Shown: piece after piece, positions 1-64,000 of the stretch
Position numbering within the stretch: position 1 is the stretch's first letter
Layout of the letters: each line of letters begins with the position of its first letter
Assembly: GCF_000012985.1 (NCBI RefSeq)
Contig: NC_007645.1
Location: 3,928,581-3,992,580, forward strand
Direction: 5' to 3'
DNA length: 64,000 bases
Source: Hahella chejuensis KCTC 2396
GTDB lineage: Bacteria > Pseudomonadota > Gammaproteobacteria > Pseudomonadales > Oleiphilaceae
Position numbers and translations under genes: made by a program
The notes under the pieces: generated by a model
Seen by the model: only the letters and a program-made list of their open reading frames with translations
Database searches by the model: none
What the model was told of the DNA's origin: nothing

Positions 1-2
1 CC

Positions 3-533
3 CTGCTCAACGCCTTCAACACCTGGCTCATGATCAGCGCCAGCTTGCAAACCGCCATGTCTGCGGCATTGTGGGGAGCGGGATCATTGAATGGCGTCAC
101 CTGGAGCAAGGTTTCTCCATCTCTGATTTTTTGCCTGCTGGCCATCGCCGCCGCGGTCCCGATGCAGCGGCGCATACGATTACTCGCCATGGGCGACGAC
201 GCCGCTCAGGCGCTGGGCGTACCCGTCAATCGCTCCCGTCTCGCGCTTATGCTGCTGGCGGTGTCGCTGACCGCCGCCGCCACCGCCGCCACCGGTCCCA
301 TCAGTTTCATCGCCCTGGCGGCGCCGCAGATTACCCGACGCCTGCTGGGCGCCAACGACGTCAGCCTGCTTAACGCCGCCTGGATGGGAGCATTATTGCT
401 ACTCGCGGCGGATCAGATTGCGCATCACCTGTTCGCCCCCAGCCAGTTACCTGTCGGCGTCGTCACCATCAGCGTGGGTGGCGTCTATCTGGCCTGGCTG
501 CTCATCAACGACTCACCACGGAAAACCTCATGA
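3..533 (+). CDS. FepG-like iron-siderophore ABC permease, 5' end missing
   Basis: C-terminal part of a FecCD/BtuC-family inner-membrane permease; the gene begins upstream of the window and codons are in frame from base 3. The visible 177 residues are very hydrophobic and carry family features: a segment reading FNTWLMISASLQTAM near the start, the MGDDAAQALGVPV loop that contacts the ATPase, and the TGPISFIALAAPQI segment. Such proteins form the channel through which a ferric siderophore passes into the cytoplasm. The stop overlaps the start of the following ATPase gene (ATGA), so the two are translationally coupled. The closest named type by eye is FepG (ferric enterobactin). The substrate is inferred, partly from the catecholate NRPS 25 kb away. 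Confidence 0.9.
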   Translation: MLNAFNTWLMISASLQTAMSAALWGAGSLNGVTWSKVSPSLIFCLLAIAAAVPMQRRIRLLAMGDDAAQALGVPVNRSRLALMLLAVSLTAAATAATGPISFIALAAPQITRRLLGANDVSLLNAAWMGALLLLAADQIAHHLFAPSQLPVGVVTISVGGVYLAWLLINDSPRKTS

Positions 534-1414
534 CGCGACAGCCCTCCCCTTTACATATCGAGCCTCCTGCACCCCGTGCGCCACGCTTGCAGGCGCAGGG
601 ATTGACGGTGGGGTATGAGCGGCGCGTTATCAGCACGAACCTCAGCGTGGCTATTCCGGACGGGTCGTTCACAGTGATCGTCGGTCCCAATGGATGCGGC
701 AAGTCCACGTTACTGCGCAGTCTATGCCGGTTGCTGAAGCCCGTTTCCGGAGAAGTGCTGCTTGACGGCCAGGACATCCATCGCTATCCCGCCAAACTGG
801 TCGCGCGTCAGCTGGGGCTGCTGCCGCAAAGCGCCAACACGCCGGAAGGCATCCGCGTTCGGGATCTGGTGGCGCGGGGTCGCTATCCGCATCAAAGCGC
901 CTTTCGCCGCTGGAGCCGGGAAGATGAAAGCGCCGTAAACGAAGCCATGATCAATACCGGCGTCGAAGACCTCGCCGACCGCATGGTGGATGAGCTTTCC
1001 GGCGGCCAGCGCCAGCGCGTCTGGGTGGCCATGGCCCTGGCCCAACAAACCTCTCTCCTGCTGCTGGACGAACCCACCACTTATCTGGATATCACCCATC
1101 AGATCGAATTACTGGAGTTGTTCCGCACTCTGAACCGCAGAGACAACCGCACCCTCATCGCGGTGCTGCACGATCTTAACCACGCCTGCCGCTACGCCAC
1201 TCATCTCATCGCCATGCGCGACGGGGCCATCATCGCTGAAGGCCCGCCCGCAACCATCATTTCCGAGACGCTGGTGCAGGAGGTATTTGGGTTATCCAGT
1301 CTGATTATCGAAGACCCGGTGAGCCATACGCCGCTGGTGATACCGCGAGGCAAAGGAACTATGCAGGCACTGACGATTGCAGCAGATGCGAGAGATAGCT
1401 CTGTTTGCGGATGA
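530..1414 (+). CDS. FepC-like iron-siderophore ABC transporter ATPase
   Basis: Cytoplasmic ATPase of a siderophore importer, 294 aa, a little longer than FepC (about 270 aa). Walker A is GPNGCGKST (about residue 52), the signature motif is LSGGQRQR, Walker B is LLLLDEPTTYLD, and the H-loop histidine lies in AVLHDLNHA. It powers uptake through the permease encoded just upstream, whose stop codon it overlaps by four bases. The 3' end overlaps the convergent GST gene by about 56 bases. The C-terminal tail after about residue 265 is not conserved in what I know of the family. The periplasmic binding protein is not in the window. Confidence 0.92.
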   Translation: MTRQPSPLHIEPPAPRAPRLQAQGLTVGYERRVISTNLSVAIPDGSFTVIVGPNGCGKSTLLRSLCRLLKPVSGEVLLDGQDIHRYPAKLVARQLGLLPQSANTPEGIRVRDLVARGRYPHQSAFRRWSREDESAVNEAMINTGVEDLADRMVDELSGGQRQRVWVAMALAQQTSLLLLDEPTTYLDITHQIELLELFRTLNRRDNRTLIAVLHDLNHACRYATHLIAMRDGAIIAEGPPATIISETLVQEVFGLSSLIIEDPVSHTPLVIPRGKGTMQALTIAADARDSSVCG

Positions 1415-2039
1415 CAAAAGCGATCAACGCCTGCGCGAAGTCCACATCCACCGCGTCGATGACCGACTGTCTGGCCGCCAGTCGCCGGCGCCAGGCTTCG
1501 ACCTTTGCGAGGCCCTTAAACAGGTCGCTTTCGACCAGGGTGCTAAAGACATCAAAGTAACGAAACACAGGCGCGTAAACGGCATCCACAATCATGAAAT
1601 CCGCCCCTGAAAAATAGGGGCCGGCAATCACGTCTTCGAGCTTTTCAAATCGCCCCCTGAGTTGCGCTTCCGCATGACGAAAACTCTCCTCGTCTTTGGC
1701 GGAATAATATCCGCCAATTGCAGCAAGCGTCTGAGAGCCAAACTCAATCCATGACCGATGCAGCGCCCGTAATTTAGGGTCCGCCGGGAACAGGCTTCCC
1801 TCCGTGACTTCATCGAGGTATTCGCATATCACCGCCGATTCGAAAATAGCATCCTTGTTATCTATCAAGAGCAAGGGCACTTTTCCTGTGGGGGAAAGCG
1901 CCAGAAACCAGCCCGGCTTGTTCGCCAGATCGATATCCGTGCGTTTAAACACAACGCCTTTTTCCAGCAGTGTGATCACAGAGCGCTGCACGTAAGGACA
2001 TAACTTAAAGCTAACCAGCTCAATCGTTCCGATATTCAT
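1359..2039 (-). CDS. Glutathione S-transferase family protein
   Basis: GST-like protein of about 226 aa. An N-terminal thioredoxin-fold domain carries a CPYVQR motif at the usual active-site position, followed by SPTGKVPLL (the cis-proline glutathione-binding turn) and ESAVICEYLDE (the Glu-Ser glutathione contact). An all-helical C-terminal domain follows. The start at 2039 is chosen because AAGGAGG lies just upstream; a longer reading would add 11 residues from inside the doxX-like stop region. The gene starts two bases after the DoxX stop, so the two are one operon. The substrate is not predictable. The 3' end runs into the convergent ABC ATPase gene, an unusual but short overlap. Confidence 0.85.
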   Translation of the reverse strand: MNIGTIELVSFKLCPYVQRSVITLLEKGVVFKRTDIDLANKPGWFLALSPTGKVPLLLIDNKDAIFESAVICEYLDEVTEGSLFPADPKLRALHRSWIEFGSQTLAAIGGYYSAKDEESFRHAEAQLRGRFEKLEDVIAGPYFSGADFMIVDAVYAPVFRYFDVFSTLVESDLFKGLAKVEAWRRRLAARQSVIDAVDVDFAQALIAFVIRKQSYLSHLLQSSVPA

Positions 2040-2040
2040 T

Positions 2041-2439
2041 TCAGGCCTCCTTGGTGATGGTGTAACGTCCATTGCCCAGGAAAATCTGAGTGGCCGCCAT
2101 CAAGACCAAAACCAGAGGGTATTCCCAGCCACCGCCTTCATTTTCAAACAACCACCCCGCATCCCAATGCGCCCAGGTCGCACCAAGCAGAATGGGCGCA
2201 ACCATGGCGGCGGCGATCTGACTATGAAAACCGACAATGAGCGCAATCCCCGACACCGCCTCCACGAAGAAAAAGAAGTAGGCCAGAAATGCCGGCAGGC
2301 CTATCGAACTGAAGAATTCAGCCGTGCCCGGCAGGGTAAAAACCACCAGCTTTAAATACAGACTATGGGCGATCAGCACCGCGCCAAGCGTCACGCGCAG
2401 CAGCAACGCCGCCAGTTCATAGTTTCGGGAAATAGTCAT
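2041..2439 (-). CDS. DoxX family membrane protein
   Basis: Small integral membrane protein (132 aa) with four hydrophobic segments and the DoxX-type pattern: LRVTLGAVLIAHSLYLK at the N-terminus, then FFVEAVSGIALIVGF and a C-terminal LVLVLMAATQIFLG. DoxX proteins are poorly defined and often sit with redox or stress genes; pairing with a GST fits that. The ATG at 2439 has GGAG eight bases upstream and is preferred over a TTG four codons earlier. It is the first gene of a two-gene operon facing away from a LysR regulator, which likely controls it. Confidence 0.85.
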   Translation of the reverse strand: MTISRNYELAALLLRVTLGAVLIAHSLYLKLVVFTLPGTAEFFSSIGLPAFLAYFFFFVEAVSGIALIVGFHSQIAAAMVAPILLGATWAHWDAGWLFENEGGGWEYPLVLVLMAATQIFLGNGRYTITKEA

Positions 2440-2480
2440 GTGCGTCTCCAAGTGAATAGTGATGTTTTCATTCTATTCAT

Positions 2481-2534
2481 TGCATTAATGCGTTATCAGT
2501 TGTAATTTTTGAAATTCTAAATTGCATAAATGCA
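2481..2534. promoter_or_regulatory. Paired TGCAT palindromes in divergent promoter (operator candidate)
   Basis: The gap between doxX and the LysR gene holds two related dyads: TGCATTAATGCG at 2481-2492 and TGCATAAATGCA at 2523-2534, the second with perfect 5-bp arms. They begin 42 bp apart, close to four helical turns, so they would lie on the same DNA face. This suits binding by the adjacent LysR-type regulator. The second dyad almost touches the LysR start codon at 2541, consistent with self-repression. Function is inferred. Confidence 0.55.
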
Positions 2535-2540
2535 TTGGTT

Positions 2541-3407
2541 ATGGACTGGAATTCTCTGAAGATACTCGCCCTGGTCGCCCAGAAAGGATCTATGTCCGGG
2601 GCGGCGAAAGAATTGGGCGTCAACTACACGACAGTGTTTAGACGCATGGAGTCGCTGGAGAATGAGATCGGCGGGAAGCTGTTTGAGCGTGGCTCAAAAG
2701 GCTATGTCGCAACGCCATTGGCGGAGAAGATGCTGGTGTTCGCCAACCGCATGCGCGACGGCGCGGAGCAGATCGAACGCCAGATTGTCGGCAGGGAGTT
2801 TCAACCTAGCGGCGTCGTGAAGATTACCGCTCCCTTCAATATTGCTAACCGTTACCTGCCGGAGGCATTGCGCCCCCTTGCGCAAGACTATCCCGACATC
2901 ACCTTCGAGATACTCTCCAGTAACGACGATTTCAATTTGAATTCACGGGTCGCCGACATCGCCGTAAGAGCGACCCGCTCGCCGCCGGATCACTTGATAG
3001 GCCGCAAGGTCGCTTCGATCCCCTGGGCGATGTTCGTCGCGGAATCGTTTCTAGAGCGATTTTCACAACCGCCGACATTAGACACCCTGGCGGACTACCC
3101 GCTCATTGGCGCCTCGGGAAGCATGCTCAACCTGCCCGCGTTTACCTGGCTTGAGAAGAATCACGCCACCTCCATCGTAGCAAGATGCAACGAACTGACC
3201 GCCATGTCCTACTGCGCAGAAAGCGGACACGGCATTGCATTTCTACCAGTGGATCAACGCCGCAGCGGACTGGTTGAGTTAGCGGAATTTGCGCCTGGAA
3301 AAACCAGCGACATGTGGGTCTTGAGCCATCCGGATTTGAAAAAGACTGAGCGCATACGAATCGTTGTGGAGCAGCTTGTCAGCTATTTCAGGAGTCTGGA
3401 TTTTTGA
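2541..3407 (+). CDS. LysR family transcriptional regulator
   Basis: About 288 aa. The N-terminal winged helix-turn-helix reads LALVAQKGSMSGAAKELGVNYTTVFRRMESLE, typical of LysR regulators, though the -NYTTVFRR- recognition helix is of the subgroup related to AbgR/YafC-like proteins. The C-terminal LysR substrate domain covers about residues 90-285. It is transcribed away from the DoxX-GST pair and is probably their regulator. The start is placed at ATG 2541; a TTG two codons earlier would overlap the operator-like dyad. Confidence 0.88.
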   Translation: MDWNSLKILALVAQKGSMSGAAKELGVNYTTVFRRMESLENEIGGKLFERGSKGYVATPLAEKMLVFANRMRDGAEQIERQIVGREFQPSGVVKITAPFNIANRYLPEALRPLAQDYPDITFEILSSNDDFNLNSRVADIAVRATRSPPDHLIGRKVASIPWAMFVAESFLERFSQPPTLDTLADYPLIGASGSMLNLPAFTWLEKNHATSIVARCNELTAMSYCAESGHGIAFLPVDQRRSGLVELAEFAPGKTSDMWVLSHPDLKKTERIRIVVEQLVSYFRSLDF

Positions 3408-3469
3408 GGCTGGAATGTGGCCGGGATTGACGCCCCAGCCGAAAACTCAATTTCTGAGCATCAAAACAG

Positions 3470-4117
3470 CTAACTGACTTCAGTTACAACTGGATAATGG
3501 TCTCCGCCTTGCTCATGGTGGCGCTCTGTATTCTTGGTGAAAACACCCTCGCTACGCAGAAAAAAATCAAGTTCTTTGCCAGAGCCAGGGTGCGTAACCT
3601 TACCGCAGTTAGAAGGGTAGACTTTAAAGCCTCTCGACGCTGTTCCTATCTGGACAGTCCTGGTCATGCCACTGGGTAGTTCCGATGGCTGACAGTTGAA
3701 GTCGCCTCCGACAATAAAAGTATTTTCGCCAATACTGTTAATAAGAGACATCGCCGTTGTGGCGTCAAACTGACCACTTCCACCCGCATTAGAATGCAGC
3801 GTTCCAATCACCATGCCATTGTATTGGGTATAGATTACGCTTCGTCCGGTATCGCTTTGCAGGTATTTTGAGTCAAACGACAGACCCACATGACGGGTGA
3901 TGATGCAAGTGGTGCAGCGATTATTCAGCGCACCGGCCTGCCCTACACTGTATAGGATCTTGTGCGCCGAAATGGCGTCTAATTCCGCCTGCGTTAGACC
4001 GCCGCACTCTTGTATTAAAACAAAGTCGCAGTCATTCAGCAGTTGCTTCAGTATCTTTTGTTTAGGGTCCGTAGTGGGCTTTCCCTGAGAGTTCCAAGTC
4101 GCTATTTTCACATTCAC
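3470..4117 (-). CDS. CdtB-like endonuclease/exonuclease/phosphatase family protein
   Basis: 215-aa protein of the DNase I-like fold. Family motifs in order: NVKIATWNSQG at the N-terminus, FVLIQECG (metal-binding Glu), GTLHSNAGG (catalytic His region), FIVGGDFNCQPSEL (Asp/Asn motif), ELDFFLRS, and GGDHYPV near the C-terminus (final Asp-His). The order and spacing match CdtB, the nuclease subunit of cytolethal distending toxin, better than exonuclease III or DNase I. No signal peptide is visible and no cdtA/cdtC or pertussis-like subunit genes are nearby. The start is GTG (4117); a GTG two codons later preceded by GAGG is also possible. Its role could be anti-bacterial, anti-host, or a cytoplasmic nuclease. 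Confidence 0.8.
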   Translation of the reverse strand: MNVKIATWNSQGKPTTDPKQKILKQLLNDCDFVLIQECGGLTQAELDAISAHKILYSVGQAGALNNRCTTCIITRHVGLSFDSKYLQSDTGRSVIYTQYNGMVIGTLHSNAGGSGQFDATTAMSLINSIGENTFIVGGDFNCQPSELPSGMTRTVQIGTASRGFKVYPSNCGKVTHPGSGKELDFFLRSEGVFTKNTERHHEQGGDHYPVVTEVS

Positions 4118-4566
4118 CTCAACTGGATCAGAATCATATAGCCGTTATTCAGTGATAAATATTAGGGAACCTCTGAAGAACGTTGGCGAGGCCGCCAATA
4201 TTTATGTGAACTCAGAGATAAGCGGGGCTATCTCTATCATTCCTTCAGTTGATCTGAAAAATGACCCGATCCAAACAATCCCCAGCGAAATATAGACGAT
4301 GGAAATTCAGTGCTTTTCCACATGGGTGAGCAACAATTCCTCGTTCTTTATTGAGGCGTCGATAGCTGTGCAATTCTTGCCGTCATGACACAAGCCCTAT
4401 CACCTACTGGCGAATCGCCGTCACTTGAAACAACTTGAGCGAACCGATAAGAGAGCCGGGATCAGTTTCTCTCTGGCGCCCTTCAGCACTGGCTGCTCGA
4501 TGTGAATATCGCTCACTTGCAGAGAAGCCGGCATATCGTTCAGGAGGCGGTGTCCATAGTCATAAT
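4118..4566. other. Gap without recognisable gene
   Basis: About 450 bases between the CdtB-like gene and a methyltransferase remnant. I see no convincing reading frame, start site or repeat. Short open frames on the plus strand near 4435-4566 have no family features. Confidence 0.5.
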
Positions 4567-4790
4567 TCACCCTTTCATTTTGCCCAGCTCAAGCGTCAGC
4601 TCACTGGCGTAATAGAACTCAGATAAGCAGGGGTAGCAAAACTGGCTGGATAATTCCGGCTCCTCAAACACAGCCGCTCCGCCAGGATTCAGAAGCCCTG
4701 CGACTCTTTCCAGATACCTCTGTTTATGCGGTTGATGCATTAATACGAATTCCATAACATGGTTCAATACGTTCATGACCAACAGATCCA
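4567..4790 (-). pseudogene. Remnant of a class I SAM-dependent methyltransferase
   Basis: The minus strand reads [15 protein letters not shown] followed by RYLERVAGLLNPGGAAVFEEPE and a short tail to a stop. This looks like the post-motif-II part of a Rossmann-fold methyltransferase (the LLNPGG turn). There is no motif I upstream: the frame runs into the start of a lipoprotein gene on the other strand, so the N-terminal half is missing. It is probably the decayed 3' end of a gene whose front was replaced. Confidence is limited because only about 70 residues can be judged. Confidence 0.4.
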
Positions 4791-5227
4791 TGCGCCACAA
4801 AAACATAATTATCCACCTGATTATCGGCGGCTTCCTGCTTCTCAGCGCCTGCGCCACCTTCACCTCAACTTCCACCAAACAACGCTATCTGGACATGACC
4901 TACCAGGACTTCGGCCCGCCCGCCCTGGCGACGGATTTATTAGGCTCCGAATGGTGGCAATGGAATCCTCACGGCGACCCCAGACCAAGACAGTACGACG
5001 TTCATGTGATCGTCTACCGCGATATAACGGAGAAAGAAATCCGCAAACGCTTCCCTATCGACGAAGCCACCGAAAAAGACTACCGCTACCTCCCCTACTC
5101 AACCGCCATGACTTACCTCAACACCCACATCGCAGAACTCGCCTCAGATGACGAAAACGTAGTGCAGGAGATTAGAGAGCAGTTGATTCAGACAAGGAGA
5201 GAAATTGTTCGAGCGCTGGGGGATTGA
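4775..5227 (+). CDS. Small lipoprotein of unknown function
   Basis: 150 aa with a type II signal peptide: positively charged start, hydrophobic stretch [12 protein letters not shown], and lipobox LSAC, so the mature protein would be membrane-anchored by its cysteine (about residue 27). The mature part is polar, with no domain I recognise; it is rich in charged residues and ends in a helical segment. ATGs at 4775 and 4790 are both possible starts, the second giving a more typical short n-region. The perfect 9-bp minisatellite begins 38 bases after its stop. Confidence 0.7.
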
Positions 5228-5264
5228 GGCGTCTACTCTTTTGTAGCCAATGACGACCTCCCAG

Positions 5265-5438
5265 CCCCGTTCGCCCCGTTCGCCCCGTTCGCCCCGTTCG
5301 CCCCGTTCGCCCCGTTCGCCCCGTTCGCCCCGTTCGCCCCGTTCGCCCCGTTCGCCCCGTTCGCCCCGTTCGCCCCGTTCGCCCCGTTCGCCCCGTTCGC
5401 CCCGTTCGCCCCGTTCGCCCCGTTCGCCCCGTTCGCCC
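5265..5438. repeat. Perfect 9-bp tandem repeat, about 19 copies
   Basis: The unit CCCCGTTCG is repeated without any mismatch for 174 bases. It lies between the lipoprotein gene and the defence operon and runs straight into a dispersed palindromic element whose edge has the same sequence (CCGTTCGCCC). Because 9 is a multiple of 3, all frames stay open, giving false Ser-Pro-Arg, Arg-Thr-Gly and Ala-Asn-Gly proteins. The perfect identity suggests recent expansion and likely length variation. Confidence 0.97.
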
Positions 5439-5464
5439 TGAGCCTGTCGAAGGGCTCTTCAAAA
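5428..5464 (-). repeat. REP-like dispersed palindromic element
   Basis: Contains GTTCGCCCTGAGCCTGTCGA followed by AGGGC, an imperfect inverted repeat (GCCCT...AGGGC). Near-identical copies occur at about 19301, 23828, 38813 and 39034 (inverted). It is the same class of small dispersed repeat seen in many proteobacterial genomes; no transposase is linked in this window. Confidence 0.85.
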
Positions 5465-5658
5465 CGCAAGCAATACATCAACAATTTCCCCTGCATTTTC
5501 GACGTCCTTGTCTATACTTCTTTTCACCTGATCAAAAATCAACCACAACCAGGGACGACTCAGGCATCTCCATATGACATGGAGAATTAGGATTCGATTT
5601 GTTTACTGCTTGATTTCACAGAAATTACTGCACAAACAGTCTTCAGGAAGCCTGAACG

Positions 5659-8600
5659 ATGGACGTATTCGAATATCGCGATGCCGTAATCGCCGACTAC
5701 GAAAGCTTCAGCCGAAGCTTCGCCAAAATCAGCGCCGCTGATATCCAAAGTTTTATCTCTGAACGATACGAAAAAGGTCACTATTGGCCTGCGCCGTTGA
5801 TTCAAATTAACCCTTCATTCGTGCCTGGCGACAATGTTGAAGCGTTAGTAGCAAAAGGGACTTTGCATAAAGAGTGCGCGAATATTTTCCGTTTTAACCG
5901 CAGTACTGCAGATCCCCAAGGCATTCCGGCGGGCCTGCATACGCATCAGCAGGCCGCCATCGGCTTGGCGCAAAGTAGAGAAAGTTATGTATTAACCACA
6001 GGAACCGGTTCCGGGAAGTCGCTGAGCTATATCCTGCCGATTGTCGACGCGATACTGAAAGAAAAAGAACATAACTCCCGCCCCTCCATCAAAGCGATCA
6101 TCATTTATCCCATGAACGCCTTGGTGAACTCACAGCTTGAAGAGTTGGAAAAGTTTCTTGGCCACTATGGCGACAACAAGCCTGTGACCTACGGAAGATA
6201 TACCGGTCAGGAGTCCCAAGAAGCCCGCCACGCCATGTCGGCCAATCCACCGGATATTATCCTGACCAACTTCATGATGCTTGAGCTGCTTATGACGCGG
6301 CAGGACGAGATTGATCGCCTCGTAATCCAGTCTGCGAAAGGTTTACGCTTCCTCGTACTGGATGAACTCCATACCTATCGGGGGCGGCAAGGAGCGGACG
6401 TAGCAATGTTGGTGCGTCGCGTTCGTGAGGCGCTAAACCCGGAAGTGTTATGTATAGGCACCTCAGCCACTATGGCCAGTGAGGGGTCGCTGGCGGCGAA
6501 GAATGCAGCCGTGGCGACCGTGGCCAGCAAGTTGTTCGGCGCGCAAGTTAAGTCAGAAAATATTGTGACTGAAACGCTGCAGCGTATAACTACTCAAGAC
6601 ATTAAACCAACGCCCGAAACACTGTCTCGCGCCCTGCAACAGCCCATTCCTTCAGCTTTTGATTTCCGGGCATTCTGCGCACACCCCATCGCTGTCTGGG
6701 TCGAGCTGACTCTGGGATTGGTATGGGAGGAAGAGCGTTGGGTTCGCGCCAAGCCCCAGAACCTCGCATGGGCGGCGGAGAAACTATCCGCCGACTCGGG
6801 TTTAGACCAGCAATCATGTCAGGATTATCTCCGTCAGTTCTTGCTGGCGGCGTATCGCTGCAAGAGTCCGACAGGTAAGCCGGTTTTTGCATTTAGACTG
6901 CATCAGTTTATTTCTGGCCCCAGCCATGCTTACTCCACCTTAGAGCCGGAAGGAAAAAGAGTGGTGGACCTCAGCGGCCAGCAGTTTCTGCCTGGCAGCA
7001 ATCGGGAAAAATTGTTCTACACCCTCTATTTCTGCCGCCAATGTGGGCAGGATTACCATCCGGTTTGTTATGAGAATGAAAGCGGCGAAGGCGCGTTAAA
7101 GCCCCGGGGCATTGATGACAAGAATAACGATGAGGAATCCAGTGATTGGGGCTATTTCATGCTCGATCCACAGCGTAGATGGGACGATGGCAATTACGAA
7201 AGCAGTTATCCGGAACACTGGTTAGAGGAAAAAAACGGCGATTACCGTCTTCGCAGCAGCTATAAGAAATTCAAACCGACCGAAACCTTTGTAAAGCCAG
7301 ACGGAACAATCGATATTCAGGGCGAAAGAGGATGGTTCATCCCGGGTAGTTTCAGATTCTGTCTTAACTGCGGCTTTGTACATCGCGGGAAGAGTCGAGA
7401 AGCGAGCCGGCTCACGTCTCTCAGTGGCGAGGGCCGCTCCTCCGCAACAACGGTGCTAACTATCTCTGCATTACGCTACTTGCTTGAGCGCGATACAGAA
7501 TTAAAGGACGACGCCAAAAAGCTGCTGGGTTTTACCGATAACCGACAGGATGCTTCACTGCAGGCAGGCCATTACAACGACTTTATTCAGATACTGCTAC
7601 TCCGCTCCAGTCTGCTGGCGGCAGTTAAAAGCGCTCCAAACGGCTACCTCACGGATAGCCTTTTATCGCAAGCGGTTTTTCAAAGCCTGGGATTCGACAG
7701 AGTTGAGGAAAGGCCCCAATACCTCGCCAATCCATCCGTCGATGGGCCAGGCTTGAGAAAAGCGGAGGAAGCGTTACGGAATGTGCTTTCCTATCGGCTC
7801 TATTTTGATTTAAGAAGAGGTTGGCGATTCAACAATCCTAACCTGGAGCAACTGGGATTATTAAAGATCGAATACGAAGGGCTCGCTGATCTCAGTCAGG
7901 ACCAACGCAAGTGGGAAAATTTAAAATTTCCTGAGCTGCAGAATGTTTCGGTAGAATTCAGATTTAAAGCCCTCAAAGCCGTTCTAGATACAATGCGCCG
8001 AGGTCTGTGTATCAAAAGCAGGTTCCTGGATGCTTATCAGCAAGAGCAGTTCAAGTCTCAAAGCTACGCACACCTTATAGAGCCCTGGGCTTTCACGGAA
8101 GAGGAGCAACTTCAACCAAGTTGCACTATGATTCTGACAAGCAAACCCAAAGGCAGGAACAGCTACAATCTTGTCACTGCCTCAAGCCGATCCTCATTGG
8201 GCCAAACCTTAAAAAGGTCCAATGTATGGGGTGATGACCTCTCACTGCTTCCTAGAATAAACGACGCCAATTACCCTGATCTCATCTTAAGTTTAATCGG
8301 AGTGCTTCAGAGTTATGGTCTGGTCGAGGAAGTCAATGAAGAGAGAGGAATACAAGGCTATCAACTTGTTGGGGAGTTTATACAATGGATGCCCAGCACA
8401 GGCGTATCCTCAACTGATCCGACGACCCCTTACAGCTCAGAAAACGAGTACTTCAAAAACCTATATCAAAACATCGCTGAATTTTTAGTTGCTGGAAATA
8501 GGACATTCTTCGAGCTTGAAGCTCGTGAACATACCGCCCAGGTCAGCATTGATAAACGGGAGGAGCGGGAAAAACAATTCCGCGAAGCCACTTTAAAAAC

Positions 8601-10896
8601 ACTATTCTGCTCCCCCACCATGGAGCTTGGCGTGGATATCGCGTCCCTGAATTCTGTTTACTTACGCAATGTCCCTCCTACGCCAGCCAACTACGCACAG
8701 CGCTCCGGCAGGGCGGGCCGTTCCGGGCAACCCGCCTTGGTCATCACCTACTGCGCCGCATTAAGTCCTCATGATCAGTACTTCTTTTCCGATCCCGCCC
8801 GCATGGTGCACGGTCATGTCAGCCCGCCCACTCTGGACCTGGCGAACGAGGACCTTATCGCCAGCCACTTACATGCCATCTGGCTGAGTGAAACCAAGCA
8901 AGCGTTACCTAAGACCGTCAATCTGATGCTGGACATGAACCAACCCTCGAACATGCCGGTTTTGGATGAGTTCGACATGCAGATGAACAGCGATAAAGTT
9001 CGCAGCCGAACCATAGAACGGGGTTTGGATATTATGAGAATGCTGGTTGGCGATATAGCAGTCGCACAAGGCGCCTGGCTTAGTGACGAGCATTCTTTAG
9101 AGGAAGCCATCAGCCAGTGGATGAAGCGCAAGGTGAATGCCGCTTACATAGAGTTTTGCGATTCGTTGAAGCGTTGGAGAGAGCTCTATGCCTCAACTCA
9201 GGATCAAATGCAGAAAGCTCACCTGATCAATACCAATCCAGCGGCCAGTGAGACAGAGCGGAAAGCCGCTGGCCAACGTTACGGCGAAGCGCGAACGCAA
9301 ATGGATTTATTGCTTGATGCGCACAGCGACACCAGCTCGGACTTCTCTACTTATCGCTATCTCGCCAGTCAGGGTTTCCTGCCTGGTTATAACTTCCCTC
9401 GCCTGCCTTTGCTGGCCTACATCCAAGGCCGACGCGGCAACATCGGTCGCGATAGTTTTCTCGCCAGACCGCGCTTTCTGGCCATTTCCGAATTCGGACC
9501 TTTAAGTCTTATTTATCATGAAGGCAGTCAGTATCGGGTCAAAAAAGTCATCTTGGGCGTGCGTCCAGAGCAATCACTGGATCAGCCCGGTTTAGTCAAA
9601 GAAGAAGCCAGACTCTGTCCAGCTTGCGGATATGGGCATTTTCATACCCAACTGGAGGATGAACTTTGTAACGCCTGCGGTTCTCCCATTGAGGGAGGAA
9701 AGCGTGTGTCCAATCTTTATCGCATCGACAATGTCAGCACCAAGAGAGCTTACCGCATCACCTGCGATGAAGAAGAGCGGCAAAGGCAAGGTTACGAAAT
9801 GCAGACCACTGTTCAGTTCCACCAGACTGACGGTTGCCTGCGCGTCACCCAAGGCGAACTACTCAGCCAAGGGAGCCGTCTGTTTACGGTCCAGTATGCG
9901 CCCACCGCCACAGTTTGGCGGCTGAACCTGGGATGGCGGCGTAGAAAAAATCCTTCCATCTATGGCTTCAACATCGACGCCGTTTCCGGCCAATGGAGCG
10001 CCGACGAACAAGCCGCCCAGGAAAACAGCGATGATCTGGCGCAAGGAGAAAACCATGTAGAGCGTATCACGCCCTATGTGGAAGACCGACGCAACATTCT
10101 GATACTGAGGCCGGAGGCGGAGCTTAAACTTGATGAACATGCCCTGGCCACGCTGCAATACGCCTTGAAACGAGGCATTGAAGAAGAGTTCCAGATTGAA
10201 GAAGCGGAGCTGGTGGTTGAACCGCTGCCCAGTCGGGATGACCGGAATACCATTCTATTTTATGAAGCCTCAGAAGGCGGCGCAGGCGTCTTAACCCGGC
10301 TGACCAGCAGCAAATACGCCTTTGCGAGCATTGCAGAGCGCGCACTGAGAATCTGTCATTACTCGACAAACGATGACTGGGCCAGCGTGCCTGAAGATAT
10401 GAATACTGACTGCGATGCCGGTTGCTATCGCTGCCTGCTCAGTTACTACAACCAGATTGATCACAAGCTGATTGACCGCAAGAACAGTGAAGCGGTCAAC
10501 GCGCTTCTCAAGCTGATTCACTCTGAACTAAAAGTTGGTGCAGGTTCAAAACCTTACACAGAGCAGGAAGACTATTTAAAACAGCTTTCCGGCAGCTCGC
10601 TGGAAAGCGCCTTTCTTAATCACCTTAAGACAAACGGTCACCGGTTGCCGGATAAAGCGCAGGTCGTCATAGAAAAGTTCAGAACCCGGCCGGACTTTAT
10701 ATACAGCGATCATAACGCCGCCATATACATAGACGGTCCTCACCATGAAATGCCCCAGCGGCAAAAGCTGGACGAAGAGCTTTCGAGGCGACTTCGCGCG
10801 CATGGATTAACCGTGATCCGCTTCCCCAAAGAACGTGAGCGCTGGCCATCTATCCTCGCTGAGTATCCAGATATTTTCGGAGCGGCGACGAAATGA
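5659..10896 (+). CDS. YprA/DruE-like defence helicase with DUF1998-type zinc region and C-terminal nuclease-like domain
   Basis: 1745-aa superfamily 2 helicase. The first RecA domain has Walker A TGTGSGKS (about 114-121), motif II DELH (about 235) and GTSAT (about 267). The second has SPTMELGVDIASLN and YAQRSGRAGRSGQ (about 985-1025). Cysteine pairs occur at CRQCG (about 457), CLNCG (about 570), CPACG...CNACG (about 1320-1340) and CDAGCYRC (about 1583), the last typical of DUF1998 ends in YprA/MrfA, DrmB and DruE proteins. The last 80 residues read RPDFIYSDH then AIYIDGPHHE and TVIRFPKE, like Vsr/DUF559-type nucleases. The length and one-chain layout fit DruE better than the split DrmA+DrmB. 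Its stop overlaps the next gene (ATGA). Antiphage function is inferred from family and context. Confidence 0.85.
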   Translation: MDVFEYRDAVIADYESFSRSFAKISAADIQSFISERYEKGHYWPAPLIQINPSFVPGDNVEALVAKGTLHKECANIFRFNRSTADPQGIPAGLHTHQQAAIGLAQSRESYVLTTGTGSGKSLSYILPIVDAILKEKEHNSRPSIKAIIIYPMNALVNSQLEELEKFLGHYGDNKPVTYGRYTGQESQEARHAMSANPPDIILTNFMMLELLMTRQDEIDRLVIQSAKGLRFLVLDELHTYRGRQGADVAMLVRRVREALNPEVLCIGTSATMASEGSLAAKNAAVATVASKLFGAQVKSENIVTETLQRITTQDIKPTPETLSRALQQPIPSAFDFRAFCAHPIAVWVELTLGLVWEEERWVRAKPQNLAWAAEKLSADSGLDQQSCQDYLRQFLLAAYRCKSPTGKPVFAFRLHQFISGPSHAYSTLEPEGKRVVDLSGQQFLPGSNREKLFYTLYFCRQCGQDYHPVCYENESGEGALKPRGIDDKNNDEESSDWGYFMLDPQRRWDDGNYESSYPEHWLEEKNGDYRLRSSYKKFKPTETFVKPDGTIDIQGERGWFIPGSFRFCLNCGFVHRGKSREASRLTSLSGEGRSSATTVLTISALRYLLERDTELKDDAKKLLGFTDNRQDASLQAGHYNDFIQILLLRSSLLAAVKSAPNGYLTDSLLSQAVFQSLGFDRVEERPQYLANPSVDGPGLRKAEEALRNVLSYRLYFDLRRGWRFNNPNLEQLGLLKIEYEGLADLSQDQRKWENLKFPELQNVSVEFRFKALKAVLDTMRRGLCIKSRFLDAYQQEQFKSQSYAHLIEPWAFTEEEQLQPSCTMILTSKPKGRNSYNLVTASSRSSLGQTLKRSNVWGDDLSLLPRINDANYPDLILSLIGVLQSYGLVEEVNEERGIQGYQLVGEFIQWMPSTGVSSTDPTTPYSSENEYFKNLYQNIAEFLVAGNRTFFELEAREHTAQVSIDKREEREKQFREATLKTLFCSPTMELGVDIASLNSVYLRNVPPTPANYAQRSGRAGRSGQPALVITYCAALSPHDQYFFSDPARMVHGHVSPPTLDLANEDLIASHLHAIWLSETKQALPKTVNLMLDMNQPSNMPVLDEFDMQMNSDKVRSRTIERGLDIMRMLVGDIAVAQGAWLSDEHSLEEAISQWMKRKVNAAYIEFCDSLKRWRELYASTQDQMQKAHLINTNPAASETERKAAGQRYGEARTQMDLLLDAHSDTSSDFSTYRYLASQGFLPGYNFPRLPLLAYIQGRRGNIGRDSFLARPRFLAISEFGPLSLIYHEGSQYRVKKVILGVRPEQSLDQPGLVKEEARLCPACGYGHFHTQLEDELCNACGSPIEGGKRVSNLYRIDNVSTKRAYRITCDEEERQRQGYEMQTTVQFHQTDGCLRVTQGELLSQGSRLFTVQYAPTATVWRLNLGWRRRKNPSIYGFNIDAVSGQWSADEQAAQENSDDLAQGENHVERITPYVEDRRNILILRPEAELKLDEHALATLQYALKRGIEEEFQIEEAELVVEPLPSRDDRNTILFYEASEGGAGVLTRLTSSKYAFASIAERALRICHYSTNDDWASVPEDMNTDCDAGCYRCLLSYYNQIDHKLIDRKNSEAVNALLKLIHSELKVGAGSKPYTEQEDYLKQLSGSSLESAFLNHLKTNGHRLPDKAQVVIEKFRTRPDFIYSDHNAAIYIDGPHHEMPQRQKLDEELSRRLRAHGLTVIRFPKERERWPSILAEYPDIFGAATK

Positions 10897-13736
10897 GCGA
10901 GCACACTTTCAGCCCGGGATCAGTCGTCACGGCCAGAGGCAGAGAGTGGATAGTGCTGCCGCAGAGCGACGCCAGGTTACTCCATTTACGCCCTCTTGGT
11001 GGAGGTGATGACGCCATCACGGCGCTGCTTCCCGAGTTAGAACCCATTCACTCCGCCAGCTTTCCGCCTCCACAGGTGATGCACTCCGGCACACAAGCCG
11101 CCGGCCTGCTCTTGCGTGACGCATTGATGCTGAAGTTGCGGGCCGGCGCAGGCCCATTCCGCAGCTTTGGCAATATCGCAATAGAGCCCCGCGCCTATCA
11201 GCTGGTCCCCCTCATGATGGCGCTAAAACTGGAAACCATTCGCCTGTTAATCGCGGATGATGTAGGCGTTGGCAAAACCATCGAGGCGAGCCTGATAGTC
11301 CGTGAAATGCTGGATCGGGCGGAAATCAACCGATTTACCGTGCTGTGTCCGCCCCACTTATGCGAGCAATGGCATGAAGAACTGAAAGAGCGTTTCCATC
11401 TGGACGCCACTATCGTGCGCTCCACCACAGCGGCGCGCCTGGAGAGAGGTCTACTGCAGGACCGTTCGATATTTACAGAGCACCCTTTTACGATTGTGTC
11501 TCTGGATTACATCAAGAATAAAACCCGCCGCGACGCCTTCCTGCTTCATTGCCCCGAGTTCGTCATTGTGGATGAAGCCCACACCTGCGCCAGAAGCGGC
11601 ATGGGGCCTCATTTGCGTTATGGACTATTAAAAGACCTTGCAGCGAACGAAGCCAGACACATGGTGTTGCTGACAGCGACGCCGCACAGTGGTGACGAAG
11701 AGGCTTTCTATAACCTGCTCTCGTTATTGAAGCCTGAGTTCGTCGACCTGAGAACCATCGATAATGCGGCGCATCCTCTTCGCCAGGCGCTGGCCAACCA
11801 TTTTGTGCAGCGACGCCGGCAGGATATCGGTGAGTGGAAAGAAGGCAACCTGTTCCCCGACAGGCTGACCAGCGAAGCGACTTACAAACTGACGGGAGAA
11901 TGGAACGCCATTTTTCATGATGTGCTTGAATACGCGCGCGAGCTGGTCAGTAGAGAGTCGGAAGGTACGTTCAAGGCTCGAATGAACTGGTGGGCGGCGC
12001 TGGCGCTCCTCCGCTGTATCTCTTCATCGCCTCAGGCGGCGATACGTGCGCTCAATACACGCCTCGACAACACCCTCTCCCCCGATGGCAAATCGCCTGA
12101 CGAGGAAGACCAACGATGCCATATTGAAGCTTTGAACGAAAAAGGAGCCCTAAGCGTACTGGATGGAACGGATGACAACCTGACGTTGGACGATGTCGAG
12201 CCCGGTGCAGCCCAGGAGGAAGATGTTGCAATACTGAAGCGCTTGATTGAACGCGCCAAACATCTGAAAAGCGGCAACGACCCCAAACTGCAAACCTTAA
12301 AACAGATTATCAAGCCCGTGTTGGACGAGGGCTATAACCCTGTCATCTTCTGCCGCTATATCGCCACAGCGGAATATCTGGCGGACGAACTGAACTCCGC
12401 TTTTCCTCAACGAGAGGTCATTCATGTCACCGGCGATTTAACGCCGACGGAACGGCTTGAACGCATTGAACAGCTCAAGGAAAGCGACAAAGCCCCATTA
12501 CTGGTCGCCACAGACTGCTTATCAGAGGGCGTGAACCTGCAAGAGCAGTTCAATGCCGTTATCCATTATGACTTGAGCTGGAACCCGACCCGTCATGAAC
12601 AGCGTGAAGGCCGGGTTGATCGCTTCGGGCAAAAGGCTAAAAACGTTAAGGCGCTCATGTACTACGGCGAGGAAAATCCTGTGGACGGGGCCGTCCTGCA
12701 GGTCATTCTCAGAAAAGCGGAAAGTATTCGCAAAGCCCTTGGCGTTACCGTTCCCATGCCCGAAGAAGGAGACCGCGCAGAACAAGCCCTGATGAAAGCC
12801 GTACTCCTGCGCAGCGGCAACTATATCGGCAGTAAAGGCATGGACGACCTGTTCGCCCAGGACGCAGACCTCCAAGCGTTAGACGCCAAATGGGAATCGG
12901 CTCGCGAAAAAGCCAGACGACACCGCACCTTGTTTGCGCAAAACCGGTTAAAACCGGAAGACGTCCTGCCGGAATGGGAAAAAGCTTTTGCCGTGCTGGG
13001 AACAGAGGAAGACGTAAAGCGCTTTGTTTTAAACGCCTGCGAGCGCCTGGGCGCACCCTTGAAAAGTCTGAAGCAAGGCGGCTATCAAGCCCCATTACCC
13101 CATTTCGGCGAAAAGCACCCCGGCCTTCGTGATCGACTGGACGCAGCCGGCTTACTCGCCTTAAAGCACATTGATTTCTACTATCCAAGCGCTCTCAAAG
13201 CGGAGTTTATCCATCGCACCCACCCACTGGTCTCACACTTGGCGGACTATCTTGCGGAACTGGCGATGAGCGGCGAAGACACAAAACTGATCGCAAGAGC
13301 CGGCGCTCTGTACACGAAGGAAGTAGAAACGCGCACAGTCATCTATTTGCTGCGCATCCGATCACGATTGATTCTCAAAAGAACCTTGCATGAGTGCGAC
13401 CTGCTGGCGGAAGAGGCGCTGGCCATCGCCATCAATGCCGATAACCAAGCCTCGGTCATACCGAAAGATCAGGCCTTAAAACTGATGCAGGCGTCCGTGA
13501 GTAAGGATATGTGTAAAGAGGCTAAAGAGCGCGAATTGGCTGAGGAACTCAACCAACTGGAAGAAAAGCAGCCAATGTTTAGAAGCCTGGCGGAAGCGCG
13601 AGCCAAGCAATTATTAGCGGATCATCGCCGCACCCGCGAGGCGGCGCAAGCCAAAGGCAGCTATGAAGTAAAACCACAATTTCCTGTGGATGTGCTGGGC
13701 GTGTACGTGCTGATTCCGGACCTAAAACTTTTCTAA
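10893..13736 (+). CDS. DrmD-like SNF2-family helicase
   Basis: 947-aa Swi2/Snf2-type ATPase. Features: DDVGVGKTIEA (Walker A, about 124-132), VDEAH (about 225), LLTATPHSGDEEAF (motif III), VIFCRYIATAEYLADEL in the C-terminal helicase lobe, ATDCLSEGVNLQ, and HEQREGRVDRFGQ (motif VI, about 570). The long helical C-terminus, rich in Glu, Lys and Arg, resembles DrmD of class 1 DISARM and RapA-like translocases. It starts within the stop of the helicase-nuclease gene and ends 71 bases before the methyltransferase gene. It most likely tracks along duplex DNA as the motor of the same defence complex; that role is inferred. Confidence 0.87.
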   Translation: MSEHTFSPGSVVTARGREWIVLPQSDARLLHLRPLGGGDDAITALLPELEPIHSASFPPPQVMHSGTQAAGLLLRDALMLKLRAGAGPFRSFGNIAIEPRAYQLVPLMMALKLETIRLLIADDVGVGKTIEASLIVREMLDRAEINRFTVLCPPHLCEQWHEELKERFHLDATIVRSTTAARLERGLLQDRSIFTEHPFTIVSLDYIKNKTRRDAFLLHCPEFVIVDEAHTCARSGMGPHLRYGLLKDLAANEARHMVLLTATPHSGDEEAFYNLLSLLKPEFVDLRTIDNAAHPLRQALANHFVQRRRQDIGEWKEGNLFPDRLTSEATYKLTGEWNAIFHDVLEYARELVSRESEGTFKARMNWWAALALLRCISSSPQAAIRALNTRLDNTLSPDGKSPDEEDQRCHIEALNEKGALSVLDGTDDNLTLDDVEPGAAQEEDVAILKRLIERAKHLKSGNDPKLQTLKQIIKPVLDEGYNPVIFCRYIATAEYLADELNSAFPQREVIHVTGDLTPTERLERIEQLKESDKAPLLVATDCLSEGVNLQEQFNAVIHYDLSWNPTRHEQREGRVDRFGQKAKNVKALMYYGEENPVDGAVLQVILRKAESIRKALGVTVPMPEEGDRAEQALMKAVLLRSGNYIGSKGMDDLFAQDADLQALDAKWESAREKARRHRTLFAQNRLKPEDVLPEWEKAFAVLGTEEDVKRFVLNACERLGAPLKSLKQGGYQAPLPHFGEKHPGLRDRLDAAGLLALKHIDFYYPSALKAEFIHRTHPLVSHLADYLAELAMSGEDTKLIARAGALYTKEVETRTVIYLLRIRSRLILKRTLHECDLLAEEALAIAINADNQASVIPKDQALKLMQASVSKDMCKEAKERELAEELNQLEEKQPMFRSLAEARAKQLLADHRRTREAAQAKGSYEVKPQFPVDVLGVYVLIPDLKLF

Positions 13737-13807
13737 GCCCCGGATACAGGCCCTCACCTCAAGTTATCTGAAGTCGACTTCGGTCAATCGCAGTAGGAGG
13801 GATGAAC

Positions 13808-16800
13808 ATGGCGTTAAAAAGGCAGATCGAGCAGCCCTTTGAATCAACACATGTCATAGGCGGGTTATTGAGTACGGAGCTTTTAACCCGCTTGCGAGAG
13901 ACCGGACGCAACGCCCTGCCAGGGCGCTCCGAGGCGGAATACGGCATCCCCAAGGGCCTGAAGTTCAATGAAGAACTGGGGCGTTATTGGCGTATTGCAC
14001 AGTCGTTATGGCAAAACTATCGGGAACTGGCCCAGCGCCAGGATTACGCTGATCATGAAAGCCAGAAAAGGTTAGCCCTTGAGGAATGGCTGATTCCCCT
14101 GCTGCAGGACGTCTTCTGTTATCGCCCTGAGCCAACCGACCCGATAACCATTGGAGAACGTTATTTCCCCATCACTCATTTTGCTAACAAGCACACCCTT
14201 CCCTTTGTGTTATGCGGTGCAGACCAGGATCTGGATAAATCTGATGCGGAGTTTGGCCAAAAAGATAAAAAAGGCGATAAAAAGCGTTCTCCGACCGCCT
14301 TGGCGCAGGAGTACCTGAATGCAGAAGAGCAATGCCTGTGGGCGATCGTGGCCAATGGGCTCTATCTTCGCCTGCTGCGCGATAATCCAGCGATCACCCG
14401 TCCCGCATACATTGAAGTCGACTTTGCCCGCATATTCGACGAGGAAGACTATGCGGAGTTCACCATCGTCTGGCTATTGCTGCACCAGTCTCGCACCCGA
14501 CCACTGACATCAAAAAATGTTTCCGTTCTTTCCGTGGAGCGTTGCTGGTTGGAGAAGTGGCGCGAGAAAGGCAAAGAAGAAGGAGAAAGGGCCAAAGAGT
14601 CTCTTCGCTATGGCGTTGAACATGCCATGGAGTCCCTGGGGACGGGCTTTCTGTCACACTCCAAAAATCAACGTTTACGTGATTTATTCACCAACGGGCA
14701 ACTGGACGAAAAAGGCTTCCATAATCAGATTCAACGCCTGGCGTATCGGTTTCTGTTTCTGCTGGTTGCGGAAGACAGAGACATCGCCCTGTTGCCGCAG
14801 TTTTATCAACAACAGGACTACCGAGGCGCCCGGGAGCTGTATCAAAAATGGTACAGCGTGAGCCACTTCAGGAAACAAGCGCGCCTGCGCTCATGCCGGG
14901 ACTCATACGGCGATGCATGGCGGCAACTGCTGGTCACTTTTAAAGGCTTTGCCGTGGGGCAACCTCTGCTGGCGCAGCCTGCGCTGGGCGGTATTTTCGC
15001 GCTCGATCAGTGTCCTGACTTGGACCAGTGCGAGCTTGAAAACAAATACCTGTATGAAGCGTTATTCAATCTCTGCTTTTTTGTACAACACGACGTGTTA
15101 CGGCCGGTTAATTACCGAGATATGGACACCACTGAGTTTGGTTCAGTCTATGAGTCTCTGCTTGAATTGATGCCGCAGATTAACGTGAATGGTGTCTGGC
15201 GGTTTTGTTTAATCAAAAGCAAAGGAGATAAAAAGGAACTAGGAACCTATTACACTCCCGAGAATCTGGTCCAAGAGCTTATCAAATCTGCCCTTAAGCC
15301 CGTCATTGAGAATCGACTAAAAAATATAGGGGGTAACCCCAGTGATAAAATTCTATCTATCACTATTTGCGACCCCGCTTGCGGTTCTGGTCACTGCCTG
15401 ATTGCGGCTGCTAAATGTCTCGCTGCGGAGCTGGTGCGTTATGACACCCAATCAAGGAACTCGGAACTGCAACATCGTATTGCCATGCGAAAAGTAATAC
15501 AAAAGTGTATCTACGGTGTAGATATTAATAACATGGCGATTGAGCTTTGTAAGATTGCACTATGGTTAGAGTCAGTAGAACCGGGTAAGCCACTAAGTTT
15601 TCTAGACTCTCACATTAAACACGGTAATTCTTTAGTAGGAATCCTGACCTCCTCTCAAATAGAAAAAGGAATACCTGACGAAGCTTTCCAACCGCTAACC
15701 AGAGATGACAAAAGTATATGCCCAGACTTAAAAAATAAAAACAAAAAAACTGGAAAAAATATTGCAATCTCTCTAAGGACAATTGGCCTCCTACACCATG
15801 ATCTGGAAGAATTATGTGAGGATACTCTTGAAGAGGTATCTTCTAAAGAGAGCAGGTATAAGAAATTTGAAAATAGTGAAAGTTACCTTCAGGAGAAATT
15901 AAAAGAAGACTTATTCACTGCATCCTTCTTTATTCCGAAGACCTTTGAAACCAAAGCATCGGTCCCGACTAACGAAATGCTACATTTATTCTCGCATGGT
16001 GAAAATTTACCTCCAGAGACTTTGCAGCTAGTGCAAAAAACTGCAAAGTCCTACCACTTTTTTCACTGGCCATTGGCCTTTCCGAATATTTTTGGAGATA
16101 AAGGACGAGGAGGCTTCGATGTAGTCATTGGAAATGCACCATGGAACGTTTCCCAATTAAGTGAAGACGAGTACTTCGCCGTAGACGCCCCAAGTATTAC
16201 TAATTTATCTGGTGCAAAACGCAAAAAAGCCATACAAGATCTAGAAGTAAGCAATCCTGATTTATGGAATAGATTTCAAATAGATAAACATAAAATTGAA
16301 AGCCACAATCAATTCTATCGTTTTGGCGGCCGCAACAAGCTTACCGCGAAGGGAAAAATAAATCTTTATGCCCTCTTCGCAGAACTTTTCGCCACTATGA
16401 TAAATAGTACTGGTCGGGCAGCTATGATATCCCCAACAGGAATCGTTACAGATGACTCTACAAAGTTATTTTTCTCTTGGTTAACTAGCCAAAAAATTCT
16501 CGCAGGTATTTACGACTTTGAGAATAGGAAAAAGTTATTCCCTGCCGTTGATTCTCGGATTAAGTTCTGCGTGCTGTCTATAGGGCATGATATTGAATTA
16601 GCGAAGTTAGCATTTTTTCTTGAGAAAACAGAACAAACTACGGACACAAACCGAGTTTTCACCCTGAGCAGCCAAGACTTTAACTTGATTAACCCAAATA
16701 CAAAAACATGCCCTGTGTTTCGCTCTCAAATGGACTGTGAGCTGACTAAAAAAATTTACAAAAGTGCTCCAGTCCTTATCAAGGAAGAGACTGCCAATGA

Positions 16801-18052
16801 GCCTGAAGTAAATCACTGGGGAGTCCGCTTTTCCCAGGGTCTGTTTAACATGACATCTAAAAGCGATCTATTTAAAGAATATAGCGAGATTATTGATGAG
16901 GGAGGAGCTGTAACCAGGAATATTGCACATATTAACGACCACAAATATCTCCCCCTCTACGAAGCCAAAATGGTCCACCACTACGACCACCGCTGGGCTA
17001 CCTACGAAATAGACGGCAAGACAAGTCGCGACTGCACCCTCGCGGAAAAACAAAATCCCAACTACCACAGCCTGCCTCGCTATTGGGTAGCGGAAAATGA
17101 AGTCACACTCCGCACAACCCGAGCGCCAAAAGCCGTCCTGGATGCGATTAAAAAGCAAGACGCTGAAAAGCTGGATCACACTCTCAGACTATGGGCTGCG
17201 GGCTCATACATCGAAACCCATCCTGACGGACTAGACAGCGCGATTGTTAGAGGTCTTCTGCAAGACGCCCGATCCAGTGATGACAATGACTTGTATGACG
17301 ACACTTATGATCACCGCGCTATAAACACTGCCTGCTTGTTAGCGAAAGAGTCCATGTTGAGCAATGAAGAAGTTGAACAGCTCGTCGCCAATCTAAACCG
17401 CTCACAAGATCCGTTTTCATTCATCTGGCCGCTGCTGGAAGCACGCCGGCCAAAATACCTGCTGGGCTGGCGGGATATTACAAATGCTACTAATGAGCGC
17501 ACTGTGATTGCCGGAGTGATTCCGTTGAGTGCTGTGGGAAATAACATGCCTCTTGCTTTCGTTTCAGAGACTTATAGTGCGAAGCATATAGCGGCACTAA
17601 CAAGTAACTTATCATCATTACCTCTTGATTTCGTCGCTCGTCACAAAGTGGGCGGTACTCATTTAAATTTTTTCATATTTAAACAGCTTCCAGTTTTGTC
17701 CCCTGAACAATATGAAACCTCTGACCTGGAATATATTGTTCCCCGCGTATTGGAGCTCACGTATTCATCATACAACTTAAAGCCATTCGCTGAAGACATG
17801 GGCTACAACGGCCCTCCCTTCAAATTCGACCCAGAACGTCGCCACCTCCTCAAAAGCGAACTAGACGCCTACTACGCCAAACTCTACGGCCTCACCCGCG
17901 ATGAACTACGCTACATCCTCGACCCGGCAGACGTCATGGGCGAAGACTACCCCTCCGAAACATTCCGGGTACTGAAAAAGAATGAGATGAAAGCGTTTGG
18001 CGAATACCGCACTCGGCGGTTGGTGTTGGAGGCTTGGGATCGGTTGGGATAG
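13808..18052 (+). CDS. DrmMI-like N6-adenine DNA methyltransferase
   Basis: About 1414 aa. The start at ATG 13808 is favoured over ATG 13802 because AGGAGG ends at 13800. A helical N-terminal third precedes the catalytic domain: GTYYTPENLVQELI, SAM-binding motif I CDPACGSGHCLIAA (about 522), then motif IV as NAPW (about 777) where NPPW/Y is usual. The later part holds a target-recognition-like region and FIFKQLP, and it ends in the YGLTRDEL...ILDP...TFRVLKKNE tail shared by PglX, DrmMI and type IIG enzymes. No PD-(D/E)xK nuclease motif was seen. It would mark self DNA for the helicase-nuclease upstream. The middle (about 15.2-16.95 kb) is clearly AT-richer than both ends, suggesting exchange of the catalytic/recognition region. 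Confidence 0.88.
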   Translation: MALKRQIEQPFESTHVIGGLLSTELLTRLRETGRNALPGRSEAEYGIPKGLKFNEELGRYWRIAQSLWQNYRELAQRQDYADHESQKRLALEEWLIPLLQDVFCYRPEPTDPITIGERYFPITHFANKHTLPFVLCGADQDLDKSDAEFGQKDKKGDKKRSPTALAQEYLNAEEQCLWAIVANGLYLRLLRDNPAITRPAYIEVDFARIFDEEDYAEFTIVWLLLHQSRTRPLTSKNVSVLSVERCWLEKWREKGKEEGERAKESLRYGVEHAMESLGTGFLSHSKNQRLRDLFTNGQLDEKGFHNQIQRLAYRFLFLLVAEDRDIALLPQFYQQQDYRGARELYQKWYSVSHFRKQARLRSCRDSYGDAWRQLLVTFKGFAVGQPLLAQPALGGIFALDQCPDLDQCELENKYLYEALFNLCFFVQHDVLRPVNYRDMDTTEFGSVYESLLELMPQINVNGVWRFCLIKSKGDKKELGTYYTPENLVQELIKSALKPVIENRLKNIGGNPSDKILSITICDPACGSGHCLIAAAKCLAAELVRYDTQSRNSELQHRIAMRKVIQKCIYGVDINNMAIELCKIALWLESVEPGKPLSFLDSHIKHGNSLVGILTSSQIEKGIPDEAFQPLTRDDKSICPDLKNKNKKTGKNIAISLRTIGLLHHDLEELCEDTLEEVSSKESRYKKFENSESYLQEKLKEDLFTASFFIPKTFETKASVPTNEMLHLFSHGENLPPETLQLVQKTAKSYHFFHWPLAFPNIFGDKGRGGFDVVIGNAPWNVSQLSEDEYFAVDAPSITNLSGAKRKKAIQDLEVSNPDLWNRFQIDKHKIESHNQFYRFGGRNKLTAKGKINLYALFAELFATMINSTGRAAMISPTGIVTDDSTKLFFSWLTSQKILAGIYDFENRKKLFPAVDSRIKFCVLSIGHDIELAKLAFFLEKTEQTTDTNRVFTLSSQDFNLINPNTKTCPVFRSQMDCELTKKIYKSAPVLIKEETANEPEVNHWGVRFSQGLFNMTSKSDLFKEYSEIIDEGGAVTRNIAHINDHKYLPLYEAKMVHHYDHRWATYEIDGKTSRDCTLAEKQNPNYHSLPRYWVAENEVTLRTTRAPKAVLDAIKKQDAEKLDHTLRLWAAGSYIETHPDGLDSAIVRGLLQDARSSDDNDLYDDTYDHRAINTACLLAKESMLSNEEVEQLVANLNRSQDPFSFIWPLLEARRPKYLLGWRDITNATNERTVIAGVIPLSAVGNNMPLAFVSETYSAKHIAALTSNLSSLPLDFVARHKVGGTHLNFFIFKQLPVLSPEQYETSDLEYIVPRVLELTYSSYNLKPFAEDMGYNGPPFKFDPERRHLLKSELDAYYAKLYGLTRDELRYILDPADVMGEDYPSETFRVLKKNEMKAFGEYRTRRLVLEAWDRLG

Positions 18053-18103
18053 ACGCAGACCAAGAAAGCTGAATCGCTCGCATATTTTATAGGAGGAAAA
18101 GCA

Positions 18104-18320
18104 ATGTCCAGGGTTCCTACATACAAAACGCTCTTATGGATTTACAACAATAGCCCCGAAGAAGTCAGATCCCATTTCGACCACATACGACGAAGTGTAT
18201 AACGTGGCGAAATTCAGACCCTTTGGCGATATGCTCGGGTTCAGAGGCAGAGCCGATTCATTAGATATTAATACGACAAAATGGCTTATGCGCGGCCTGG
18301 GGTTTGGCGTCAGGGCCTAG
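18104..18320 (+). pseudogene. Small frameshifted gene (or 32-aa peptide gene) after the defence operon
   Basis: A strong ribosome site (AGGAGG, 18091) precedes ATG 18104. The frame encodes a 32-residue peptide ending in a stop at 18202. From about 18170 the next frame stays open to a stop at 18320 and reads DEVYNVAKFRPFGDMLGF then RGRADSLDINTTKWLM, which looks like protein. The simplest reading is one gene of about 70 codons with a frameshift near 18170-18190. It could also be a real short peptide. I recognise no family. Confidence 0.4.
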
Positions 18321-18396
18321 CTGAAAATACCTTCATAATAATAAACACTTGGGCGGCTACTCATAAGAAATCATCACTATTGAGAGGAGCCAGGCT

Positions 18397-18798
18397 ATGC
18401 CGATGCATAAGAAACATTGGTTAAAGTGCAGCCATTGTGGAGAAAATGTCACCAGGGACTCTTTCGCCATCGCACGTCATTTCAAAATGAGACATAACAT
18501 TAACCTGTCGGAAGGTGAAGCCTATCGGTTAGGCTCTTCTAAACCCGTTATCCTGATGGATCAAAATATAAAGCTTCGACCTGCGGAAAATGTTAGCCAT
18601 CATGATAAGCCGCGTAAAAAACGTCGTTCCCGAGGCCGTAGCATGGCGTCAAAGAAGCCAAAGCTCTCTAATCCCCCGAAAAACTATATCCAGAAAAGAA
18701 AACAGAAAATAGAAGCCACTCATAAGATATCTGGATATAACCGTAAGAAGGTTAAGTTGGTGCAAGGTGGCTCACCGGGCCTTGGTAAAAATGCTTAA
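18397..18798 (+). CDS. Basic C2H2 zinc-finger protein
   Basis: 133 aa. Near the N-terminus it has Cys-x2-Cys (CSHCG) followed after about 17 residues by His-x4-His (HFKMRH), a C2H2-like zinc finger. The remaining 90 residues are very rich in Lys and Arg (PRKKRRSRGRS and similar), so it is probably a nucleic-acid-binding protein. GAGAGGAG lies about 8 bases upstream of the ATG. It sits 345 bases after the methyltransferase gene, so whether it belongs to the defence system is open. No named family recognised. Confidence 0.65.
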   Translation: MPMHKKHWLKCSHCGENVTRDSFAIARHFKMRHNINLSEGEAYRLGSSKPVILMDQNIKLRPAENVSHHDKPRKKRRSRGRSMASKKPKLSNPPKNYIQKRKQKIEATHKISGYNRKKVKLVQGGSPGLGKNA

Positions 18799-19018
18799 TA
18801 TCAATATTAATGATTAGGCATATAAATCACAAAAACCTGTTGATTTAACCAGCATTCCAGTTAATGATAGAAGGGTATTTCCCATGTTAGAAACCGACCG
18901 TTTCCAAAGGAAAATATAACTAAATATCTTGATTTAAATATATGAATTGAAGCGCTACCCCTGAGTGCTCGCAACACCCAGAGGCAGCTAACCACAAAAG
19001 ACTTACCAGGAGTCAATC

Positions 19019-19279
19019 ATGGCTAAGCCGCATGATAAGCCAGAGCGTCGCTCGGCTAAAGTAAAATCTGCCCTTCCCCATCAGCGCCGTCTCAAGGTCC
19101 GCAAGGGTTATTACGATTATCACCTCTCCTCCAGCCGTTATGATTATGGCGGTTTCAAACCCGTTCCCTGGATGTTGATTAAGGGTTATTGGCTGGAGCA
19201 AGCCGGGTTTGGGGTGGACACGGAGGTTGAAGTCAGCGTCAGTGAGGGCAGGATTGTATTCACCGCAGGGGCGGGTTAG
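19019..19279 (+). CDS. SymE-like protein (type I toxin family)
   Basis: 86 aa. The C-terminal half reads VPWMLIKGYWLEQAGF then DTEVEVSVSEGRIVFT, the pattern of the SymE swapped-hairpin fold (I-G-WLE-AGF...V-V..G.IVLT). E. coli SymE is an SOS-induced toxin that affects nucleoid and RNA and is controlled by the antisense RNA SymR. Here the N-terminus is basic and lacks similarity. CAGGAG stands nine bases before the ATG. I see no obvious LexA site or antisense promoter by eye. SymE-like genes are frequent next to restriction/defence loci, as here. Confidence 0.72.
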   Translation: MAKPHDKPERRSAKVKSALPHQRRLKVRKGYYDYHLSSSRYDYGGFKPVPWMLIKGYWLEQAGFGVDTEVEVSVSEGRIVFTAGAG

Positions 19280-19385
19280 TGGTTTTGGATTAGCGCTCTG
19301 GGAAGCCCTTCGACAGGCTCAGGGCGAACGGTGGATGGAGTGGCGCGTTTGAGTCTTGGCTCGCGCGCCTTTTGCTTTTCAGGCT
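19272..19385 (+). repeat. Dispersed repeat, long form, copy 1
   Basis: About 110 bases shared with 23805-23920: TTAGCGCTCTGGGAAGCCC, the palindromic core CTTCGACAGGCTCAGGGC, GAACGG, then GAGTGGCGCG and CGCGCC followed by a T-rich end. It begins inside the last codons of the SymE-like gene. Short versions with only the core occur at 5428, 38813 and 39034. Confidence 0.75.
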
Positions 19386-19501
19386 CCAAGCTTGCTGCAG
19401 GTGTGTTAGCGATTTATTCGTGCTGAGGCTCAATTACTGTGACGTTTAAGCCCCAATCAGGAGAAGGTTCGACAAAGTATTTTGTTATTTGCACAAACAA
19501 C

Positions 19502-19535
19502 AACCTATAAGGCTATAAATATAACCTTATAGGTT
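19502..19535. repeat. AT-rich inverted repeat between convergent genes
   Basis: AACCTATAAGG (19502-19512) and CCTTATAGGTT (19525-19535) are perfect 11-bp arms around a 12-base spacer, with a few more pairs possible inside it. It lies between the SymE-like gene and a minus-strand small gene that converge here. It may act as a factor-independent transcription stop without a GC stem, a protein-binding site, or the footprint of a lost element. Confidence 0.7.
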
Positions 19536-19563
19536 ATTAATTTGTCGCATAGTGTGAGGGTAA

Positions 19564-19818
19564 CTAAGTTTTCTTCCTGCTCTTATCACTATTGTGAACC
19601 AAGGGAGGCTTCCTCTCCTCGGGACGATACTCTTCGATTTCGTCAGGAAACGCTTCAGCATCACTGGAATTTAAAGACTTTTCTCCGCCGAATATAACAC
19701 CGCTTTCATCGAAATCAGCAGGACCGTGCTTGAACATATCATCAACAACGGATTGAGTCTCTTGGCGCACCCATTCCTCGAATTCTTTCGTTCCAGGTTT
19801 CGGACGTTCATTACTCAT
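19564..19818 (-). CDS. Small acidic protein of the EYRPEE family, copy A
   Basis: 84 aa, acidic N-terminus and basic end. The segment DAEAFPDEIEEYRPEERKPPLV matches a segment of the product at 20650-20919 (DAELFP...EYRPEEKK..LV), so the two are paralogs although the rest of each sequence differs. AGGA lies about 8 bases before the ATG. The two genes flank a 286-base region with a palindrome. I do not recognise the family; size, charge and pairing in copy B suggest an antitoxin or adaptor, which is a guess. Confidence 0.6.
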   Translation of the reverse strand: MSNERPKPGTKEFEEWVRQETQSVVDDMFKHGPADFDESGVIFGGEKSLNSSDAEAFPDEIEEYRPEERKPPLVHNSDKSRKKT

Positions 19819-20019
19819 GACAATTTCCTATAGCAATAGTCTCCTCTCTCATTGTAAGAGAACCCAAACAGGCAATTAAGGTAATAGTTTCAGACGACTT
19901 CATTGATAGGTTTCATCCAAAAAGTCGAGCCAGAGCTTATCACCGGTCCACGTTAGTCTGCCTAATGATAGCCCTCGCGCCACCTCTAAACAGGCTCTTT
20001 GGATTAGATAAAACTCACG

Positions 20020-20050
20020 GTTTTTAACCATTACCAAAATGGTTAGAAAC
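20020..20050. promoter_or_regulatory. Palindrome in divergent intergenic region (operator candidate)
   Basis: GTTTTTAACCATT (20020-20032) and AATGGTTAGAAAC (20038-20050) are 13-bp arms with a single mismatch around a 5-base spacer. The site lies 55 bases upstream of the gene at 20105 and in the gap that separates it from the oppositely oriented gene ending at 19818. It could be the binding site of a dimeric regulator for both. Confidence 0.6.
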
Positions 20051-20104
20051 CCCTGGCCTGTATGAATAACCCCTTATCTCCCCCCCTAATATGGACTTTA
20101 AACA

Positions 20105-20653
20105 ATGTCGGTTTTTATAAGCCGCTCCCACATGTCGACGGAATCCAAGTATTCAAAAATACGTCGCGAAGTCGTTGAAATGGCAAATGAGTTACTCCCT
20201 ATCCACTATAAGCACTCGGTTTCATATGGTTTGATAGACATGAAGGCTCTTATGGAACACAGATCCTGGCATGGAGCACCAGGACGCAAGGTAAATTGGG
20301 ATTGGGAAAGAGGAGACTATGGCTACAATCACTACCTTTACCAAGAGCCAAAACGGTTTGAAATTGCTGTTTGGTGGCGCCAAATGAAACTATGTGGCTT
20401 GTCCTTGGGGCAACCAACATGGTCAGGAAGCCGCTTGCGGCTAGACTTCATTGAAGCAACGCCTCTCGACAACCCGATAAAAGGGCTTACCTTCTCATTT
20501 ATTGAGAGGGCGGCGGAGCTATACGCAATGCGCATTGACGCCAACGAAATCAGATTAATGAAGCCCATCAGCGCAGGCGTGATAGACTACTACGGAAAGA
20601 AAGGTTATGCCTACAATAGCCGTGAGAACTACTGCTACAAGGTGTTGAGATGA
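20105..20653 (+). CDS. Unrecognised protein, possibly GNAT-like
   Basis: 182 aa, unrecognised. It is rich in Tyr, Trp and basic residues. The C-terminal part (AAELYAMRIDANEIRLMKP then GVIDYYGKKGYAY) resembles the last strand-helix-strand of GNAT acetyltransferases, where a G-(Y/F) follows a Tyr-rich helix; there is no clear acetyl-CoA pyrophosphate loop. It overlaps the following EYRPEE-family gene by four bases (ATGA), so they form a coupled pair, a common layout of toxin-antitoxin modules. The second ATG (20132) is another possible start. Confidence 0.55.
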   Translation: MSVFISRSHMSTESKYSKIRREVVEMANELLPIHYKHSVSYGLIDMKALMEHRSWHGAPGRKVNWDWERGDYGYNHYLYQEPKRFEIAVWWRQMKLCGLSLGQPTWSGSRLRLDFIEATPLDNPIKGLTFSFIERAAELYAMRIDANEIRLMKPISAGVIDYYGKKGYAYNSRENYCYKVLR

Positions 20654-20919
20654 CCAAGCAGAAAAAGCCTGATCCCGATTCTGTAGATATCGAGGAGATC
20701 AAAAGGAAAATGCGAGTCCGGTTTAACGAACTCGTAGATGAGGAGCCCATGGAAAATGAGCCCCAAGTACTCTGCGGCTCCCCTGACCTGTTTTTCAAAA
20801 CCGACGCTGAGCTTTTCCCAAGTGATTTAAGCGAATATCGCCCAGAAGAAAAGAAGTTGCGACTTGTGAAAACAGACAAACGCAAAAAGGATACGGACGA
20901 CGATCAGATCGGAGAATAG
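20650..20919 (+). CDS. Small acidic protein of the EYRPEE family, copy B
   Basis: 89 aa, highly charged. It shares DAELFP followed by EYRPEEKK and a hydrophobic LV with copy A (19564-19818), and both end in a Lys-rich tail. It is translated by stop/start overlap from the 182-aa gene upstream. No known domain. It is plausibly the partner of that protein; copy A has no such partner beside it. Confidence 0.6.
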   Translation: MTKQKKPDPDSVDIEEIKRKMRVRFNELVDEEPMENEPQVLCGSPDLFFKTDAELFPSDLSEYRPEEKKLRLVKTDKRKKDTDDDQIGE

Positions 20920-20979
20920 GCGCATTCACCGCCAGTGAAAAGAGGGGTATCCTGGCGCTCTATTAAAGGTGGAAAATGC

Positions 20980-21360
20980 ATGATTAAACGTGAAGTATTG
21001 ATGCCAATTGAGCTTATAGAAGATATTGCTCGAATTGTGCACGAGGAAGGTTATGTTGCTTTACAAGACGCATTTCCCAGCATTGATACTAAGCCACCAA
21101 TATTTCTTAGCGACGTGGAGGCTGAGGCGCTAATTGATTTGGCGGTTATTGAAAAGAAGAAAGTCAGGCTTATGTTCCCGTACTATGATGATGAGCACCC
21201 GCTCTTCAATGAGGAGCATGAAAAAGGGTTCGATGACATACAAATGGGAATATATGAGAAAACCATATATTACGTCGAATCCGCTTTTAAAAAGCGGTCG
21301 ATTCGATCATCTGATTTGATAGACATTAAACTACGGAATAGACACATTCATCGCCAATGA
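20980..21360 (+). CDS. Hypothetical protein
   Basis: 126 aa starting at ATG 20980, which has GGTGG seven bases upstream; a longer reading from 20935 lacks a ribosome site. It is acidic in the middle (YYDDEHPLFNEEHEKG) with a basic C-terminus. No recognised domain, signal peptide or membrane segment. It follows the copy B gene by 60 bases in the same direction and may belong to the same transcript. Confidence 0.5.
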   Translation: MIKREVLMPIELIEDIARIVHEEGYVALQDAFPSIDTKPPIFLSDVEAEALIDLAVIEKKKVRLMFPYYDDEHPLFNEEHEKGFDDIQMGIYEKTIYYVESAFKKRSIRSSDLIDIKLRNRHIHRQ

Positions 21361-21670
21361 ATATAAAGGCGCTTATGCGCCTTCACCTTTTCATAACCTC
21401 ACTTACAAAGCCGTACCAGACCATGATAGATCGCAAAAAGCACCAACATTCGGCTCTCCCTACTACTTAAATTTCTATATTTTCAATTGCAGCCCCATCG
21501 CCAGAAGTTCCAGACACGCATAGCATCTTTTCAACCACCGCTACATGCGCCCTTTAAAAGTATTCCCTTCCAGAGAAGGATTAAAGTATGCCTTTTACCC
21601 CACTCGGGATCGAGGCCGTGGTTATATCTGCATAACCTACTCCGGTTTGATTACAGGGGGACACTTCCCG
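21361..21670. other. Gap between convergent genes with a hairpin
   Basis: At 21366-21383 AAGGCGC-TTAT-GCGCCTT forms a 7-bp perfect stem with a 4-base loop, just after the stop of the preceding gene. It could end transcription although no long T run follows. The remaining 290 bases show no supported gene. Confidence 0.5.
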
Positions 21671-22726
21671 CTATTTTTCACCGTTCAACGCCCGTTCAAA
21701 CGCTCTCGAAACCAAATGAACCAGCTCATCATGAATCGCATGCCGTGAGCGCCCGCCACCGTCGGAGCATATGGGTTCTCCAATCTGTTCTTCTTCGGCG
21801 ATGTCCGCCGCATGAGGTTTGCATTCGCCAAACAGGCTGTAGTGACTGGCGTCGCTGATCAGTGTGTAGGTGGCGTCAGGGATGGCCTTGGCTATGTCAG
21901 AAGCCAGTGCTGTTTGCGGGATCTTTCCAGATGGTCCCAGATTTATCAGCGCAACGGGAATTGTAATGTCCTTGAAAGAGTCGTCGGCAATAACGTCTAC
22001 AGGCACTGGATCGATAGCCATCGCAAAGCGAATGCGTTGATCACGATAGTCACGGCCTGCTGGTTGAAGGTCCCATTTATGGAGATCCACGCCGCTTTGC
22101 CTTACCCACTCACACAGAGACGCATTACGCTGGTCGGTATCACAGTATGCCGCGAGGAGTTCAGGGTCGAGGCGGGCTCCAGCCATCAGCAATGCCGCGC
22201 CGCCGCCCATGGAGAGCCCGAGAACGCCTACCCTGTCGAAGCGTGAATATTCGCGGAAAAACGCATCCGTCTGCATTGCATTAAGGGCGTCAGTTAGATC
22301 AACGGGCCGTAGCCAGAGTTTCATCGTTTCAGCGGCGGATCTATTCGGCCCAGTGTTGCCGGGATGAGTCGGCGCGATGACGATAAATCCCCGCTGCGCC
22401 AAAGGCGTGGCTATCCAGCTCATAGCTTGGGCGCTTCCGCCCAGCCCTGCGCCGTGGGAAAGCAGGATAAGCGGAAATTTTCCGGTAACCATAGGTGCGT
22501 TAAGCGCGGCGGGAACGCCAGAGAAAAAAATACTGTCGCCCCGTAACACCGGCTCACCGCCCTCGGTCGCCGGATACCATACCGTCACATCAAGATCGCC
22601 GGCTCGCTGCTCCGACGCCACATTGAGATGCCGCACGCCCACATGATCCGCCGCCATCACGGTACAACCCGACGCTATACCCAACATCAGGATCGACCAG
22701 TTAAGAAACCTGCTAAATACCGCCAT
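21671..22726 (-). CDS. Exported alpha/beta hydrolase (dienelactone hydrolase/PAF-acetylhydrolase type)
   Basis: About 351 aa. The start at 22726 has GGAGAGG directly upstream; the ATG four codons earlier would contain that site. An N-terminal hydrophobic segment (WSILMLGIASGC) looks like a signal peptide, possibly a lipoprotein one with Cys after ASG. The oxyanion/strand segment is LILLSHGAG, the nucleophile elbow GLSMGG, and the catalytic His is probably in DASHYS. It is similar to periplasmic hydrolases that act on small esters; substrate unknown. Not obviously linked to its neighbours. Confidence 0.8.
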   Translation of the reverse strand: MAVFSRFLNWSILMLGIASGCTVMAADHVGVRHLNVASEQRAGDLDVTVWYPATEGGEPVLRGDSIFFSGVPAALNAPMVTGKFPLILLSHGAGLGGSAQAMSWIATPLAQRGFIVIAPTHPGNTGPNRSAAETMKLWLRPVDLTDALNAMQTDAFFREYSRFDRVGVLGLSMGGGAALLMAGARLDPELLAAYCDTDQRNASLCEWVRQSGVDLHKWDLQPAGRDYRDQRIRFAMAIDPVPVDVIADDSFKDITIPVALINLGPSGKIPQTALASDIAKAIPDATYTLISDASHYSLFGECKPHAADIAEEEQIGEPICSDGGGRSRHAIHDELVHLVSRAFERALNGEK

Positions 22727-23045
22727 TAGCCTCTCCATATTCGTGCTGTTTAGAGGGTTGCTGACGACAACCCCGAAGGCAGCTATTAAAACGGAAAAGC
22801 CCGTACGGTAAGACCTTGATCGTGATTTAGGACGTGCTGCCGAAGTAGTTTCTCAGAAAGAATGTACTCTAAAGATATATGCAAACCACTCCCAGATGTA
22901 TGCCTCCTCGCATCAGCCATCTTTTACGCCACCGCAATTAAATGCATATAAAACAGATTGTTAGCTATCAAATAGCCGACGTAAAAGTATGCCGCATGGC
23001 CATTGACACCCTTTTCAACGGGAACCTAAACTCCCCAACCTTTTA
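22727..23045. other. Gap without recognisable gene
   Basis: About 320 bases between divergent genes, moderately AT-rich, presumably holding the promoters of the hydrolase (minus) and the Imm11-like gene (plus). No clear motif or repeat was seen. Confidence 0.4.
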
Positions 23046-23633
23046 ATGAGTTGGTTCATGAACACTTTTTTCATTGACGACGACGGATATAAGTTTCAAC
23101 AGATTCTGCTGACGCAATTTGATTTAAAGCAGCACGCGCCAACGGACATACCCCGCCACGAGCTTTACCTCTTCTCAGATTCGAACCTGCAAATGTCTGG
23201 CTGGTGGAAGCCGTTAGAAACCGCCTTTGAGTCAGTTGAAGACTATCCAGATGGAGAAATACCTGATTTATCCAAATGGGTTGGCGCTTCAATGATTCTG
23301 TCTCCAAGAGCATTTGAGGCTTTAGGAGAGAAGCTTGAAAGATGTGGTGAACTCCTTCCGTTGAAAATCGATGGCTCAACTTATTATTTATTTAACTGTT
23401 TAACCGAAGGACGAATCGACGAGATTAACAGCAAACCCCATAAGTTAGGAGAGGAACCCTCGGAACCTTTCACAGTTGCCTTCAACTCAGAGGATGTGAG
23501 AGACAAATTGGTGTTCAAAACCAAGTATGACAACTGCTCAAGTCTCTATTGCACTGAAGAGCTTAAGCAGTTGGTTGAAAACCATGAGTTGACAGGCGTG
23601 AGCTTCGTCAGCACGCGAGAGACTCAAGGCTAG
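23046..23633 (+). CDS. Imm11-like (DUF1629) immunity protein
   Basis: 195 aa. The pattern fits the Imm11/DUF1629 family: a middle MILSPRAFEALGEKLERCGELLPL, then STYYLFNCL, and a C-terminal block LVFKTKYDNCSSLYCTEEL followed by LTGVSF. Proteins of this family usually neutralise a nuclease-like C-terminal domain of a polymorphic toxin encoded next door. No such toxin gene is visible here, so it is an orphan immunity gene, perhaps kept against toxins of competitors. The start is uncertain: ATGs at 23046 and 23058 both lack a strong ribosome site. Confidence 0.72.
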   Translation: MSWFMNTFFIDDDGYKFQQILLTQFDLKQHAPTDIPRHELYLFSDSNLQMSGWWKPLETAFESVEDYPDGEIPDLSKWVGASMILSPRAFEALGEKLERCGELLPLKIDGSTYYLFNCLTEGRIDEINSKPHKLGEEPSEPFTVAFNSEDVRDKLVFKTKYDNCSSLYCTEELKQLVENHELTGVSFVSTRETQG

Positions 23634-23656
23634 TTAAGGCACGAAAGGCCCAGAGG

Positions 23657-23740
23657 CTTCCACTTGCCAGTTTTCCGGTAAGGTGCGGGTGGCGACGAAC
23701 ATGTGAATGTCGCCGCTTCAGCATCCAGCAGGCCGAGGAA
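23657..23740 (-). pseudogene. Scrambled copy of the NRPS 3' end
   Basis: Bases 23657-23715 are identical to 25554-25612 inside the thioesterase part of the NRPS gene, and 23721-23740 are identical to 25823-25842. Just upstream, AAAGGCCCAGAGGCTTCCAC resembles the region after the NRPS stop (about 25369-25386). So three pieces that are far apart in the real gene are joined here. The first join falls at CTTCCAC, which occurs at both source positions (25380 and 25554), pointing to deletion at a short direct repeat. Non-coding relic. Confidence 0.8.
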
Positions 23741-23810
23741 TCGCCAAACGCGCAATTTGGCGACCAGTCCATGGGCAGAGGGGGGGCATTTTCACGGCTG
23801 AGGGTGGTTA

Positions 23811-23920
23811 GTGGGTTTGGGTTAGCGCTCTGGGAGGCCCTTCGACAAGCTCAGGGCGAACGGAGGAGTGGCGCGATGACGTTTTGGTCTGCGCGCCCTA
23901 TTCTTATTTTTGCTGAGCTT
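23811..23920 (+). repeat. Dispersed repeat, long form, copy 2
   Basis: Second copy of the roughly 110-base element at 19272-19385: TTAGCGCTCTGGGAGGCCC, core CTTCGACAAGCTCAGGGC, GAACGG, GAGTGGCGCG, then GCGCGCC and a T-rich end. Same orientation. The surrounding 23634-24092 gap contains only this, the NRPS relic and no supported gene. Confidence 0.75.
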
Positions 23921-24092
23921 GTTGGCGCACCGATCAAATCTCAAGTCAAGCAGACATAGGGTTCCAACACAATATGCCCAATCTGAAATATGCCAGCTAA
24001 TGGCTCAAGACCCTTGATAATGTTTGAAGGCGTGCGCTTTTTCGCAACTATGTGAAGATGTATGCAGCACCCTCTCAAATTGAATAAGCTAG

Positions 24093-24515
24093 TTATTTCG
24101 ATTTACGAAACGCTTCAGCCATTTTTTCTAGCTTATCCATAAGAAATTCATCCCTATCAGTACCTTTAACAACCTCTGGTTGTTTCCAATTCCAGTGTTT
24201 AACAATGCTAATCAAAAGATACCAGTTAGGATTATAGAACCCAGGACAGTAAACCAAAACATATCCAGATGTACGGTAGAACTGAACCGTATAAAGGGGG
24301 AACTTTTTACCTCCACGCATAATATGTATGTGCTGCAACTCGAGATATTTTCTATTCGTAGTATGGTCATAAGGGGCGTCACGTCCAAATGTATCAGGTA
24401 AAACTCCAGTGCTCTTATACGCTCGAAAGTCATCAAAAAGAGCTTGAGCTTCTTCAGGGTCCAAAGCCTTAGCAATAAGCTTGCTCTGGAATATCTTAAC
24501 TTCTACTTTTGACAT
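24093..24515 (-). CDS. yafO: YafO-family type II toxin (mRNA interferase)
   Basis: 140 aa, close in plan to E. coli YafO (132 aa). Family features: FQSKLIAKALDPEEAQALF, the YKSTGVLPDTFGRDAPYD segment (YafO has ...DGVLPDIFGRDALYD), HIHI, a VYCPG segment, WYLLISIVKHW and a C-terminal KMAEAFR. YafO cleaves mRNA in association with the 50S ribosome during stress. ATG 24515 is used; the TTG just before is less likely. It overlaps the small gene upstream by one base and belongs to a three-gene operon with the YafN-like antitoxin. Confidence 0.88.
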   Translation of the reverse strand: MSKVEVKIFQSKLIAKALDPEEAQALFDDFRAYKSTGVLPDTFGRDAPYDHTTNRKYLELQHIHIMRGGKKFPLYTVQFYRTSGYVLVYCPGFYNPNWYLLISIVKHWNWKQPEVVKGTDRDEFLMDKLEKMAEAFRKSK

Positions 24516-24703
24516 CAAAAATCCTTTTTCCCTTTCTCATATAATACTTTCTCTGTAGTCTCACTCAGCTTCTTCAGCCTACTTTCTGTAGGCCTAAACT
24601 TCCCTTTAACAGAAGAAGAGACTTTGTCATTACTATCTTTTCGGCCATCTTCGTATATTTCGATAATTTCGTTATCTATACTTTTTATGTATTCTTTTCG
24701 CAT
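24515..24703 (-). CDS. Small gene between YafN-like antitoxin and YafO toxin
   Basis: 62 aa, highly charged, no known domain. It starts inside the end of the antitoxin gene (overlap about 19 bases) and its stop overlaps the toxin start. This tight packing suggests it is translated. In E. coli yafN and yafO are adjacent without such a gene. It may be a linker needed for coupled translation or a third component; whether the protein matters is unknown. Confidence 0.5.
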   Translation of the reverse strand: MRKEYIKSIDNEIIEIYEDGRKDSNDKVSSSVKGKFRPTESRLKKLSETTEKVLYEKGKKDF

Positions 24704-25005
24704 TCTATAAACTCTCCAAGATCATCATCTGACAAGTTTTTTAATCTTTCCGTCATGTCATCAACCATATCAGCGGTTAAATTAAACTTCCCCGGGGCGG
24801 TTTTTAGTTCAGTATTTCCACGCTGCATATACTCAACATAATTAATAATATCTTCAAAAAGCTTCGCAGGAACAGCATAAAACTGAACATCTCCTTTGGC
24901 TGTAATAGCAACAGGAGCGCCTTCACCTTTCTCTAGCGCTTCGTTTGGGTCTGAAACAAATTCTTCAACTGAAAAGGTTTTGCTACTTATGTGATTATTT
25001 GACAT
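24685..25005 (-). CDS. yafN: YafN-like antitoxin (Phd/YefM superfamily)
   Basis: 106 aa. N-terminal SKTFSVEEFVSDPNEALEKG then APVAITAKGDVQFYAVPAKLFEDI matches YafN and, more widely, Phd/YefM antitoxins, in which this part binds operator DNA. The C-terminus is polar and would wrap the toxin. It is the first gene of the antitoxin-small gene-toxin operon and probably autorepresses it. The promoter would lie at 25006-25060. Confidence 0.8.
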   Translation of the reverse strand: MSNNHISSKTFSVEEFVSDPNEALEKGEGAPVAITAKGDVQFYAVPAKLFEDIINYVEYMQRGNTELKTAPGKFNLTADMVDDMTERLKNLSDDDLGEFIECEKNT

Positions 25006-25404
25006 ATATTGCCTCCGAAATTACCTCTGGCGTTAATAGACTGCATATAGGTTTTAAGGGTAATAGTATAGTTGGAAGTCCCCTTCTAAACTATCCGCCA
25101 TTTTCTATAGATTTCGATAAACCATTACCTTTTGAGGATATTACTGTATTTGGTGAATATTAGAACACTACAATCACACTGAGCAGATGCATCAAGGACT
25201 GTTGAATGCCAGGGCGCCGTATACATCACCACATTGCGCGATTTCCTGTTAGATGAGTTTCGACATTGGTCATGTCGGAAGGCGCTGCGCTTTTCCAACC
25301 TACTTGAGATACGAGAGGATCTTTCCGCATTTTGTAAACGCTCCAAGATTCTCTCCATGGGCCAGGGAAAGGCCCGAGGCTTCCACCCCAGGGCCAAATC
25401 TAGA

Positions 25405-28400
25405 TCAGCGCTCGCCACCTCCTTCGCTTATTTCCGTCAGCAGTTTATTCAGCAGCGGCCCCAACGTTTCCAGCGTCTCCGGGGAGACGATGTCTTCGTG
25501 GTTACAGGGAATATCGTGGCGGGTCATGGTGCGAATGTAGGGCTTCCAGCTGCCTTCCACTTGCCAGTTTTCCGGTAAGGTGCGGGTGGCGACGAACATG
25601 TGAATGTCGCCGTCATAGATCGGCGTTTGCGCAGTGGATAGGAGTTTTACGGAGGCTTCGTAGTTGGCGACGATTTGTTTGAACATCACCGTTTTCTCCT
25701 GCTCGACGAAATCATCCGCCGCAGCTTCCGCGTCCAGCATGAACTGCTCCTTCTCACGCTCCACTTCCGCGTGCGCTTCTTCTTCCGTCGGGCCGCTCCA
25801 GTCCTGACCTTCCGGGGGATATGCATCCAGCAGGCCGAGGAAGGCCACGTCTTCGCCGAGCATACGCAGCTTCGCAGCCAGGCCGTGAGCGATGGTTCCG
25901 CCCAGCGAATAACCGATCAGATGATAAGGGCCACGGGGCTGAATGCGACGCAGCGTCTGCAAATGACGTTCACATACCGCATCGATATCGTCGCTGGCGG
26001 CGATGGCTCCTTGAGAGCCTGGCGACTGCAAGCCAATCAGTGGAATATGCGCAGGCAGGTGGCGCACCAGTCCGCTGTATTGCCAGGCGAATCCAGAGGC
26101 GGGATGCACACAGAACAAGGGCGCGCCGCGCCCGGCGCGCAGGTGCAAGACTTCGCCAAAGCCGGCGTTGGCGGGGTCGCGCATCGCGTTCTCGTCCGCC
26201 AATAACGTCGCCAACTGCGCCACGGTTGGCGAGGTCATAATCGTCCCGACGGAGACAGGACGCGCCAACGTCTTGCGCAGTTCCGCCGCCAGATTCATCG
26301 CCAGTAAAGAGTGGCCTCCCAGTGCGAAAAAGTCATCGTCCGCCGCCACTGTCGGCAATTTCAGAACCTGCGCAAAAACGCTCGCGATCTGGGTCTCCAA
26401 CCCCGGCCTTGGCGCCCTGCCCTGCATCCCGCCAGTCACTGCGGAAGGTTCCGGCAGGGCTTTGCGGTCCAGTTTGCCGTTGGCGCTCAGCGGGAATTCG
26501 CGCACCGGTACGATGGCGACGGGGACCATGTGGGCCGGCAGCGTTTCCGCCAGTCGGCGGCGCAGGGCGTCTGCGTCGATGTCGTCAGCATGAGGGATGA
26601 CGTAGCCGACCAGTTGACGATTGTCCGCCCCCGCCATAGCCGCCTCGCCGTTATTGATCACCCGGGCGCAAACCACCGCCCGTTTGACGTCGGGCAGGTT
26701 CTGCAAGGCGGATTCGATGTCTCCCAGCTCGATACGCTGGCCGCGAATTTTAAGCTGGTCATCGCTGCGCCCCAGGTATTCTACATCGCCGTTCGACAGC
26801 CAGCGCGCTACGTCGCCGGTGCGATACATCCGCGCGCCCTCGCCTTCGGTATCGGCGACAAAACGCGCAGCGGTCAGGTCCGGTCGTCCCAGGTAGCCAT
26901 CCGCCAACTGCGCGCCGCACAGATACAGCTCCCCCGCCACGCCGACCGGCGCCGGACGCAACCATTGATCTAGGATACGCAGCTGGGTATTCCACACCGG
27001 GCGTCCGATCGGCACACTCAAACCGGTACTTTCACGCTCTTTATCGAGTGGCCCGGAAGCCTGCTTGTAGGTGACGTCCACCGCCGCCTCCGTCGGGCCA
27101 TAGAGATTGTGCAACGGGGCGCGGATGTAGACGGAGTATAGATCCGCCAACTCACGAGTGAGCGCCTCGCCGCTACAGAACACCCGCCGCAGTCCGGCGC
27201 AGGGAACCTCGCCCAGCTCGGCGATCGCCGCCGGCAGACGGTTGACGAACGCCGCCAGCATGGACGGCACGAAGTGCAAGGTCGTCACCTTGTGACGCTC
27301 GATCAGCGCCAGCAACTCATCCGGGTCGCGGTGCGCCTCTGGCGGCGCCATATACAACGACGCTCCCACCATATGCGCCCAGAAAAACTCCCACACCGAC
27401 ACATCGAAGCTACAGGGCGTTTTCTGCAGCACCACGTCGTCGGCTTGCAACCCGTACTCCGCCTGCATCCACGCCAACCGGTTGACGATAGCGCCATGAG
27501 ACACCAGCACGCCCTTAGGATTGCCGGTGGAGCCGGAGGTGTATATCAGATAGGCGGGATGATCCGGCGTCAGCCCTGGCGCCAGCATGTCCTCGCCCTG
27601 CTCCTGCGGATACTCCTGCGCCACTTCCGCCGTCAATTGATCGAACAGCATCAGTTCTCCCATGGCGCGGAAGCGCGAGGCCTGTTCCGAAGAAGTGATG
27701 ATCAATCGCGGCGCGGCGTTGCGCACCATGTACCCCAGACGCTCATCCGGGTATCCCGTGTCCAGCGGCAGATAGGCCGCGCCGCTTTCCAGCACCGCGG
27801 TCAGGGCGATGCTCAAGCGGGCGCTTCGGGGCAAGGCCACCGCCACGATATCTCCGGTACTGACGCCAGCCCGCCGCATTTTCTGCGCCAGCGCCAGGGC
27901 CTGGGCGCGCATTTGCCGATAGCTCAGGCGATGCGTTTCATCCTCCAGCGCCACCGCATTCGGCGTCTTGCGCGCCTGTTCCGCCAGCAGCTCGCACAAG
28001 GTAGCGTTAGCCACGGCGGCGTCAGTGGCGTTGACGCCGTCAATCAGGTTACGTTCGCTTTGCGTGCGCAGGTCCACCTGGCTCCACGGCGTATCAGGGT
28101 GATACGCGAATTGCTCCAGCACCGTCAGCAAACGCTGCGCGATCACCTGCGGCTGGCTGACCGGTTCCCGATATTCAATGATCAGACGCAGACTGTCGCC
28201 GGGCAGCACCATGATGGTGAGCGGATAATGGGTGTAACCGCGATTGCGGATATGAGTCAGCCGCGCGCCGCGGTAATCCCGCGAGGTCAGCGCGCCGTCA
28301 TCCGGATAGTTCTCACTGACCAGCAAAGTATCGAACAGGGTCGAGACGCCCGCCAGCCGCTGGATGTCCGCCAGACCCAGGCAGTCATGCTCCAGCAGCG

Positions 28401-31400
28401 TCACCTGTTGCGCCTGTAACTGCTGTAACGATTCCAGCAACGTCTGCTCAGGACGAAGGCGAACGCGCACCGGTATCGTATTGCTGAACAGACCCACATG
28501 TTCCTCCAGCCCATCCACGGGGCTGAAGCGCCCTGATACCGGCGCGCCGAACACCACGTCGTCACGTCCGCTCAATGCCGCCAATACAGCGGCCCAGGCG
28601 CCCTGCATCAGCGTATTGAGGGTCAGTCCACGCTCGCGGCAGCAGGTTTGCAGGGCCTGCTCCAACGCCTTCGGCAAGGTCAGCTCCAGCTCTTTCACCT
28701 GCGCCTGGGGCGAAGCGCCTTCAAACAACAAAGTCGGTCGCGCGTCCTTCAACGCCCCGCTCCAGGCGGTGGCCGCCGCCTCAGTATCCCTGTCGCACAG
28801 GGCGCGCACCACCTGCGCATAATCGGAGCGGGTCGGCGTCAGGGTATCCGCGCCGTCGCCATACGTATGCAGAAAATCCCGCAACAGAATCGGCGTGGAC
28901 CAGCCGTCCACCACCAGATGATGGGCGGTTAAAAACAGGGTATGCCGGTTATCGCTGTGATGAATTAACCGGGCGTGCAACAGGGGCTGCGCAGGCAATG
29001 CGGCGATGTCGAAATCGCGCTCCAGTTCTTCCTGCTCCAGGCTCCATAACTCCCGCTCCAACGCCTCGCCACGCAGATCGCCCAGATAACATTGCGACCA
29101 GGGCCAGCGGCGTTCGCCGTCGATCACCAGAGGGATCAACTGCAAGGGTTGGGCGAGAACTTCCGTATCAAACGCCGCCGCCATTTGCGGATGGCGTCGC
29201 AACACCGCTTCCAGCGCGTCCCGAATCCGCTCCACGTCCAGGGTTCCGGTGAAATCCAGGCGCGTGGTGGAGTTGTATTTACTGGCGGCCTCTCCCAGCT
29301 GGGCATGAAACAGCAGCCCCTGTTGCAAAGGCAGCACCGGCAACGCCGCCGCCATGGCGCCGCAGCGGGCGCGTAAGTCGGACAACTGCCGTTCATCCAG
29401 CGCAACGCCCGCTATCACCGCTTCCGCCGCCACCAGCGTATCCGCCGCAGCGCCGGGACGATAGGCGGCGAAGTGATCCAGTTCGCGCAGATTCTCAACG
29501 ATGCGCTGATGCAGACGGCCAATCAGCCAGCGGTCATACAGGCCGTCCGCCCAGGTCCAGTTGATCGCCAGTCTGGGCTCGCCCTTGCCTTCCTCAATGA
29601 AAATATTGATTTCCAGACCGTACAACATAGACAGGTCGCCATCGATATCCACGGCGAATGCGTCTTTGAAGCGCTCCCCCAGATTGCGCGGCGTCCAGTA
29701 CCCCTCGCCGGCGCTGAAGCGTCCCAGGTAGTTGAACAGCACCTGGGGACGATGCTCGACTTCCAGCATGGCCAACTCGTCCTGGCTGGACTTATCCAGA
29801 TAGCGCAGCACGCCATAGCCCAGACCACGGTCCGGAATACGCCGCAGACTGCGCTTCACCGCCCTTACCGGCTCCGCGCTGTCCCGCTGCCCCGCCAGCA
29901 CCGCCGTCATGTCGAAAGCGACGGGATATTCCGCGGTCAGCCAGCCAACGGTGCGGGCCGGATCAATGTGCTCCTGTAAAGGCTCGCGTCCATGAGACTC
30001 CAGCGAGAAGCGCACGCCGGGCGCGGCGCGTTCTTCACAAAACGCTTTCGTCACGGCGGCCAGCAGAATTTCTTCAATCGTCGCCCGAAATGCTCCCGGC
30101 AACGTCTGTAACAGTGCGCCGGTCAGGGGAGCGTCGGCCAGGGTTCGCCACTGTTGCGCCGCGCCGTAATTGTCAGACACCGGATCAAGCGGACGCCGCG
30201 ACAACAAAGGCAGATAACCTTGCAGCATCTCCCGCCACAGCGCCATCTCGCGGCGGCGCGCGGGAATCTCTTCACTCAACGCCCGCGACCAGTCGCGCAG
30301 CGAGGTTTCTTCCGCCGCCACCTTGGGCGCGGCGCCGCCCGCCGCGGCTTCACAAGCCGTTTCCAGCTCCCGCAACAGCACCCGCCAGGACACCCCGTCG
30401 ACCACCAGATGATGCAGCGTCAGCAATAGCCATGCGTCACCTTCTCTATCGGTAATGCGCCTGGCGCGCATCATCACGCCGGCGACCGGGTCCAGCTCCG
30501 CCGCAGACGCCTCGAACAACTCGTCCGCCAGTTTGCCGAACGCCTCCGACTGCGCGCTATGCGCGACCTCCACGCGGGTGAGTATGCGGCTGTCGAGCCC
30601 CGCCTCAATGTCTTTGATCGCCAGCCCTTCCTCTGCGATATAGGCGCGCAGGGCGGGATGCGCCCATTGCAGCGCGTGCAGCGCCTCGCGCAGATGGGAC
30701 GGCTGTATGGACGCAGGAATGCGCAGCATCACCCCCTGGGCGAAACGGCGCTCCCAGCCGTAGTGCTCAGCGAACCAGCTTGGCGCCGGCAAAGGACCGA
30801 CCGGCCCCTGTATCAGACTGACGCCGCTTCCCGCCTGCTTTTTCAACGGTTGCATGGCCCGGCTCATTCGCGCCGCCGTACGCTGGGTGAAAACATCCTT
30901 GGGACGTAACTGATAACCGCTGCGGCGCAACTCGGTTCCCAGGCTCATGGCGGAGATACTGTCGCCGCCCAGGTTGAAGAAATCATCGTCGACGCATGTA
31001 TGTTCCAGGCCCAGCACCTGGGCGATGGCGGCGCACACCAGTTTTTCTTCCGCGGTGACCGGCGCTTTTCCTGTCTGACGGGATGGCGGACGAATGGTCG
31101 GCAGCGCCTGTTTGTCGATTTTGCCGTTCACGGTCAATGGCCACGCCGGCAAAATCGCCAGGGCGGACGGCATCATGTAATCCGGCAGCATTTCAGAGAG
31201 TTGGCGATACAGGCGATCGCGCAACGCCTCGTCATCATGGCGCAGCCCTTCGTTGACGGTGCAGTAGGCGGTCAAGCGATGGCTGGCGCCCGCCGTGGCC
31301 GCCGTCACTACCGCGCCGCTGACGCCCGGCAACGCCTCCAGAGCGTGCTCCACCTCGCCCAACTCCACACGGAAGCCGCGCACTTTCACCTGACGGTCGC

Positions 31401-34035
31401 TGCGGCCCACGAATTCCAGTTGTCCGTCTGGGGTCCAGCGCACCAGATCGCCGGTTCGGTACATCAGATCGCCTTGCCCTTCCGGGTCAGCCACAAAACG
31501 GGCGGCGGTCATGCCGGGTCGCGTCAGATACCCTCGCGCCAGTCCCGCGCCGGCGACATAAAGCTCGCCGGTGACGCCCTGCGGCGCATAGCGCAGCGCC
31601 TGATCCAGCACATAAATCCGGGTATTGGCGATCGGCCGTCCCACCACCGGCTGCTCCGCCGCACCGACGCCAGCGCCCAAAGCATCCACCGTATATTCAG
31701 TGGGGCCATAGAAGTTGTGTACATGCAATTTCGGATACTGCTTGACCCTGCGCCACAGCGAAGGCGGCGCCGCTTCGCTGCCGATCAGAATCAGGCAAGG
31801 GTGCGGCGCGCCTTCCCGCATCAGTCCGCAATCCAGCATCTGTTGCAACATGGAGGGCGGCACATCGAAGGCGTCGACGCCGCGTTCATGCGCCAGTTCA
31901 ACCAGGCCCTGAGCATCGCGGCGCTGTTCTTCCGTGCAGATATGCAACTCCTGTCCCAACAGCAGCCAGATCAATTGCTCCCAGGAAGCGTCGAAAGAAA
32001 ACGACGCGCTGTGGGCCGCACGCACGCGACGGCCATGCAGTTGCATCATGGCTGCGCCGTACAGGGACGCCTGATGCGATAACACTAAATTGAGCAGACT
32101 ACCGTGGGTCACCATCACGCCTTTGGGCGCGCCGGTGGAGCCGGAGGTGTATATCACATAAGCCAGATGACCGCTGCGCAACGGCTCGGCGCGTTCTTCA
32201 TCGCGAACCGGCGCGCCGGAGCGGGCGTTCACCCGTTGCGTCAACGCCGGATCATCCAGCGCCACACAGGGAACGATCGCCGCCAGGGCATCCTGCGCCG
32301 CTGCGTTGTGGACCAGCGCCAGCTTCGGGCGGGCGTCTTCGAGCATCAGCGCCAGACGCTCCGGCGGATAATCCAGATCTAAAGGAAGATAGGCCGCCCC
32401 CGCCGACAGCACCGCCAGAATAGACACCACATAGTCCACGCCTCTGGGCGCCGCAATCGCCGCCAGATCGTCCGGCGCCAGCCCTTGCGCGATCAGTTCA
32501 CGGGCCAGGCGGGCGACGCGGGAGGAAAGTTCAGCGAAGGTCAGGCTTTCATCGCCGCAGCGCAGGGCGACCTCTTGTTCGGAGACCGTTGCATTGGCCT
32601 GAAACAGGTCCAGTATGGTTTGCGTCCCGGCCGGCGTCGCCACCTGGGGTCCCACGGACCAGGTCCGTAGACGCGCCAGCTCTCCTGGCCCCAACAAAGG
32701 CAGTTCGTCGATCGACGTTTCCGGCTGACGCAATGCGGATTCCAGAAAATGCGCCAATCGCTCGCAATGCAGCCGCAACTCCTGATCCGCGTAGCGCTCC
32801 GGGTTGGCGGTCAGCTCGATCACCAGCGCGTTCTGCTCCATCCACAGCCCGAACTCCAGATCTTCCACCGGGCCGGCGGCGAGCACCTGCGTCACGCCGG
32901 GAACGCCGTCCAGGTTTAGGCCCTGATCGTAGATCTTCAGGTTAATCGTGGCGGCGTATAACCCTCTGCCGGAGCCCACCACGCCCACGTCCCGTTGCAG
33001 TTGTTCCGCATCGTAGCGCTGACGACGGCGAATGCGGGCCAGCTCCGACGTCAGACGGCGCGCCAGACTGTCGATGTCCGGCGCGCCCTCCATATCCAGT
33101 TGCACCGGCAGCACATTCACCACGGGGCCGGAGGCGTTCAGCGCCGCCGAACCCATGCGTCGCATAAAGGGCATTCCCACCACAATCCGCGTGTTTCCGG
33201 TCATCCGGCGCAAATAGGCGAACACGCCGGCCATGGCGATTTCATTCGGGTTCTGACGCGTCTCGCCCACCGTGACGAAGCGCTCCAGAGGCAGGCGCAA
33301 TCTTCGTTTGAGCGTATTGACGTTGGCGAACCCCGCCGCCATTTGTCGCTCACCCGCCGCCAGAGACACCGGCTCCGCCAGCGCGGCGGCGTAATCCCAC
33401 CAGAAGGCGCGGTCCTGAGCGAAGGCGTCGGACGCCTGATAAGTCTGATATTCCTGCACCACTTTGCCGAACGGAGTCTGACGCCCCTGGTCCGGAGCGC
33501 GTCCCTTGCGCAAGGCGTTATATATCTCGGCGATGCGGCGGGTGATGGCGGCGAAGCTGTAGCCGTCTACGCTGACGTGATGGTAACGCTGATACCAGTA
33601 CCAACGCTCAGGTCCGACTTTGATCAGCATGTGCCGATACAGCGGCTGATCCTGTTCACCCCGCCAGGGCGTTCCCAGATCCTCGTACATGATGGCGCCG
33701 GCCTGGCGTTTGGGGTCTGCTTCCGTCGTCAGATCCAGCAGGTCCGGGACATCCACATCGTCAACGCACCGGTTCATCGGCAGGCGCTGCGTTACGCCTC
33801 TGTCATCCTCAATAAAACGGGCGTGGGGAGTATCCGTCTCCGCCAGCCCCATGCGTATCGCACGCTGCAAAAGAGGCGCATCCACCGCCCCTTGTAAATC
33901 CACATAATGAGCCACCACGTAACTGTTGCGTCCCACCGCAATCTGATCGGCGAGCCAGATGCCCATTTGCGTTCCAATCAGAGGAAGTTCCACCTCCTCT
34001 GGCGCCAGAGAGTTCTTACCTGAAGTTTCTAACAC
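25405..34035 (-). CDS. NRPS for a catechol siderophore, C-A-T-E-C-A-T-TE
   Basis: 2876 aa. Order with key motifs: C domain (HHVSVDG, about 155); A1 ([11 protein letters not shown], about 630); carrier (LGGDSI, about 1020); epimerase (HHLVVDG about 1208, FNYLG about 1435); C domain (HHLVVDG about 1705); A2 ([11 protein letters not shown], about 2170); carrier (LGGHSL, about 2575); thioesterase (GYSLGG, about 2707). Aligned by hand, A2 has pocket D-V-W-H-F-S-L-V-D, the EntF serine code. A1 reads about D-A-E-D-L-G-F-V-D; its acidic residues suit Lys, Arg or Orn. With the epimerase this predicts an acyl-D-basic-L-Ser unit, as in chrysobactin or vanchrobactin; the thioesterase could release or oligomerise it. 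The start is GTG with GGAAGG upstream. Last gene of the fes-like/mbtH operon. Confidence 0.93.
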
Positions 34036-34204
34036 AATGCCTTCCCTCTTGTCGGCCGGATAAATTCGAATCGGGAGTGTTGGGACAGACGCTCTACGGC
34101 GTCGTTAATAACCAGACGCATCAATGCGTCGGCGCGGCCACTAGCCGCGCGGGACAGGGCCCGACATACTCAGGGCCTGTCGTTTTCAGACAGCAGGAAA
34201 AACG

Positions 34205-34426
34205 TTACTTGTCTGCGGGATGAGCAGGTAATCGGGGGCGGATGTCGGTCCAGTTCTGCTCGATATAGTGAATACACTCAGCGCGCCTGGCCGGCCCCAG
34301 CACATTGCGCCAACCGGGGGGAACCGAGGTGATTTGCGGCCAAAGACTGTACTGCCCCCGGCTGTTGATCAGCACCAGGAAAGGCAGGGATTCGTCGTCA
34401 AATGGATTGGGCTGTTCTGTATTCAT
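34205..34426 (-). CDS. MbtH-like protein
   Basis: 73 aa with the full family signature: NPFDDE at the start, FLVLINSRGQYSLWP, VPPGWRN and ECIHYIEQNWTDIRP. MbtH-like proteins bind adenylation domains and are needed for folding or activity of many NRPS enzymes. AAGGAG stands before the ATG. It lies between the esterase gene and the NRPS gene and surely serves the latter. Confidence 0.95.
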   Translation of the reverse strand: MNTEQPNPFDDESLPFLVLINSRGQYSLWPQITSVPPGWRNVLGPARRAECIHYIEQNWTDIRPRLPAHPADK

Positions 34427-34479
34427 AGATGGGTCTCCTTTAATGCAATCGGCCGCCGCGGCGGCGTCTGATTAATCCG

Positions 34480-35916
34480 TCAGTCAGGTTGTTCCAGCAG
34501 CCAGCGCAGGCCTTCTATGAGTCCGCCGCGCCAGCAGAGCCAGTCGTGACCGCCTTCGAACAATTGGTAATTCACGTGATGGCCGGCGCGTTCAAGCTCT
34601 ATGCGCAGGGTTTCGTTGAGGTCGATCATCACATCCTCCCGCGCGCCGACTTCCTGATAAATGCGCAGCGGCCGGGCGCTGAGGCGGCCTTGCGCCAGTT
34701 GCTCCGCCAGCGCGCCGCGTTCTCCGGGTCGACGCACTGCGCACTGCCCCAGGGGCGCGTGCAGCAGCTCCACGTAGGGCCACCAGAAGGAGCCGGACTG
34801 GCTAAGCACACAGCCGAAACGCTCGGAAAACGCCAGTCCGGCGTACATCGCCGCCAGTCCCCCAAAGCTTTGCCCCGCCACAATAGTGTCCATGGCGCGA
34901 CTGGAGAATGGCGTCACCGTAGCCGCCAGCGGGATAAGTTCATCCTGCACCGCTTCCCAGAAGCGGGGGTTACAGCAGAGCTCTTCGCTGCGCCGTTCGC
35001 CGTCGATGGAGTCGATCATCACATAGACGGCGGGAGGCAACGCGCCCTGCCGGGTTTCATATTGCAGGGCGGAAAACGCCGGCATGCGGGTCGCCCAGTG
35101 TTGCCCGTCGAGCAGAATGACAAGAGGACGTCGGCGAGGGTCAATATTGTCGCCCTGCGCCTCTTCCGGGCTGAACACCCAGATTTTGCGGCGATTGCCC
35201 AGGGTCTCGCTGTTCCAGTACAGCTCCTGCAGCATCGCGCCGCCGTCATCGCCAAAGCTCCCTTCGCCGGCATCCACCCAAGACCAGGCGGTTTGCGCCG
35301 GCGCCTGCGGCAGATGCAGGGCGGACGCCGCGCCGCCCCAGCCTGCGCTATAGGGCCGCTGGGGATTCAGCGGATCGGCGATGGCCTGACTCATCACATC
35401 CCGCCACCACACCCGCTGGCTCATGCGCCGGCGCTCTTCGCTACCGCTCCACCGGGGCGGCAGATAATCCTTCGTGACAGGGGCCAATGCATAGGTTCCC
35501 CGCCAGTTGGCCGATAAGGTCGTCCGCCAGCGCCACACATCCGTCCCGGCGATGCGCTCCAGGCTTTGTGGATTAGGGCTGCGGTGATTGGTGACGGAGT
35601 TGACGTCGATATACACGCGCCGAACAGGCGAACGGCTTTCGTCTCCATGAGGGTCGCGCCAGATAAAGGTGACGCGCGCCTGGCTGGCGTCAATGGACTC
35701 CACCAGGGGCGTTCCCTTCTGTTGCAATGAGCGCCACCAGAGATCGTCGCCAATAACGCCCGGCAGTCCGAATACGTCGAATTCCGTGGACGCCTGCGGC
35801 AGCGTGGTTGACGACGCCAATGTGCTTGACGACGCCAGTGTGGCGGGCGGTCGTTGCGCGCTGGATGATTTTTGTGGGATTGGGACCGGCATTCTGCGGT
35901 CAATGGCCTCGGACAT
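34480..35916 (-). CDS. Fes-like ferric-siderophore esterase
   Basis: About 478 aa. An N-terminal enterochelin-esterase domain includes WWRSLQQKGTPLVE, VTFIWRDP and TDVWRWRTTL. A C-terminal esterase D-like alpha/beta hydrolase includes the nucleophile motif GQSFGG and a final GGHDWLCWR with the catalytic His. Fes hydrolyses serine esters of catecholate siderophores in the cytoplasm to free iron, so its presence argues that the product of this locus has Ser-ester bonds (an oligomer). The start at 35916 has GGAAGGTG upstream; several ATGs from 35970 on would give a longer, repetitive Met-Glu leader. First gene of the minus-strand siderophore operon. Confidence 0.87.
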   Translation of the reverse strand: MSEAIDRRMPVPIPQKSSSAQRPPATLASSSTLASSTTLPQASTEFDVFGLPGVIGDDLWWRSLQQKGTPLVESIDASQARVTFIWRDPHGDESRSPVRRVYIDVNSVTNHRSPNPQSLERIAGTDVWRWRTTLSANWRGTYALAPVTKDYLPPRWSGSEERRRMSQRVWWRDVMSQAIADPLNPQRPYSAGWGGAASALHLPQAPAQTAWSWVDAGEGSFGDDGGAMLQELYWNSETLGNRRKIWVFSPEEAQGDNIDPRRRPLVILLDGQHWATRMPAFSALQYETRQGALPPAVYVMIDSIDGERRSEELCCNPRFWEAVQDELIPLAATVTPFSSRAMDTIVAGQSFGGLAAMYAGLAFSERFGCVLSQSGSFWWPYVELLHAPLGQCAVRRPGERGALAEQLAQGRLSARPLRIYQEVGAREDVMIDLNETLRIELERAGHHVNYQLFEGGHDWLCWRGGLIEGLRWLLEQPD

Positions 35917-36112
35917 GGTTTTCACCTTCCCGGGACGGCGCCCGGCGTTCATTTCTTCCATCTCTTCCATCTGCAATGGACTCGCGGCAGTCAGGAGCAG
36001 CCAGGAACGGCAACGCCGTTCGCTAACGCCAGACTCTCCCGCCCTATAACGGTAAAGCCGCGTCGACTAACGAAATTTCCGCTCTGTCTGCATCAGTGTT
36101 GTTTTACATAAT

Positions 36113-36165
36113 AATAATGATTATCATTTGCATTCAATAGTTATTTGCGAATGATTCTCATTTAG
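36113..36165. promoter_or_regulatory. Two Fur-box-like sites between the biosynthesis operon and the TonB receptor
   Basis: AATAATGATTATCATTTGC at 36113-36131 agrees with the 19-bp Fur consensus at 15 positions by my count. GCGAATGATTCTCATTTAG at 36147-36165 agrees at 12. Their centres are 34 bp apart. They sit between the divergent fes-like and receptor genes and would repress both when iron is plentiful. Confidence 0.85.
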
Positions 36166-36334
36166 ATAATCATCCGTCCGCACTGCGCCGGTTTCCGATG
36201 CAGATAGTCAGGAATGCCTGCGGACATCACCCGAGGTCGTCATCCACCCTCCTCTTCGATCGCATTAACAGGGAGCCAAGCACAGGGCGCGTCCGCCAGC
36301 GGCGCACAGCAATTACCAACTATCTGGGGAGACA

Positions 36335-38452
36335 ATGATGTTCCTGTTTCGGGATAAACGATCGAATCCACGCCTGCATCCCTTGGCGTTCGCCACCAAA
36401 GTCGCCGTCGCTACGCTCGCAGGAGGCATGGCCGCCCATGCTGCGGCGGAAACCCTTGCACTGGCGCAGCCGGATCGCGTCAAACAGTCAGCAAGCACCA
36501 CCCTGGCGCCGGTGGTGGTGACCGGTGAAAAGATCGACCGCGACCTGCAGGAGTCCACCAGCGCCGTCACCGTACTGGACGACCTAAAAGTGGACTCCGG
36601 CGAGACGCAGTCTGTCTTCGAGGTGGTGGATAAAGTGCCGAACATGATTGCGAACCCCTACGGCGTTCCCAACATCCGGGGCGTGGAGGGCTCCGGCGCG
36701 GCGAACGGCAGTTTCGCGCTGGTGGCGGGCTCGCGCCCCAAAGTCAGCACCAGCGTCGATGGCGTTTCAGAATCCTGGTTCGGCCAGGAGTATGTAGACG
36801 CTAATTTATGGGACGTGCAGCAGGTGGAGGTATTACGCGGACCGCAATCCACCACTCAGGGTCGCAATTCCATCGGCGGCGCTATTGTCGTGCTGACCAA
36901 AGACCCGACTTATCATTGGGAAAGCGCCATTCGCGCTGGCTATGAAACCGCCGACAGCAAGCAGCAACTTGCGTTGATGACGTCCGGTCCTCTGATCGAC
37001 AACGAACTGGCGTTCCGCCTCGCCGCCAGCGCATCTCAGGGCGAGGGTTATATCGACTACCCTATCAGCGATCAGGAATGGCCCTGGGACCCGTCTGAGT
37101 CCAAACGCTACAACCTGCGCGGCAAATTACTTTGGGAGCCTTCCGCTTTGTCCGGCCTGTCGGTGAAGTTCACTGCGACGCACCGCAGTCAGGAGGGCGA
37201 ATACCTCAATTTCGTCAACGGCGACTTCTTTGACTATGAGCTGAACGGAGACGTGTCCAACACCCGTTATCAGGACTCGGACAGCGCCAGCTACGCCCTG
37301 GACGTTCAATACGCTCTCAATGACGCGCTAACCGCTTACCTGACCTTGAACCACGCCGACACCAACGCCAAGTTTGAGGAGTACGCTTCCCGCGTGAGGG
37401 ATATCGATCTGAGACTGGATCTGGAAGAGCGAAGCAACTCGCTGGAAGGCCGTCTGGTGTATGACCCTGCGTCGGGCTCGTTAAGCGGCGTGGTGGGCGT
37501 CTATCTGTTCAAGCGCACCCAGGACCTCGCCGTGGTTCCCGCAACCTTCACCGGGGATGACGATGTCAGCACCGTCGCGGTTTATGGTGACGCCACCTTC
37601 GCGCTGACGGATCGTCTCGATCTGATTTTGGGCGGCCGGGTGGAACGGGAAAGCCAGGAACGCAATATCCTCGCCTGGCCGGATACCAGCTATGAAGGCC
37701 GCTTACTGACCGATATCGGCGAAACCATGTTCCTGCCCAAGGCCGGCGTCAGCTATCAGGCGACGCCGCAAACCACGTTGGGTCTGGTGGTGCGAAAGGG
37801 CTACAACCCAGGCGGCGGCTCGTTGGACTGGGATGACAGCAGCTTCTATGAGTATGACAAAGAAGAAGTTATTACCTATGAAGCCAGCAGCCGCTCCAGT
37901 CTCTGGGACAATCGCATGACGGTGGGCGTCACGCTGTTCGCCAATGAGTACGACGGGTATCAATCCATTCTCAACCGTCGTTTCGTGAATATTCCACAAG
38001 GCCGCAGCTACGGCCTGGAGGTGGAAACCAACGCGCAGGTGGCGGCGGGACTTGAAGTATTCGGCTCCGTGGGCCTGCTGAAAACGGAAGTCACCGAGGC
38101 CGTCGCAGGCGGGCCGGACATCAAAGGCAACGAATTCAGCTACGCCCCGAGCGTCAACGCCAACCTGGGCTTCACCAAGTATTTCGACCAGGGCTACTTC
38201 GCCGGGGCTGACGTCAGCTACGTCGGCGAATACTACTCCGACGTCACCAACAACGACGACCTGACCGCCGGCGATTACGTGATCACCAACGTCAACGCCG
38301 GCTACGAAAACGACGACTTCACCGTGCGCCTCTATGTGAAAAACCTGTTCGACGAAGAAGTCCTCTACCGCCAGACAACCACCTGGGCCACCACCGAAGC
38401 CCAGATCGGCCCCCCCCGCACCGCGGGCATCGTGGTCGACTACCGACTCTAG
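36335..38452 (+). CDS. TonB-dependent siderophore receptor
   Basis: 705-aa outer-membrane receptor. The signal peptide ends near AAHA-AA (about residue 38). A TonB-box-like TLAPVVVTGEK follows, then the plug (NIRGVEGSG, VDGVSESWF, VEVLRGPQSTTQGRNSIGG) and a 22-strand barrel ending in an aromatic-poor VVDYRL. GGGGA lies before ATG 36335. Divergent from the esterase-MbtH-NRPS operon under shared Fur-like sites, so it most likely imports the siderophore made here. A strong terminator lies about 90 bases downstream. Confidence 0.93.
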   Translation: MMFLFRDKRSNPRLHPLAFATKVAVATLAGGMAAHAAAETLALAQPDRVKQSASTTLAPVVVTGEKIDRDLQESTSAVTVLDDLKVDSGETQSVFEVVDKVPNMIANPYGVPNIRGVEGSGAANGSFALVAGSRPKVSTSVDGVSESWFGQEYVDANLWDVQQVEVLRGPQSTTQGRNSIGGAIVVLTKDPTYHWESAIRAGYETADSKQQLALMTSGPLIDNELAFRLAASASQGEGYIDYPISDQEWPWDPSESKRYNLRGKLLWEPSALSGLSVKFTATHRSQEGEYLNFVNGDFFDYELNGDVSNTRYQDSDSASYALDVQYALNDALTAYLTLNHADTNAKFEEYASRVRDIDLRLDLEERSNSLEGRLVYDPASGSLSGVVGVYLFKRTQDLAVVPATFTGDDDVSTVAVYGDATFALTDRLDLILGGRVERESQERNILAWPDTSYEGRLLTDIGETMFLPKAGVSYQATPQTTLGLVVRKGYNPGGGSLDWDDSSFYEYDKEEVITYEASSRSSLWDNRMTVGVTLFANEYDGYQSILNRRFVNIPQGRSYGLEVETNAQVAAGLEVFGSVGLLKTEVTEAVAGGPDIKGNEFSYAPSVNANLGFTKYFDQGYFAGADVSYVGEYYSDVTNNDDLTAGDYVITNVNAGYENDDFTVRLYVKNLFDEEVLYRQTTTWATTEAQIGPPRTAGIVVDYRL

Positions 38453-38539
38453 AGTGAGACTGCGCTCACCCCTACCCTAGAGCGCAGCAGACCGCCAAGG
38501 ACGGCCGCAGCTGCAAACCTGCAATCAAAGTCTGTTTTT

Positions 38540-38565
38540 GGGTGAGCGATGCTCACCCTTTTTTT
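38540..38565 (+). terminator. Intrinsic terminator after the TonB receptor
   Basis: GGGTGAGC-GAT-GCTCACCC forms a perfect 8-bp stem with a 3-base loop, followed by seven T residues. Confidence 0.93.
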
Positions 38566-38676
38566 GTGCTTCACCTGAAACCTTTGACTCTTCAACCCTC
38601 TACTGTAATTAGAGGATTAATAGATTTATCACTCCGCCAGACTGCGGATAATTGCAGGAAGATGGCGACGAGGATT

Positions 38677-38769
38677 CTATCGCTCAATGGCCGAGGCTAA
38701 TGGCTTGGCTCCTCTTGAAATAGAGCTGCCCAAAGAAGTGAAAACCACCTCATTCTGTTCCATCATCAT
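38677..38769 (-). pseudogene. Duplicated 3' fragment of the 39178-39615 gene
   Basis: The minus strand encodes MMMEQNEVVFTSLGSSISRG, which parallels MMMEPSEVVFISLES near the end of the 145-aa protein at 39178-39615. Only the last 30 codons are present. A dispersed palindromic element sits directly upstream (38813), suggesting the truncation point. Non-functional relic, or the end of an older tandem copy. Confidence 0.6.
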
Positions 38770-38812
38770 ACCCCCTTTAGGAGAGTGACTTATTCTTTTA
38801 GTCGCCCGGGGA

Positions 38813-38841
38813 GGCCCTTCGACAAGCTCAGGGCGAACGGT
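38813..38841 (+). repeat. REP-like dispersed palindromic element
   Basis: GGCCCTTCGACAAGCTCAGG followed by GCGAACGG, short form of the element also at 5428, 19301, 23828 and 39034. It and the copy at 39034 are inverted with respect to each other. Confidence 0.85.
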
Positions 38842-39033
38842 GGAGGGATCAATTTGGAGGAGATGGTTGGACGTTGACTTTACTGATTCATAGAACGGGA
38901 AGCTGACCATGGCATGGTATCGCCGAGGGGGGCAAAGCTGCTCGCCTGGAACATTGAACGTTACTTATGCCTCGGAAAGACGAAAGCCCAACCGCCAATT
39001 AATCGTATCCGAAACCTCCCCGCTCTCACTTCC

Positions 39034-39072
39034 CCCGTTCGCCCTGAGCTTGTCGAAGGGCTTTCCAGAGCG
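39034..39072 (-). repeat. REP-like dispersed palindromic element, inverted copy
   Basis: CCGTTCGCCCTGAGCTTGTC then GAAGGGC and TTTCCAGAG, the reverse of the copy at 38813. A decayed copy (CCCTTCTACAAGCTCAGG) follows at about 39154. The stretch 38842-39177 holds no supported gene. Confidence 0.85.
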
Positions 39073-39177
39073 TTAATTCATAGACGATTATCCCCTGTCT
39101 CCATTACGCGCCCTGAAGAAACAGCATAACTTTTCCCTCTGCCACCCAGGAATGCCCTTCTACAAGCTCAGGAAAAC

Positions 39178-39615
39178 CTAACACGCGCCCAATAGATGTT
39201 TAAGCCGCTCATTAGCGCTCTCCAATGAGATGAAAACGACCTCGCTCGGCTCCATCATCATTTCAGAGTCTACGAGTGATATAAGGCCCTCTTGAGCCAT
39301 TTCGCCGGCAATCACCAACGTCTCTAATTCCCGCTCGCAACCCGCAGCGATGACGCCCGCCATCGCATCTCCCCACTCGTATGTGAGTTTTGAAAAGTCA
39401 AACACCAGCGCGTCTGGATCAGCAAAGGCAATGGAGGCATGGGTCATCGCGGTCATGTATCTGGCGTCGGTATTGCCCTTACATCCATATCCGTAGGTAC
39501 CGGAAAAACGCATCAGCAATACAGTTTTTTCAAACTCACCCTTCAATGTATACAGCATAGGCTGGCAATCAATGTTATGTTCAGGGGCGATATTCAACGG
39601 CTGTATTTCATTCAT
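39178..39615 (-). CDS. Hypothetical protein, parent of the 38677 fragment
   Basis: 145 aa with no signal peptide or membrane segment. The centre (DPDALVFDFSKLTYEWGDAM) has the look of an alternating beta-alpha fold such as STAS or crotonase-like proteins, but no catalytic motif is clear. Its last 30 codons are duplicated about 500 bases downstream. Followed upstream by two Nudix genes in the same direction. Confidence 0.6.
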   Translation of the reverse strand: MNEIQPLNIAPEHNIDCQPMLYTLKGEFEKTVLLMRFSGTYGYGCKGNTDARYMTAMTHASIAFADPDALVFDFSKLTYEWGDAMAGVIAAGCERELETLVIAGEMAQEGLISLVDSEMMMEPSEVVFISLESANERLKHLLGAC

Positions 39616-39621
39616 AAACGC

Positions 39622-40092
39622 TTACTTCAATTCGTTGATGTGGATGAACTCAACTTCCTGCGGCAGCGCCGTCAGTCGTTCTTTGAGAAATTGCGGCCAT
39701 AGATTTAGTGAGGCGACGTCCGCCAGTTTAACCCAGCGAAATACGATGTTGACGTCTTGCTCCAGTCCTCTGACGTCTTGGCCGAAAGGGATGGCGTTTG
39801 GGTCTTGCAGTGTAGTCAGGTAGTAGGTGGCGATTTCGTGGCTTTTCACGCCGCCGCGGGCGTAGAAGTCTTCCACGAACCAGAGAGGTCGGACGATGTT
39901 GGCGGCGACGCCGAGTTCTTCCTCCAGTTCGCGGATAAGGGTGGTGTGGGAGAATTCGAAGAATTCCACTTTGCCGCCCGGCAGCGCCCAGAAGTCGCCT
40001 TTGACGACTTTATGCAGCAAAACATGGCCATTGTGGATGATCACCGCCACGCTGCGGAATTTGAATCGCTTATCGCCGCTCTCGAATTTCAA
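39622..40092 (-). CDS. Nudix hydrolase, copy 1
   Basis: 156 aa. Complete Nudix box: G-KVEFF-E-FSHTTLI-RELEEELGV, fitting Gx5Ex7REUxEExGU, preceded by VLLHKVVKGDFWALPGG. Nudix enzymes cleave nucleoside diphosphates linked to another group; the substrate cannot be told. It lies 6 bases after the next gene's start region in the same direction and is about half identical by eye to the neighbouring copy 2, so the pair arose by tandem duplication. Confidence 0.9.
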   Translation of the reverse strand: MKFESGDKRFKFRSVAVIIHNGHVLLHKVVKGDFWALPGGKVEFFEFSHTTLIRELEEELGVAANIVRPLWFVEDFYARGGVKSHEIATYYLTTLQDPNAIPFGQDVRGLEQDVNIVFRWVKLADVASLNLWPQFLKERLTALPQEVEFIHINELK

Positions 40093-40174
40093 CGTCCCTC
40101 TCCTCTATTAAGCAGTTCCCAATGCCCTTTCGCTCAATAGCGCACCCATGAGCGAAACGCGGGGGAGCCAATAA

Positions 40175-40651
40175 TCAGCTTTCGATTTCATTCACTGTCA
40201 GAAACTCAACGCCTTCAGGCAGGGAGCGCAGGCGGGTTTTGAGGAAGTCGGGCGCCAGTTCGATTGAGTCCAGTTCACTCAGCTTGAACCAACGGAAGAT
40301 CAGGTCGACATCTTCCTCCACGCCCGGAAAATCCACATTAAAAGGAATGACGTCAGGATCGGCCAGCTCAGTGAGATACAGCGTGGCGATTTCGTGGAAA
40401 CGCGTCTGCTGATACTGGAAAAAATTCTCTACGTACCAGAGAGGGCGAATCACGCGAGCCGTCATCCCCAGCTCTTCCTCCACTTCCCGCGCCAGGGTAT
40501 CGCTGGAGAATTCGAAGAACTCCACGCGACCGCCCGGCAACGCCCAGAAATTGTCCTGCACTGCTTTATGCAGCAGCACGTGATCCTGATGCATAATCAC
40601 CGCAGCGCTGCGGAAATTAAAGCGGTTGTCGCCAACATCAAACTTCAACAT
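40175..40651 (-). CDS. Nudix hydrolase, copy 2
   Basis: 158 aa with Nudix box G-RVEFF-E-FSSDTLA-REVEEELGM and the same N-terminus (MLKFDVGDNRFNFRSAAVIM) and C-terminus (LPEGVEFLTVNE) pattern as copy 1. Separated from it by 82 bases. Differences are spread along the whole length, so the duplication is not recent. Probably an ADP-ribose or nucleotide pyrophosphatase-type enzyme; substrate unknown. Confidence 0.9.
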   Translation of the reverse strand: MLKFDVGDNRFNFRSAAVIMHQDHVLLHKAVQDNFWALPGGRVEFFEFSSDTLAREVEEELGMTARVIRPLWYVENFFQYQQTRFHEIATLYLTELADPDVIPFNVDFPGVEEDVDLIFRWFKLSELDSIELAPDFLKTRLRSLPEGVEFLTVNEIES

Positions 40652-40673
40652 GGTTTACTCCTTGAAAACCGGT

Positions 40674-41033
40674 CTAAATATTTTCTCCAAATCGCCACAG
40701 CACGCCGCTGGGGTCCGTCAGGGTAAAGTCCAGCATGCCCCAGGGCTGCTCCATCACTTCAGAGAGACGAACCTCGTATTTCTCTACTACGCCCGACTCC
40801 ATCACCTTCTTCCGCCAGGCGTGAATGTCCTTCACCAAGACATGCATCATGAAGTTTTCAGCGTGTTCCTGACGATAAAAGTCCTGCAGTAAAAAGCTGC
40901 AATTCCCATGATGGAAATAAGCGACGCCGCCGCCATCCGAAGCCTGAGTGAAACCCAGGTCTCGATAGAAGGCTTTGGACTGCTCATAGTCTTTTGCGGG
41001 GACAAAGGCTTTGATTTCTACGATCTCTTCCAT
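40674..41033 (-). CDS. VOC (glyoxalase/bleomycin-resistance) family protein
   Basis: 119 aa with two beta-alpha-beta-beta-beta modules: FVPAKDYEQSKAFYRDLGFT in the first and MLDFTLTDPSGVLWRFGE in the second. It is a single VOC domain that would dimerise. Function may be glyoxalase-like or binding of a small toxic molecule. Same direction as the Nudix pair, 22 bases upstream of copy 2, so likely one transcript. Confidence 0.85.
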   Translation of the reverse strand: MEEIVEIKAFVPAKDYEQSKAFYRDLGFTQASDGGGVAYFHHGNCSFLLQDFYRQEHAENFMMHVLVKDIHAWRKKVMESGVVEKYEVRLSEVMEQPWGMLDFTLTDPSGVLWRFGENI

Positions 41034-41396
41034 AGCGATTCCTCTTGCGGAGAAGTGAGCGGAATGGCGCCGCTGGCCAACGGCGCTGCGACAGGTTGTG
41101 AAAGTCTACTCTTTTTAGATTTAAATCATAACCTTATCACCGAGCACGGCGATAACTACAGCAGAAAGAAAAGGGCAAGGCGTCGCGGTTTTTCCTGGAT
41201 GACGTGTAAGCCTTCCATCACCCAGGGCCACGCCGCCGGACAACAGGCGGTCAGCTCTTTTCACAAGCACTACCTGAACCGCTTCACTAGCTCATTCCTG
41301 ACCCTGGACATAGGGGACGGCGGCGTGTACGACGGCAGTTTTTACTTCGTTGTGGTCGCCGCGTTTTATCCCGCCAGATTTACCCTATCCGCGAAC
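41034..41396. other. Gap, possibly decayed coding sequence
   Basis: About 360 bases between two minus-strand genes. On the plus strand a frame around 41200-41390 reads protein-like text (FLTLDIGDGGVYDGSFYF) but has no start or ribosome site and runs into the antisense of the next gene. I regard it as a possible relic, not a gene. Confidence 0.3.
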
Positions 41397-41969
41397 TCAT
41401 CCCACCAGCAACGGAAACGCCACTTCCCCCGCCGCCGACGCCCAGTTGCGCACCAGTTCCGCCACCATGGCGTTGGTGCTGGTCAGCCGTACGCCGGCGC
41501 GCTCCATACGTCGCCAGGACATTTCTTCCGCGATTTGGTTGGTGGAGCCGCAGGCGTCGCACACGACCTGTACGTTAAAGCCTTCCTCCAGCGCGCTGAT
41601 GGCCGGGGACACCATGCATACATCCGTGGTCACGCCGGCCATGACGAAATTGCGTTTACCGGTTTGGCGGCACGCTTCCGCAAACGCAGGATCATCCCAG
41701 GCGTTCACTACGCCAATACGCTTGATGCGGACGGCGAACGCGTCCGGGGCGATTGCTTCCAGTTCCGGCATCAGAGGGCCTTGCACGTCGACATTGGTTT
41801 CCTGGCTGGAAGTGAGCACCAACGGCATGCCCACGCCCTTGGCGAATGACGCCAGAATGATCACATTGCGCCGCAACAGCTCCAGGGGCGTAGTGGACGC
41901 CCAAGTGTTAGTGCCGGTCTGGTGATCGATAAGAATCATCGCGGTGTCGTCAATGTTAAAGCGCTGCAT
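41397..41969 (-). CDS. Isochorismatase-family hydrolase (YcaC-like)
   Basis: 190 aa cysteine hydrolase. Catalytic triad positions visible: Asp in ILIDHQTG, Lys in RIKRIGV, and Cys in VMAGVTTDVCMV, with the cis-peptide VTTD motif. It is the YcaC-like type rather than a true EntB isochorismatase: no aryl-carrier domain follows and it is not in the siderophore operon. Divergent from a LysR gene 109 bases away, probably its regulator. Confidence 0.87.
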   Translation of the reverse strand: MQRFNIDDTAMILIDHQTGTNTWASTTPLELLRRNVIILASFAKGVGMPLVLTSSQETNVDVQGPLMPELEAIAPDAFAVRIKRIGVVNAWDDPAFAEACRQTGKRNFVMAGVTTDVCMVSPAISALEEGFNVQVVCDACGSTNQIAEEMSWRRMERAGVRLTSTNAMVAELVRNWASAAGEVAFPLLVG

Positions 41970-42078
41970 CTCAGTTACCTCGTTAGTGGAGTCAGTGAGA
42001 TACTACATTGATCCATTTGAAAGATAATGGCCGCGATTGCTATTCTCTTTTTCATATTCGCAACAATAACCAGCCACT

Positions 42079-42969
42079 ATGAAAGACCTGTCCGCCCTGC
42101 AAAATGTCGCCCTGTTTGTGGAGGTGGCGCGCACTCGCAGCTTCAGCCGCGCCGCGGAGAATCTGGGTCTGTCGACAGCCACCCTGTCCCGACGCATCCG
42201 CGCGCTGGAGCGTGAGTCGGGAATCAGCCTGTTCACCCGCACCACTCGCCGCGTCGAGCTGACCGAGGCGGCGCGGCGGTACTTCGAGCGTTGCGAACGT
42301 CTGGTGGATGAGGCTTTCAGCGCTCAGGAAGCCCTGTTCGAAGAAGCCAAGCGCCCGCAAGGCACGCTGCGTCTGTCCATGCCGGTGGACCTGGGCGTCC
42401 ACTATATCGCCCCCTTGCTGCCGGAGTTCGCCCGTCGCTATCCGGGCATTGATTTCGAAATCGACCTTTCGCCGCAACATCGCGATCTGGCCAGCGAGCA
42501 GATCGATATAGCGATCCGCCTTGGCGTGGTGAAGGATCAGAACCTAGTCAGCCGACGCATCGGCTGGATCGAGCAAGGCCTGTTCGCCTCCCCGACTTAC
42601 CTGCAACGTCAGCCCGCGCCCTCGCACCCCGAACAACTCAGCGACCACGACTGTATTATCATCGGCGCGCAAGCACAGGCGGTCTGGCGTCTTCAGCGCG
42701 CCAATGAAACCGTAGAGGTTGCGGTTAAAGGCCGCTTCGCCGTCAACAATGTAAGCCTGATGCGCGTGCTGGCGGAACGAGGATTCGGCGTCGCCAGTCT
42801 GGCCACTGTGCTGGCCCGCGACGCGCTGGCTGAAGCGCGCTTGATACCCATACTGACGGACTGGACAGTACCCCGACTGCCTGTGCAGGCGGTCACTTCC
42901 TCGCGCCTGCCAACCGCCTGCGCAAAAGCGTTTATCAGTTATCTGGCCGAGCGCTTCACCTCCATTTGA
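42079..42969 (+). CDS. LysR family transcriptional regulator
   Basis: 296 aa. The N-terminal helix-turn-helix reads VEVARTRSFSRAAENLGLSTATLSRRIRALE; substrate domain about residues 90-290. The type is that of LysR regulators divergently placed beside the gene they control, here the YcaC-like hydrolase. Confidence 0.9.
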   Translation: MKDLSALQNVALFVEVARTRSFSRAAENLGLSTATLSRRIRALERESGISLFTRTTRRVELTEAARRYFERCERLVDEAFSAQEALFEEAKRPQGTLRLSMPVDLGVHYIAPLLPEFARRYPGIDFEIDLSPQHRDLASEQIDIAIRLGVVKDQNLVSRRIGWIEQGLFASPTYLQRQPAPSHPEQLSDHDCIIIGAQAQAVWRLQRANETVEVAVKGRFAVNNVSLMRVLAERGFGVASLATVLARDALAEARLIPILTDWTVPRLPVQAVTSSRLPTACAKAFISYLAERFTSI

Positions 42970-43054
42970 ATCCAGCCGCTCCCAGACCTTTGATCTGAGT
43001 CAGATTCCCCGCAAATACCTCTTTGGTGTACTGGATTCACTTAATAATAGCGTT

Positions 43055-43079
43055 AAGAATAGGAAAGATTCTCAATCTC
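43055..43079. promoter_or_regulatory. Weak Fur-box-like site upstream of feoA
   Basis: AAGAATAGGAAAGATTCTCA followed by ATCTC contains a GAAT/ATTC dyad and part of the Fur consensus, 23 bases before the first feoA gene. The match is much poorer than at 36113; listed because feo operons are usually iron-regulated. Confidence 0.35.
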
Positions 43080-43101
43080 ACTTTCATTTAAAGGCGGTCG
43101 T

Positions 43102-43365
43102 ATGAGCACGTTCGAGCATAAGCCTTTCCCTCTGGCGCTGGCGCAAGAGAGCGAAAGAGTGAAAGTTCATCTGTTACGCGGGGGCAAAAGCCTGGAAATG
43201 CGTTTGACCTCACTGGGGCTCAACGTGGGATGCGAGCTGATCGTGCTGCATCGCAAGGGCGCGGATCTGGTCGTCATTCGCGCCGATTCACGCCTGGCGT
43301 TGGGCGCCGGTATGGCGCAGAAAATCATGGTGGTGCGCGAAGGCGCCGCTGCAAGCCGTCACTGA
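43102..43365 (+). CDS. feoA: FeoA-family protein 1
   Basis: 87 aa, SH3-like FeoA fold: VKVHLLRGGKSLEMRLTSLG then GLNVGCELIVLHRKGADLVV and a final GAGMAQKIMV. FeoA supports ferrous iron uptake by FeoB. First of four genes; 16 bases before a second FeoA gene. Confidence 0.85.
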   Translation: MSTFEHKPFPLALAQESERVKVHLLRGGKSLEMRLTSLGLNVGCELIVLHRKGADLVVIRADSRLALGAGMAQKIMVVREGAAASRH

Positions 43366-43381
43366 GGAGAATCCCGCGACA

Positions 43382-43618
43382 ATGAGCAACGTCAGTCTCA
43401 AAGATCTCAAAGTCGGCGATCAGGGCCGCGTATTAGGCTTCGGCGAAGGCGGCAAAAATTATCGCCGCAAACTGTTATCCATGGGCTTGACCCCCGGCGT
43501 CGAATTCAGCGTCACCCGCTATGCGCCTATGGGCGATCCAGTGGAAATCCTGGTGCGGGGATTTCGCCTCAGCCTGCGCAAAGACGAAGCAGGCGGCATT
43601 CTGATAGAGAAAATCTAG
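43382..43618 (+). CDS. feoA: FeoA-family protein 2
   Basis: 78 aa with GDQGRVLGFGEGGKNYRRKL, LSMGLTPGVEFSVTRYAPMG and LRKDEAGGILIE, the classical FeoA pattern, closer to E. coli FeoA than copy 1. AGGAGAA lies before the ATG. Two different FeoA proteins precede FeoB here, where many operons have one. Confidence 0.9.
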   Translation: MSNVSLKDLKVGDQGRVLGFGEGGKNYRRKLLSMGLTPGVEFSVTRYAPMGDPVEILVRGFRLSLRKDEAGGILIEKI

Positions 43619-43649
43619 CCTTCTCTGAGTTCATTCATCTTGAATTCAG

Positions 43650-46034
43650 ATGTATCAGTCCGGTCCCAAGCAGTTTTTTGGAGAGAGCAAGTCGATCATG
43701 GCCAGTCCCGAGCGCAACGCGGAAAAATACGTCATCGCAGTGGTGGGCAACCCCAACTGCGGCAAAACCACCTTATTCAACGCACTGACCGGCTCCAAAC
43801 AGCGGGTGGGCAACTGGCCCGGCGTGACCGTAGAGCGCAAAAGCGGGCGTTTCTCGTTTCAAGGCGTAGACTTTGAGCTGATCGATCTGCCAGGCACTTA
43901 TTCCCTCGACGTCTGTGAAGAAGACGTTTCCCTGGATGAGCAAATCGCCAGAGATTTCGTCGCCGGGCGCGAAGCGGACCTCATCATCAATATCGTCGAC
44001 GCCTCCAACCTGGAGCGCAACCTTTACCTCACTTGCCAGTTGCTGGAAATGAAAACGCCGTTACTGACGGCGCTGAACATGATGGATGTGGCGGAGGAGC
44101 GCGGTCATGCGGTGGCTCACGACAGGCTGGCCAGTCTGTTGGACTGTCCCGTGGTTCCTATTGTGGCGGCATCCGGCGTCGGTCTGCCGCAGTTGAAGGC
44201 GGCGATTCTGGACGCTGCGCGCCGCAAACATGTCTCCAACGCCAACATCGCCTATCCCTCCCCTGTCGCCGAAGCGCTTAATGCCCTGACTCCCATGCTG
44301 GGCGCGCACAGCGAAGGCAAATGCGATCCGCGCTGGCTGGCGACGCGGATGCTGGAAGGCGACGCTTCGGCCTTGAAACTGGCTGACGCGACGCTGCGCG
44401 CCAAAGTGGAGGAACTGCAAGAAAACGTAGTGCAACAGCTGGAGGACGACATCGATATCTGTCTGGCGGACGCCCGCTATGGCTTCGTCAACGAGGTAGC
44501 GAGCGCCAGCGTCAAACGCAACCATGAAGTGCAACGCAGCCTATCCGACAAAATCGACCGCGTAGTCCTGAACCGCATGCTGGGCATTCCCATATTTCTC
44601 GTCGCCATGTACTTGATGTTCATGTTCACCATCAATATCGGCGGCGCCTTCATCGATTTCTTCGACCAATTTACCGGCGCGCTGTTCGTAGACGGATTCG
44701 GCGCGCTGTTAACCTCCCTCGGTGCGCCGCAATGGCTGCGTCTGCTGCTGGCTGACGGCATGGGCGGCGGCGTGCAAGTGGTGGCCACTTTCATTCCGGT
44801 GATCGGCTTTCTGTACCTGTTTCTGTCCGCGCTGGAGGATTCCGGCTACATGGCCCGCGCGGCTTTCGTCATGGATCGCGCCATGCGCGCCATCGGCCTG
44901 CCTGGCAAAGCTTTCGTCCCCTTGATCGTGGGCTTTGGCTGCAATGTGCCGGCGGTGATGGCCACCCGCACAATGGAAAGACAGCGGGACCGCATCATGA
45001 CTATCATCATGGCGCCCTTTATGTCCTGCGGCGCGCGCCTGTCGGTGTACGCTTTGTTCGCCGCCGCGTTTTTCCCTGTCGGCGGCCAGAACGTAGTGTT
45101 CGGGCTCTACATTATTGGCGTCGCCATCGCCGTGCTCACCGGTCTGGTGATGAAAACCACCCTGCTGCAAGGTCAGGCCACGCCCTTCATTATGGAACTG
45201 CCGCCGTATCATATTCCCACGTTGAAAGGCGTTGGCATTCGCACCTGGGAGCGCACCCGCGGCTTCATGTTTCGCGCAGGCAGGGTGATCGTACCAATGG
45301 TGCTGGTGTTGAACGTGCTCAATTCCATAGGTACTGACGGCTCCTACGGCAATGAAAACAGCAATAAATCCCTGCTGAGCGAAATCGGCGGCGTCATCGC
45401 CCCCGCCTTCGGTCCCATGGGGCTCCGCGAGGATAACTGGCCCGCCGCGGTAGGCATTTTCACCGGCGTGTTGGCGAAAGAAGCAGTGGTCGGCGCTTTG
45501 GACTCCCTGTACAGCGACATGGCGCGCCTGGAGGCCGAAGCCGCGGGCGCAGAACCGGAACAGGACCCGGAATTTAATCTGCTGGACAGCGTGGCGGCGT
45601 CCTTCGCCACCATTCCCGCCAACCTCGGCGACGCACTGGGCTCCTGGAGCGATCCATTAGGTCTGGATGTGGAAAGCGCCGCCCAGGAACAAGCCGTGGA
45701 CACGGGCACTTTCGGCGCCATGGCGGCGAAATTCGACGGCGCAGCAGGCGCTTTCGCTTACCTGCTATTCATCCTGTTGTACATGCCCTGCGCCGCCACG
45801 CTGGCCGCCGTCTATCGTGAAACCAACCTGAACTGGACGCTTTTCATCGCAGGCTGGACCACCGGCGTCGCCTACGTTGTCGCTACGGTGTTCTATCAGG
45901 TCGCCACGCTAAGCCGTCAGCCCGCACACGCCCTGTCCGTCATCGCCATTATGCTGGCGACGTTCGTCGCAGTCCTGGCGGCGCTGCGCTACGCCGGCGA
46001 CAGGCAGAGCCCTGCCACGGCGGCGCCCCGATGA
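43650..46034 (+). CDS. feoB: Ferrous iron transport GTPase-permease FeoB
   Basis: 794 aa. The N-terminal G domain has GNPNCGKTTLFN (G1), DLPGTYSLD (G3) and NMMD (G4). The membrane part holds two Gate repeats, with FVPLIVGFGCNVPAVMATRT and the second near LLYMPCAATLAAVYRE. The start may be ATG 43650 or ATG 43698 (MASPERN...); GGAGAG lies upstream of the latter but rather far. Overlaps feoC by four bases (ATGA). Imports Fe2+ across the inner membrane. Confidence 0.95.
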   Translation: MYQSGPKQFFGESKSIMASPERNAEKYVIAVVGNPNCGKTTLFNALTGSKQRVGNWPGVTVERKSGRFSFQGVDFELIDLPGTYSLDVCEEDVSLDEQIARDFVAGREADLIINIVDASNLERNLYLTCQLLEMKTPLLTALNMMDVAEERGHAVAHDRLASLLDCPVVPIVAASGVGLPQLKAAILDAARRKHVSNANIAYPSPVAEALNALTPMLGAHSEGKCDPRWLATRMLEGDASALKLADATLRAKVEELQENVVQQLEDDIDICLADARYGFVNEVASASVKRNHEVQRSLSDKIDRVVLNRMLGIPIFLVAMYLMFMFTINIGGAFIDFFDQFTGALFVDGFGALLTSLGAPQWLRLLLADGMGGGVQVVATFIPVIGFLYLFLSALEDSGYMARAAFVMDRAMRAIGLPGKAFVPLIVGFGCNVPAVMATRTMERQRDRIMTIIMAPFMSCGARLSVYALFAAAFFPVGGQNVVFGLYIIGVAIAVLTGLVMKTTLLQGQATPFIMELPPYHIPTLKGVGIRTWERTRGFMFRAGRVIVPMVLVLNVLNSIGTDGSYGNENSNKSLLSEIGGVIAPAFGPMGLREDNWPAAVGIFTGVLAKEAVVGALDSLYSDMARLEAEAAGAEPEQDPEFNLLDSVAASFATIPANLGDALGSWSDPLGLDVESAAQEQAVDTGTFGAMAAKFDGAAGAFAYLLFILLYMPCAATLAAVYRETNLNWTLFIAGWTTGVAYVVATVFYQVATLSRQPAHALSVIAIMLATFVAVLAALRYAGDRQSPATAAPR

Positions 46035-46267
46035 TCCTGTCAGAAATACGCGCCTACCTGCAAACCCACAAGCGGGCGGCGCTCAAAGACATGGCCTGCC
46101 GTTTCAATACGGAGCCGGATGCATTACGAGGGATGCTTGATAAATGGATCGCCAAAGGCCGGGTGGAAAAGCTGCCGCAGGGTACGCCCTGCAGCGGCTG
46201 CACCCTATGCGATCCGGGAGACATAGAGATTTACGTGTGGAAGGAAGCTATTTGTCTGCCTGATTAA
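46031..46267 (+). CDS. feoC: FeoC-like transcriptional/regulatory protein
   Basis: 78 aa winged-helix protein. LSEIRAYLQTHKRAALKDMA and LRGMLDKWIAKGRVEKL form the wing region, and CSGCTLC holds three cysteines that may bind an iron-sulfur cluster, as known for FeoC. Translationally coupled to feoB. Its TAA stop lies inside a palindrome shared with the stop of the convergent desaturase gene. Confidence 0.9.
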   Translation: MILSEIRAYLQTHKRAALKDMACRFNTEPDALRGMLDKWIAKGRVEKLPQGTPCSGCTLCDPGDIEIYVWKEAICLPD

Positions 46268-46276
46268 TAATCAGGC
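46258..46276. terminator. Palindrome holding both convergent stop codons
   Basis: GCCTGATTA-A-TAATCAGGC is a perfect 9-bp inverted repeat. It contains the TAA of feoC (46265-46267) and the TGA of the desaturase gene (minus strand, 46271-46273). It could act as a two-way transcription stop, but no T run follows on either side. Confidence 0.6.
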
Positions 46277-47437
46277 TAGCGCAAGTTTCCTGTCGCGCTG
46301 CGCCCGGCGCGCCACCATGGCCTCTGTTTTCTGAACGGACGGCGGCGCTGATTGTAGCGCATCAGCCTTGGCGTCTTTTATCGGCAGCGCGTATTTGACG
46401 ATGCGTTTAAGCACCGAGCCGAACTGACGCAGAAAAGGTCCTGTATTGTAGTGTTGCCCGTATTTGTCGCAGATGGCTCTGACCTTGGGGGCGATTTCCG
46501 GGTAACGATGCGCGGGAATATCCGGGAACAGATGATGTTCGATCTGATGACTGAGGTGGCCGCTCAACAGGTAAAACCGACGACCTCCCTCTATATTGCC
46601 GGAGCCGTGCAGCTGCCGCAGATACCACTGCCCCCGACTCTCATTGCGGGTTTCTTCCTCAGTGTAAACCCGCGTGTCAGCCGTGAAGTGACCGCAGGAA
46701 ATAATGGCGTAGGCCCAGACATTGCGGATGACATTGGCCGCCAGATTACCCGCCAGCACCTTGGGCGCGCCGACGCCCGCCAAGGCGGGAAACAACACAT
46801 AATCTTTGCCGAGCTGCCTGCCTGCTTTACGCAAAAAAGGCTTTAACCGACCAACCAATTCCTGTCTGCTCATTTTGCCGGACACCGCACGCTCCAGCTC
46901 CAATCCGAATAAGGCCACGCCCCATTCGAAAGTCAGCGCCTGCACCACATTGTATACCGGTTGCAGCAAGTAAACCGGCCGCCAGGGCTGCTCCGCAGTC
47001 AATCGGGTGATGGTGTAACCGAAATCACGATCTTTGCCGAGGATATTGGTGAACGTGTGATGCTCGTAATTATGGTAATGCCGCCAGGCGTCTCCGGCGC
47101 ATACAATGTCCCACTCATAGCGCTTGGAGTTCAGAGCCGGGTCCTGGGTCCAATCGTACTGACCGTGCATCACATTGTGGCCCACTTCCATATTTTCCAG
47201 AATTTTGGACAAAGACAAACAGGCCACGCCTGCGACCACGCCCAGAGGTGTAAAACTGACGTGCAACAACACTCGGCCGGCTAACTCTGAATACCTGACC
47301 GCGTTTATCACACCCCGAATATGCTCCAGATCCCGCTGCCCCAGATCATCCACCACCTGCTGTCGCAGGTCGTCCAGCTCATTCTGAAAAGATTCCAACT
47401 GTTCCGGCGTTAATGCTCGACTGGAAGGATGGCGCAT
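46271..47437 (-). CDS. Membrane fatty-acid desaturase
   Basis: About 388 aa. Three histidine boxes of the di-iron membrane desaturases: HNVMH, HNYEHH and, near the C-terminus, HQIEHH. Start ATG 47437 has AAGGAG upstream, preferred over readings from 47476. The preceding gene encodes a ferredoxin reductase with its own 2Fe-2S domain, the natural electron donor, so the pair works as a unit that introduces double bonds into membrane lipids. The QxxHH third box fits front-end or acyl-lipid desaturases; the position of action is unknown. Confidence 0.92.
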
Positions 47438-47472
47438 AACAAATCTCCTTGTTTGTTCTGATTCATCAGATA

Positions 47473-48627
47473 TCACACATCAAGAGAGACATCGGTTATG
47501 GGGATGCAAATACACAACTGGATTTCTTCACTTCCGGCGCTGGAGGCTTTTCCTGTCACCAGATTACGCACCACACCCGCTCGTTTTCTGGCTTTGCAGC
47601 TATGGCAAATTCCCATCCGGCAACCAAAGGGCGGGTGCAGCCCGGCGGCTTCAGCCAAATCCAGCAGGCTCTGCCGGCCATCTGCTTCAATGACGCAGGC
47701 GGAGCGTTGAAAGTCCACCTGGCAAGTCGCCGACTGTGACGGCGCAATGAGTCCTGGGTCGAAGACGTCCTGAAAGGCGCCGGTGAAATCTTCGAAGCTA
47801 ATGCGCGCCTCACCCCCCTCTTCCCGCCAATGCCGTCGCACGCGCTGCATCAATCCCTCAGGGCCGCAGACCAGTGTCCGCCGGTCGCGATAGTCCGGAA
47901 CCCAGCGGGAGAGTTGGTCTGGATGAAAGCGTCCTCCCTCTTCCGCCTGGTTGTGACCCGCTGCGGTATAGCAGATATGCACGGTGAGATGCGCACACTG
48001 AGCAGCGGCTTTACGAATTTCCTCCGCAAAGATCAGCTCTTCGCGGCTACGGGCGTAGTAAATCAATACGGTGTTTCGAGGGTGTTCTTCGAGTTGATAC
48101 AGCATGGCGCGCAACGGCGTAATGCCGCTGCCTGCGGCGATCAGCAGCAGAGGCTCTGACAGAGACTGCGGCGCTGTGAACTCTCCCTGAGCCTGACTCA
48201 GCAACAAAACATCCTGCTTGCGCAGATTCCGCAGCAGCCAGGAGGACACGCGCCCATCTTTCTTCTCTTTGACGGTGATGCGAAGCCGCTCCGGCTCACG
48301 CCAATCCGAAGACAAACTGTAGCAACGCTGCTGACGCACACCCTCTATTTCAACAGTGACCGTAACGAACTGACCTGGTCTGAAACCCCGCCACAGACCA
48401 TTGGGTTGCAAGATAAACGACTTGCAGCCGGCGCTCTCATCGACAATATCGACGACCCGCGCCTTGACCTGACGCATGGACCACAAAGGAGACAAATGGG
48501 AGACATAAAACTCAGTCAGCTCGGCGTTCACAACGCGTTTCAGCCAAGCGGGCGTCAAGTCAGATAGAGAGCCCCCAGCAAAGGCGGCGGGAGGGAGGCG
48601 GAGAGTCCATGTCATGGCGGCGTCCAT
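47473..48627 (-). CDS. Ferredoxin reductase with C-terminal 2Fe-2S domain
   Basis: 384 aa, three domains: FAD-binding (RCYSLSS, about 120), NAD(P)H-binding ([15 protein letters not shown] about 165, and CGPEGLM) and a plant-type ferredoxin ([11 protein letters not shown]...LCICIP, about 335-378, with the four cluster cysteines). It passes electrons from NAD(P)H to the desaturase encoded 36 bases downstream. ATGs at 48627 and 48615 are alternative starts; neither has a strong ribosome site. Confidence 0.9.
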
Positions 48628-48718
48628 TGGGAGGGTGACCTATCTGAGTATACAGACGCCGGAACGATTAAATATACAGTTGTTCACAAATAAGCGTGAG
48701 AATGTGACACGAACCTGA

Positions 48719-49501
48719 TTATGCGTATTGCGCCAACATCTTCACAAAAGCATCCTGTGGCCAGCTCTTTCGGTCCGATACCTGGCCATCGCCAATCTCC
48801 ACCAAGCGAGTGACTCCATCCTGACGACGCGCCAGATCAATAGAGTAGAAAGGCGCGTCAATATATTGCGCTATTTCCCGACACAGGGCTGGCGTCTCGC
48901 CATAAGCTGAATAAGCAACGCCATTCAGGACAAAGTACCTCTGCTCAGATGCCTCGTCATAGTCCTCCACCCGACGCAGCGCAACGCCGCCTTCTATGCC
49001 GCCGCGATGAGCGCGGATCTGACTCACAATCTCAACCACTTCCTCCGGCGAGCGTGCGATAGAACCCTGCCCGGTCGAGTTGGATTTAACGAAGTCTTTT
49101 ACAAAAAAGCTTTCCCAGCCCAAACAGGAGACCTTGTGTAGCAGCTCATCGTCGTCCGAGAAGAATCGGGTTTCCGCCGTAAAGGACCGACAGGCTTCAT
49201 ACCAGCCTGGTAAATGATGACAGCGCAGGTAATTTCCAAAAGACGTTATCGGCCTCCCGCCAGCTTCTTCAATCAATTGAGTCAACTGACGGTAACGCTC
49301 AGGAGCAAGCATCCAGCCCCGATAAAGCACCGGCTCACCCGCCCCTATTGCAGGACGTATACCACTCAGACCGTTGCCCAACGCATCAATATCAACAACA
49401 GAACAACTCACCCCAACCTGACGAAACGCCGTAAATTCTTCCAGGTAGGAGTCATCTGGTTGCTGAGAGTGAAGAGGATGGGAGGGGAAAAGAAGTCTCA
49501 T
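48719..49501 (-). CDS. ATP-grasp domain protein
   Basis: 260 aa. The layout fits an ATP-grasp ligase of the DUF4343 type: an N-terminal part with LYRGWML, a middle FFVKDFVKSN (ATP-binding lysine), and a C-terminal YSIDLARRQDG and LVEIGDGQVSD with the metal-binding acidic residue. Such enzymes join a carboxylate to an amine; the substrate is unknown. No biosynthetic partner is adjacent. Confidence 0.65.
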   Translation of the reverse strand: MRLLFPSHPLHSQQPDDSYLEEFTAFRQVGVSCSVVDIDALGNGLSGIRPAIGAGEPVLYRGWMLAPERYRQLTQLIEEAGGRPITSFGNYLRCHHLPGWYEACRSFTAETRFFSDDDELLHKVSCLGWESFFVKDFVKSNSTGQGSIARSPEEVVEIVSQIRAHRGGIEGGVALRRVEDYDEASEQRYFVLNGVAYSAYGETPALCREIAQYIDAPFYSIDLARRQDGVTRLVEIGDGQVSDRKSWPQDAFVKMLAQYA

Positions 49502-49607
49502 AAGGACTTATCTATTAAGACGGCGAGCAGCCCGGCTTATTGTTTCTTCACCGAGCTGCCGCAACTAAAGTTTTTTCACTTAAAAAGAAAGGCGTATGCT
49601 TCCCAAA

Positions 49608-50186
49608 TCAGGAGTTTTCGCCCTCACGCAGCTTCAGCAGCTTGTCGTGAATAACCGCCAGCTCTGGCTTGTGCTCCAGAATTTCTTCCGTGGTCAGGCC
49701 GTGCAATTCGTGGGGGAAAACCAACCATTGGTCCGTCTCATGTACGAAGTAGTCAGGCACTTTGTCGGTTTTGTTGTTGGACGGCTTAAAGTATGGCGTC
49801 GCAATCTTGATGTCTGGCGTATTCTTACGGCAGGCCGCTTTCAGATCCGTCACCACCTGCTGTACGCTCAGGCCGGTGTCGTAAACATCATCCACGATCA
49901 GAACAGAGTCTTCCGCATTGACGCGCTTTACCATGTAGTTCAAACCGTGAACGGTAACATGGCGGCTTCTTTCGCCGATGCCAGTGTAGGAAGAGGTGCG
50001 AATAGCGATGTGGTCGGACTCCACGCCCAGAAAATCAAGCAGCTCCTGCACCGCGATGCCGACCGGAGCGCCGCCGCGCCACACGCCGACAATATAGTTA
50101 GGTCGATAGCCGCTCTCGTAAATTTTCAGGCCCAGTTTGAAGGAATCGTCTAATAGCTGTTGAGCGCTGATGAAAGTCTTTTCCAC
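49608..50186 (-). CDS. Purine phosphoribosyltransferase
   Basis: 192 aa type I phosphoribosyltransferase. The PRPP-binding motif is VLIVDDVYDTGLS (about 97-109), with IVGVWRGGAPVG earlier (PPi loop). It resembles the hypoxanthine/xanthine PRTases of COG2236, which salvage purine bases. ATG 50186 has no strong ribosome site in view. Stands alone between unrelated genes. Confidence 0.85.
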   Translation of the reverse strand: MEKTFISAQQLLDDSFKLGLKIYESGYRPNYIVGVWRGGAPVGIAVQELLDFLGVESDHIAIRTSSYTGIGERSRHVTVHGLNYMVKRVNAEDSVLIVDDVYDTGLSVQQVVTDLKAACRKNTPDIKIATPYFKPSNNKTDKVPDYFVHETDQWLVFPHELHGLTTEEILEHKPELAVIHDKLLKLREGENS

Positions 50187-50371
50187 AAATTAACTCCCGA
50201 ATAAGCCGGTGGAAGCCCGGCGAACCATCTGAGGAAGACGCTATGCCGGAAAAAAGGTTGCATAAAATACAGGAAATTTCGGAGAACTCAACATAATAAA
50301 TCCTGTTTTCGGGAAAATGCCAGGGTTTGAGCGACGTTCACGCAAGTCGCGCCGCCTTCCCGTTATCGACC

Positions 50372-50659
50372 CTAATCACACTGGGACGCTGGCGGCGAAA
50401 TAGCTCTGGCTTCAAGTTCTATTTTATCGCCAGACTGCATATCAAGGGCCAAATAATAGTCACCACTTGTAAGCAACCTGGGACCTTCCACCGCATTAAC
50501 CGAGACACTGCCGCCCCACGCCTCTCTTCTTGGAACGACAAGGTTCGCAAGCCCATCCGCCACGATGAAAACATCCTCCGAGCGACTATTTTTCAACGTA
50601 ATCGTAGCAGCTCCCTTTTGCCAATCGACCGCCAACGCTACCAGCGTCCAATCATGCAT
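50372..50659 (-). CDS. Hypothetical protein
   Basis: 95 aa, mainly beta-like alternation (GAATITLKNSRSEDVFIV, YYLALDMQSGDKIELEAR). No signal peptide or known domain. The downstream-facing neighbour at 50703 encodes a small membrane protein in the same direction and could be in one operon. Confidence 0.5.
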   Translation of the reverse strand: MHDWTLVALAVDWQKGAATITLKNSRSEDVFIVADGLANLVVPRREAWGGSVSVNAVEGPRLLTSGDYYLALDMQSGDKIELEARAISPPASQCD

Positions 50660-50702
50660 AAACTTTTCGCCTTCGGTGGTATATTCAAATCAATTTCGCT
50701 CA

Positions 50703-51056
50703 TTAACTGCTTTCAAGTTTTCTTCTACTGAGCCATCCATGAAACGACAACACAAACATTGAAAAGCTGAGCGCCACCAACAGCCTTTCAGCAAGCCCCT
50801 CATAGATATTAAAAAAAACAAATATAAGGAAGATCGTTGCAGCTTGGATTTTGTCTGCTTTAGATGTCTTTGAATACACCCTTACAAGACTAACCCCATA
50901 AGCTAGCCTGACCATCACCAGATAAATTAGTGTTAGTGCGCTCCAGGTAACTGCATGCCTGATCTTCTCAAAACTGATCATCGAGAGAAGAAAGTATCCT
51001 GCTATGACAAGCAGAAATACTAACGCTTCCTTTAAATTCACTCTTTCACTTTTCAT
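50703..51056 (-). CDS. Small membrane protein
   Basis: 117 aa with three to four hydrophobic segments (ALVFLLVIAGYFLLSM, ALTLIYLVMVRLAYG, ATIFLIFVFFNIYE, LLVALSFSMFVLS) and a basic C-terminus. No known family. ATG 51056 is used; a GTG just before it is also in frame. Lies in the AT-rich 50.3-52.7 kb patch. Confidence 0.5.
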   Translation of the reverse strand: MKSERVNLKEALVFLLVIAGYFLLSMISFEKIRHAVTWSALTLIYLVMVRLAYGVSLVRVYSKTSKADKIQAATIFLIFVFFNIYEGLAERLLVALSFSMFVLSFHGWLSRRKLESS

Positions 51057-51219
51057 CACAAAACTTCAAAAACATCAGTCTCACCATCAGTTAGAGAAAA
51101 TATCAATAAGGAAAATCAACAGACAGTAACCATATATGATTCATCTCACCACAGAATTGACAAGAAAACTTCCTTTTGGATACGCACTCATCGTATGTCC
51201 TCAAAAAAATCATTCACCA

Positions 51220-51489
51220 TTAGCTTTCGCTATCTATAAAAATAAAGTCACTAATTTCCTTAATCTTATAAAAGTGTTTTTCTTGAATTTCTGTAGCTGT
51301 AAAAAGTAGAGGAGATATAATCCAAGACGCTAAAATCAACCTCTTCTCGCCCCCACTCGTAACGAGCAACGCTTCCACTCGCTCTTTAAAAATCCCTGCA
51401 TTATTAACGGAGATTACACCAAAATCCTTTACAACACTTTCTTTCTTTAATTTAAATAATCGCAGCCGAATTCTTTTCACGATACTCAT
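51220..51489 (-). CDS. Small hypothetical protein
   Basis: 89 aa, basic N-terminus (KRIRLRLFKLKK) and an IYs-rich end. TAAGGAG lies 8 bases before ATG 51489, which supports translation. No recognised domain. AT-rich like its surroundings. Confidence 0.5.
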   Translation of the reverse strand: MSIVKRIRLRLFKLKKESVVKDFGVISVNNAGIFKERVEALLVTSGGEKRLILASWIISPLLFTATEIQEKHFYKIKEISDFIFIDSES

Positions 51490-51584
51490 CACTTCTACTC
51501 CTTACATAATTCCGATACAGACAAACATCTCCGTACAGTTGCGTAAAACCGAACATCCGTATGAATCTCAACTTTCGCTCTTTA

Positions 51585-51803
51585 TTATTCATACCAAAAT
51601 AGAGGAGCATCTCCAGCATATGATAAATTAACACAGTAATCTGTATCTGCACCTTGTAGGTTATACCTCTTACCTGAAAGCCACTTTACGAGATTAACAT
51701 ATATTTCCTTACCTATCTCGTTATGAGGTAAATGCACCCATGCCAAAAGCCTGTAGCAAATTTTAATGTCAACAACATCAAACAGTAGGCAACGCCCAAG
51801 AAT
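51585..51803 (-). pseudogene. 5'-truncated gene remnant
   Basis: The minus strand frame is open for 72 codons and reads protein-like: DIKICYRLLAWVHLPHNE, IYVNLVKWLSGKRYNLQG, then LSYAGDAPLFWYE before the stop. It has no ATG; a preceding in-frame stop is at 51804-51806. It looks like the C-terminal end of a longer protein that lost its front. Family not recognised. Confidence 0.4.
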
Positions 51804-51858
51804 TTAACATTCAACATATAGATAGATATAAAAGCTCATAAAACGCCAGTTTAAACCT

Positions 51859-52692
51859 TTATTTCGAGCCATTAATATTTATCTTAATTTCTGGAAACTC
51901 ACCAAACTTCTCGTTCATCTCTTCCTTAGCTTCAACCCAATGACCTTCACTGTTCTTCAGTGATATTTTCGCTATCTTAGCCTTTTTCTCTTCTAGCAGT
52001 GTATCCAATTCAATTGCAACCAGTCTCACGTACTTCACTTCTTCCGGTGAGTCTTTCATTATCAGTTCCTTAACCACTGCTATCGCCTCAGCGCCGACTA
52101 TATCGCGATCATCTACAAAGTTCAGCGTTGTCCTATAAATAACATGTACTAATTCCGGCCTTGTTTTATCCCGATATATATTGTCAATATAAACAGGTCT
52201 CCCGCTTTCCAATATATCAACCATGCCGCCATTCTGGACGCCAAACAGTCTGGCGAAGACACGCCTCGCTTCGTCTATGTTCTCAGGGCTAATCGCTGGC
52301 CCCAAAGCGACTCTGTATGGCTTTACTTCGCCAGATAACCTCCCCTCTTCCACGTACATTCCAGCCTTGCCCAAGATGCTTGAATCACATTCAAAGTAAT
52401 ACCTGGAGGTCTCTGAGAGACTATCGACAATATTGTCAGACTCTAGAATGAGATAAATATACTCTGAGTTTTCTGTAGGCCTGCAATTAGAGACACCTCC
52501 CCAGCTCTGAAGAAGCGTTTTAATATCCCAGCTCATCCGTAACTTTTTCTTTGCTTTATCTTTCGGTCTGTAATGCATCAACTGAACCGCCTCGGTCTCT
52601 GGAGCAGTTTGAAGCGCGCGCACAAATTCGGTTACGTCAGCCTTCGCCGTCGTGCAAATCATCATTAGAAAAATACAGGCAAATTTTTTCAT
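51859..52692 (-). CDS. Secreted hypothetical protein
   Basis: 277 aa. Clear Sec signal peptide (MKKFACIFLMMICTTAKA, cleavage after AKA), so periplasmic or secreted. The mature part is polar, Lys/Glu-rich toward the C-terminus, with two cysteines (NCRP, FECD) that could pair. No known domain. No linkage to the chemosensory operon downstream is evident. Confidence 0.65.
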   Translation of the reverse strand: MKKFACIFLMMICTTAKADVTEFVRALQTAPETEAVQLMHYRPKDKAKKKLRMSWDIKTLLQSWGGVSNCRPTENSEYIYLILESDNIVDSLSETSRYYFECDSSILGKAGMYVEEGRLSGEVKPYRVALGPAISPENIDEARRVFARLFGVQNGGMVDILESGRPVYIDNIYRDKTRPELVHVIYRTTLNFVDDRDIVGAEAIAVVKELIMKDSPEEVKYVRLVAIELDTLLEEKKAKIAKISLKNSEGHWVEAKEEMNEKFGEFPEIKININGSK

Positions 52693-52905
52693 TTCGTAGT
52701 TCTATATACAGGTTAAGGAGTGAGCATCAGGCGCGTTCAGTATTGCAGTGCAACGGGCGTTGTCTGCGGCGGATGTTAGTTCAGTTTCGGGCTTAGGCCA
52801 AGCATCGAAACTGAACTGGTTTTATAGTTAGCGTACAACAGCCGCGGAATGTCACCGCTCTTGAAGTATAATTCACTTATTACACTCCATGTTTTCGCCT
52901 ATATC

Positions 52906-55900
52906 TCAACTCCCACTCCGCAATATATCCAACTGCTCCCTCAGCATTTGATTCTCCCGCGCCAGGTCGCTTTCGCGGAAGGCTTGTTTGACGTTTTCGC
53001 GCAGGTGCTCCGAGTTCCAGGGTTTGGTGATGAAGCGGAAGACGGCGCCTTCGTTGATGGCTTCGAGGACGTCTTTGAAGCCGCTGTAGCCGCTGAGCAC
53101 CATGCGGACGGTGCTGGGATGGATGGCTTTGACTTTACGCAGCAGGTCCACCCCTTTTATTTCCTTCATGCATTGATCGGCCACAACGACGTGCATTTCG
53201 TGAGCGGCGAGTAGGCGCAATGCTTCCGCCAGGGTGTGCGCTTCAAAGATGTCGTAGCCTTCGTGGCCAAGTTCGCCGCAGACGGCGCGTAATATAGTTT
53301 CGTCGTCGTTGACGATCAGTATTCTTCTGGCTTGCGGGCCATCTTCGATTTCTTTGCGCTTTTTCCCCCACAGGTGATCTTCCTGCAGGAAGTGCATGCA
53401 GGCGGCGACCGGTAGCGGGGGCGAGTAAAAATAGCCTTGGATCAGGTCGCAGCCGGCGCGCACCAGGAAGCTGTATTGTTCGACAGTTTCCACGCCCTCC
53501 GCCACGATTTTGATGCCCAGGGTTTTGCCCAGGCCGATAATGGCGCGGATGATGGCGGCTTCCTGGGGATCATTGGTGACGTTACGAACAAAGCTTTTAT
53601 CGATCTTGAGCTGATCGAAAGGAAACATCTTCAGGTAACTCAGAGAGGAATACCCTGTGCCGAAGTCATCCATGGACAGTTGTACGCCCATGGCTTTGAG
53701 CTGGGTCATGGTGCGTAACGCCTCTTCCGCGTTGTGCATGACCATGCTTTCCGTCACTTCTATTTTGAGGCAGCCGGGTTCAATATTGGATTCCTGCAGC
53801 ACTTTGCGCACCAGTTCGACACAATAGGCGTCCTGGAATTGCCGGGGCGACAGATTGACGGAAACAGGGACCATCTGCTGTTTCTGATCCCGCCACATTT
53901 TTAATTGCAGACAGGCGGCTCGCAGCACCCAGGCGTCAACCTCAGTGATCAGGCCGGTTTCTTCCGCAATGGGGATAAACTCCAGCGGGGGCACCATGCG
54001 GTCGCCCTTGCGCCAGCGCACCAGCGCTTCCAGTCCGACAGCGCCGCCGCCATGGGGGTCCAGTTGCGGCTGGTAATACAGCTCCAGCTCGCCATTTTCG
54101 ATGCCGCGCCGCAGATCTTGCTCCATTTGCACCCGTTTCTGGATCGACTCATTCATTTCCTGGGTGTAACTGCATATACGATTGCGTCCCCGCTCCTTGG
54201 CCTTGTACATGGCGGTATCGGCGTTTTTAAGTAAAGTGGAAGCGTCTTCCCCGTCTTCTGGAAACTGACAGACCCCAATACTGGGAGTGACCAGAATTTC
54301 TTTATCTTTCAAACGACGGGGCTGCGACACCAGTTGCTGGATACGGTTCAACATCAACCCCAAGGGCCTATCGCATTCTTCTTTATGCATCAGAATCACG
54401 AACTCATCCCCGCCCAGCCGCGCCAGCGTATCGCCTTCCCGCAGACAACTGCGCAAGGATTCCGCCACTTCTGTCAGCAATTGATCCCCGGTCTCATGGC
54501 CCATGCTATCGTTGATATACTTGAAGTTATCCAGATCGAACACCGCCAGAGCGAAGCCCTTGTTGCGCCTCGCCGCATAGGCGATGGCCTGCTGGATACG
54601 GTCATTAAGAAGATTGCGATTAGGCAGCCCGGTGAGGTTATCGTACTTGGTCTTGTATTCCAGCTGCGCCTGATACTGAATGGACTCCGTCACGTCGTTC
54701 AAGATAGCGACGAAGTGAGTGACGTCGCCCTTGGCGTCCGTGACCGGAGCGACTTTCAGCTCACTCCAAAACAGCGTGCCGTCTTTGCGATAGTTTTTCA
54801 GCAAGGCGTAGCCTTCGGTATTGGATTTAAGCGCGCGTTTGATGTTCGCAACGCCCAGTTGACTGGTTTCGTTGCCGAGCAGGAATAGAAAGTTGCGCCC
54901 TGTAACGTCCTCCAGGTTGTAACCGCTAATGCGTTCAAAGGCCGGGTTGGCGTATACAATGGGGTTATCCGGTTCGCTTTTATCGGCGATGATAATGGCG
55001 TTGACACTCGCGTCTACGGCGCGATTACGCAGTTTAAGTTGCTCCTGGGCTCTCTCTTTTTCCGCCATTTCCGCTTTCAGGGCGGAGGTGCGCTGCTCCA
55101 CCAGACTTTCCAGACTGTCGAACAGTCTCGCCCGGCCCAGAGCGACCGAGAACTGATGCCCCAGAGACTGCAGCGCGCGCAGCGACTCCTCCGCCCAACG
55201 CTCGCCTTCGGTGCGGGCGACGTTGAGCAGGCCGATGACCTCTCCTCCCAGCAGTAACGGAATGGTCGCATGGTGATTGCTGATGAAAACGCCCTTCATC
55301 GCCGGACAGTCAGCGATATCCACAGCGCCGGTCAGACCATCGTTAATGACGCCATGCCGGCACGGACACTCACGGCCACAAGGGTCCAGTTGCGCGGAAT
55401 TGATCTTATCGCCGCGATAGCCCGCCAGGCGCCAGCCGCCGTCATCCAGATCCGCATCCACCAGCAACAGCCAGGTGGCGATGACGTTGGGGAACGACAG
55501 CACCTGCCCCAGTCCTTGTTCAATGGTGTCCTTTTCCGTGCTGGCGGCGCTAAGTCCCGCTGTGAAATGAAACAAACTGTTGATCAGCGAATGAGTGTGA
55601 CTGAGTTCTTCGTGCTTGGCTTTCAGTTCACGATTGAGGCGGATGCCTTCTTCATAGGTGGAAATCAGCAGGTCAAGGATCTGCTGACGGGCGGAATTAA
55701 TGAAGTGACGTTCGCCGTCCAGAATAATTTCGATGCCCATCTTCACCCGCTGGTGATCCCGGTGCTCCAGATTGGCCAGGAAGTAACGGATGCGCGACAG
55801 CAGGTACTTCTCGTCATAGGGCTTGGTGATGAAGTTGTCCGCGCCGGCGATCAACCCCTGCACCACATCTTTCGGGTCGGTGAGCGTGGTGACCAGAATG

Positions 55901-56142
55901 ACCGGAATGGATTCTGTCTTGGGGTCCGACTTCAGCGTCCGGCATAGGGTGTAACCGTCCATTTCCGGCATCATGATGTCGCTAACGATGATGGTCGGTC
56001 TGCGCTCAGCGATGCATTTCAAGGCCTGTACGCCGTTTTCCGCAACCGTGACGATGCAGTTATTCTGCTCCAGCAGCATTTGCAGTTGCAGGGCCTGGGT
56101 CAGACTGTCTTCGACAATGAGAATCTCTGTTCCTGTTAACAT
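52906..56142 (-). CDS. REC-GAF-PAS-GGDEF-EAL-REC response regulator (c-di-GMP output)
   Basis: About 1078 aa. Receiver 1 (VSDIMMPEMDG, phospho-Asp about 55); GAF-like region about 190-350; PAS about 375-490; GGDEF with intact RLGGDEF (about 575) and preceding LTGLPNRNLL; EAL with LEALVRWR, DDFGTGYSSLSYL and KIDKSFV; receiver 2 (VVADQCM, about 988; SGYSGF; FITKPW). Both enzyme motifs look intact, so it could make and break c-di-GMP. It is the last gene of a Wsp-like chemosensory operon and probably its output. ATG 56142 is used (MLTGTEILIVED); a reading from 56190 adds 16 unlikely residues. Confidence 0.92.
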   Translation of the reverse strand: MLTGTEILIVEDSLTQALQLQMLLEQNNCIVTVAENGVQALKCIAERRPTIIVSDIMMPEMDGYTLCRTLKSDPKTESIPVILVTTLTDPKDVVQGLIAGADNFITKPYDEKYLLSRIRYFLANLEHRDHQRVKMGIEIILDGERHFINSARQQILDLLISTYEEGIRLNRELKAKHEELSHTHSLINSLFHFTAGLSAASTEKDTIEQGLGQVLSFPNVIATWLLLVDADLDDGGWRLAGYRGDKINSAQLDPCGRECPCRHGVINDGLTGAVDIADCPAMKGVFISNHHATIPLLLGGEVIGLLNVARTEGERWAEESLRALQSLGHQFSVALGRARLFDSLESLVEQRTSALKAEMAEKERAQEQLKLRNRAVDASVNAIIIADKSEPDNPIVYANPAFERISGYNLEDVTGRNFLFLLGNETSQLGVANIKRALKSNTEGYALLKNYRKDGTLFWSELKVAPVTDAKGDVTHFVAILNDVTESIQYQAQLEYKTKYDNLTGLPNRNLLNDRIQQAIAYAARRNKGFALAVFDLDNFKYINDSMGHETGDQLLTEVAESLRSCLREGDTLARLGGDEFVILMHKEECDRPLGLMLNRIQQLVSQPRRLKDKEILVTPSIGVCQFPEDGEDASTLLKNADTAMYKAKERGRNRICSYTQEMNESIQKRVQMEQDLRRGIENGELELYYQPQLDPHGGGAVGLEALVRWRKGDRMVPPLEFIPIAEETGLITEVDAWVLRAACLQLKMWRDQKQQMVPVSVNLSPRQFQDAYCVELVRKVLQESNIEPGCLKIEVTESMVMHNAEEALRTMTQLKAMGVQLSMDDFGTGYSSLSYLKMFPFDQLKIDKSFVRNVTNDPQEAAIIRAIIGLGKTLGIKIVAEGVETVEQYSFLVRAGCDLIQGYFYSPPLPVAACMHFLQEDHLWGKKRKEIEDGPQARRILIVNDDETILRAVCGELGHEGYDIFEAHTLAEALRLLAAHEMHVVVADQCMKEIKGVDLLRKVKAIHPSTVRMVLSGYSGFKDVLEAINEGAVFRFITKPWNSEHLRENVKQAFRESDLARENQMLREQLDILRSGS

Positions 56143-56191
56143 CACTTCAACTCTCTTGTGGTTTTCTCTACGACCTTGTTGCATAAGCAAA

Positions 56192-57241
56192 TCAGACGCA
56201 GCTTTGTACCGGTAGTTCGTTTAGTAGCGCAGCGATGCGCGGGGGACTCAACACGTGCCGGGCTGCGCCCAGCTTCACCGCCTCCCCCGGCATGCCGTTC
56301 ACTACCACCGTGGCGGGGTCCTGCGCAATGGTCAGGGCTCCCAGCCGGTGCAGTTCCGCCATTTCCGCAGCGCCGTCGCGCCCCATCCCCGACAGCAACA
56401 CAACCACCGCGTTCCTGCCGAAATTTTTGGCGACGCTGCTGAACAGACGCGACACGGACGGACAGAGCGTCTCGTCGCGATTCCCGTTCACCAGACTGAT
56501 GCGACAGGACCGATCCACCTCCATGTGGCAGCCGTCCGGCGCCAGATAAACCCGTCCCCGCTCAGCGCGCTCGCCGTACTCGCCGATACTGACCGGCAAC
56601 GCGGACACCTGATTGAGCCACTCGCAAAAACTGGTCAGAAATCCCGGCGATATATGCTGCACCACCAACACCGGACAGGGGGTTTTCCGCGATATCCCCT
56701 GCAGCAATTCCTTCAGCGCCACCGGGCCGCCGGTGGAAGCGCCGATCGCAATCACCCCCGGCTGAAAACCTTCATGCTCATGGTTCACAGGGGGCGGCGG
56801 TTGGACCTCCTCGCGTTTTCCCTGGCGGCGACGAAACCTTCTCACCACTTTGACTTCACTGATGAGGCGAATGGTCCGCAACAGGCTTTCCACATCGCGC
56901 TCGAAGTCCGGATGTGAAGGCCCTTGCGGCTTGGGCGTGACGGTAATGGCGCCGGCCTCCAGCACCTGCATGGCGGTCACCGCGTCTCCCAGACTGTAAC
57001 TGGCGGTCACCACCACAATCGGCGTCGGGTATTCCTCCATGATTCTCCGCGACGCTTCCAGCCCATCCATCACCGGCATGTGAATGTCCATAGTGATCAC
57101 GTCCGGTCTGCGTCTGGCGATACAACGCAGCGCTTCCACGCCATTCGACGCTTCACCGATCACCCGCATGCCGCCTTCTTCAATGATGTGGCGCAGCAGC
57201 TGTCTGATAACAGGCGAGTCGTCCACTATCAACACATCCAT
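56192..57241 (-). CDS. CheB/WspF-like protein-glutamate methylesterase
   Basis: About 349 aa. N-terminal receiver (MDVLIVDDSPVIRQLL, phospho-Asp in ITMDIHMPVMDG) and C-terminal methylesterase with catalytic Ser in GASTGGP, His in VQHISPGF and Asp in LSGMGRDGA. Removes methyl groups from the chemoreceptor encoded two genes upstream. Start ATG 57241 (GAGG eight bases upstream) or GTG 57250. Lies between cheA and the output regulator. Confidence 0.93.
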   Translation of the reverse strand: MDVLIVDDSPVIRQLLRHIIEEGGMRVIGEASNGVEALRCIARRRPDVITMDIHMPVMDGLEASRRIMEEYPTPIVVVTASYSLGDAVTAMQVLEAGAITVTPKPQGPSHPDFERDVESLLRTIRLISEVKVVRRFRRRQGKREEVQPPPPVNHEHEGFQPGVIAIGASTGGPVALKELLQGISRKTPCPVLVVQHISPGFLTSFCEWLNQVSALPVSIGEYGERAERGRVYLAPDGCHMEVDRSCRISLVNGNRDETLCPSVSRLFSSVAKNFGRNAVVVLLSGMGRDGAAEMAELHRLGALTIAQDPATVVVNGMPGEAVKLGAARHVLSPPRIAALLNELPVQSCV

Positions 57242-57295
57242 CGTTGTCACCTCTTCTCCTGTTGTCGAGGGGCCATCCTGCGCCCACCCCTGAAA

Positions 57296-59719
57296 TCAGA
57301 GCAACTGGCGGATAATCTCCAGCAAATTGGCCTGATCAAAACCGCTTTTTACGATGTAGGCGTTGGCGCCCGCCTCCATGCCCCGCTCTTTGTCCTCAGG
57401 GCTCTGCAAGGCGGTGACCAACACCACCGGCAACTCCGCGAAGCGGCGGTCTGCGCGCACCTTCGCGGTTAACCCGAAACCATCCAGGCGAGGCATTTCA
57501 ATATCCGACACCATCAGGTCGAACGCGCCCTGCTTCAACGCCTCCCACGCCTCAACGCCATCGTTGGCGGTCACGGCATCATAGCCGGCGCTTTCCAGAA
57601 TGGTTTTCAACAACCCCCGCGACGTGACGGAGTCTTCCGCGATCAAAATGCGCTTACGCCGGCGCAACTCCTCCATGTCTCCCACCTGGAGCGGCGCGGA
57701 ATCCGTATTACAGGCGCTTTTATAGAGATCAAACGGATGCAGGATAGGCACAATGCGGCCGTCCCCCATTTGCGTCGCGCCCAGGACATTGCGCACTCGC
57801 AATAGCTGCGGCCCCAATGGCTTAATGATGACTTCGTGATCGCCGATGACTTCGTCCACCATCAGTCCGAAGCGATCGCCATTGACGTTCATAACCGCTA
57901 TTTGCGCGCAGGCGGCCTTATCCGGCGCCGAAACGGAGGTCCCCAGCCCGAGGATATCCGACAACCGCCACAGCGGATTGGCTTCGTTATGCAAGGTAAA
58001 GGAAAGCCGGTTTTCCACGCTTTTGACTTCTTCCTGGGGCAGACGCAGCACCCGCTCCACCGACTGCGCGGGAATCGCCATCAGCTGGTCTTCCACTCGC
58101 ACCAGCAGCGCACGGTAGGTTGCCATGCTGGTCGGCGCCTGCAGCGTGATGGCGGACCCGCCGCCAGGGGTCGTTTCCAAAAGGGTGCGGCCGCCCAGGC
58201 GCTCCACCTTCTCGCGAACAATAGCCAACCCCAAACCGCGTCCGGACAGATCCGTTATGATGCTGCTGGTGGACACCCCGGAAGTGAACGCCAGTTGCGC
58301 CGCGTCTTTGTCGCTCATCGCGGCGGCTTTATCTTCATCCAATACTTTCTGGGCGATGGCTTTGGCTTTCAGTTTAGCGGGGTCGAAACCTACTCCATCA
58401 TCGCGAATTCTTACTTCAAACAGCCCGGCATTTTCCTGCATGAAGTCCAGTTCGATTAGCGCGCATTCCGGTTTACCCAGCTCGCGGCGGCGCGCAGGCG
58501 TCTCCACGCCATGATCAACGGCGTTACGCAGCATGTGCTGCAGCGGGCTCTTCAGCTCATCCAGCACGCGCTTGTCTACTTGCAGGGTTTCTCCCGAGTA
58601 GCGCAGGCGCACTTTTTTGCCCTGGGAACCCGCAATGTCCTGCACCATGGCCGGCAGGCCTTCCACTAACACAGAACAGGGCAACAGCAGCACCGTCTGC
58701 ATCTGCGAATGCATGCCGTCCGCAACCGTAGCCACGCCTCTGGCGACTTTTTCTGAAATTTTGGCCAACTGGCTGAGCCGGTATTCCCACTGCCCAAGGA
58801 AGTCCGACGCCCAGGCGCTGAAGTCAATCAGGGTCTGTTGCTCCCGCTCCATCGACACCGACACCAGGTCGCGGTTCGCCTGACGTTCAGATTCGTGCTC
58901 GATATGCGTCCGCAACTGGCGGGCGGCGGTGGTGATTTCATGCCGGTGCTTGCGCCATTCCGTGAATCCAGCCACCGCTTCTTTCAGCATTAAACAGGCT
59001 TGCGTCGCCTCCAGCTTGGCCTGCTGCAAGTCCTCGACCTGATACATCAGTTCATCCAGATGCTCCGCCTTAATACGCAGCATGCCGCTGCTTCCCGTCA
59101 ACCCGGCCAGCTCAGGAGGCCGTTGAGGCAGGGTTTGCCGCCCCGTCTCATTCGACGGCGCCGTTTCGTTTGACTCGGCGACCTCTTCCTGTAACGGTTG
59201 GGCTGAAACTGGCGGGGGTGCGGGACTGGCTTCGACTGGCGGCGGAGAAACTTTTGGCTCTTCCGGCATGGACGGTTCAGAGTCGTCTGGCGCCGAATCC
59301 TGAGTCAGGCTCTCAGTGGGCTCCGGACCTGCCAGATCCTCCCCACGCTCAATGCGCCGACAGAAGTCCGAGAGCTGGTCATTGGGTATGGCGGCGGCGT
59401 CCGCCATTAACTGTCGCAACAGACCATGACATTTACGATTGACGCTGAGCTGCGTTTCGCTGACGCCGGCGCCGCTATGTTTGATATCGGCAAGCAGAGT
59501 TTCCCAGGCCTGGCACAGTTTCTCCACCGCCCCCAGGGATACCGCCCTGGCGGCGCCTTTGAGGCTATGCACTTCCCGGAATACACTTTCCACCAGCGCG
59601 GCGTCGAAGGCGTCAGCAGACATGGCGAACGCATCCGCCAGAATTCGCATGCGGTCGCCGGCTTCCATACGGAAAGCCTCCAGCAACCGCTTTTTCAGCG
59701 CTTCATTTCTGTCTTGCAT
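57296..59719 (-). CDS. CheA/WspE-like hybrid histidine kinase
   Basis: About 807 aa. HPt domain with phospho-His in VHSLKGAA (about 51); a Pro/Glu-rich linker (about 150-200); dimerisation and ATPase with LRNAVDHGVETP (N box), RIRDDGVGFDP and GRGLGLAIVREKV; CheW-like domain about 540-670; C-terminal receiver with VSDIEMPRLDG. A fused receiver is typical of WspE-type CheA. Start ATG 59719; a GTG four codons earlier has no advantage. Phosphorylates CheB and the output regulator of the operon. Confidence 0.93.
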   Translation of the reverse strand: MQDRNEALKKRLLEAFRMEAGDRMRILADAFAMSADAFDAALVESVFREVHSLKGAARAVSLGAVEKLCQAWETLLADIKHSGAGVSETQLSVNRKCHGLLRQLMADAAAIPNDQLSDFCRRIERGEDLAGPEPTESLTQDSAPDDSEPSMPEEPKVSPPPVEASPAPPPVSAQPLQEEVAESNETAPSNETGRQTLPQRPPELAGLTGSSGMLRIKAEHLDELMYQVEDLQQAKLEATQACLMLKEAVAGFTEWRKHRHEITTAARQLRTHIEHESERQANRDLVSVSMEREQQTLIDFSAWASDFLGQWEYRLSQLAKISEKVARGVATVADGMHSQMQTVLLLPCSVLVEGLPAMVQDIAGSQGKKVRLRYSGETLQVDKRVLDELKSPLQHMLRNAVDHGVETPARRRELGKPECALIELDFMQENAGLFEVRIRDDGVGFDPAKLKAKAIAQKVLDEDKAAAMSDKDAAQLAFTSGVSTSSIITDLSGRGLGLAIVREKVERLGGRTLLETTPGGGSAITLQAPTSMATYRALLVRVEDQLMAIPAQSVERVLRLPQEEVKSVENRLSFTLHNEANPLWRLSDILGLGTSVSAPDKAACAQIAVMNVNGDRFGLMVDEVIGDHEVIIKPLGPQLLRVRNVLGATQMGDGRIVPILHPFDLYKSACNTDSAPLQVGDMEELRRRKRILIAEDSVTSRGLLKTILESAGYDAVTANDGVEAWEALKQGAFDLMVSDIEMPRLDGFGLTAKVRADRRFAELPVVLVTALQSPEDKERGMEAGANAYIVKSGFDQANLLEIIRQLL

Positions 59720-59897
59720 ACTTCTTTCCACCCCGCATCCACGACAGACGTTTCCGTGCCATCCCCACTATTTCCCGCCCAGCAAAATCCTTTCCACAGC
59801 CTGAGTAATATGGCAATGATATTGGCATATTAATATCTGGCGCATGGATGCGGCGGCGAGCCGCGGGATTAATAAGTCGGCGCGCATTCGGCGTTGC

Positions 59898-61643
59898 TCA
59901 GGCATTGAACTGCGCAATCCGGTTCTGCATGCGCACCCCCAATTGATGCAGATTGCGCGCCGCCTGCTCCGCCTGTTTGGTGCCCTCCACATTGTCCTGG
60001 CTGGCTTTCTTGATGCTCTCCATGGCGCTCGCCACTTGATCCATGCCCACCAATTGCTGCTGGCTGGAAGCGGCGATCTGCAACGCAGCGCCGGAGGATT
60101 CTTCAATGCTGTCCGCCAGCATGCGGATGGAGTCTCCTGACAGCTTCGCCTGTTGATAGCCGCCATCCACCACTTTGCTGCCTTGCTCCGCCACCATGAC
60201 CGCTTTGTTCATGGCTCGCTGAATATCATTGAGGATATTGCGCACTTGTCCGGTGGCCTGCTTGGACTGATCCGCCAGCGTTTTCACTTCCTGCGCCACA
60301 ACCGAAAATCCACGCCCCTGTTCGCCGGATTTGACCGCTTCGATGGAGGCGTTGACGCCCAGCAGATTGGACTGTTCCGCCAGGTCGTTGACCGTAGCGA
60401 CAATCTCCGCTATAGCCTGACTCTGCTCGCTCAGCCTCACGATACTCTCCGCCACGGCGTGCATCTGCTGACGAATCTGACTCATGCTGTCCTGGGTAGC
60501 CTCCACGGCCTTGCGTCCGTCCTGAGACACTTGCAGGGTGCGTTGCGCGGCTTCGGTGACATGCTTGGCTTTCTGATTGGAGACAGTCGCCGTCTGTTTG
60601 ACTTCTTCCACTGTGGTGGTGATTTCACTGATGGCGGTGGCGGTTTCCTGGGCGCTGGCGGCGACCTGCCCGGTTGACGCCATAATTTCCTGACTGGCGG
60701 TGGATAGCACCGCCACCCCTTCTTTCAGGTCGGCGGTGAGGCTCTGTAAATTAGCGATCATGGCGGAAAACGCATTGCCCAAAATGTCGCGTTCGGAACG
60801 CGGCGCGACAGTCACTGTCAGATCCCCTTTGGCGATGGCTTCGGAGGTTTTCGCCAGCTCGCGCAGATTCTCCCCCATACGACTGAAGGCCTGACTCAGC
60901 ATACCGACTTCGTCTTCCCGCTTTTCAAACTCCTTGCCATACATCAAATCCCCTTCCGCAATCTGCTCCGCCCATTGGGTCAAGTCAGCCAACGGTCCTG
61001 CTATCGATTTCGAGGTCGCCCATACTATTGTCGCCATCAACGCCAAAATGGCGGTAATGACAATAATCAGGGTCCGTCGCTGCTCATCGACTGTCTCTGC
61101 AGATTGCGCCAACGCCTGCTGAATGTTACGTTCGCCCAGATGGATTATCCGGTCCCCCAGCGCGCGTATCTGGCCGATTCGCTCAGCCTGCTCACGGGTC
61201 AGCATCACGGCGGCGGAGTCGTAATCGCCGGCGGCGATCAGGGGGATGATCGTTTTCTCCCTGGCGCCGGAATACGCCCGCCACTCATCGTCCAGCTTCT
61301 GCAGCAATTCCTGCGTTTCACTGGCGCGCGCCGCCGAAGCATTAAGCTCTCCCAGCAACTTCTCTCCCTGTAGACTGTTGCGTTTCACTTCATCCAGCAA
61401 CGCTTCGCCAACTCCGCGCAACATCGCCATCTTCAGCATCAACGCCCGGTTTTCGTTGATATTGATCAGTAAATCCTTGAGGAGCATGTGCTGGGCGAAC
61501 TGTTCGTCGAAGATTTTCTGTTGCGACTGCTGAACCTGCCGCAACCCCTGAAAGGCGATAATCAAAGCCGCCACGACGATCACTGCGATGAAACTGAACG
61601 CCAGAATCAACTTATTGGCGGTCTTCAGATTGCGATAGAACAT
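59898..61643 (-). CDS. Methyl-accepting chemotaxis protein
   Basis: 581 aa. TM1 about 10-30, a four-helix-bundle periplasmic domain about 31-188, TM2 about 190-210 (LIIVITAILALMATIVWA), HAMP 211-263, and a long signalling coiled coil. The hairpin tip reads DLAEQSNLLGVNASIEA then VKSGEQGRGFSVVAQEV, slightly off the common NLLALNAAIEAARAGE. The role in the operon corresponds to WspA. It has no C-terminal CheR-docking pentapeptide. Confidence 0.93.
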   Translation of the reverse strand: MFYRNLKTANKLILAFSFIAVIVVAALIIAFQGLRQVQQSQQKIFDEQFAQHMLLKDLLININENRALMLKMAMLRGVGEALLDEVKRNSLQGEKLLGELNASAARASETQELLQKLDDEWRAYSGAREKTIIPLIAAGDYDSAAVMLTREQAERIGQIRALGDRIIHLGERNIQQALAQSAETVDEQRRTLIIVITAILALMATIVWATSKSIAGPLADLTQWAEQIAEGDLMYGKEFEKREDEVGMLSQAFSRMGENLRELAKTSEAIAKGDLTVTVAPRSERDILGNAFSAMIANLQSLTADLKEGVAVLSTASQEIMASTGQVAASAQETATAISEITTTVEEVKQTATVSNQKAKHVTEAAQRTLQVSQDGRKAVEATQDSMSQIRQQMHAVAESIVRLSEQSQAIAEIVATVNDLAEQSNLLGVNASIEAVKSGEQGRGFSVVAQEVKTLADQSKQATGQVRNILNDIQRAMNKAVMVAEQGSKVVDGGYQQAKLSGDSIRMLADSIEESSGAALQIAASSQQQLVGMDQVASAMESIKKASQDNVEGTKQAEQAARNLHQLGVRMQNRIAQFNA

Positions 61644-61646
61644 ACG

Positions 61647-62249
61647 TTATACCCTGTCATTGACGATCAGACGGGAATCATTCAGTAACTTGTACGCATC
61701 AAGCACCGCCCAATGAGATGGCGTGACCCCGAGCAGGTATTCCTTGCGCACGCCGCTCAGGTGATCAAGCCGGGTGTTCAGGGAACTCCGCGACACTATC
61801 CTTATGCCGGCCACCCGGTCCGTAAGCAGGCCGAATTCACGGCCTCCCTGTGACAACACAACGACAGAATTACGATCCGAAAGGCCTTTCAACGGCAGAT
61901 CGAAGAACACGCGAAGGTCTAACACTGATACGATACGCCCGCGCACGCCGATCACTCCCAACACGTAGGGAGGCGTACAGGGAACAGGGGTCGGCGGCTT
62001 CAAGGGTACGACTTCCGCGATAAACTCCGGCTCCAGGGCGTAGGTTTCCTGAGCCAGCTCAAACACCAGGGCTTCCATGCGGTCCGACTCATCTTCCTCC
62101 TTCTCCGGTTCCGCCAACTCGCGCGCGCGATCCTGCAACCGCGCTCTGGCGGAATCCGGCGACGGATTGAACTCATTCGCCAGAAACTGCTCCACCTGCT
62201 GCAGATTACGCTTTAACGCTTCCCAGTCGGTGTAAGTTGAACCTTTCAA
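61647..62249 (-). CDS. CheW/WspD-like adaptor
   Basis: 200 aa: a charged N-terminal extension of about 58 residues, then a CheW domain (ALVFELAQETYALEPEFIAEV, VLGVIGVRGRIVSVLDLR, VVLSQGGREFGLLTDRV). Start TTG at 62249 is supported by AAGGAGAG upstream and by the lack of another start before the domain. Links receptor and kinase. Sits 3 bases before the receptor gene. Confidence 0.9.
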   Translation of the reverse strand: MKGSTYTDWEALKRNLQQVEQFLANEFNPSPDSARARLQDRARELAEPEKEEDESDRMEALVFELAQETYALEPEFIAEVVPLKPPTPVPCTPPYVLGVIGVRGRIVSVLDLRVFFDLPLKGLSDRNSVVVLSQGGREFGLLTDRVAGIRIVSRSSLNTRLDHLSGVRKEYLLGVTPSHWAVLDAYKLLNDSRLIVNDRV

Positions 62250-62299
62250 CGCTGCTCTCCTTCCTTACAGTCCTTACAGTCCTTCAGACGCAATGCGCT

Positions 62300-63877
62300 T
62301 CACTTGATATCGCCGGCGATATCGTCAAACGCGCCTCGCACCAGTTCCAGCAGATCTCCCGCCGTCAGTCCTTCCCCCTCCTCCAGCGGCTGCTCCGGCG
62401 CCACAGACGCCAGCAGCTCCTTACAATTTCGCAAACAGCGCAAAGCGCGCTCAGGCTGGCCCAACCGCATGCACAAAATGCCGCTAAGATAGTGGGCCAT
62501 AATGAAATCCGGTTGCAGATAGATCACCCGGGCCAGCGCTTCCAACGCCTGGCGACGCTCCGAGCGCCCGATGTGCAGAGACGTCAACAGCCAATAGGCG
62601 GCCGGCTGCAACCGATCCAGCCGAATGGCCTGATTGGCCCAGTCTTCCGCGTCCTGTATGCGATTACGGTTAGCGTGGCTGCGGGCGATGAGAATGGCGG
62701 CGTCCGCCTGCTGACGCAGCGATAGGCCTGTGCGGGCGGTGAAGCGCTGCAGATGTCGCACGGCGGCGTCGTAGTCGCCTTCACCGTAGGCCTCTTGTCC
62801 CCGTCGCCAGTCATTGTCCGCCTCGGACGCCTGTTGCTCTCTCGATAGGGTTTTCCTTTCCTGAGAATCAGACACGACAGACGCCGCCACTGAGATATCC
62901 TCAGCCGTCGCGCGCCAGGCATGCTGCTCAGTCCGCCCCGAAAGCGCATTCGCGGCTTGCAGATCTGGGCCTGAGGGTTGCGGCGCGGTTTCACGCCAAC
63001 GCGACTCTTCTCCCTGTCGCCGCAGACATACCGCCTCCGGCCAGTTGTGCACTTTCTTCCCTGCCCATTGGCAGATCACGCTCTCCACCGGCGAGAGCAG
63101 CAACACCCCGCCCGGACTCAGGGACCGCTGTAAACGATCCAGCACCGCCGCCGCTTGCGAGGGGGAAAAGTACATCAGCACATTGCGACACAAAATCACG
63201 TCGCAATCGCACAGTCTTCGTTTCTCATCGGGATAGACCGATTGCGCCAAATTCAATTGAAAGAAATGTATTCGCCGCCGGAAGCGATCATGAATCGCCC
63301 ACTGATTGGCGCCGATCTGAGTGAAATAACGGGCGCGCCACTGTGGGTCAGCCTGACGGAACGACCAGGCCCCGTAGTTGCCGCTTTGCGCCTTTTCCAC
63401 AAATTCCGCCACCAAATCCGTGGCGATCAGCTCCACATTCCAGCCACGCATGTCGGGCAATAAGCCTTCCAACATTATCGCGAGGCTGTACGCCTCCTCA
63501 CCGCTACAACAACCAGCGCTCCAGATACGCAGAGTTTTCCGTCCACTGCGGCGGCGTTGATCAAGCAGAGGAACAAGGAAGTGGCGAATCAGGTGCTGGT
63601 AACAGGCGGGATCGCGCAAGAAGTAGGTTTCGCCCACCGCCAGCTCCGTGGCCAAACGTACTTTCTGCGCGGTATCGATCTGGTCATACAACAGCGCGCG
63701 GGCGAACGCGGAGGGTTCATCGTAGCCCAGATCCAGGGAGGTCAGTTTGAGGTGGCGCTCCAGGTCGCTCCAGCGCTCCTGAGGATAATGCAACCCCCAA
63801 AGCTCGTTGATTTTCCACTGACAGGCCGACAGCAAATCCGGACTTAGCGCACTCGGGTTGGCCACGACGTCATTCAT
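62300..63877 (-). CDS. CheR/WspC-like methyltransferase with TPR domain
   Basis: About 525 aa. N-terminal CheR domains: YFLRDPACYQHL, SAM-binding RIWSAGCCSGEEAYSLAIML, and CRNVLMYFSPSQA. A polar linker (about 300-390) is followed by tetratricopeptide-like helices (about 390-510: WRRGQEAYGEGDYDAAVRHL, QALEALARVIYLQPDFIMAH). WspC-type CheR proteins have this TPR tail. Start ATG 63877 (MNDVVAN) overlaps the stop of the upstream cheW by 8 bases. The short tandem ACTGTAAGG repeat sits between this gene and the next cheW. Confidence 0.92.
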   Translation of the reverse strand: MNDVVANPSALSPDLLSACQWKINELWGLHYPQERWSDLERHLKLTSLDLGYDEPSAFARALLYDQIDTAQKVRLATELAVGETYFLRDPACYQHLIRHFLVPLLDQRRRSGRKTLRIWSAGCCSGEEAYSLAIMLEGLLPDMRGWNVELIATDLVAEFVEKAQSGNYGAWSFRQADPQWRARYFTQIGANQWAIHDRFRRRIHFFQLNLAQSVYPDEKRRLCDCDVILCRNVLMYFSPSQAAAVLDRLQRSLSPGGVLLLSPVESVICQWAGKKVHNWPEAVCLRRQGEESRWRETAPQPSGPDLQAANALSGRTEQHAWRATAEDISVAASVVSDSQERKTLSREQQASEADNDWRRGQEAYGEGDYDAAVRHLQRFTARTGLSLRQQADAAILIARSHANRNRIQDAEDWANQAIRLDRLQPAAYWLLTSLHIGRSERRQALEALARVIYLQPDFIMAHYLSGILCMRLGQPERALRCLRNCKELLASVAPEQPLEEGEGLTAGDLLELVRGAFDDIAGDIK

Positions 63878-64000
63878 CGTGCTCAGCGAGCGCATACGCC
63901 AGCTCCTCTTTTTCCCTGAGATTGAGCAAGGTGTCGGGGTCGTTGATGTACAACACGCCATCGGGAAGGCAAACGACGCCTTTCAGCATCGGCGGTCGTT
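63870..64000 (-). CDS. CheW/WspB-like adaptor, 3' end only
   Basis: The last 43 codons of a gene cut by the window end. The frame reads PPMLKGVVCLPDGVLYINDP followed by LLNLREKEELAYAL and a stop at 63870-63872, matching the final strand and helix of CheW proteins. Its stop overlaps the CheR start. First CheW of the operon as seen here. Confidence 0.75.
   Translation of the reverse strand, partial: RPPMLKGVVCLPDGVLYINDPDTLLNLREKEELAYALAEHDE

Follow-up and report, generated by a model that had tools for sequence, protein, structure and literature searches.

Assignment of a three-gene operon of Hahella chejuensis to ARMADA Type I by gene order, helicase phylogeny and nuclease motif

By gene order and protein content, an operon of three genes in Hahella chejuensis KCTC 2396 is a member of ARMADA Type I, an already named kind of system, and not a new branch. 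The window analyzed is a 64,000-nt stretch of contig NC_007645.1, and all coordinates are positions within it (Table 1). The preliminary description had reported three co-directional genes, a 1745-aa helicase, and a 4-base overlap, and the ORF list and translations bore this out: armC, armA, and armB are intact, and armA starts at 10893 while armC ends at 10896. The operon was also found in Roseomonas, Acidithiobacillus, Deinococcus, Nocardioides, Paracoccus, and others. Given that Deinococcota and Actinomycetota are among the other phyla in which these three genes recur with order and strand preserved, the arrangement cannot be attributed to chance.

Table 1. Features of the operon and its flanks
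Feature	Position	Strand	Description
armC	5659..10896	+	1745-aa SF2 helicase of YprA/DruE type, carrying zinc clusters and a Vsr-type nuclease at the C terminus
armA	10893..13736	+	SNF2/RapA-like (BrxHII/DrmD/DpdE-like) helicase, 947 aa
armB	13802..18052	+	1416-aa adenine DNA methyltransferase resembling PglX/DrmMI; probable specificity subunit
Tandem repeat	5264..5438	+	9-bp unit GCCCCGTTC, 19.4 copies, ~220 bp upstream of armC
Upstream region	5411..5658	+	Conserved in HN01, G292, and also G304
ArmC nuclease domain	10540..10893	+	C-terminal PD-(D/E)xK (Vsr-type), residues ~1628-1745; from motifs and a weak profile match
Exchanged armB core	15152..16951	+	Residues 451-1050, divergent from the HN01/G292 allele
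ArmB motif IV	16133..16144	+	Reads NAPW
Second divergent armB patch	17252..17401	+	Residues 1151-1200
Third divergent armB patch	17552..17851	+	Residues 1251-1350, different in each of three Hahella strains
Right edge of variable cassette	18822..18831	+	Homology restarts at 18822 (G292) and 18831 (G304)

The features that define ARMADA Type I were taken from the preprint of Bell et al. 2025 (PMC12458937). The operon has the Type I order, in which a YprA gene is followed by a BrxHII-like helicase gene and a PglX-like methyltransferase gene; it also shares the one-chain YprA protein that bears zinc clusters and ends in a Vsr-type nuclease, as well as the absence of a RelE-GajB gene (ArmD of Type II). 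In a quick tree of YprA chains, in which Type I rows were labeled by gene order and similarity and the preprint's Type I reference was absent, H. chejuensis ArmC falls among 13 Type I rows on a branch with a value of 100. As the preliminary description requires, ArmC stands apart from the DrmA rows and the single MrfA-like row, the DISARM and MrfA rows being long branches of uncertain position, and it is likewise outside the DruE and ARMADA Type II rows. DISARM comes out inside ARMADA on a very long branch in this tree, a placement that is distrusted. With the preprint's reference protein outside the comparison, the NAPW motif of ArmB was the sole difference found from Type I. The preliminary description had raised membership of ARMADA, which gene order, tree, and nuclease end all sustain; its alternative, a separate new lineage bridging DISARM and Druantia, was dropped because the operon fits Type I and lies inside its rows. 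ARMADA itself has been described as a "missing link" between DISARM and Druantia (PMC12458937).

The YprA-family helicase with zinc clusters and a nuclease-like end that had been read from the sequence was recovered in ArmC. The chain matches DEAD (3.8e-25), Helicase_C (6.1e-12), and MrfA Zn-binding (8.7e-11) domains and carries Walker A (GTGSGKS, residue 115), DELH (residue 235), and five CxxC pairs (residues 459, 568, 1320, 1337, and 1589). Walker A, DELH, and the zinc cysteines are invariant across the 12 Type I rows of the alignment. Type I is additionally described as having BrxA-like, MarR-like, beta-barrel zinc, and single OB insertion domains (PMC12458937); in ArmC, conserved CxxC pairs are seen at the sequence level. 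Its top PADLOC matches are DruE models (6.3e-97), far ahead of the best DrmA model (2e-14), in line with the DruE-like reading. The nuclease residues E1649, D1679, D1692, and H1696 are kept, and the Vsr-type residues are invariant in all 13 intact domains aligned. Searches against the PDB returned weak Vsr-like profile matches (3hrl scoring best at E 0.024, and 1cw0, Vsr itself, at E 1.7), and by its motif the domain is predicted to be an active Vsr-type nuclease.

ArmA was found to be an SNF2 helicase, as the preliminary description had proposed, with Walker A (DVGVGKT) at residue 123, DEAH at 227, and helicase motifs conserved among aligned relatives. Its "DrmD-like" label is only broadly valid, because the NCBIfam DrmD match (1.9e-99) reaches 334 of the 610 bits set as its cut-off and a DpdE model is the top PADLOC match (5.9e-205, spanning nearly the full length). 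ArmB is an Eco57I/N6_Mtase protein, and its top PADLOC match, DrmMI (2.3e-63), agrees with the earlier "DrmMI-like methyltransferase".

ARMADA Type II has homologous ArmA, ArmB, and ArmC but differs in its gene order (A-B-C-D, against C-A-B in H. chejuensis) and in the extra helicase gene ArmD; in H. chejuensis, no ORF longer than 355 aa is listed between 18052 and 25400. The Type II copy, locus L036, encodes ArmA and ArmB that are 22% and 20% identical, respectively, to their H. chejuensis counterparts, and a longer ArmC (2113 vs 1745 aa). Through a DNA search from a plasmid copy, an ARMADA locus was located in E. coli KCTC 2571, which we take to be ATCC 8739. Type II is the form tested in E. 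coli, where protection against phages was direct and non-abortive and each of the four genes was needed; its ArmD is RelE-GajB, a GajB-like helicase with a RelE domain (PMC12458937). Phage tests in the ARMADA literature searched concern Type II only, and none was found for the present operon.

A scan of genome contigs gave only one relative, and the relatives compared are plasmid-borne loci together with loci from other genomes. Plasmids of many genera carry relatives of the operon. Across 36 related loci, a co-directional HNH endonuclease gene lies downstream in all 15 with a degenerate Vsr domain and in none of the 20 that could be scored and whose Vsr domain is intact. A single clade for the dead-Vsr group was neither demonstrated nor rejected (p-AU 0.229), and only one or two evolutionary events may lie behind the pattern, for which no earlier report was found in the literature searched. 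The pattern suggests that a nuclease output is required and replaceable; the nuclease step would be the output of the system because relatives without a working fused nuclease carry a separate HNH gene downstream.

A second pattern concerns the Hahella strains, in which ArmC and ArmA are 97-98% identical while ArmB carries a swapped methyltransferase core. Within this core, four-fold-site identity drops from ~0.85 to ~0.25, indicating synonymous saturation. The exchanged core spans the methyltransferase motifs and, by analogy with PglX, whose corresponding region contains methyltransferase and target-recognition domains (PMC11341690), probably part of the target-recognition region. The exchange marks ArmB as a putative exchangeable specificity part, and no earlier report of it between strains was found in the literature searched.

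The surroundings of the operon also vary between strains. Hahella G304 lacks the operon and retains the first 13 armC codons as a remnant at the same site, and G292 has other genes at the downstream position. A hidden fourth gene was considered and rejected: six scanned ORFs downstream (18397-23633) match no defense family (Pfam; PADLOC for three). No tRNA that could serve as an integration site occurs within the 64-kb window, and an Rfam search of 4000-26000 returned nothing at gathering score. Promoter-like sites numbered 5 against a chance expectation of 11.2, and terminator-like sites 18 against 16.8.

Considered as a whole, the operon is probably best explained as an ARMADA Type I anti-phage system working by the following mechanism. 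ArmB would read a short DNA site, and the methylated host copy would count as self. On unmarked incoming DNA, ArmB and the SNF2 motor ArmA would recruit or license ArmC, which would load onto exposed single-stranded 3' DNA and then unwind it; 3'-tail loading is demonstrated for DruE of Druantia III (PMC13192584). The Vsr-type domain of ArmC would cut the unwound DNA, and phage replication would thereby be halted without cell killing. ARMADA is listed in a review among systems treating unmodified DNA as foreign (PMC12904381). Our judgment is evenly divided on a broader proposal, in which ARMADA Type I would be a restriction machine built from modules, combining a swappable ArmB-core specificity cassette with a nuclease in cis (Vsr) or in trans (HNH). 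The core would be swapped by recombination between strains whose motors stay unchanged, and an HNH enzyme from a gene downstream of armB could take the place of the Vsr domain.

The methylation step admits a different reading, possible but doubtful, in which Hahella ArmB is only a DNA-reading subunit and no longer a working methyltransferase, so that self and non-self would be distinguished by DNA state, such as exposed 3' ends and replication forks. Motif IV is NPPW or NPPY in all 30 non-Hahella loci where the pattern was found, whereas it is NVPW in HN01 and G292 and NAPW in H. chejuensis; motif I ends in GSGHCL in all three Hahella proteins, where all 32 non-Hahella loci have F at the position of the C. 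Owing to this departure from NPPW in all three strains, methylation may be weak or lost, and DruE of Druantia III is said to read DNA architecture and not sequence (PMC13192584). However, the N and second P of motif IV are retained in every aligned ArmB, the SAM motif DPACGSG is intact, and the core exchange suits a subunit whose sequence specificity matters.

A main role of the operon in DNA repair or plasmid exclusion, with phage defense secondary, is considerably less probable. YprA relatives such as MrfA function in repair (PMC12458937), and the occurrence of relatives on plasmids also speaks for this view, but MrfA/YprA repair helicases are short and occur singly or beside the MrfB exonuclease, in contrast to a 1745-aa chain in a three-gene operon. 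The patchy presence of the operon, in 3 of 7 Hahella genomes and, at E 1e-120, in 14 of the 398 genomes sampled across the phylum (H. chejuensis included in both), seems more defense-like, and the G304 remnant and allele exchange appear more typical of defense than of core repair. Least probable is that the operon is class 1 DISARM or Druantia. Class 1 DISARM has, in DrmD and DrmMI, relatives of the SNF2 helicase and of the PglX-like methyltransferase, Druantia shares a one-chain YprA helicase of DruE type, and the profile matches of all three proteins follow these likenesses. Nevertheless, the YprA part of DISARM is split into DrmA and DrmB and its nuclease is DrmC (PMC12458937); none of the three was found in the operon, and neither the ORF list nor Pfam scans of the neighbors gave an adjoining DrmC-like gene. 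The combination noted at the outset, a DruE-like chain with a DrmD/DrmMI-like pair and no DrmA, DrmB, or DrmC, therefore holds. DruE of Druantia is accompanied by partner genes, none of which was recognized beside armC, and in type III it has PLD domains at the position of ArmC's Vsr-type domain (PMC12458937). Gene content thus contradicts both assignments, and the DrmD score under the curated cut-off and the position of ArmC outside the DruE and DrmA rows also speak against them. DrmA/DrmB genes are present in the same genome 1.9 Mb from the operon, and a DruE-like gene with a large neighbor gene lies 1.2 Mb from it.

ARMADA itself is already known; the two patterns among the relatives point to its working parts. 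Hahella strains with near-identical motors and a swapped ArmB core would constitute a natural experiment on the target read by ArmB. Relatives that combine a degenerate Vsr domain with an HNH gene would constitute one on cutting as the output and on the interchangeability of the nuclease.

The preliminary description had proposed three co-directional genes with a 4-base overlap, which ORF listing and translations bore out: all three ORFs lie on a single strand, armC overlapping armA and 65 bases separating armA from armB. Measured in 2-kb bins, G+C content is 45-54% between 4001 and 18000, compared with 63-64% in the adjacent NRPS gene. The DruE-, DrmD- and DrmMI-like resemblances noted earlier recurred in profile searches. 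ArmC carries DEAD, Helicase_C and MrfA Zn-binding domains, and its top PADLOC matches are DruE models. ArmA is an SNF2 protein whose top PADLOC match is a DpdE model, almost full length, and which matches the NCBIfam DrmD model but falls under its cut-off, while ArmB is an Eco57I/DrmMI/PglX-type adenine methyltransferase. Given these best matches, an automatic scan could label the operon as Druantia, Dpd or DISARM.

Locations of the operon genes and of related features in the window and in other loci
Feature	Location	Description
armC	window 5659-10896 (+)	1745 aa, YprA/DruE-like helicase
armA	window 10893-13736 (+)	947 aa, SNF2
armB	window 13802-18052 (+)	1416 aa, adenine methyltransferase
Repeat array	window 5264-5438	just upstream of armC; 19.4 perfect 9-bp repeats
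Allomeiothermus plasmid	L026:3437-19264	BrxL, ArmA, ArmB, ArmC and a gene annotated 3'-5' exonuclease; Type II order
Nocardioides plasmid	L020:1685-27982	DrmA/DrmB, ARMADA I and AAA ATPase/McrC pair in a single co-directional run
Acinetobacter soli plasmid	L023:12001-24123	armC frameshifted; ArmB region annotated as separate genes
Degenerate-Vsr ARMADA I locus	L106:864-7013	LmuB-like and PDC-M65A/B-like genes between ArmB and HNH
Degenerate-Vsr ARMADA I locus	L107 (reverse complement) 5561-14619	further genes between ArmB and HNH
Insert after armB, Hahella G292	L060 (reverse complement) 14353-19900	three genes: DUF262/HNH-like and two helicase-like proteins, read by eye
DruE-like helicase, H. 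chejuensis	G000:C1:5167630-5176905 (L028:7630-16905)	1966 aa (P0004), directly after 1124-aa protein (P0005)
DrmA-like and DrmB genes, H. chejuensis	G000:C1:5828258-5833245 (L048:11258-16245)	DrmA-like just below NCBIfam cut-off; UvrD-like genes adjoin

The operon almost certainly belongs to the ARMADA family, a name that the preliminary description had rightly brought up. In the accessible part of PMC12458937, which defines the family, Type I generally comprises YprA, BrxHII-like and PglX-like genes in that order, with a C-terminal Vsr-type nuclease, and Type II, ordered A-B-C-D, includes a RelE-GajB fusion. The window operon fits Type I. A quick tree of 26 YprA chains agrees: a branch at 100* separates the 13 Type I rows, the window among them, from the rest, with Type I labels assigned by us and the DISARM and MrfA rows being long branches of unsure placement. 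An Allomeiothermus row, labelled Type II from its gene order, adjoins Type I in this tree. ArmC of Hahella sp. HN01 is 97% identical to that of the window. The C-A-B order also occurs on plasmids of Roseomonas, Acidithiobacillus, Deinococcus, Nocardioides, Paracoccus, Mesorhizobium, Sphingomonas, Croceicoccus, Agrobacterium and Rhodococcus, some with a split or inserted gene. ArmC comes last in one cyanobacterial and one Thermus locus, an order that the accessible part of PMC12458937 describes for cyanobacteria.

The C-terminal nuclease of ArmC gave eight PDB profile matches, including weak ones to the endonuclease-like protein 3hrl (E 0.024), the mobile-intron protein 3r3p (E 0.098), PvuRts1I (4oq2, E 0.77) and Vsr itself (1cw0, E 1.7), and one to an unrelated short chain, 5k5g (E 1.8). 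Of the 21 domains judged intact, 13 were aligned, and all of these share E1649, D1679, D1692, G1693 and H1696 (window numbering). The nuclease end is degenerate in 15 of 36 loci (16 of 73 listed plasmid records plus 20 genomes, the window's own counted), as called by eye on the alignment, with Acinetobacter read from pieces. None of the 15 retains the DGxxH motif including D1692, and 14 also lack D1679, which Hydrogenimonas may keep. Mesorhizobium, Sphingomonas, Croceicoccus and Agrobacterium, all degenerate, were chosen for a match that ended near residue 1620, whereas Rhodococcus and D. radiodurans were chosen for one that did not. Partial ArmC or short contigs placed G254, G242, G208, G268, G480, G476 contig 152, G411, G631 and G763 outside scoring.

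A co-directional HNH endonuclease gene lies downstream of ArmB in 15/15 degenerate loci and, by tblastn at E 1e-8, in 0/20 scorable intact loci (21 less G476b, which shows no ArmB). At this threshold, 12 degenerate loci matched in the first scan and G816 and G1049 after locus extension; the Hydrogenimonas gene, which spans the record start, was taken from annotation and the circular map. Since four of the 15 loci supplied the queries, the independent count is 11/11. Both HNH genes tested (n=2) belong to the Pfam family HNH_2, and the genes between ArmB and HNH vary by locus (LmuB-like, UvrD-like, PDC-M65A/B-like, or none). Because only degenerate loci had previously been extended, seven intact loci were extended and searched together with a stretch of G292, yielding no match at E 1e-8. 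Two intact loci had weaker matches, G292 on the opposite strand (E 0.006) and Roseomonas at a site roughly 10 kb upstream of armC (E 4e-4). With overlaps removed, coverage downstream of ArmB is at least 7.7 kb in 12/20 intact loci and 2.0-7.1 kb in the other eight; in degenerate loci, HNH lies at most about 8 kb from ArmB (G816). None of five control stretches, 14-49 kb long, contained an HNH match. No HNH partner of ARMADA appears among the literature matches listed or in the main text of PMC12458937, where the sole "HNH" is in the reference list.

The number of independent origins bears on the weight of this link. In the ArmA tree, the degenerate group needs three changes, two of them forced by starred branches; in the ArmC tree built without the nuclease end, from 14 degenerate rows excluding Acinetobacter, it needs two, one of them forced. 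A single clade of degenerate loci is not rejected (p-AU 0.229; 0.362 without Hydrogenimonas). The association of HNH with a degenerate nuclease may therefore reflect one or two events.

The second pattern lies in ArmB. Among the window, HN01 and G292, the ArmC and ArmA proteins diverge by 2-3%, a pattern from which ArmB departs. Against HN01, identity per 50-residue block is 92-100% over residues 1-450 and 34-87% over 451-1050; it is 86-94% over 1051-1150, falls to 53% at 1151-1200 and to 43% and 74% within 1251-1350, and reaches 100% at the C-terminal end. Four-fold-site identity also drops: it is 0.67-1.00 ahead of residue 450 and 0.11-0.60 across the core, with few sites in some blocks. The core has thus been replaced by a divergent allele, and protein-level selection alone does not account for the difference. 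HN01 and G292 have this core in common and differ over residues 1251-1350 (four-fold 0.29 and 0.56). Judged by motif spacing, the exchanged core would take in the methyltransferase domain together with a portion of the recognition domain. The accessible part of PMC11341690 describes PglX, the BREX specificity factor, as a methyltransferase domain followed by a target-recognition domain and calls pglX phase variation common; thus, exchange in a PglX-like protein is unsurprising in kind. No such exchange in ARMADA is reported among the literature matches listed or in the accessible part of PMC12458937. Motif IV reads NAPW in the window, NVPW in HN01 and G292, and NPPW or NPPY in 30/30 other loci that matched the pattern (Rhodococcus and G338 gave no match); three Type II ArmB proteins also have NPPW.

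Within the genus sample, the operon is present in three of seven genomes (H. chejuensis, G292 and HN01). A further Hahella genome, G304, retains both flanks, along with the region upstream of armC and that gene's first 13 codons, with homology resuming at 18831 and no other part of the operon found between the flanks; the cassette was therefore probably lost or replaced there. The 9-bp repeat is also present in G304, and the sequence following the array recurs elsewhere in the region. The G292 insert is perhaps another defence module. Elsewhere in H. chejuensis, P0005, without a PADLOC or NCBIfam match, and P0004 are arranged as in Druantia III, and no DrmC match was found among six ORFs scanned at the DrmA-like/DrmB locus. 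With these two loci besides the ARMADA operon, three YprA-type defence classes are present in one genome.

According to the accessible parts of the sources, ARMADA II requires all four genes and protects directly and non-abortively (PMC12458937), and Druantia III DruE loads on 3'-tailed DNA (PMC13192584). In the window operon, ArmB would read and mark DNA, ArmA and ArmC would travel along unmarked DNA, and the Vsr domain of ArmC would cut it, a scheme towards which, as a whole, we lean slightly. The operon is an ordinary ARMADA Type I member, and its interest lies in two exchange patterns, that of ArmB and that of the nuclease.
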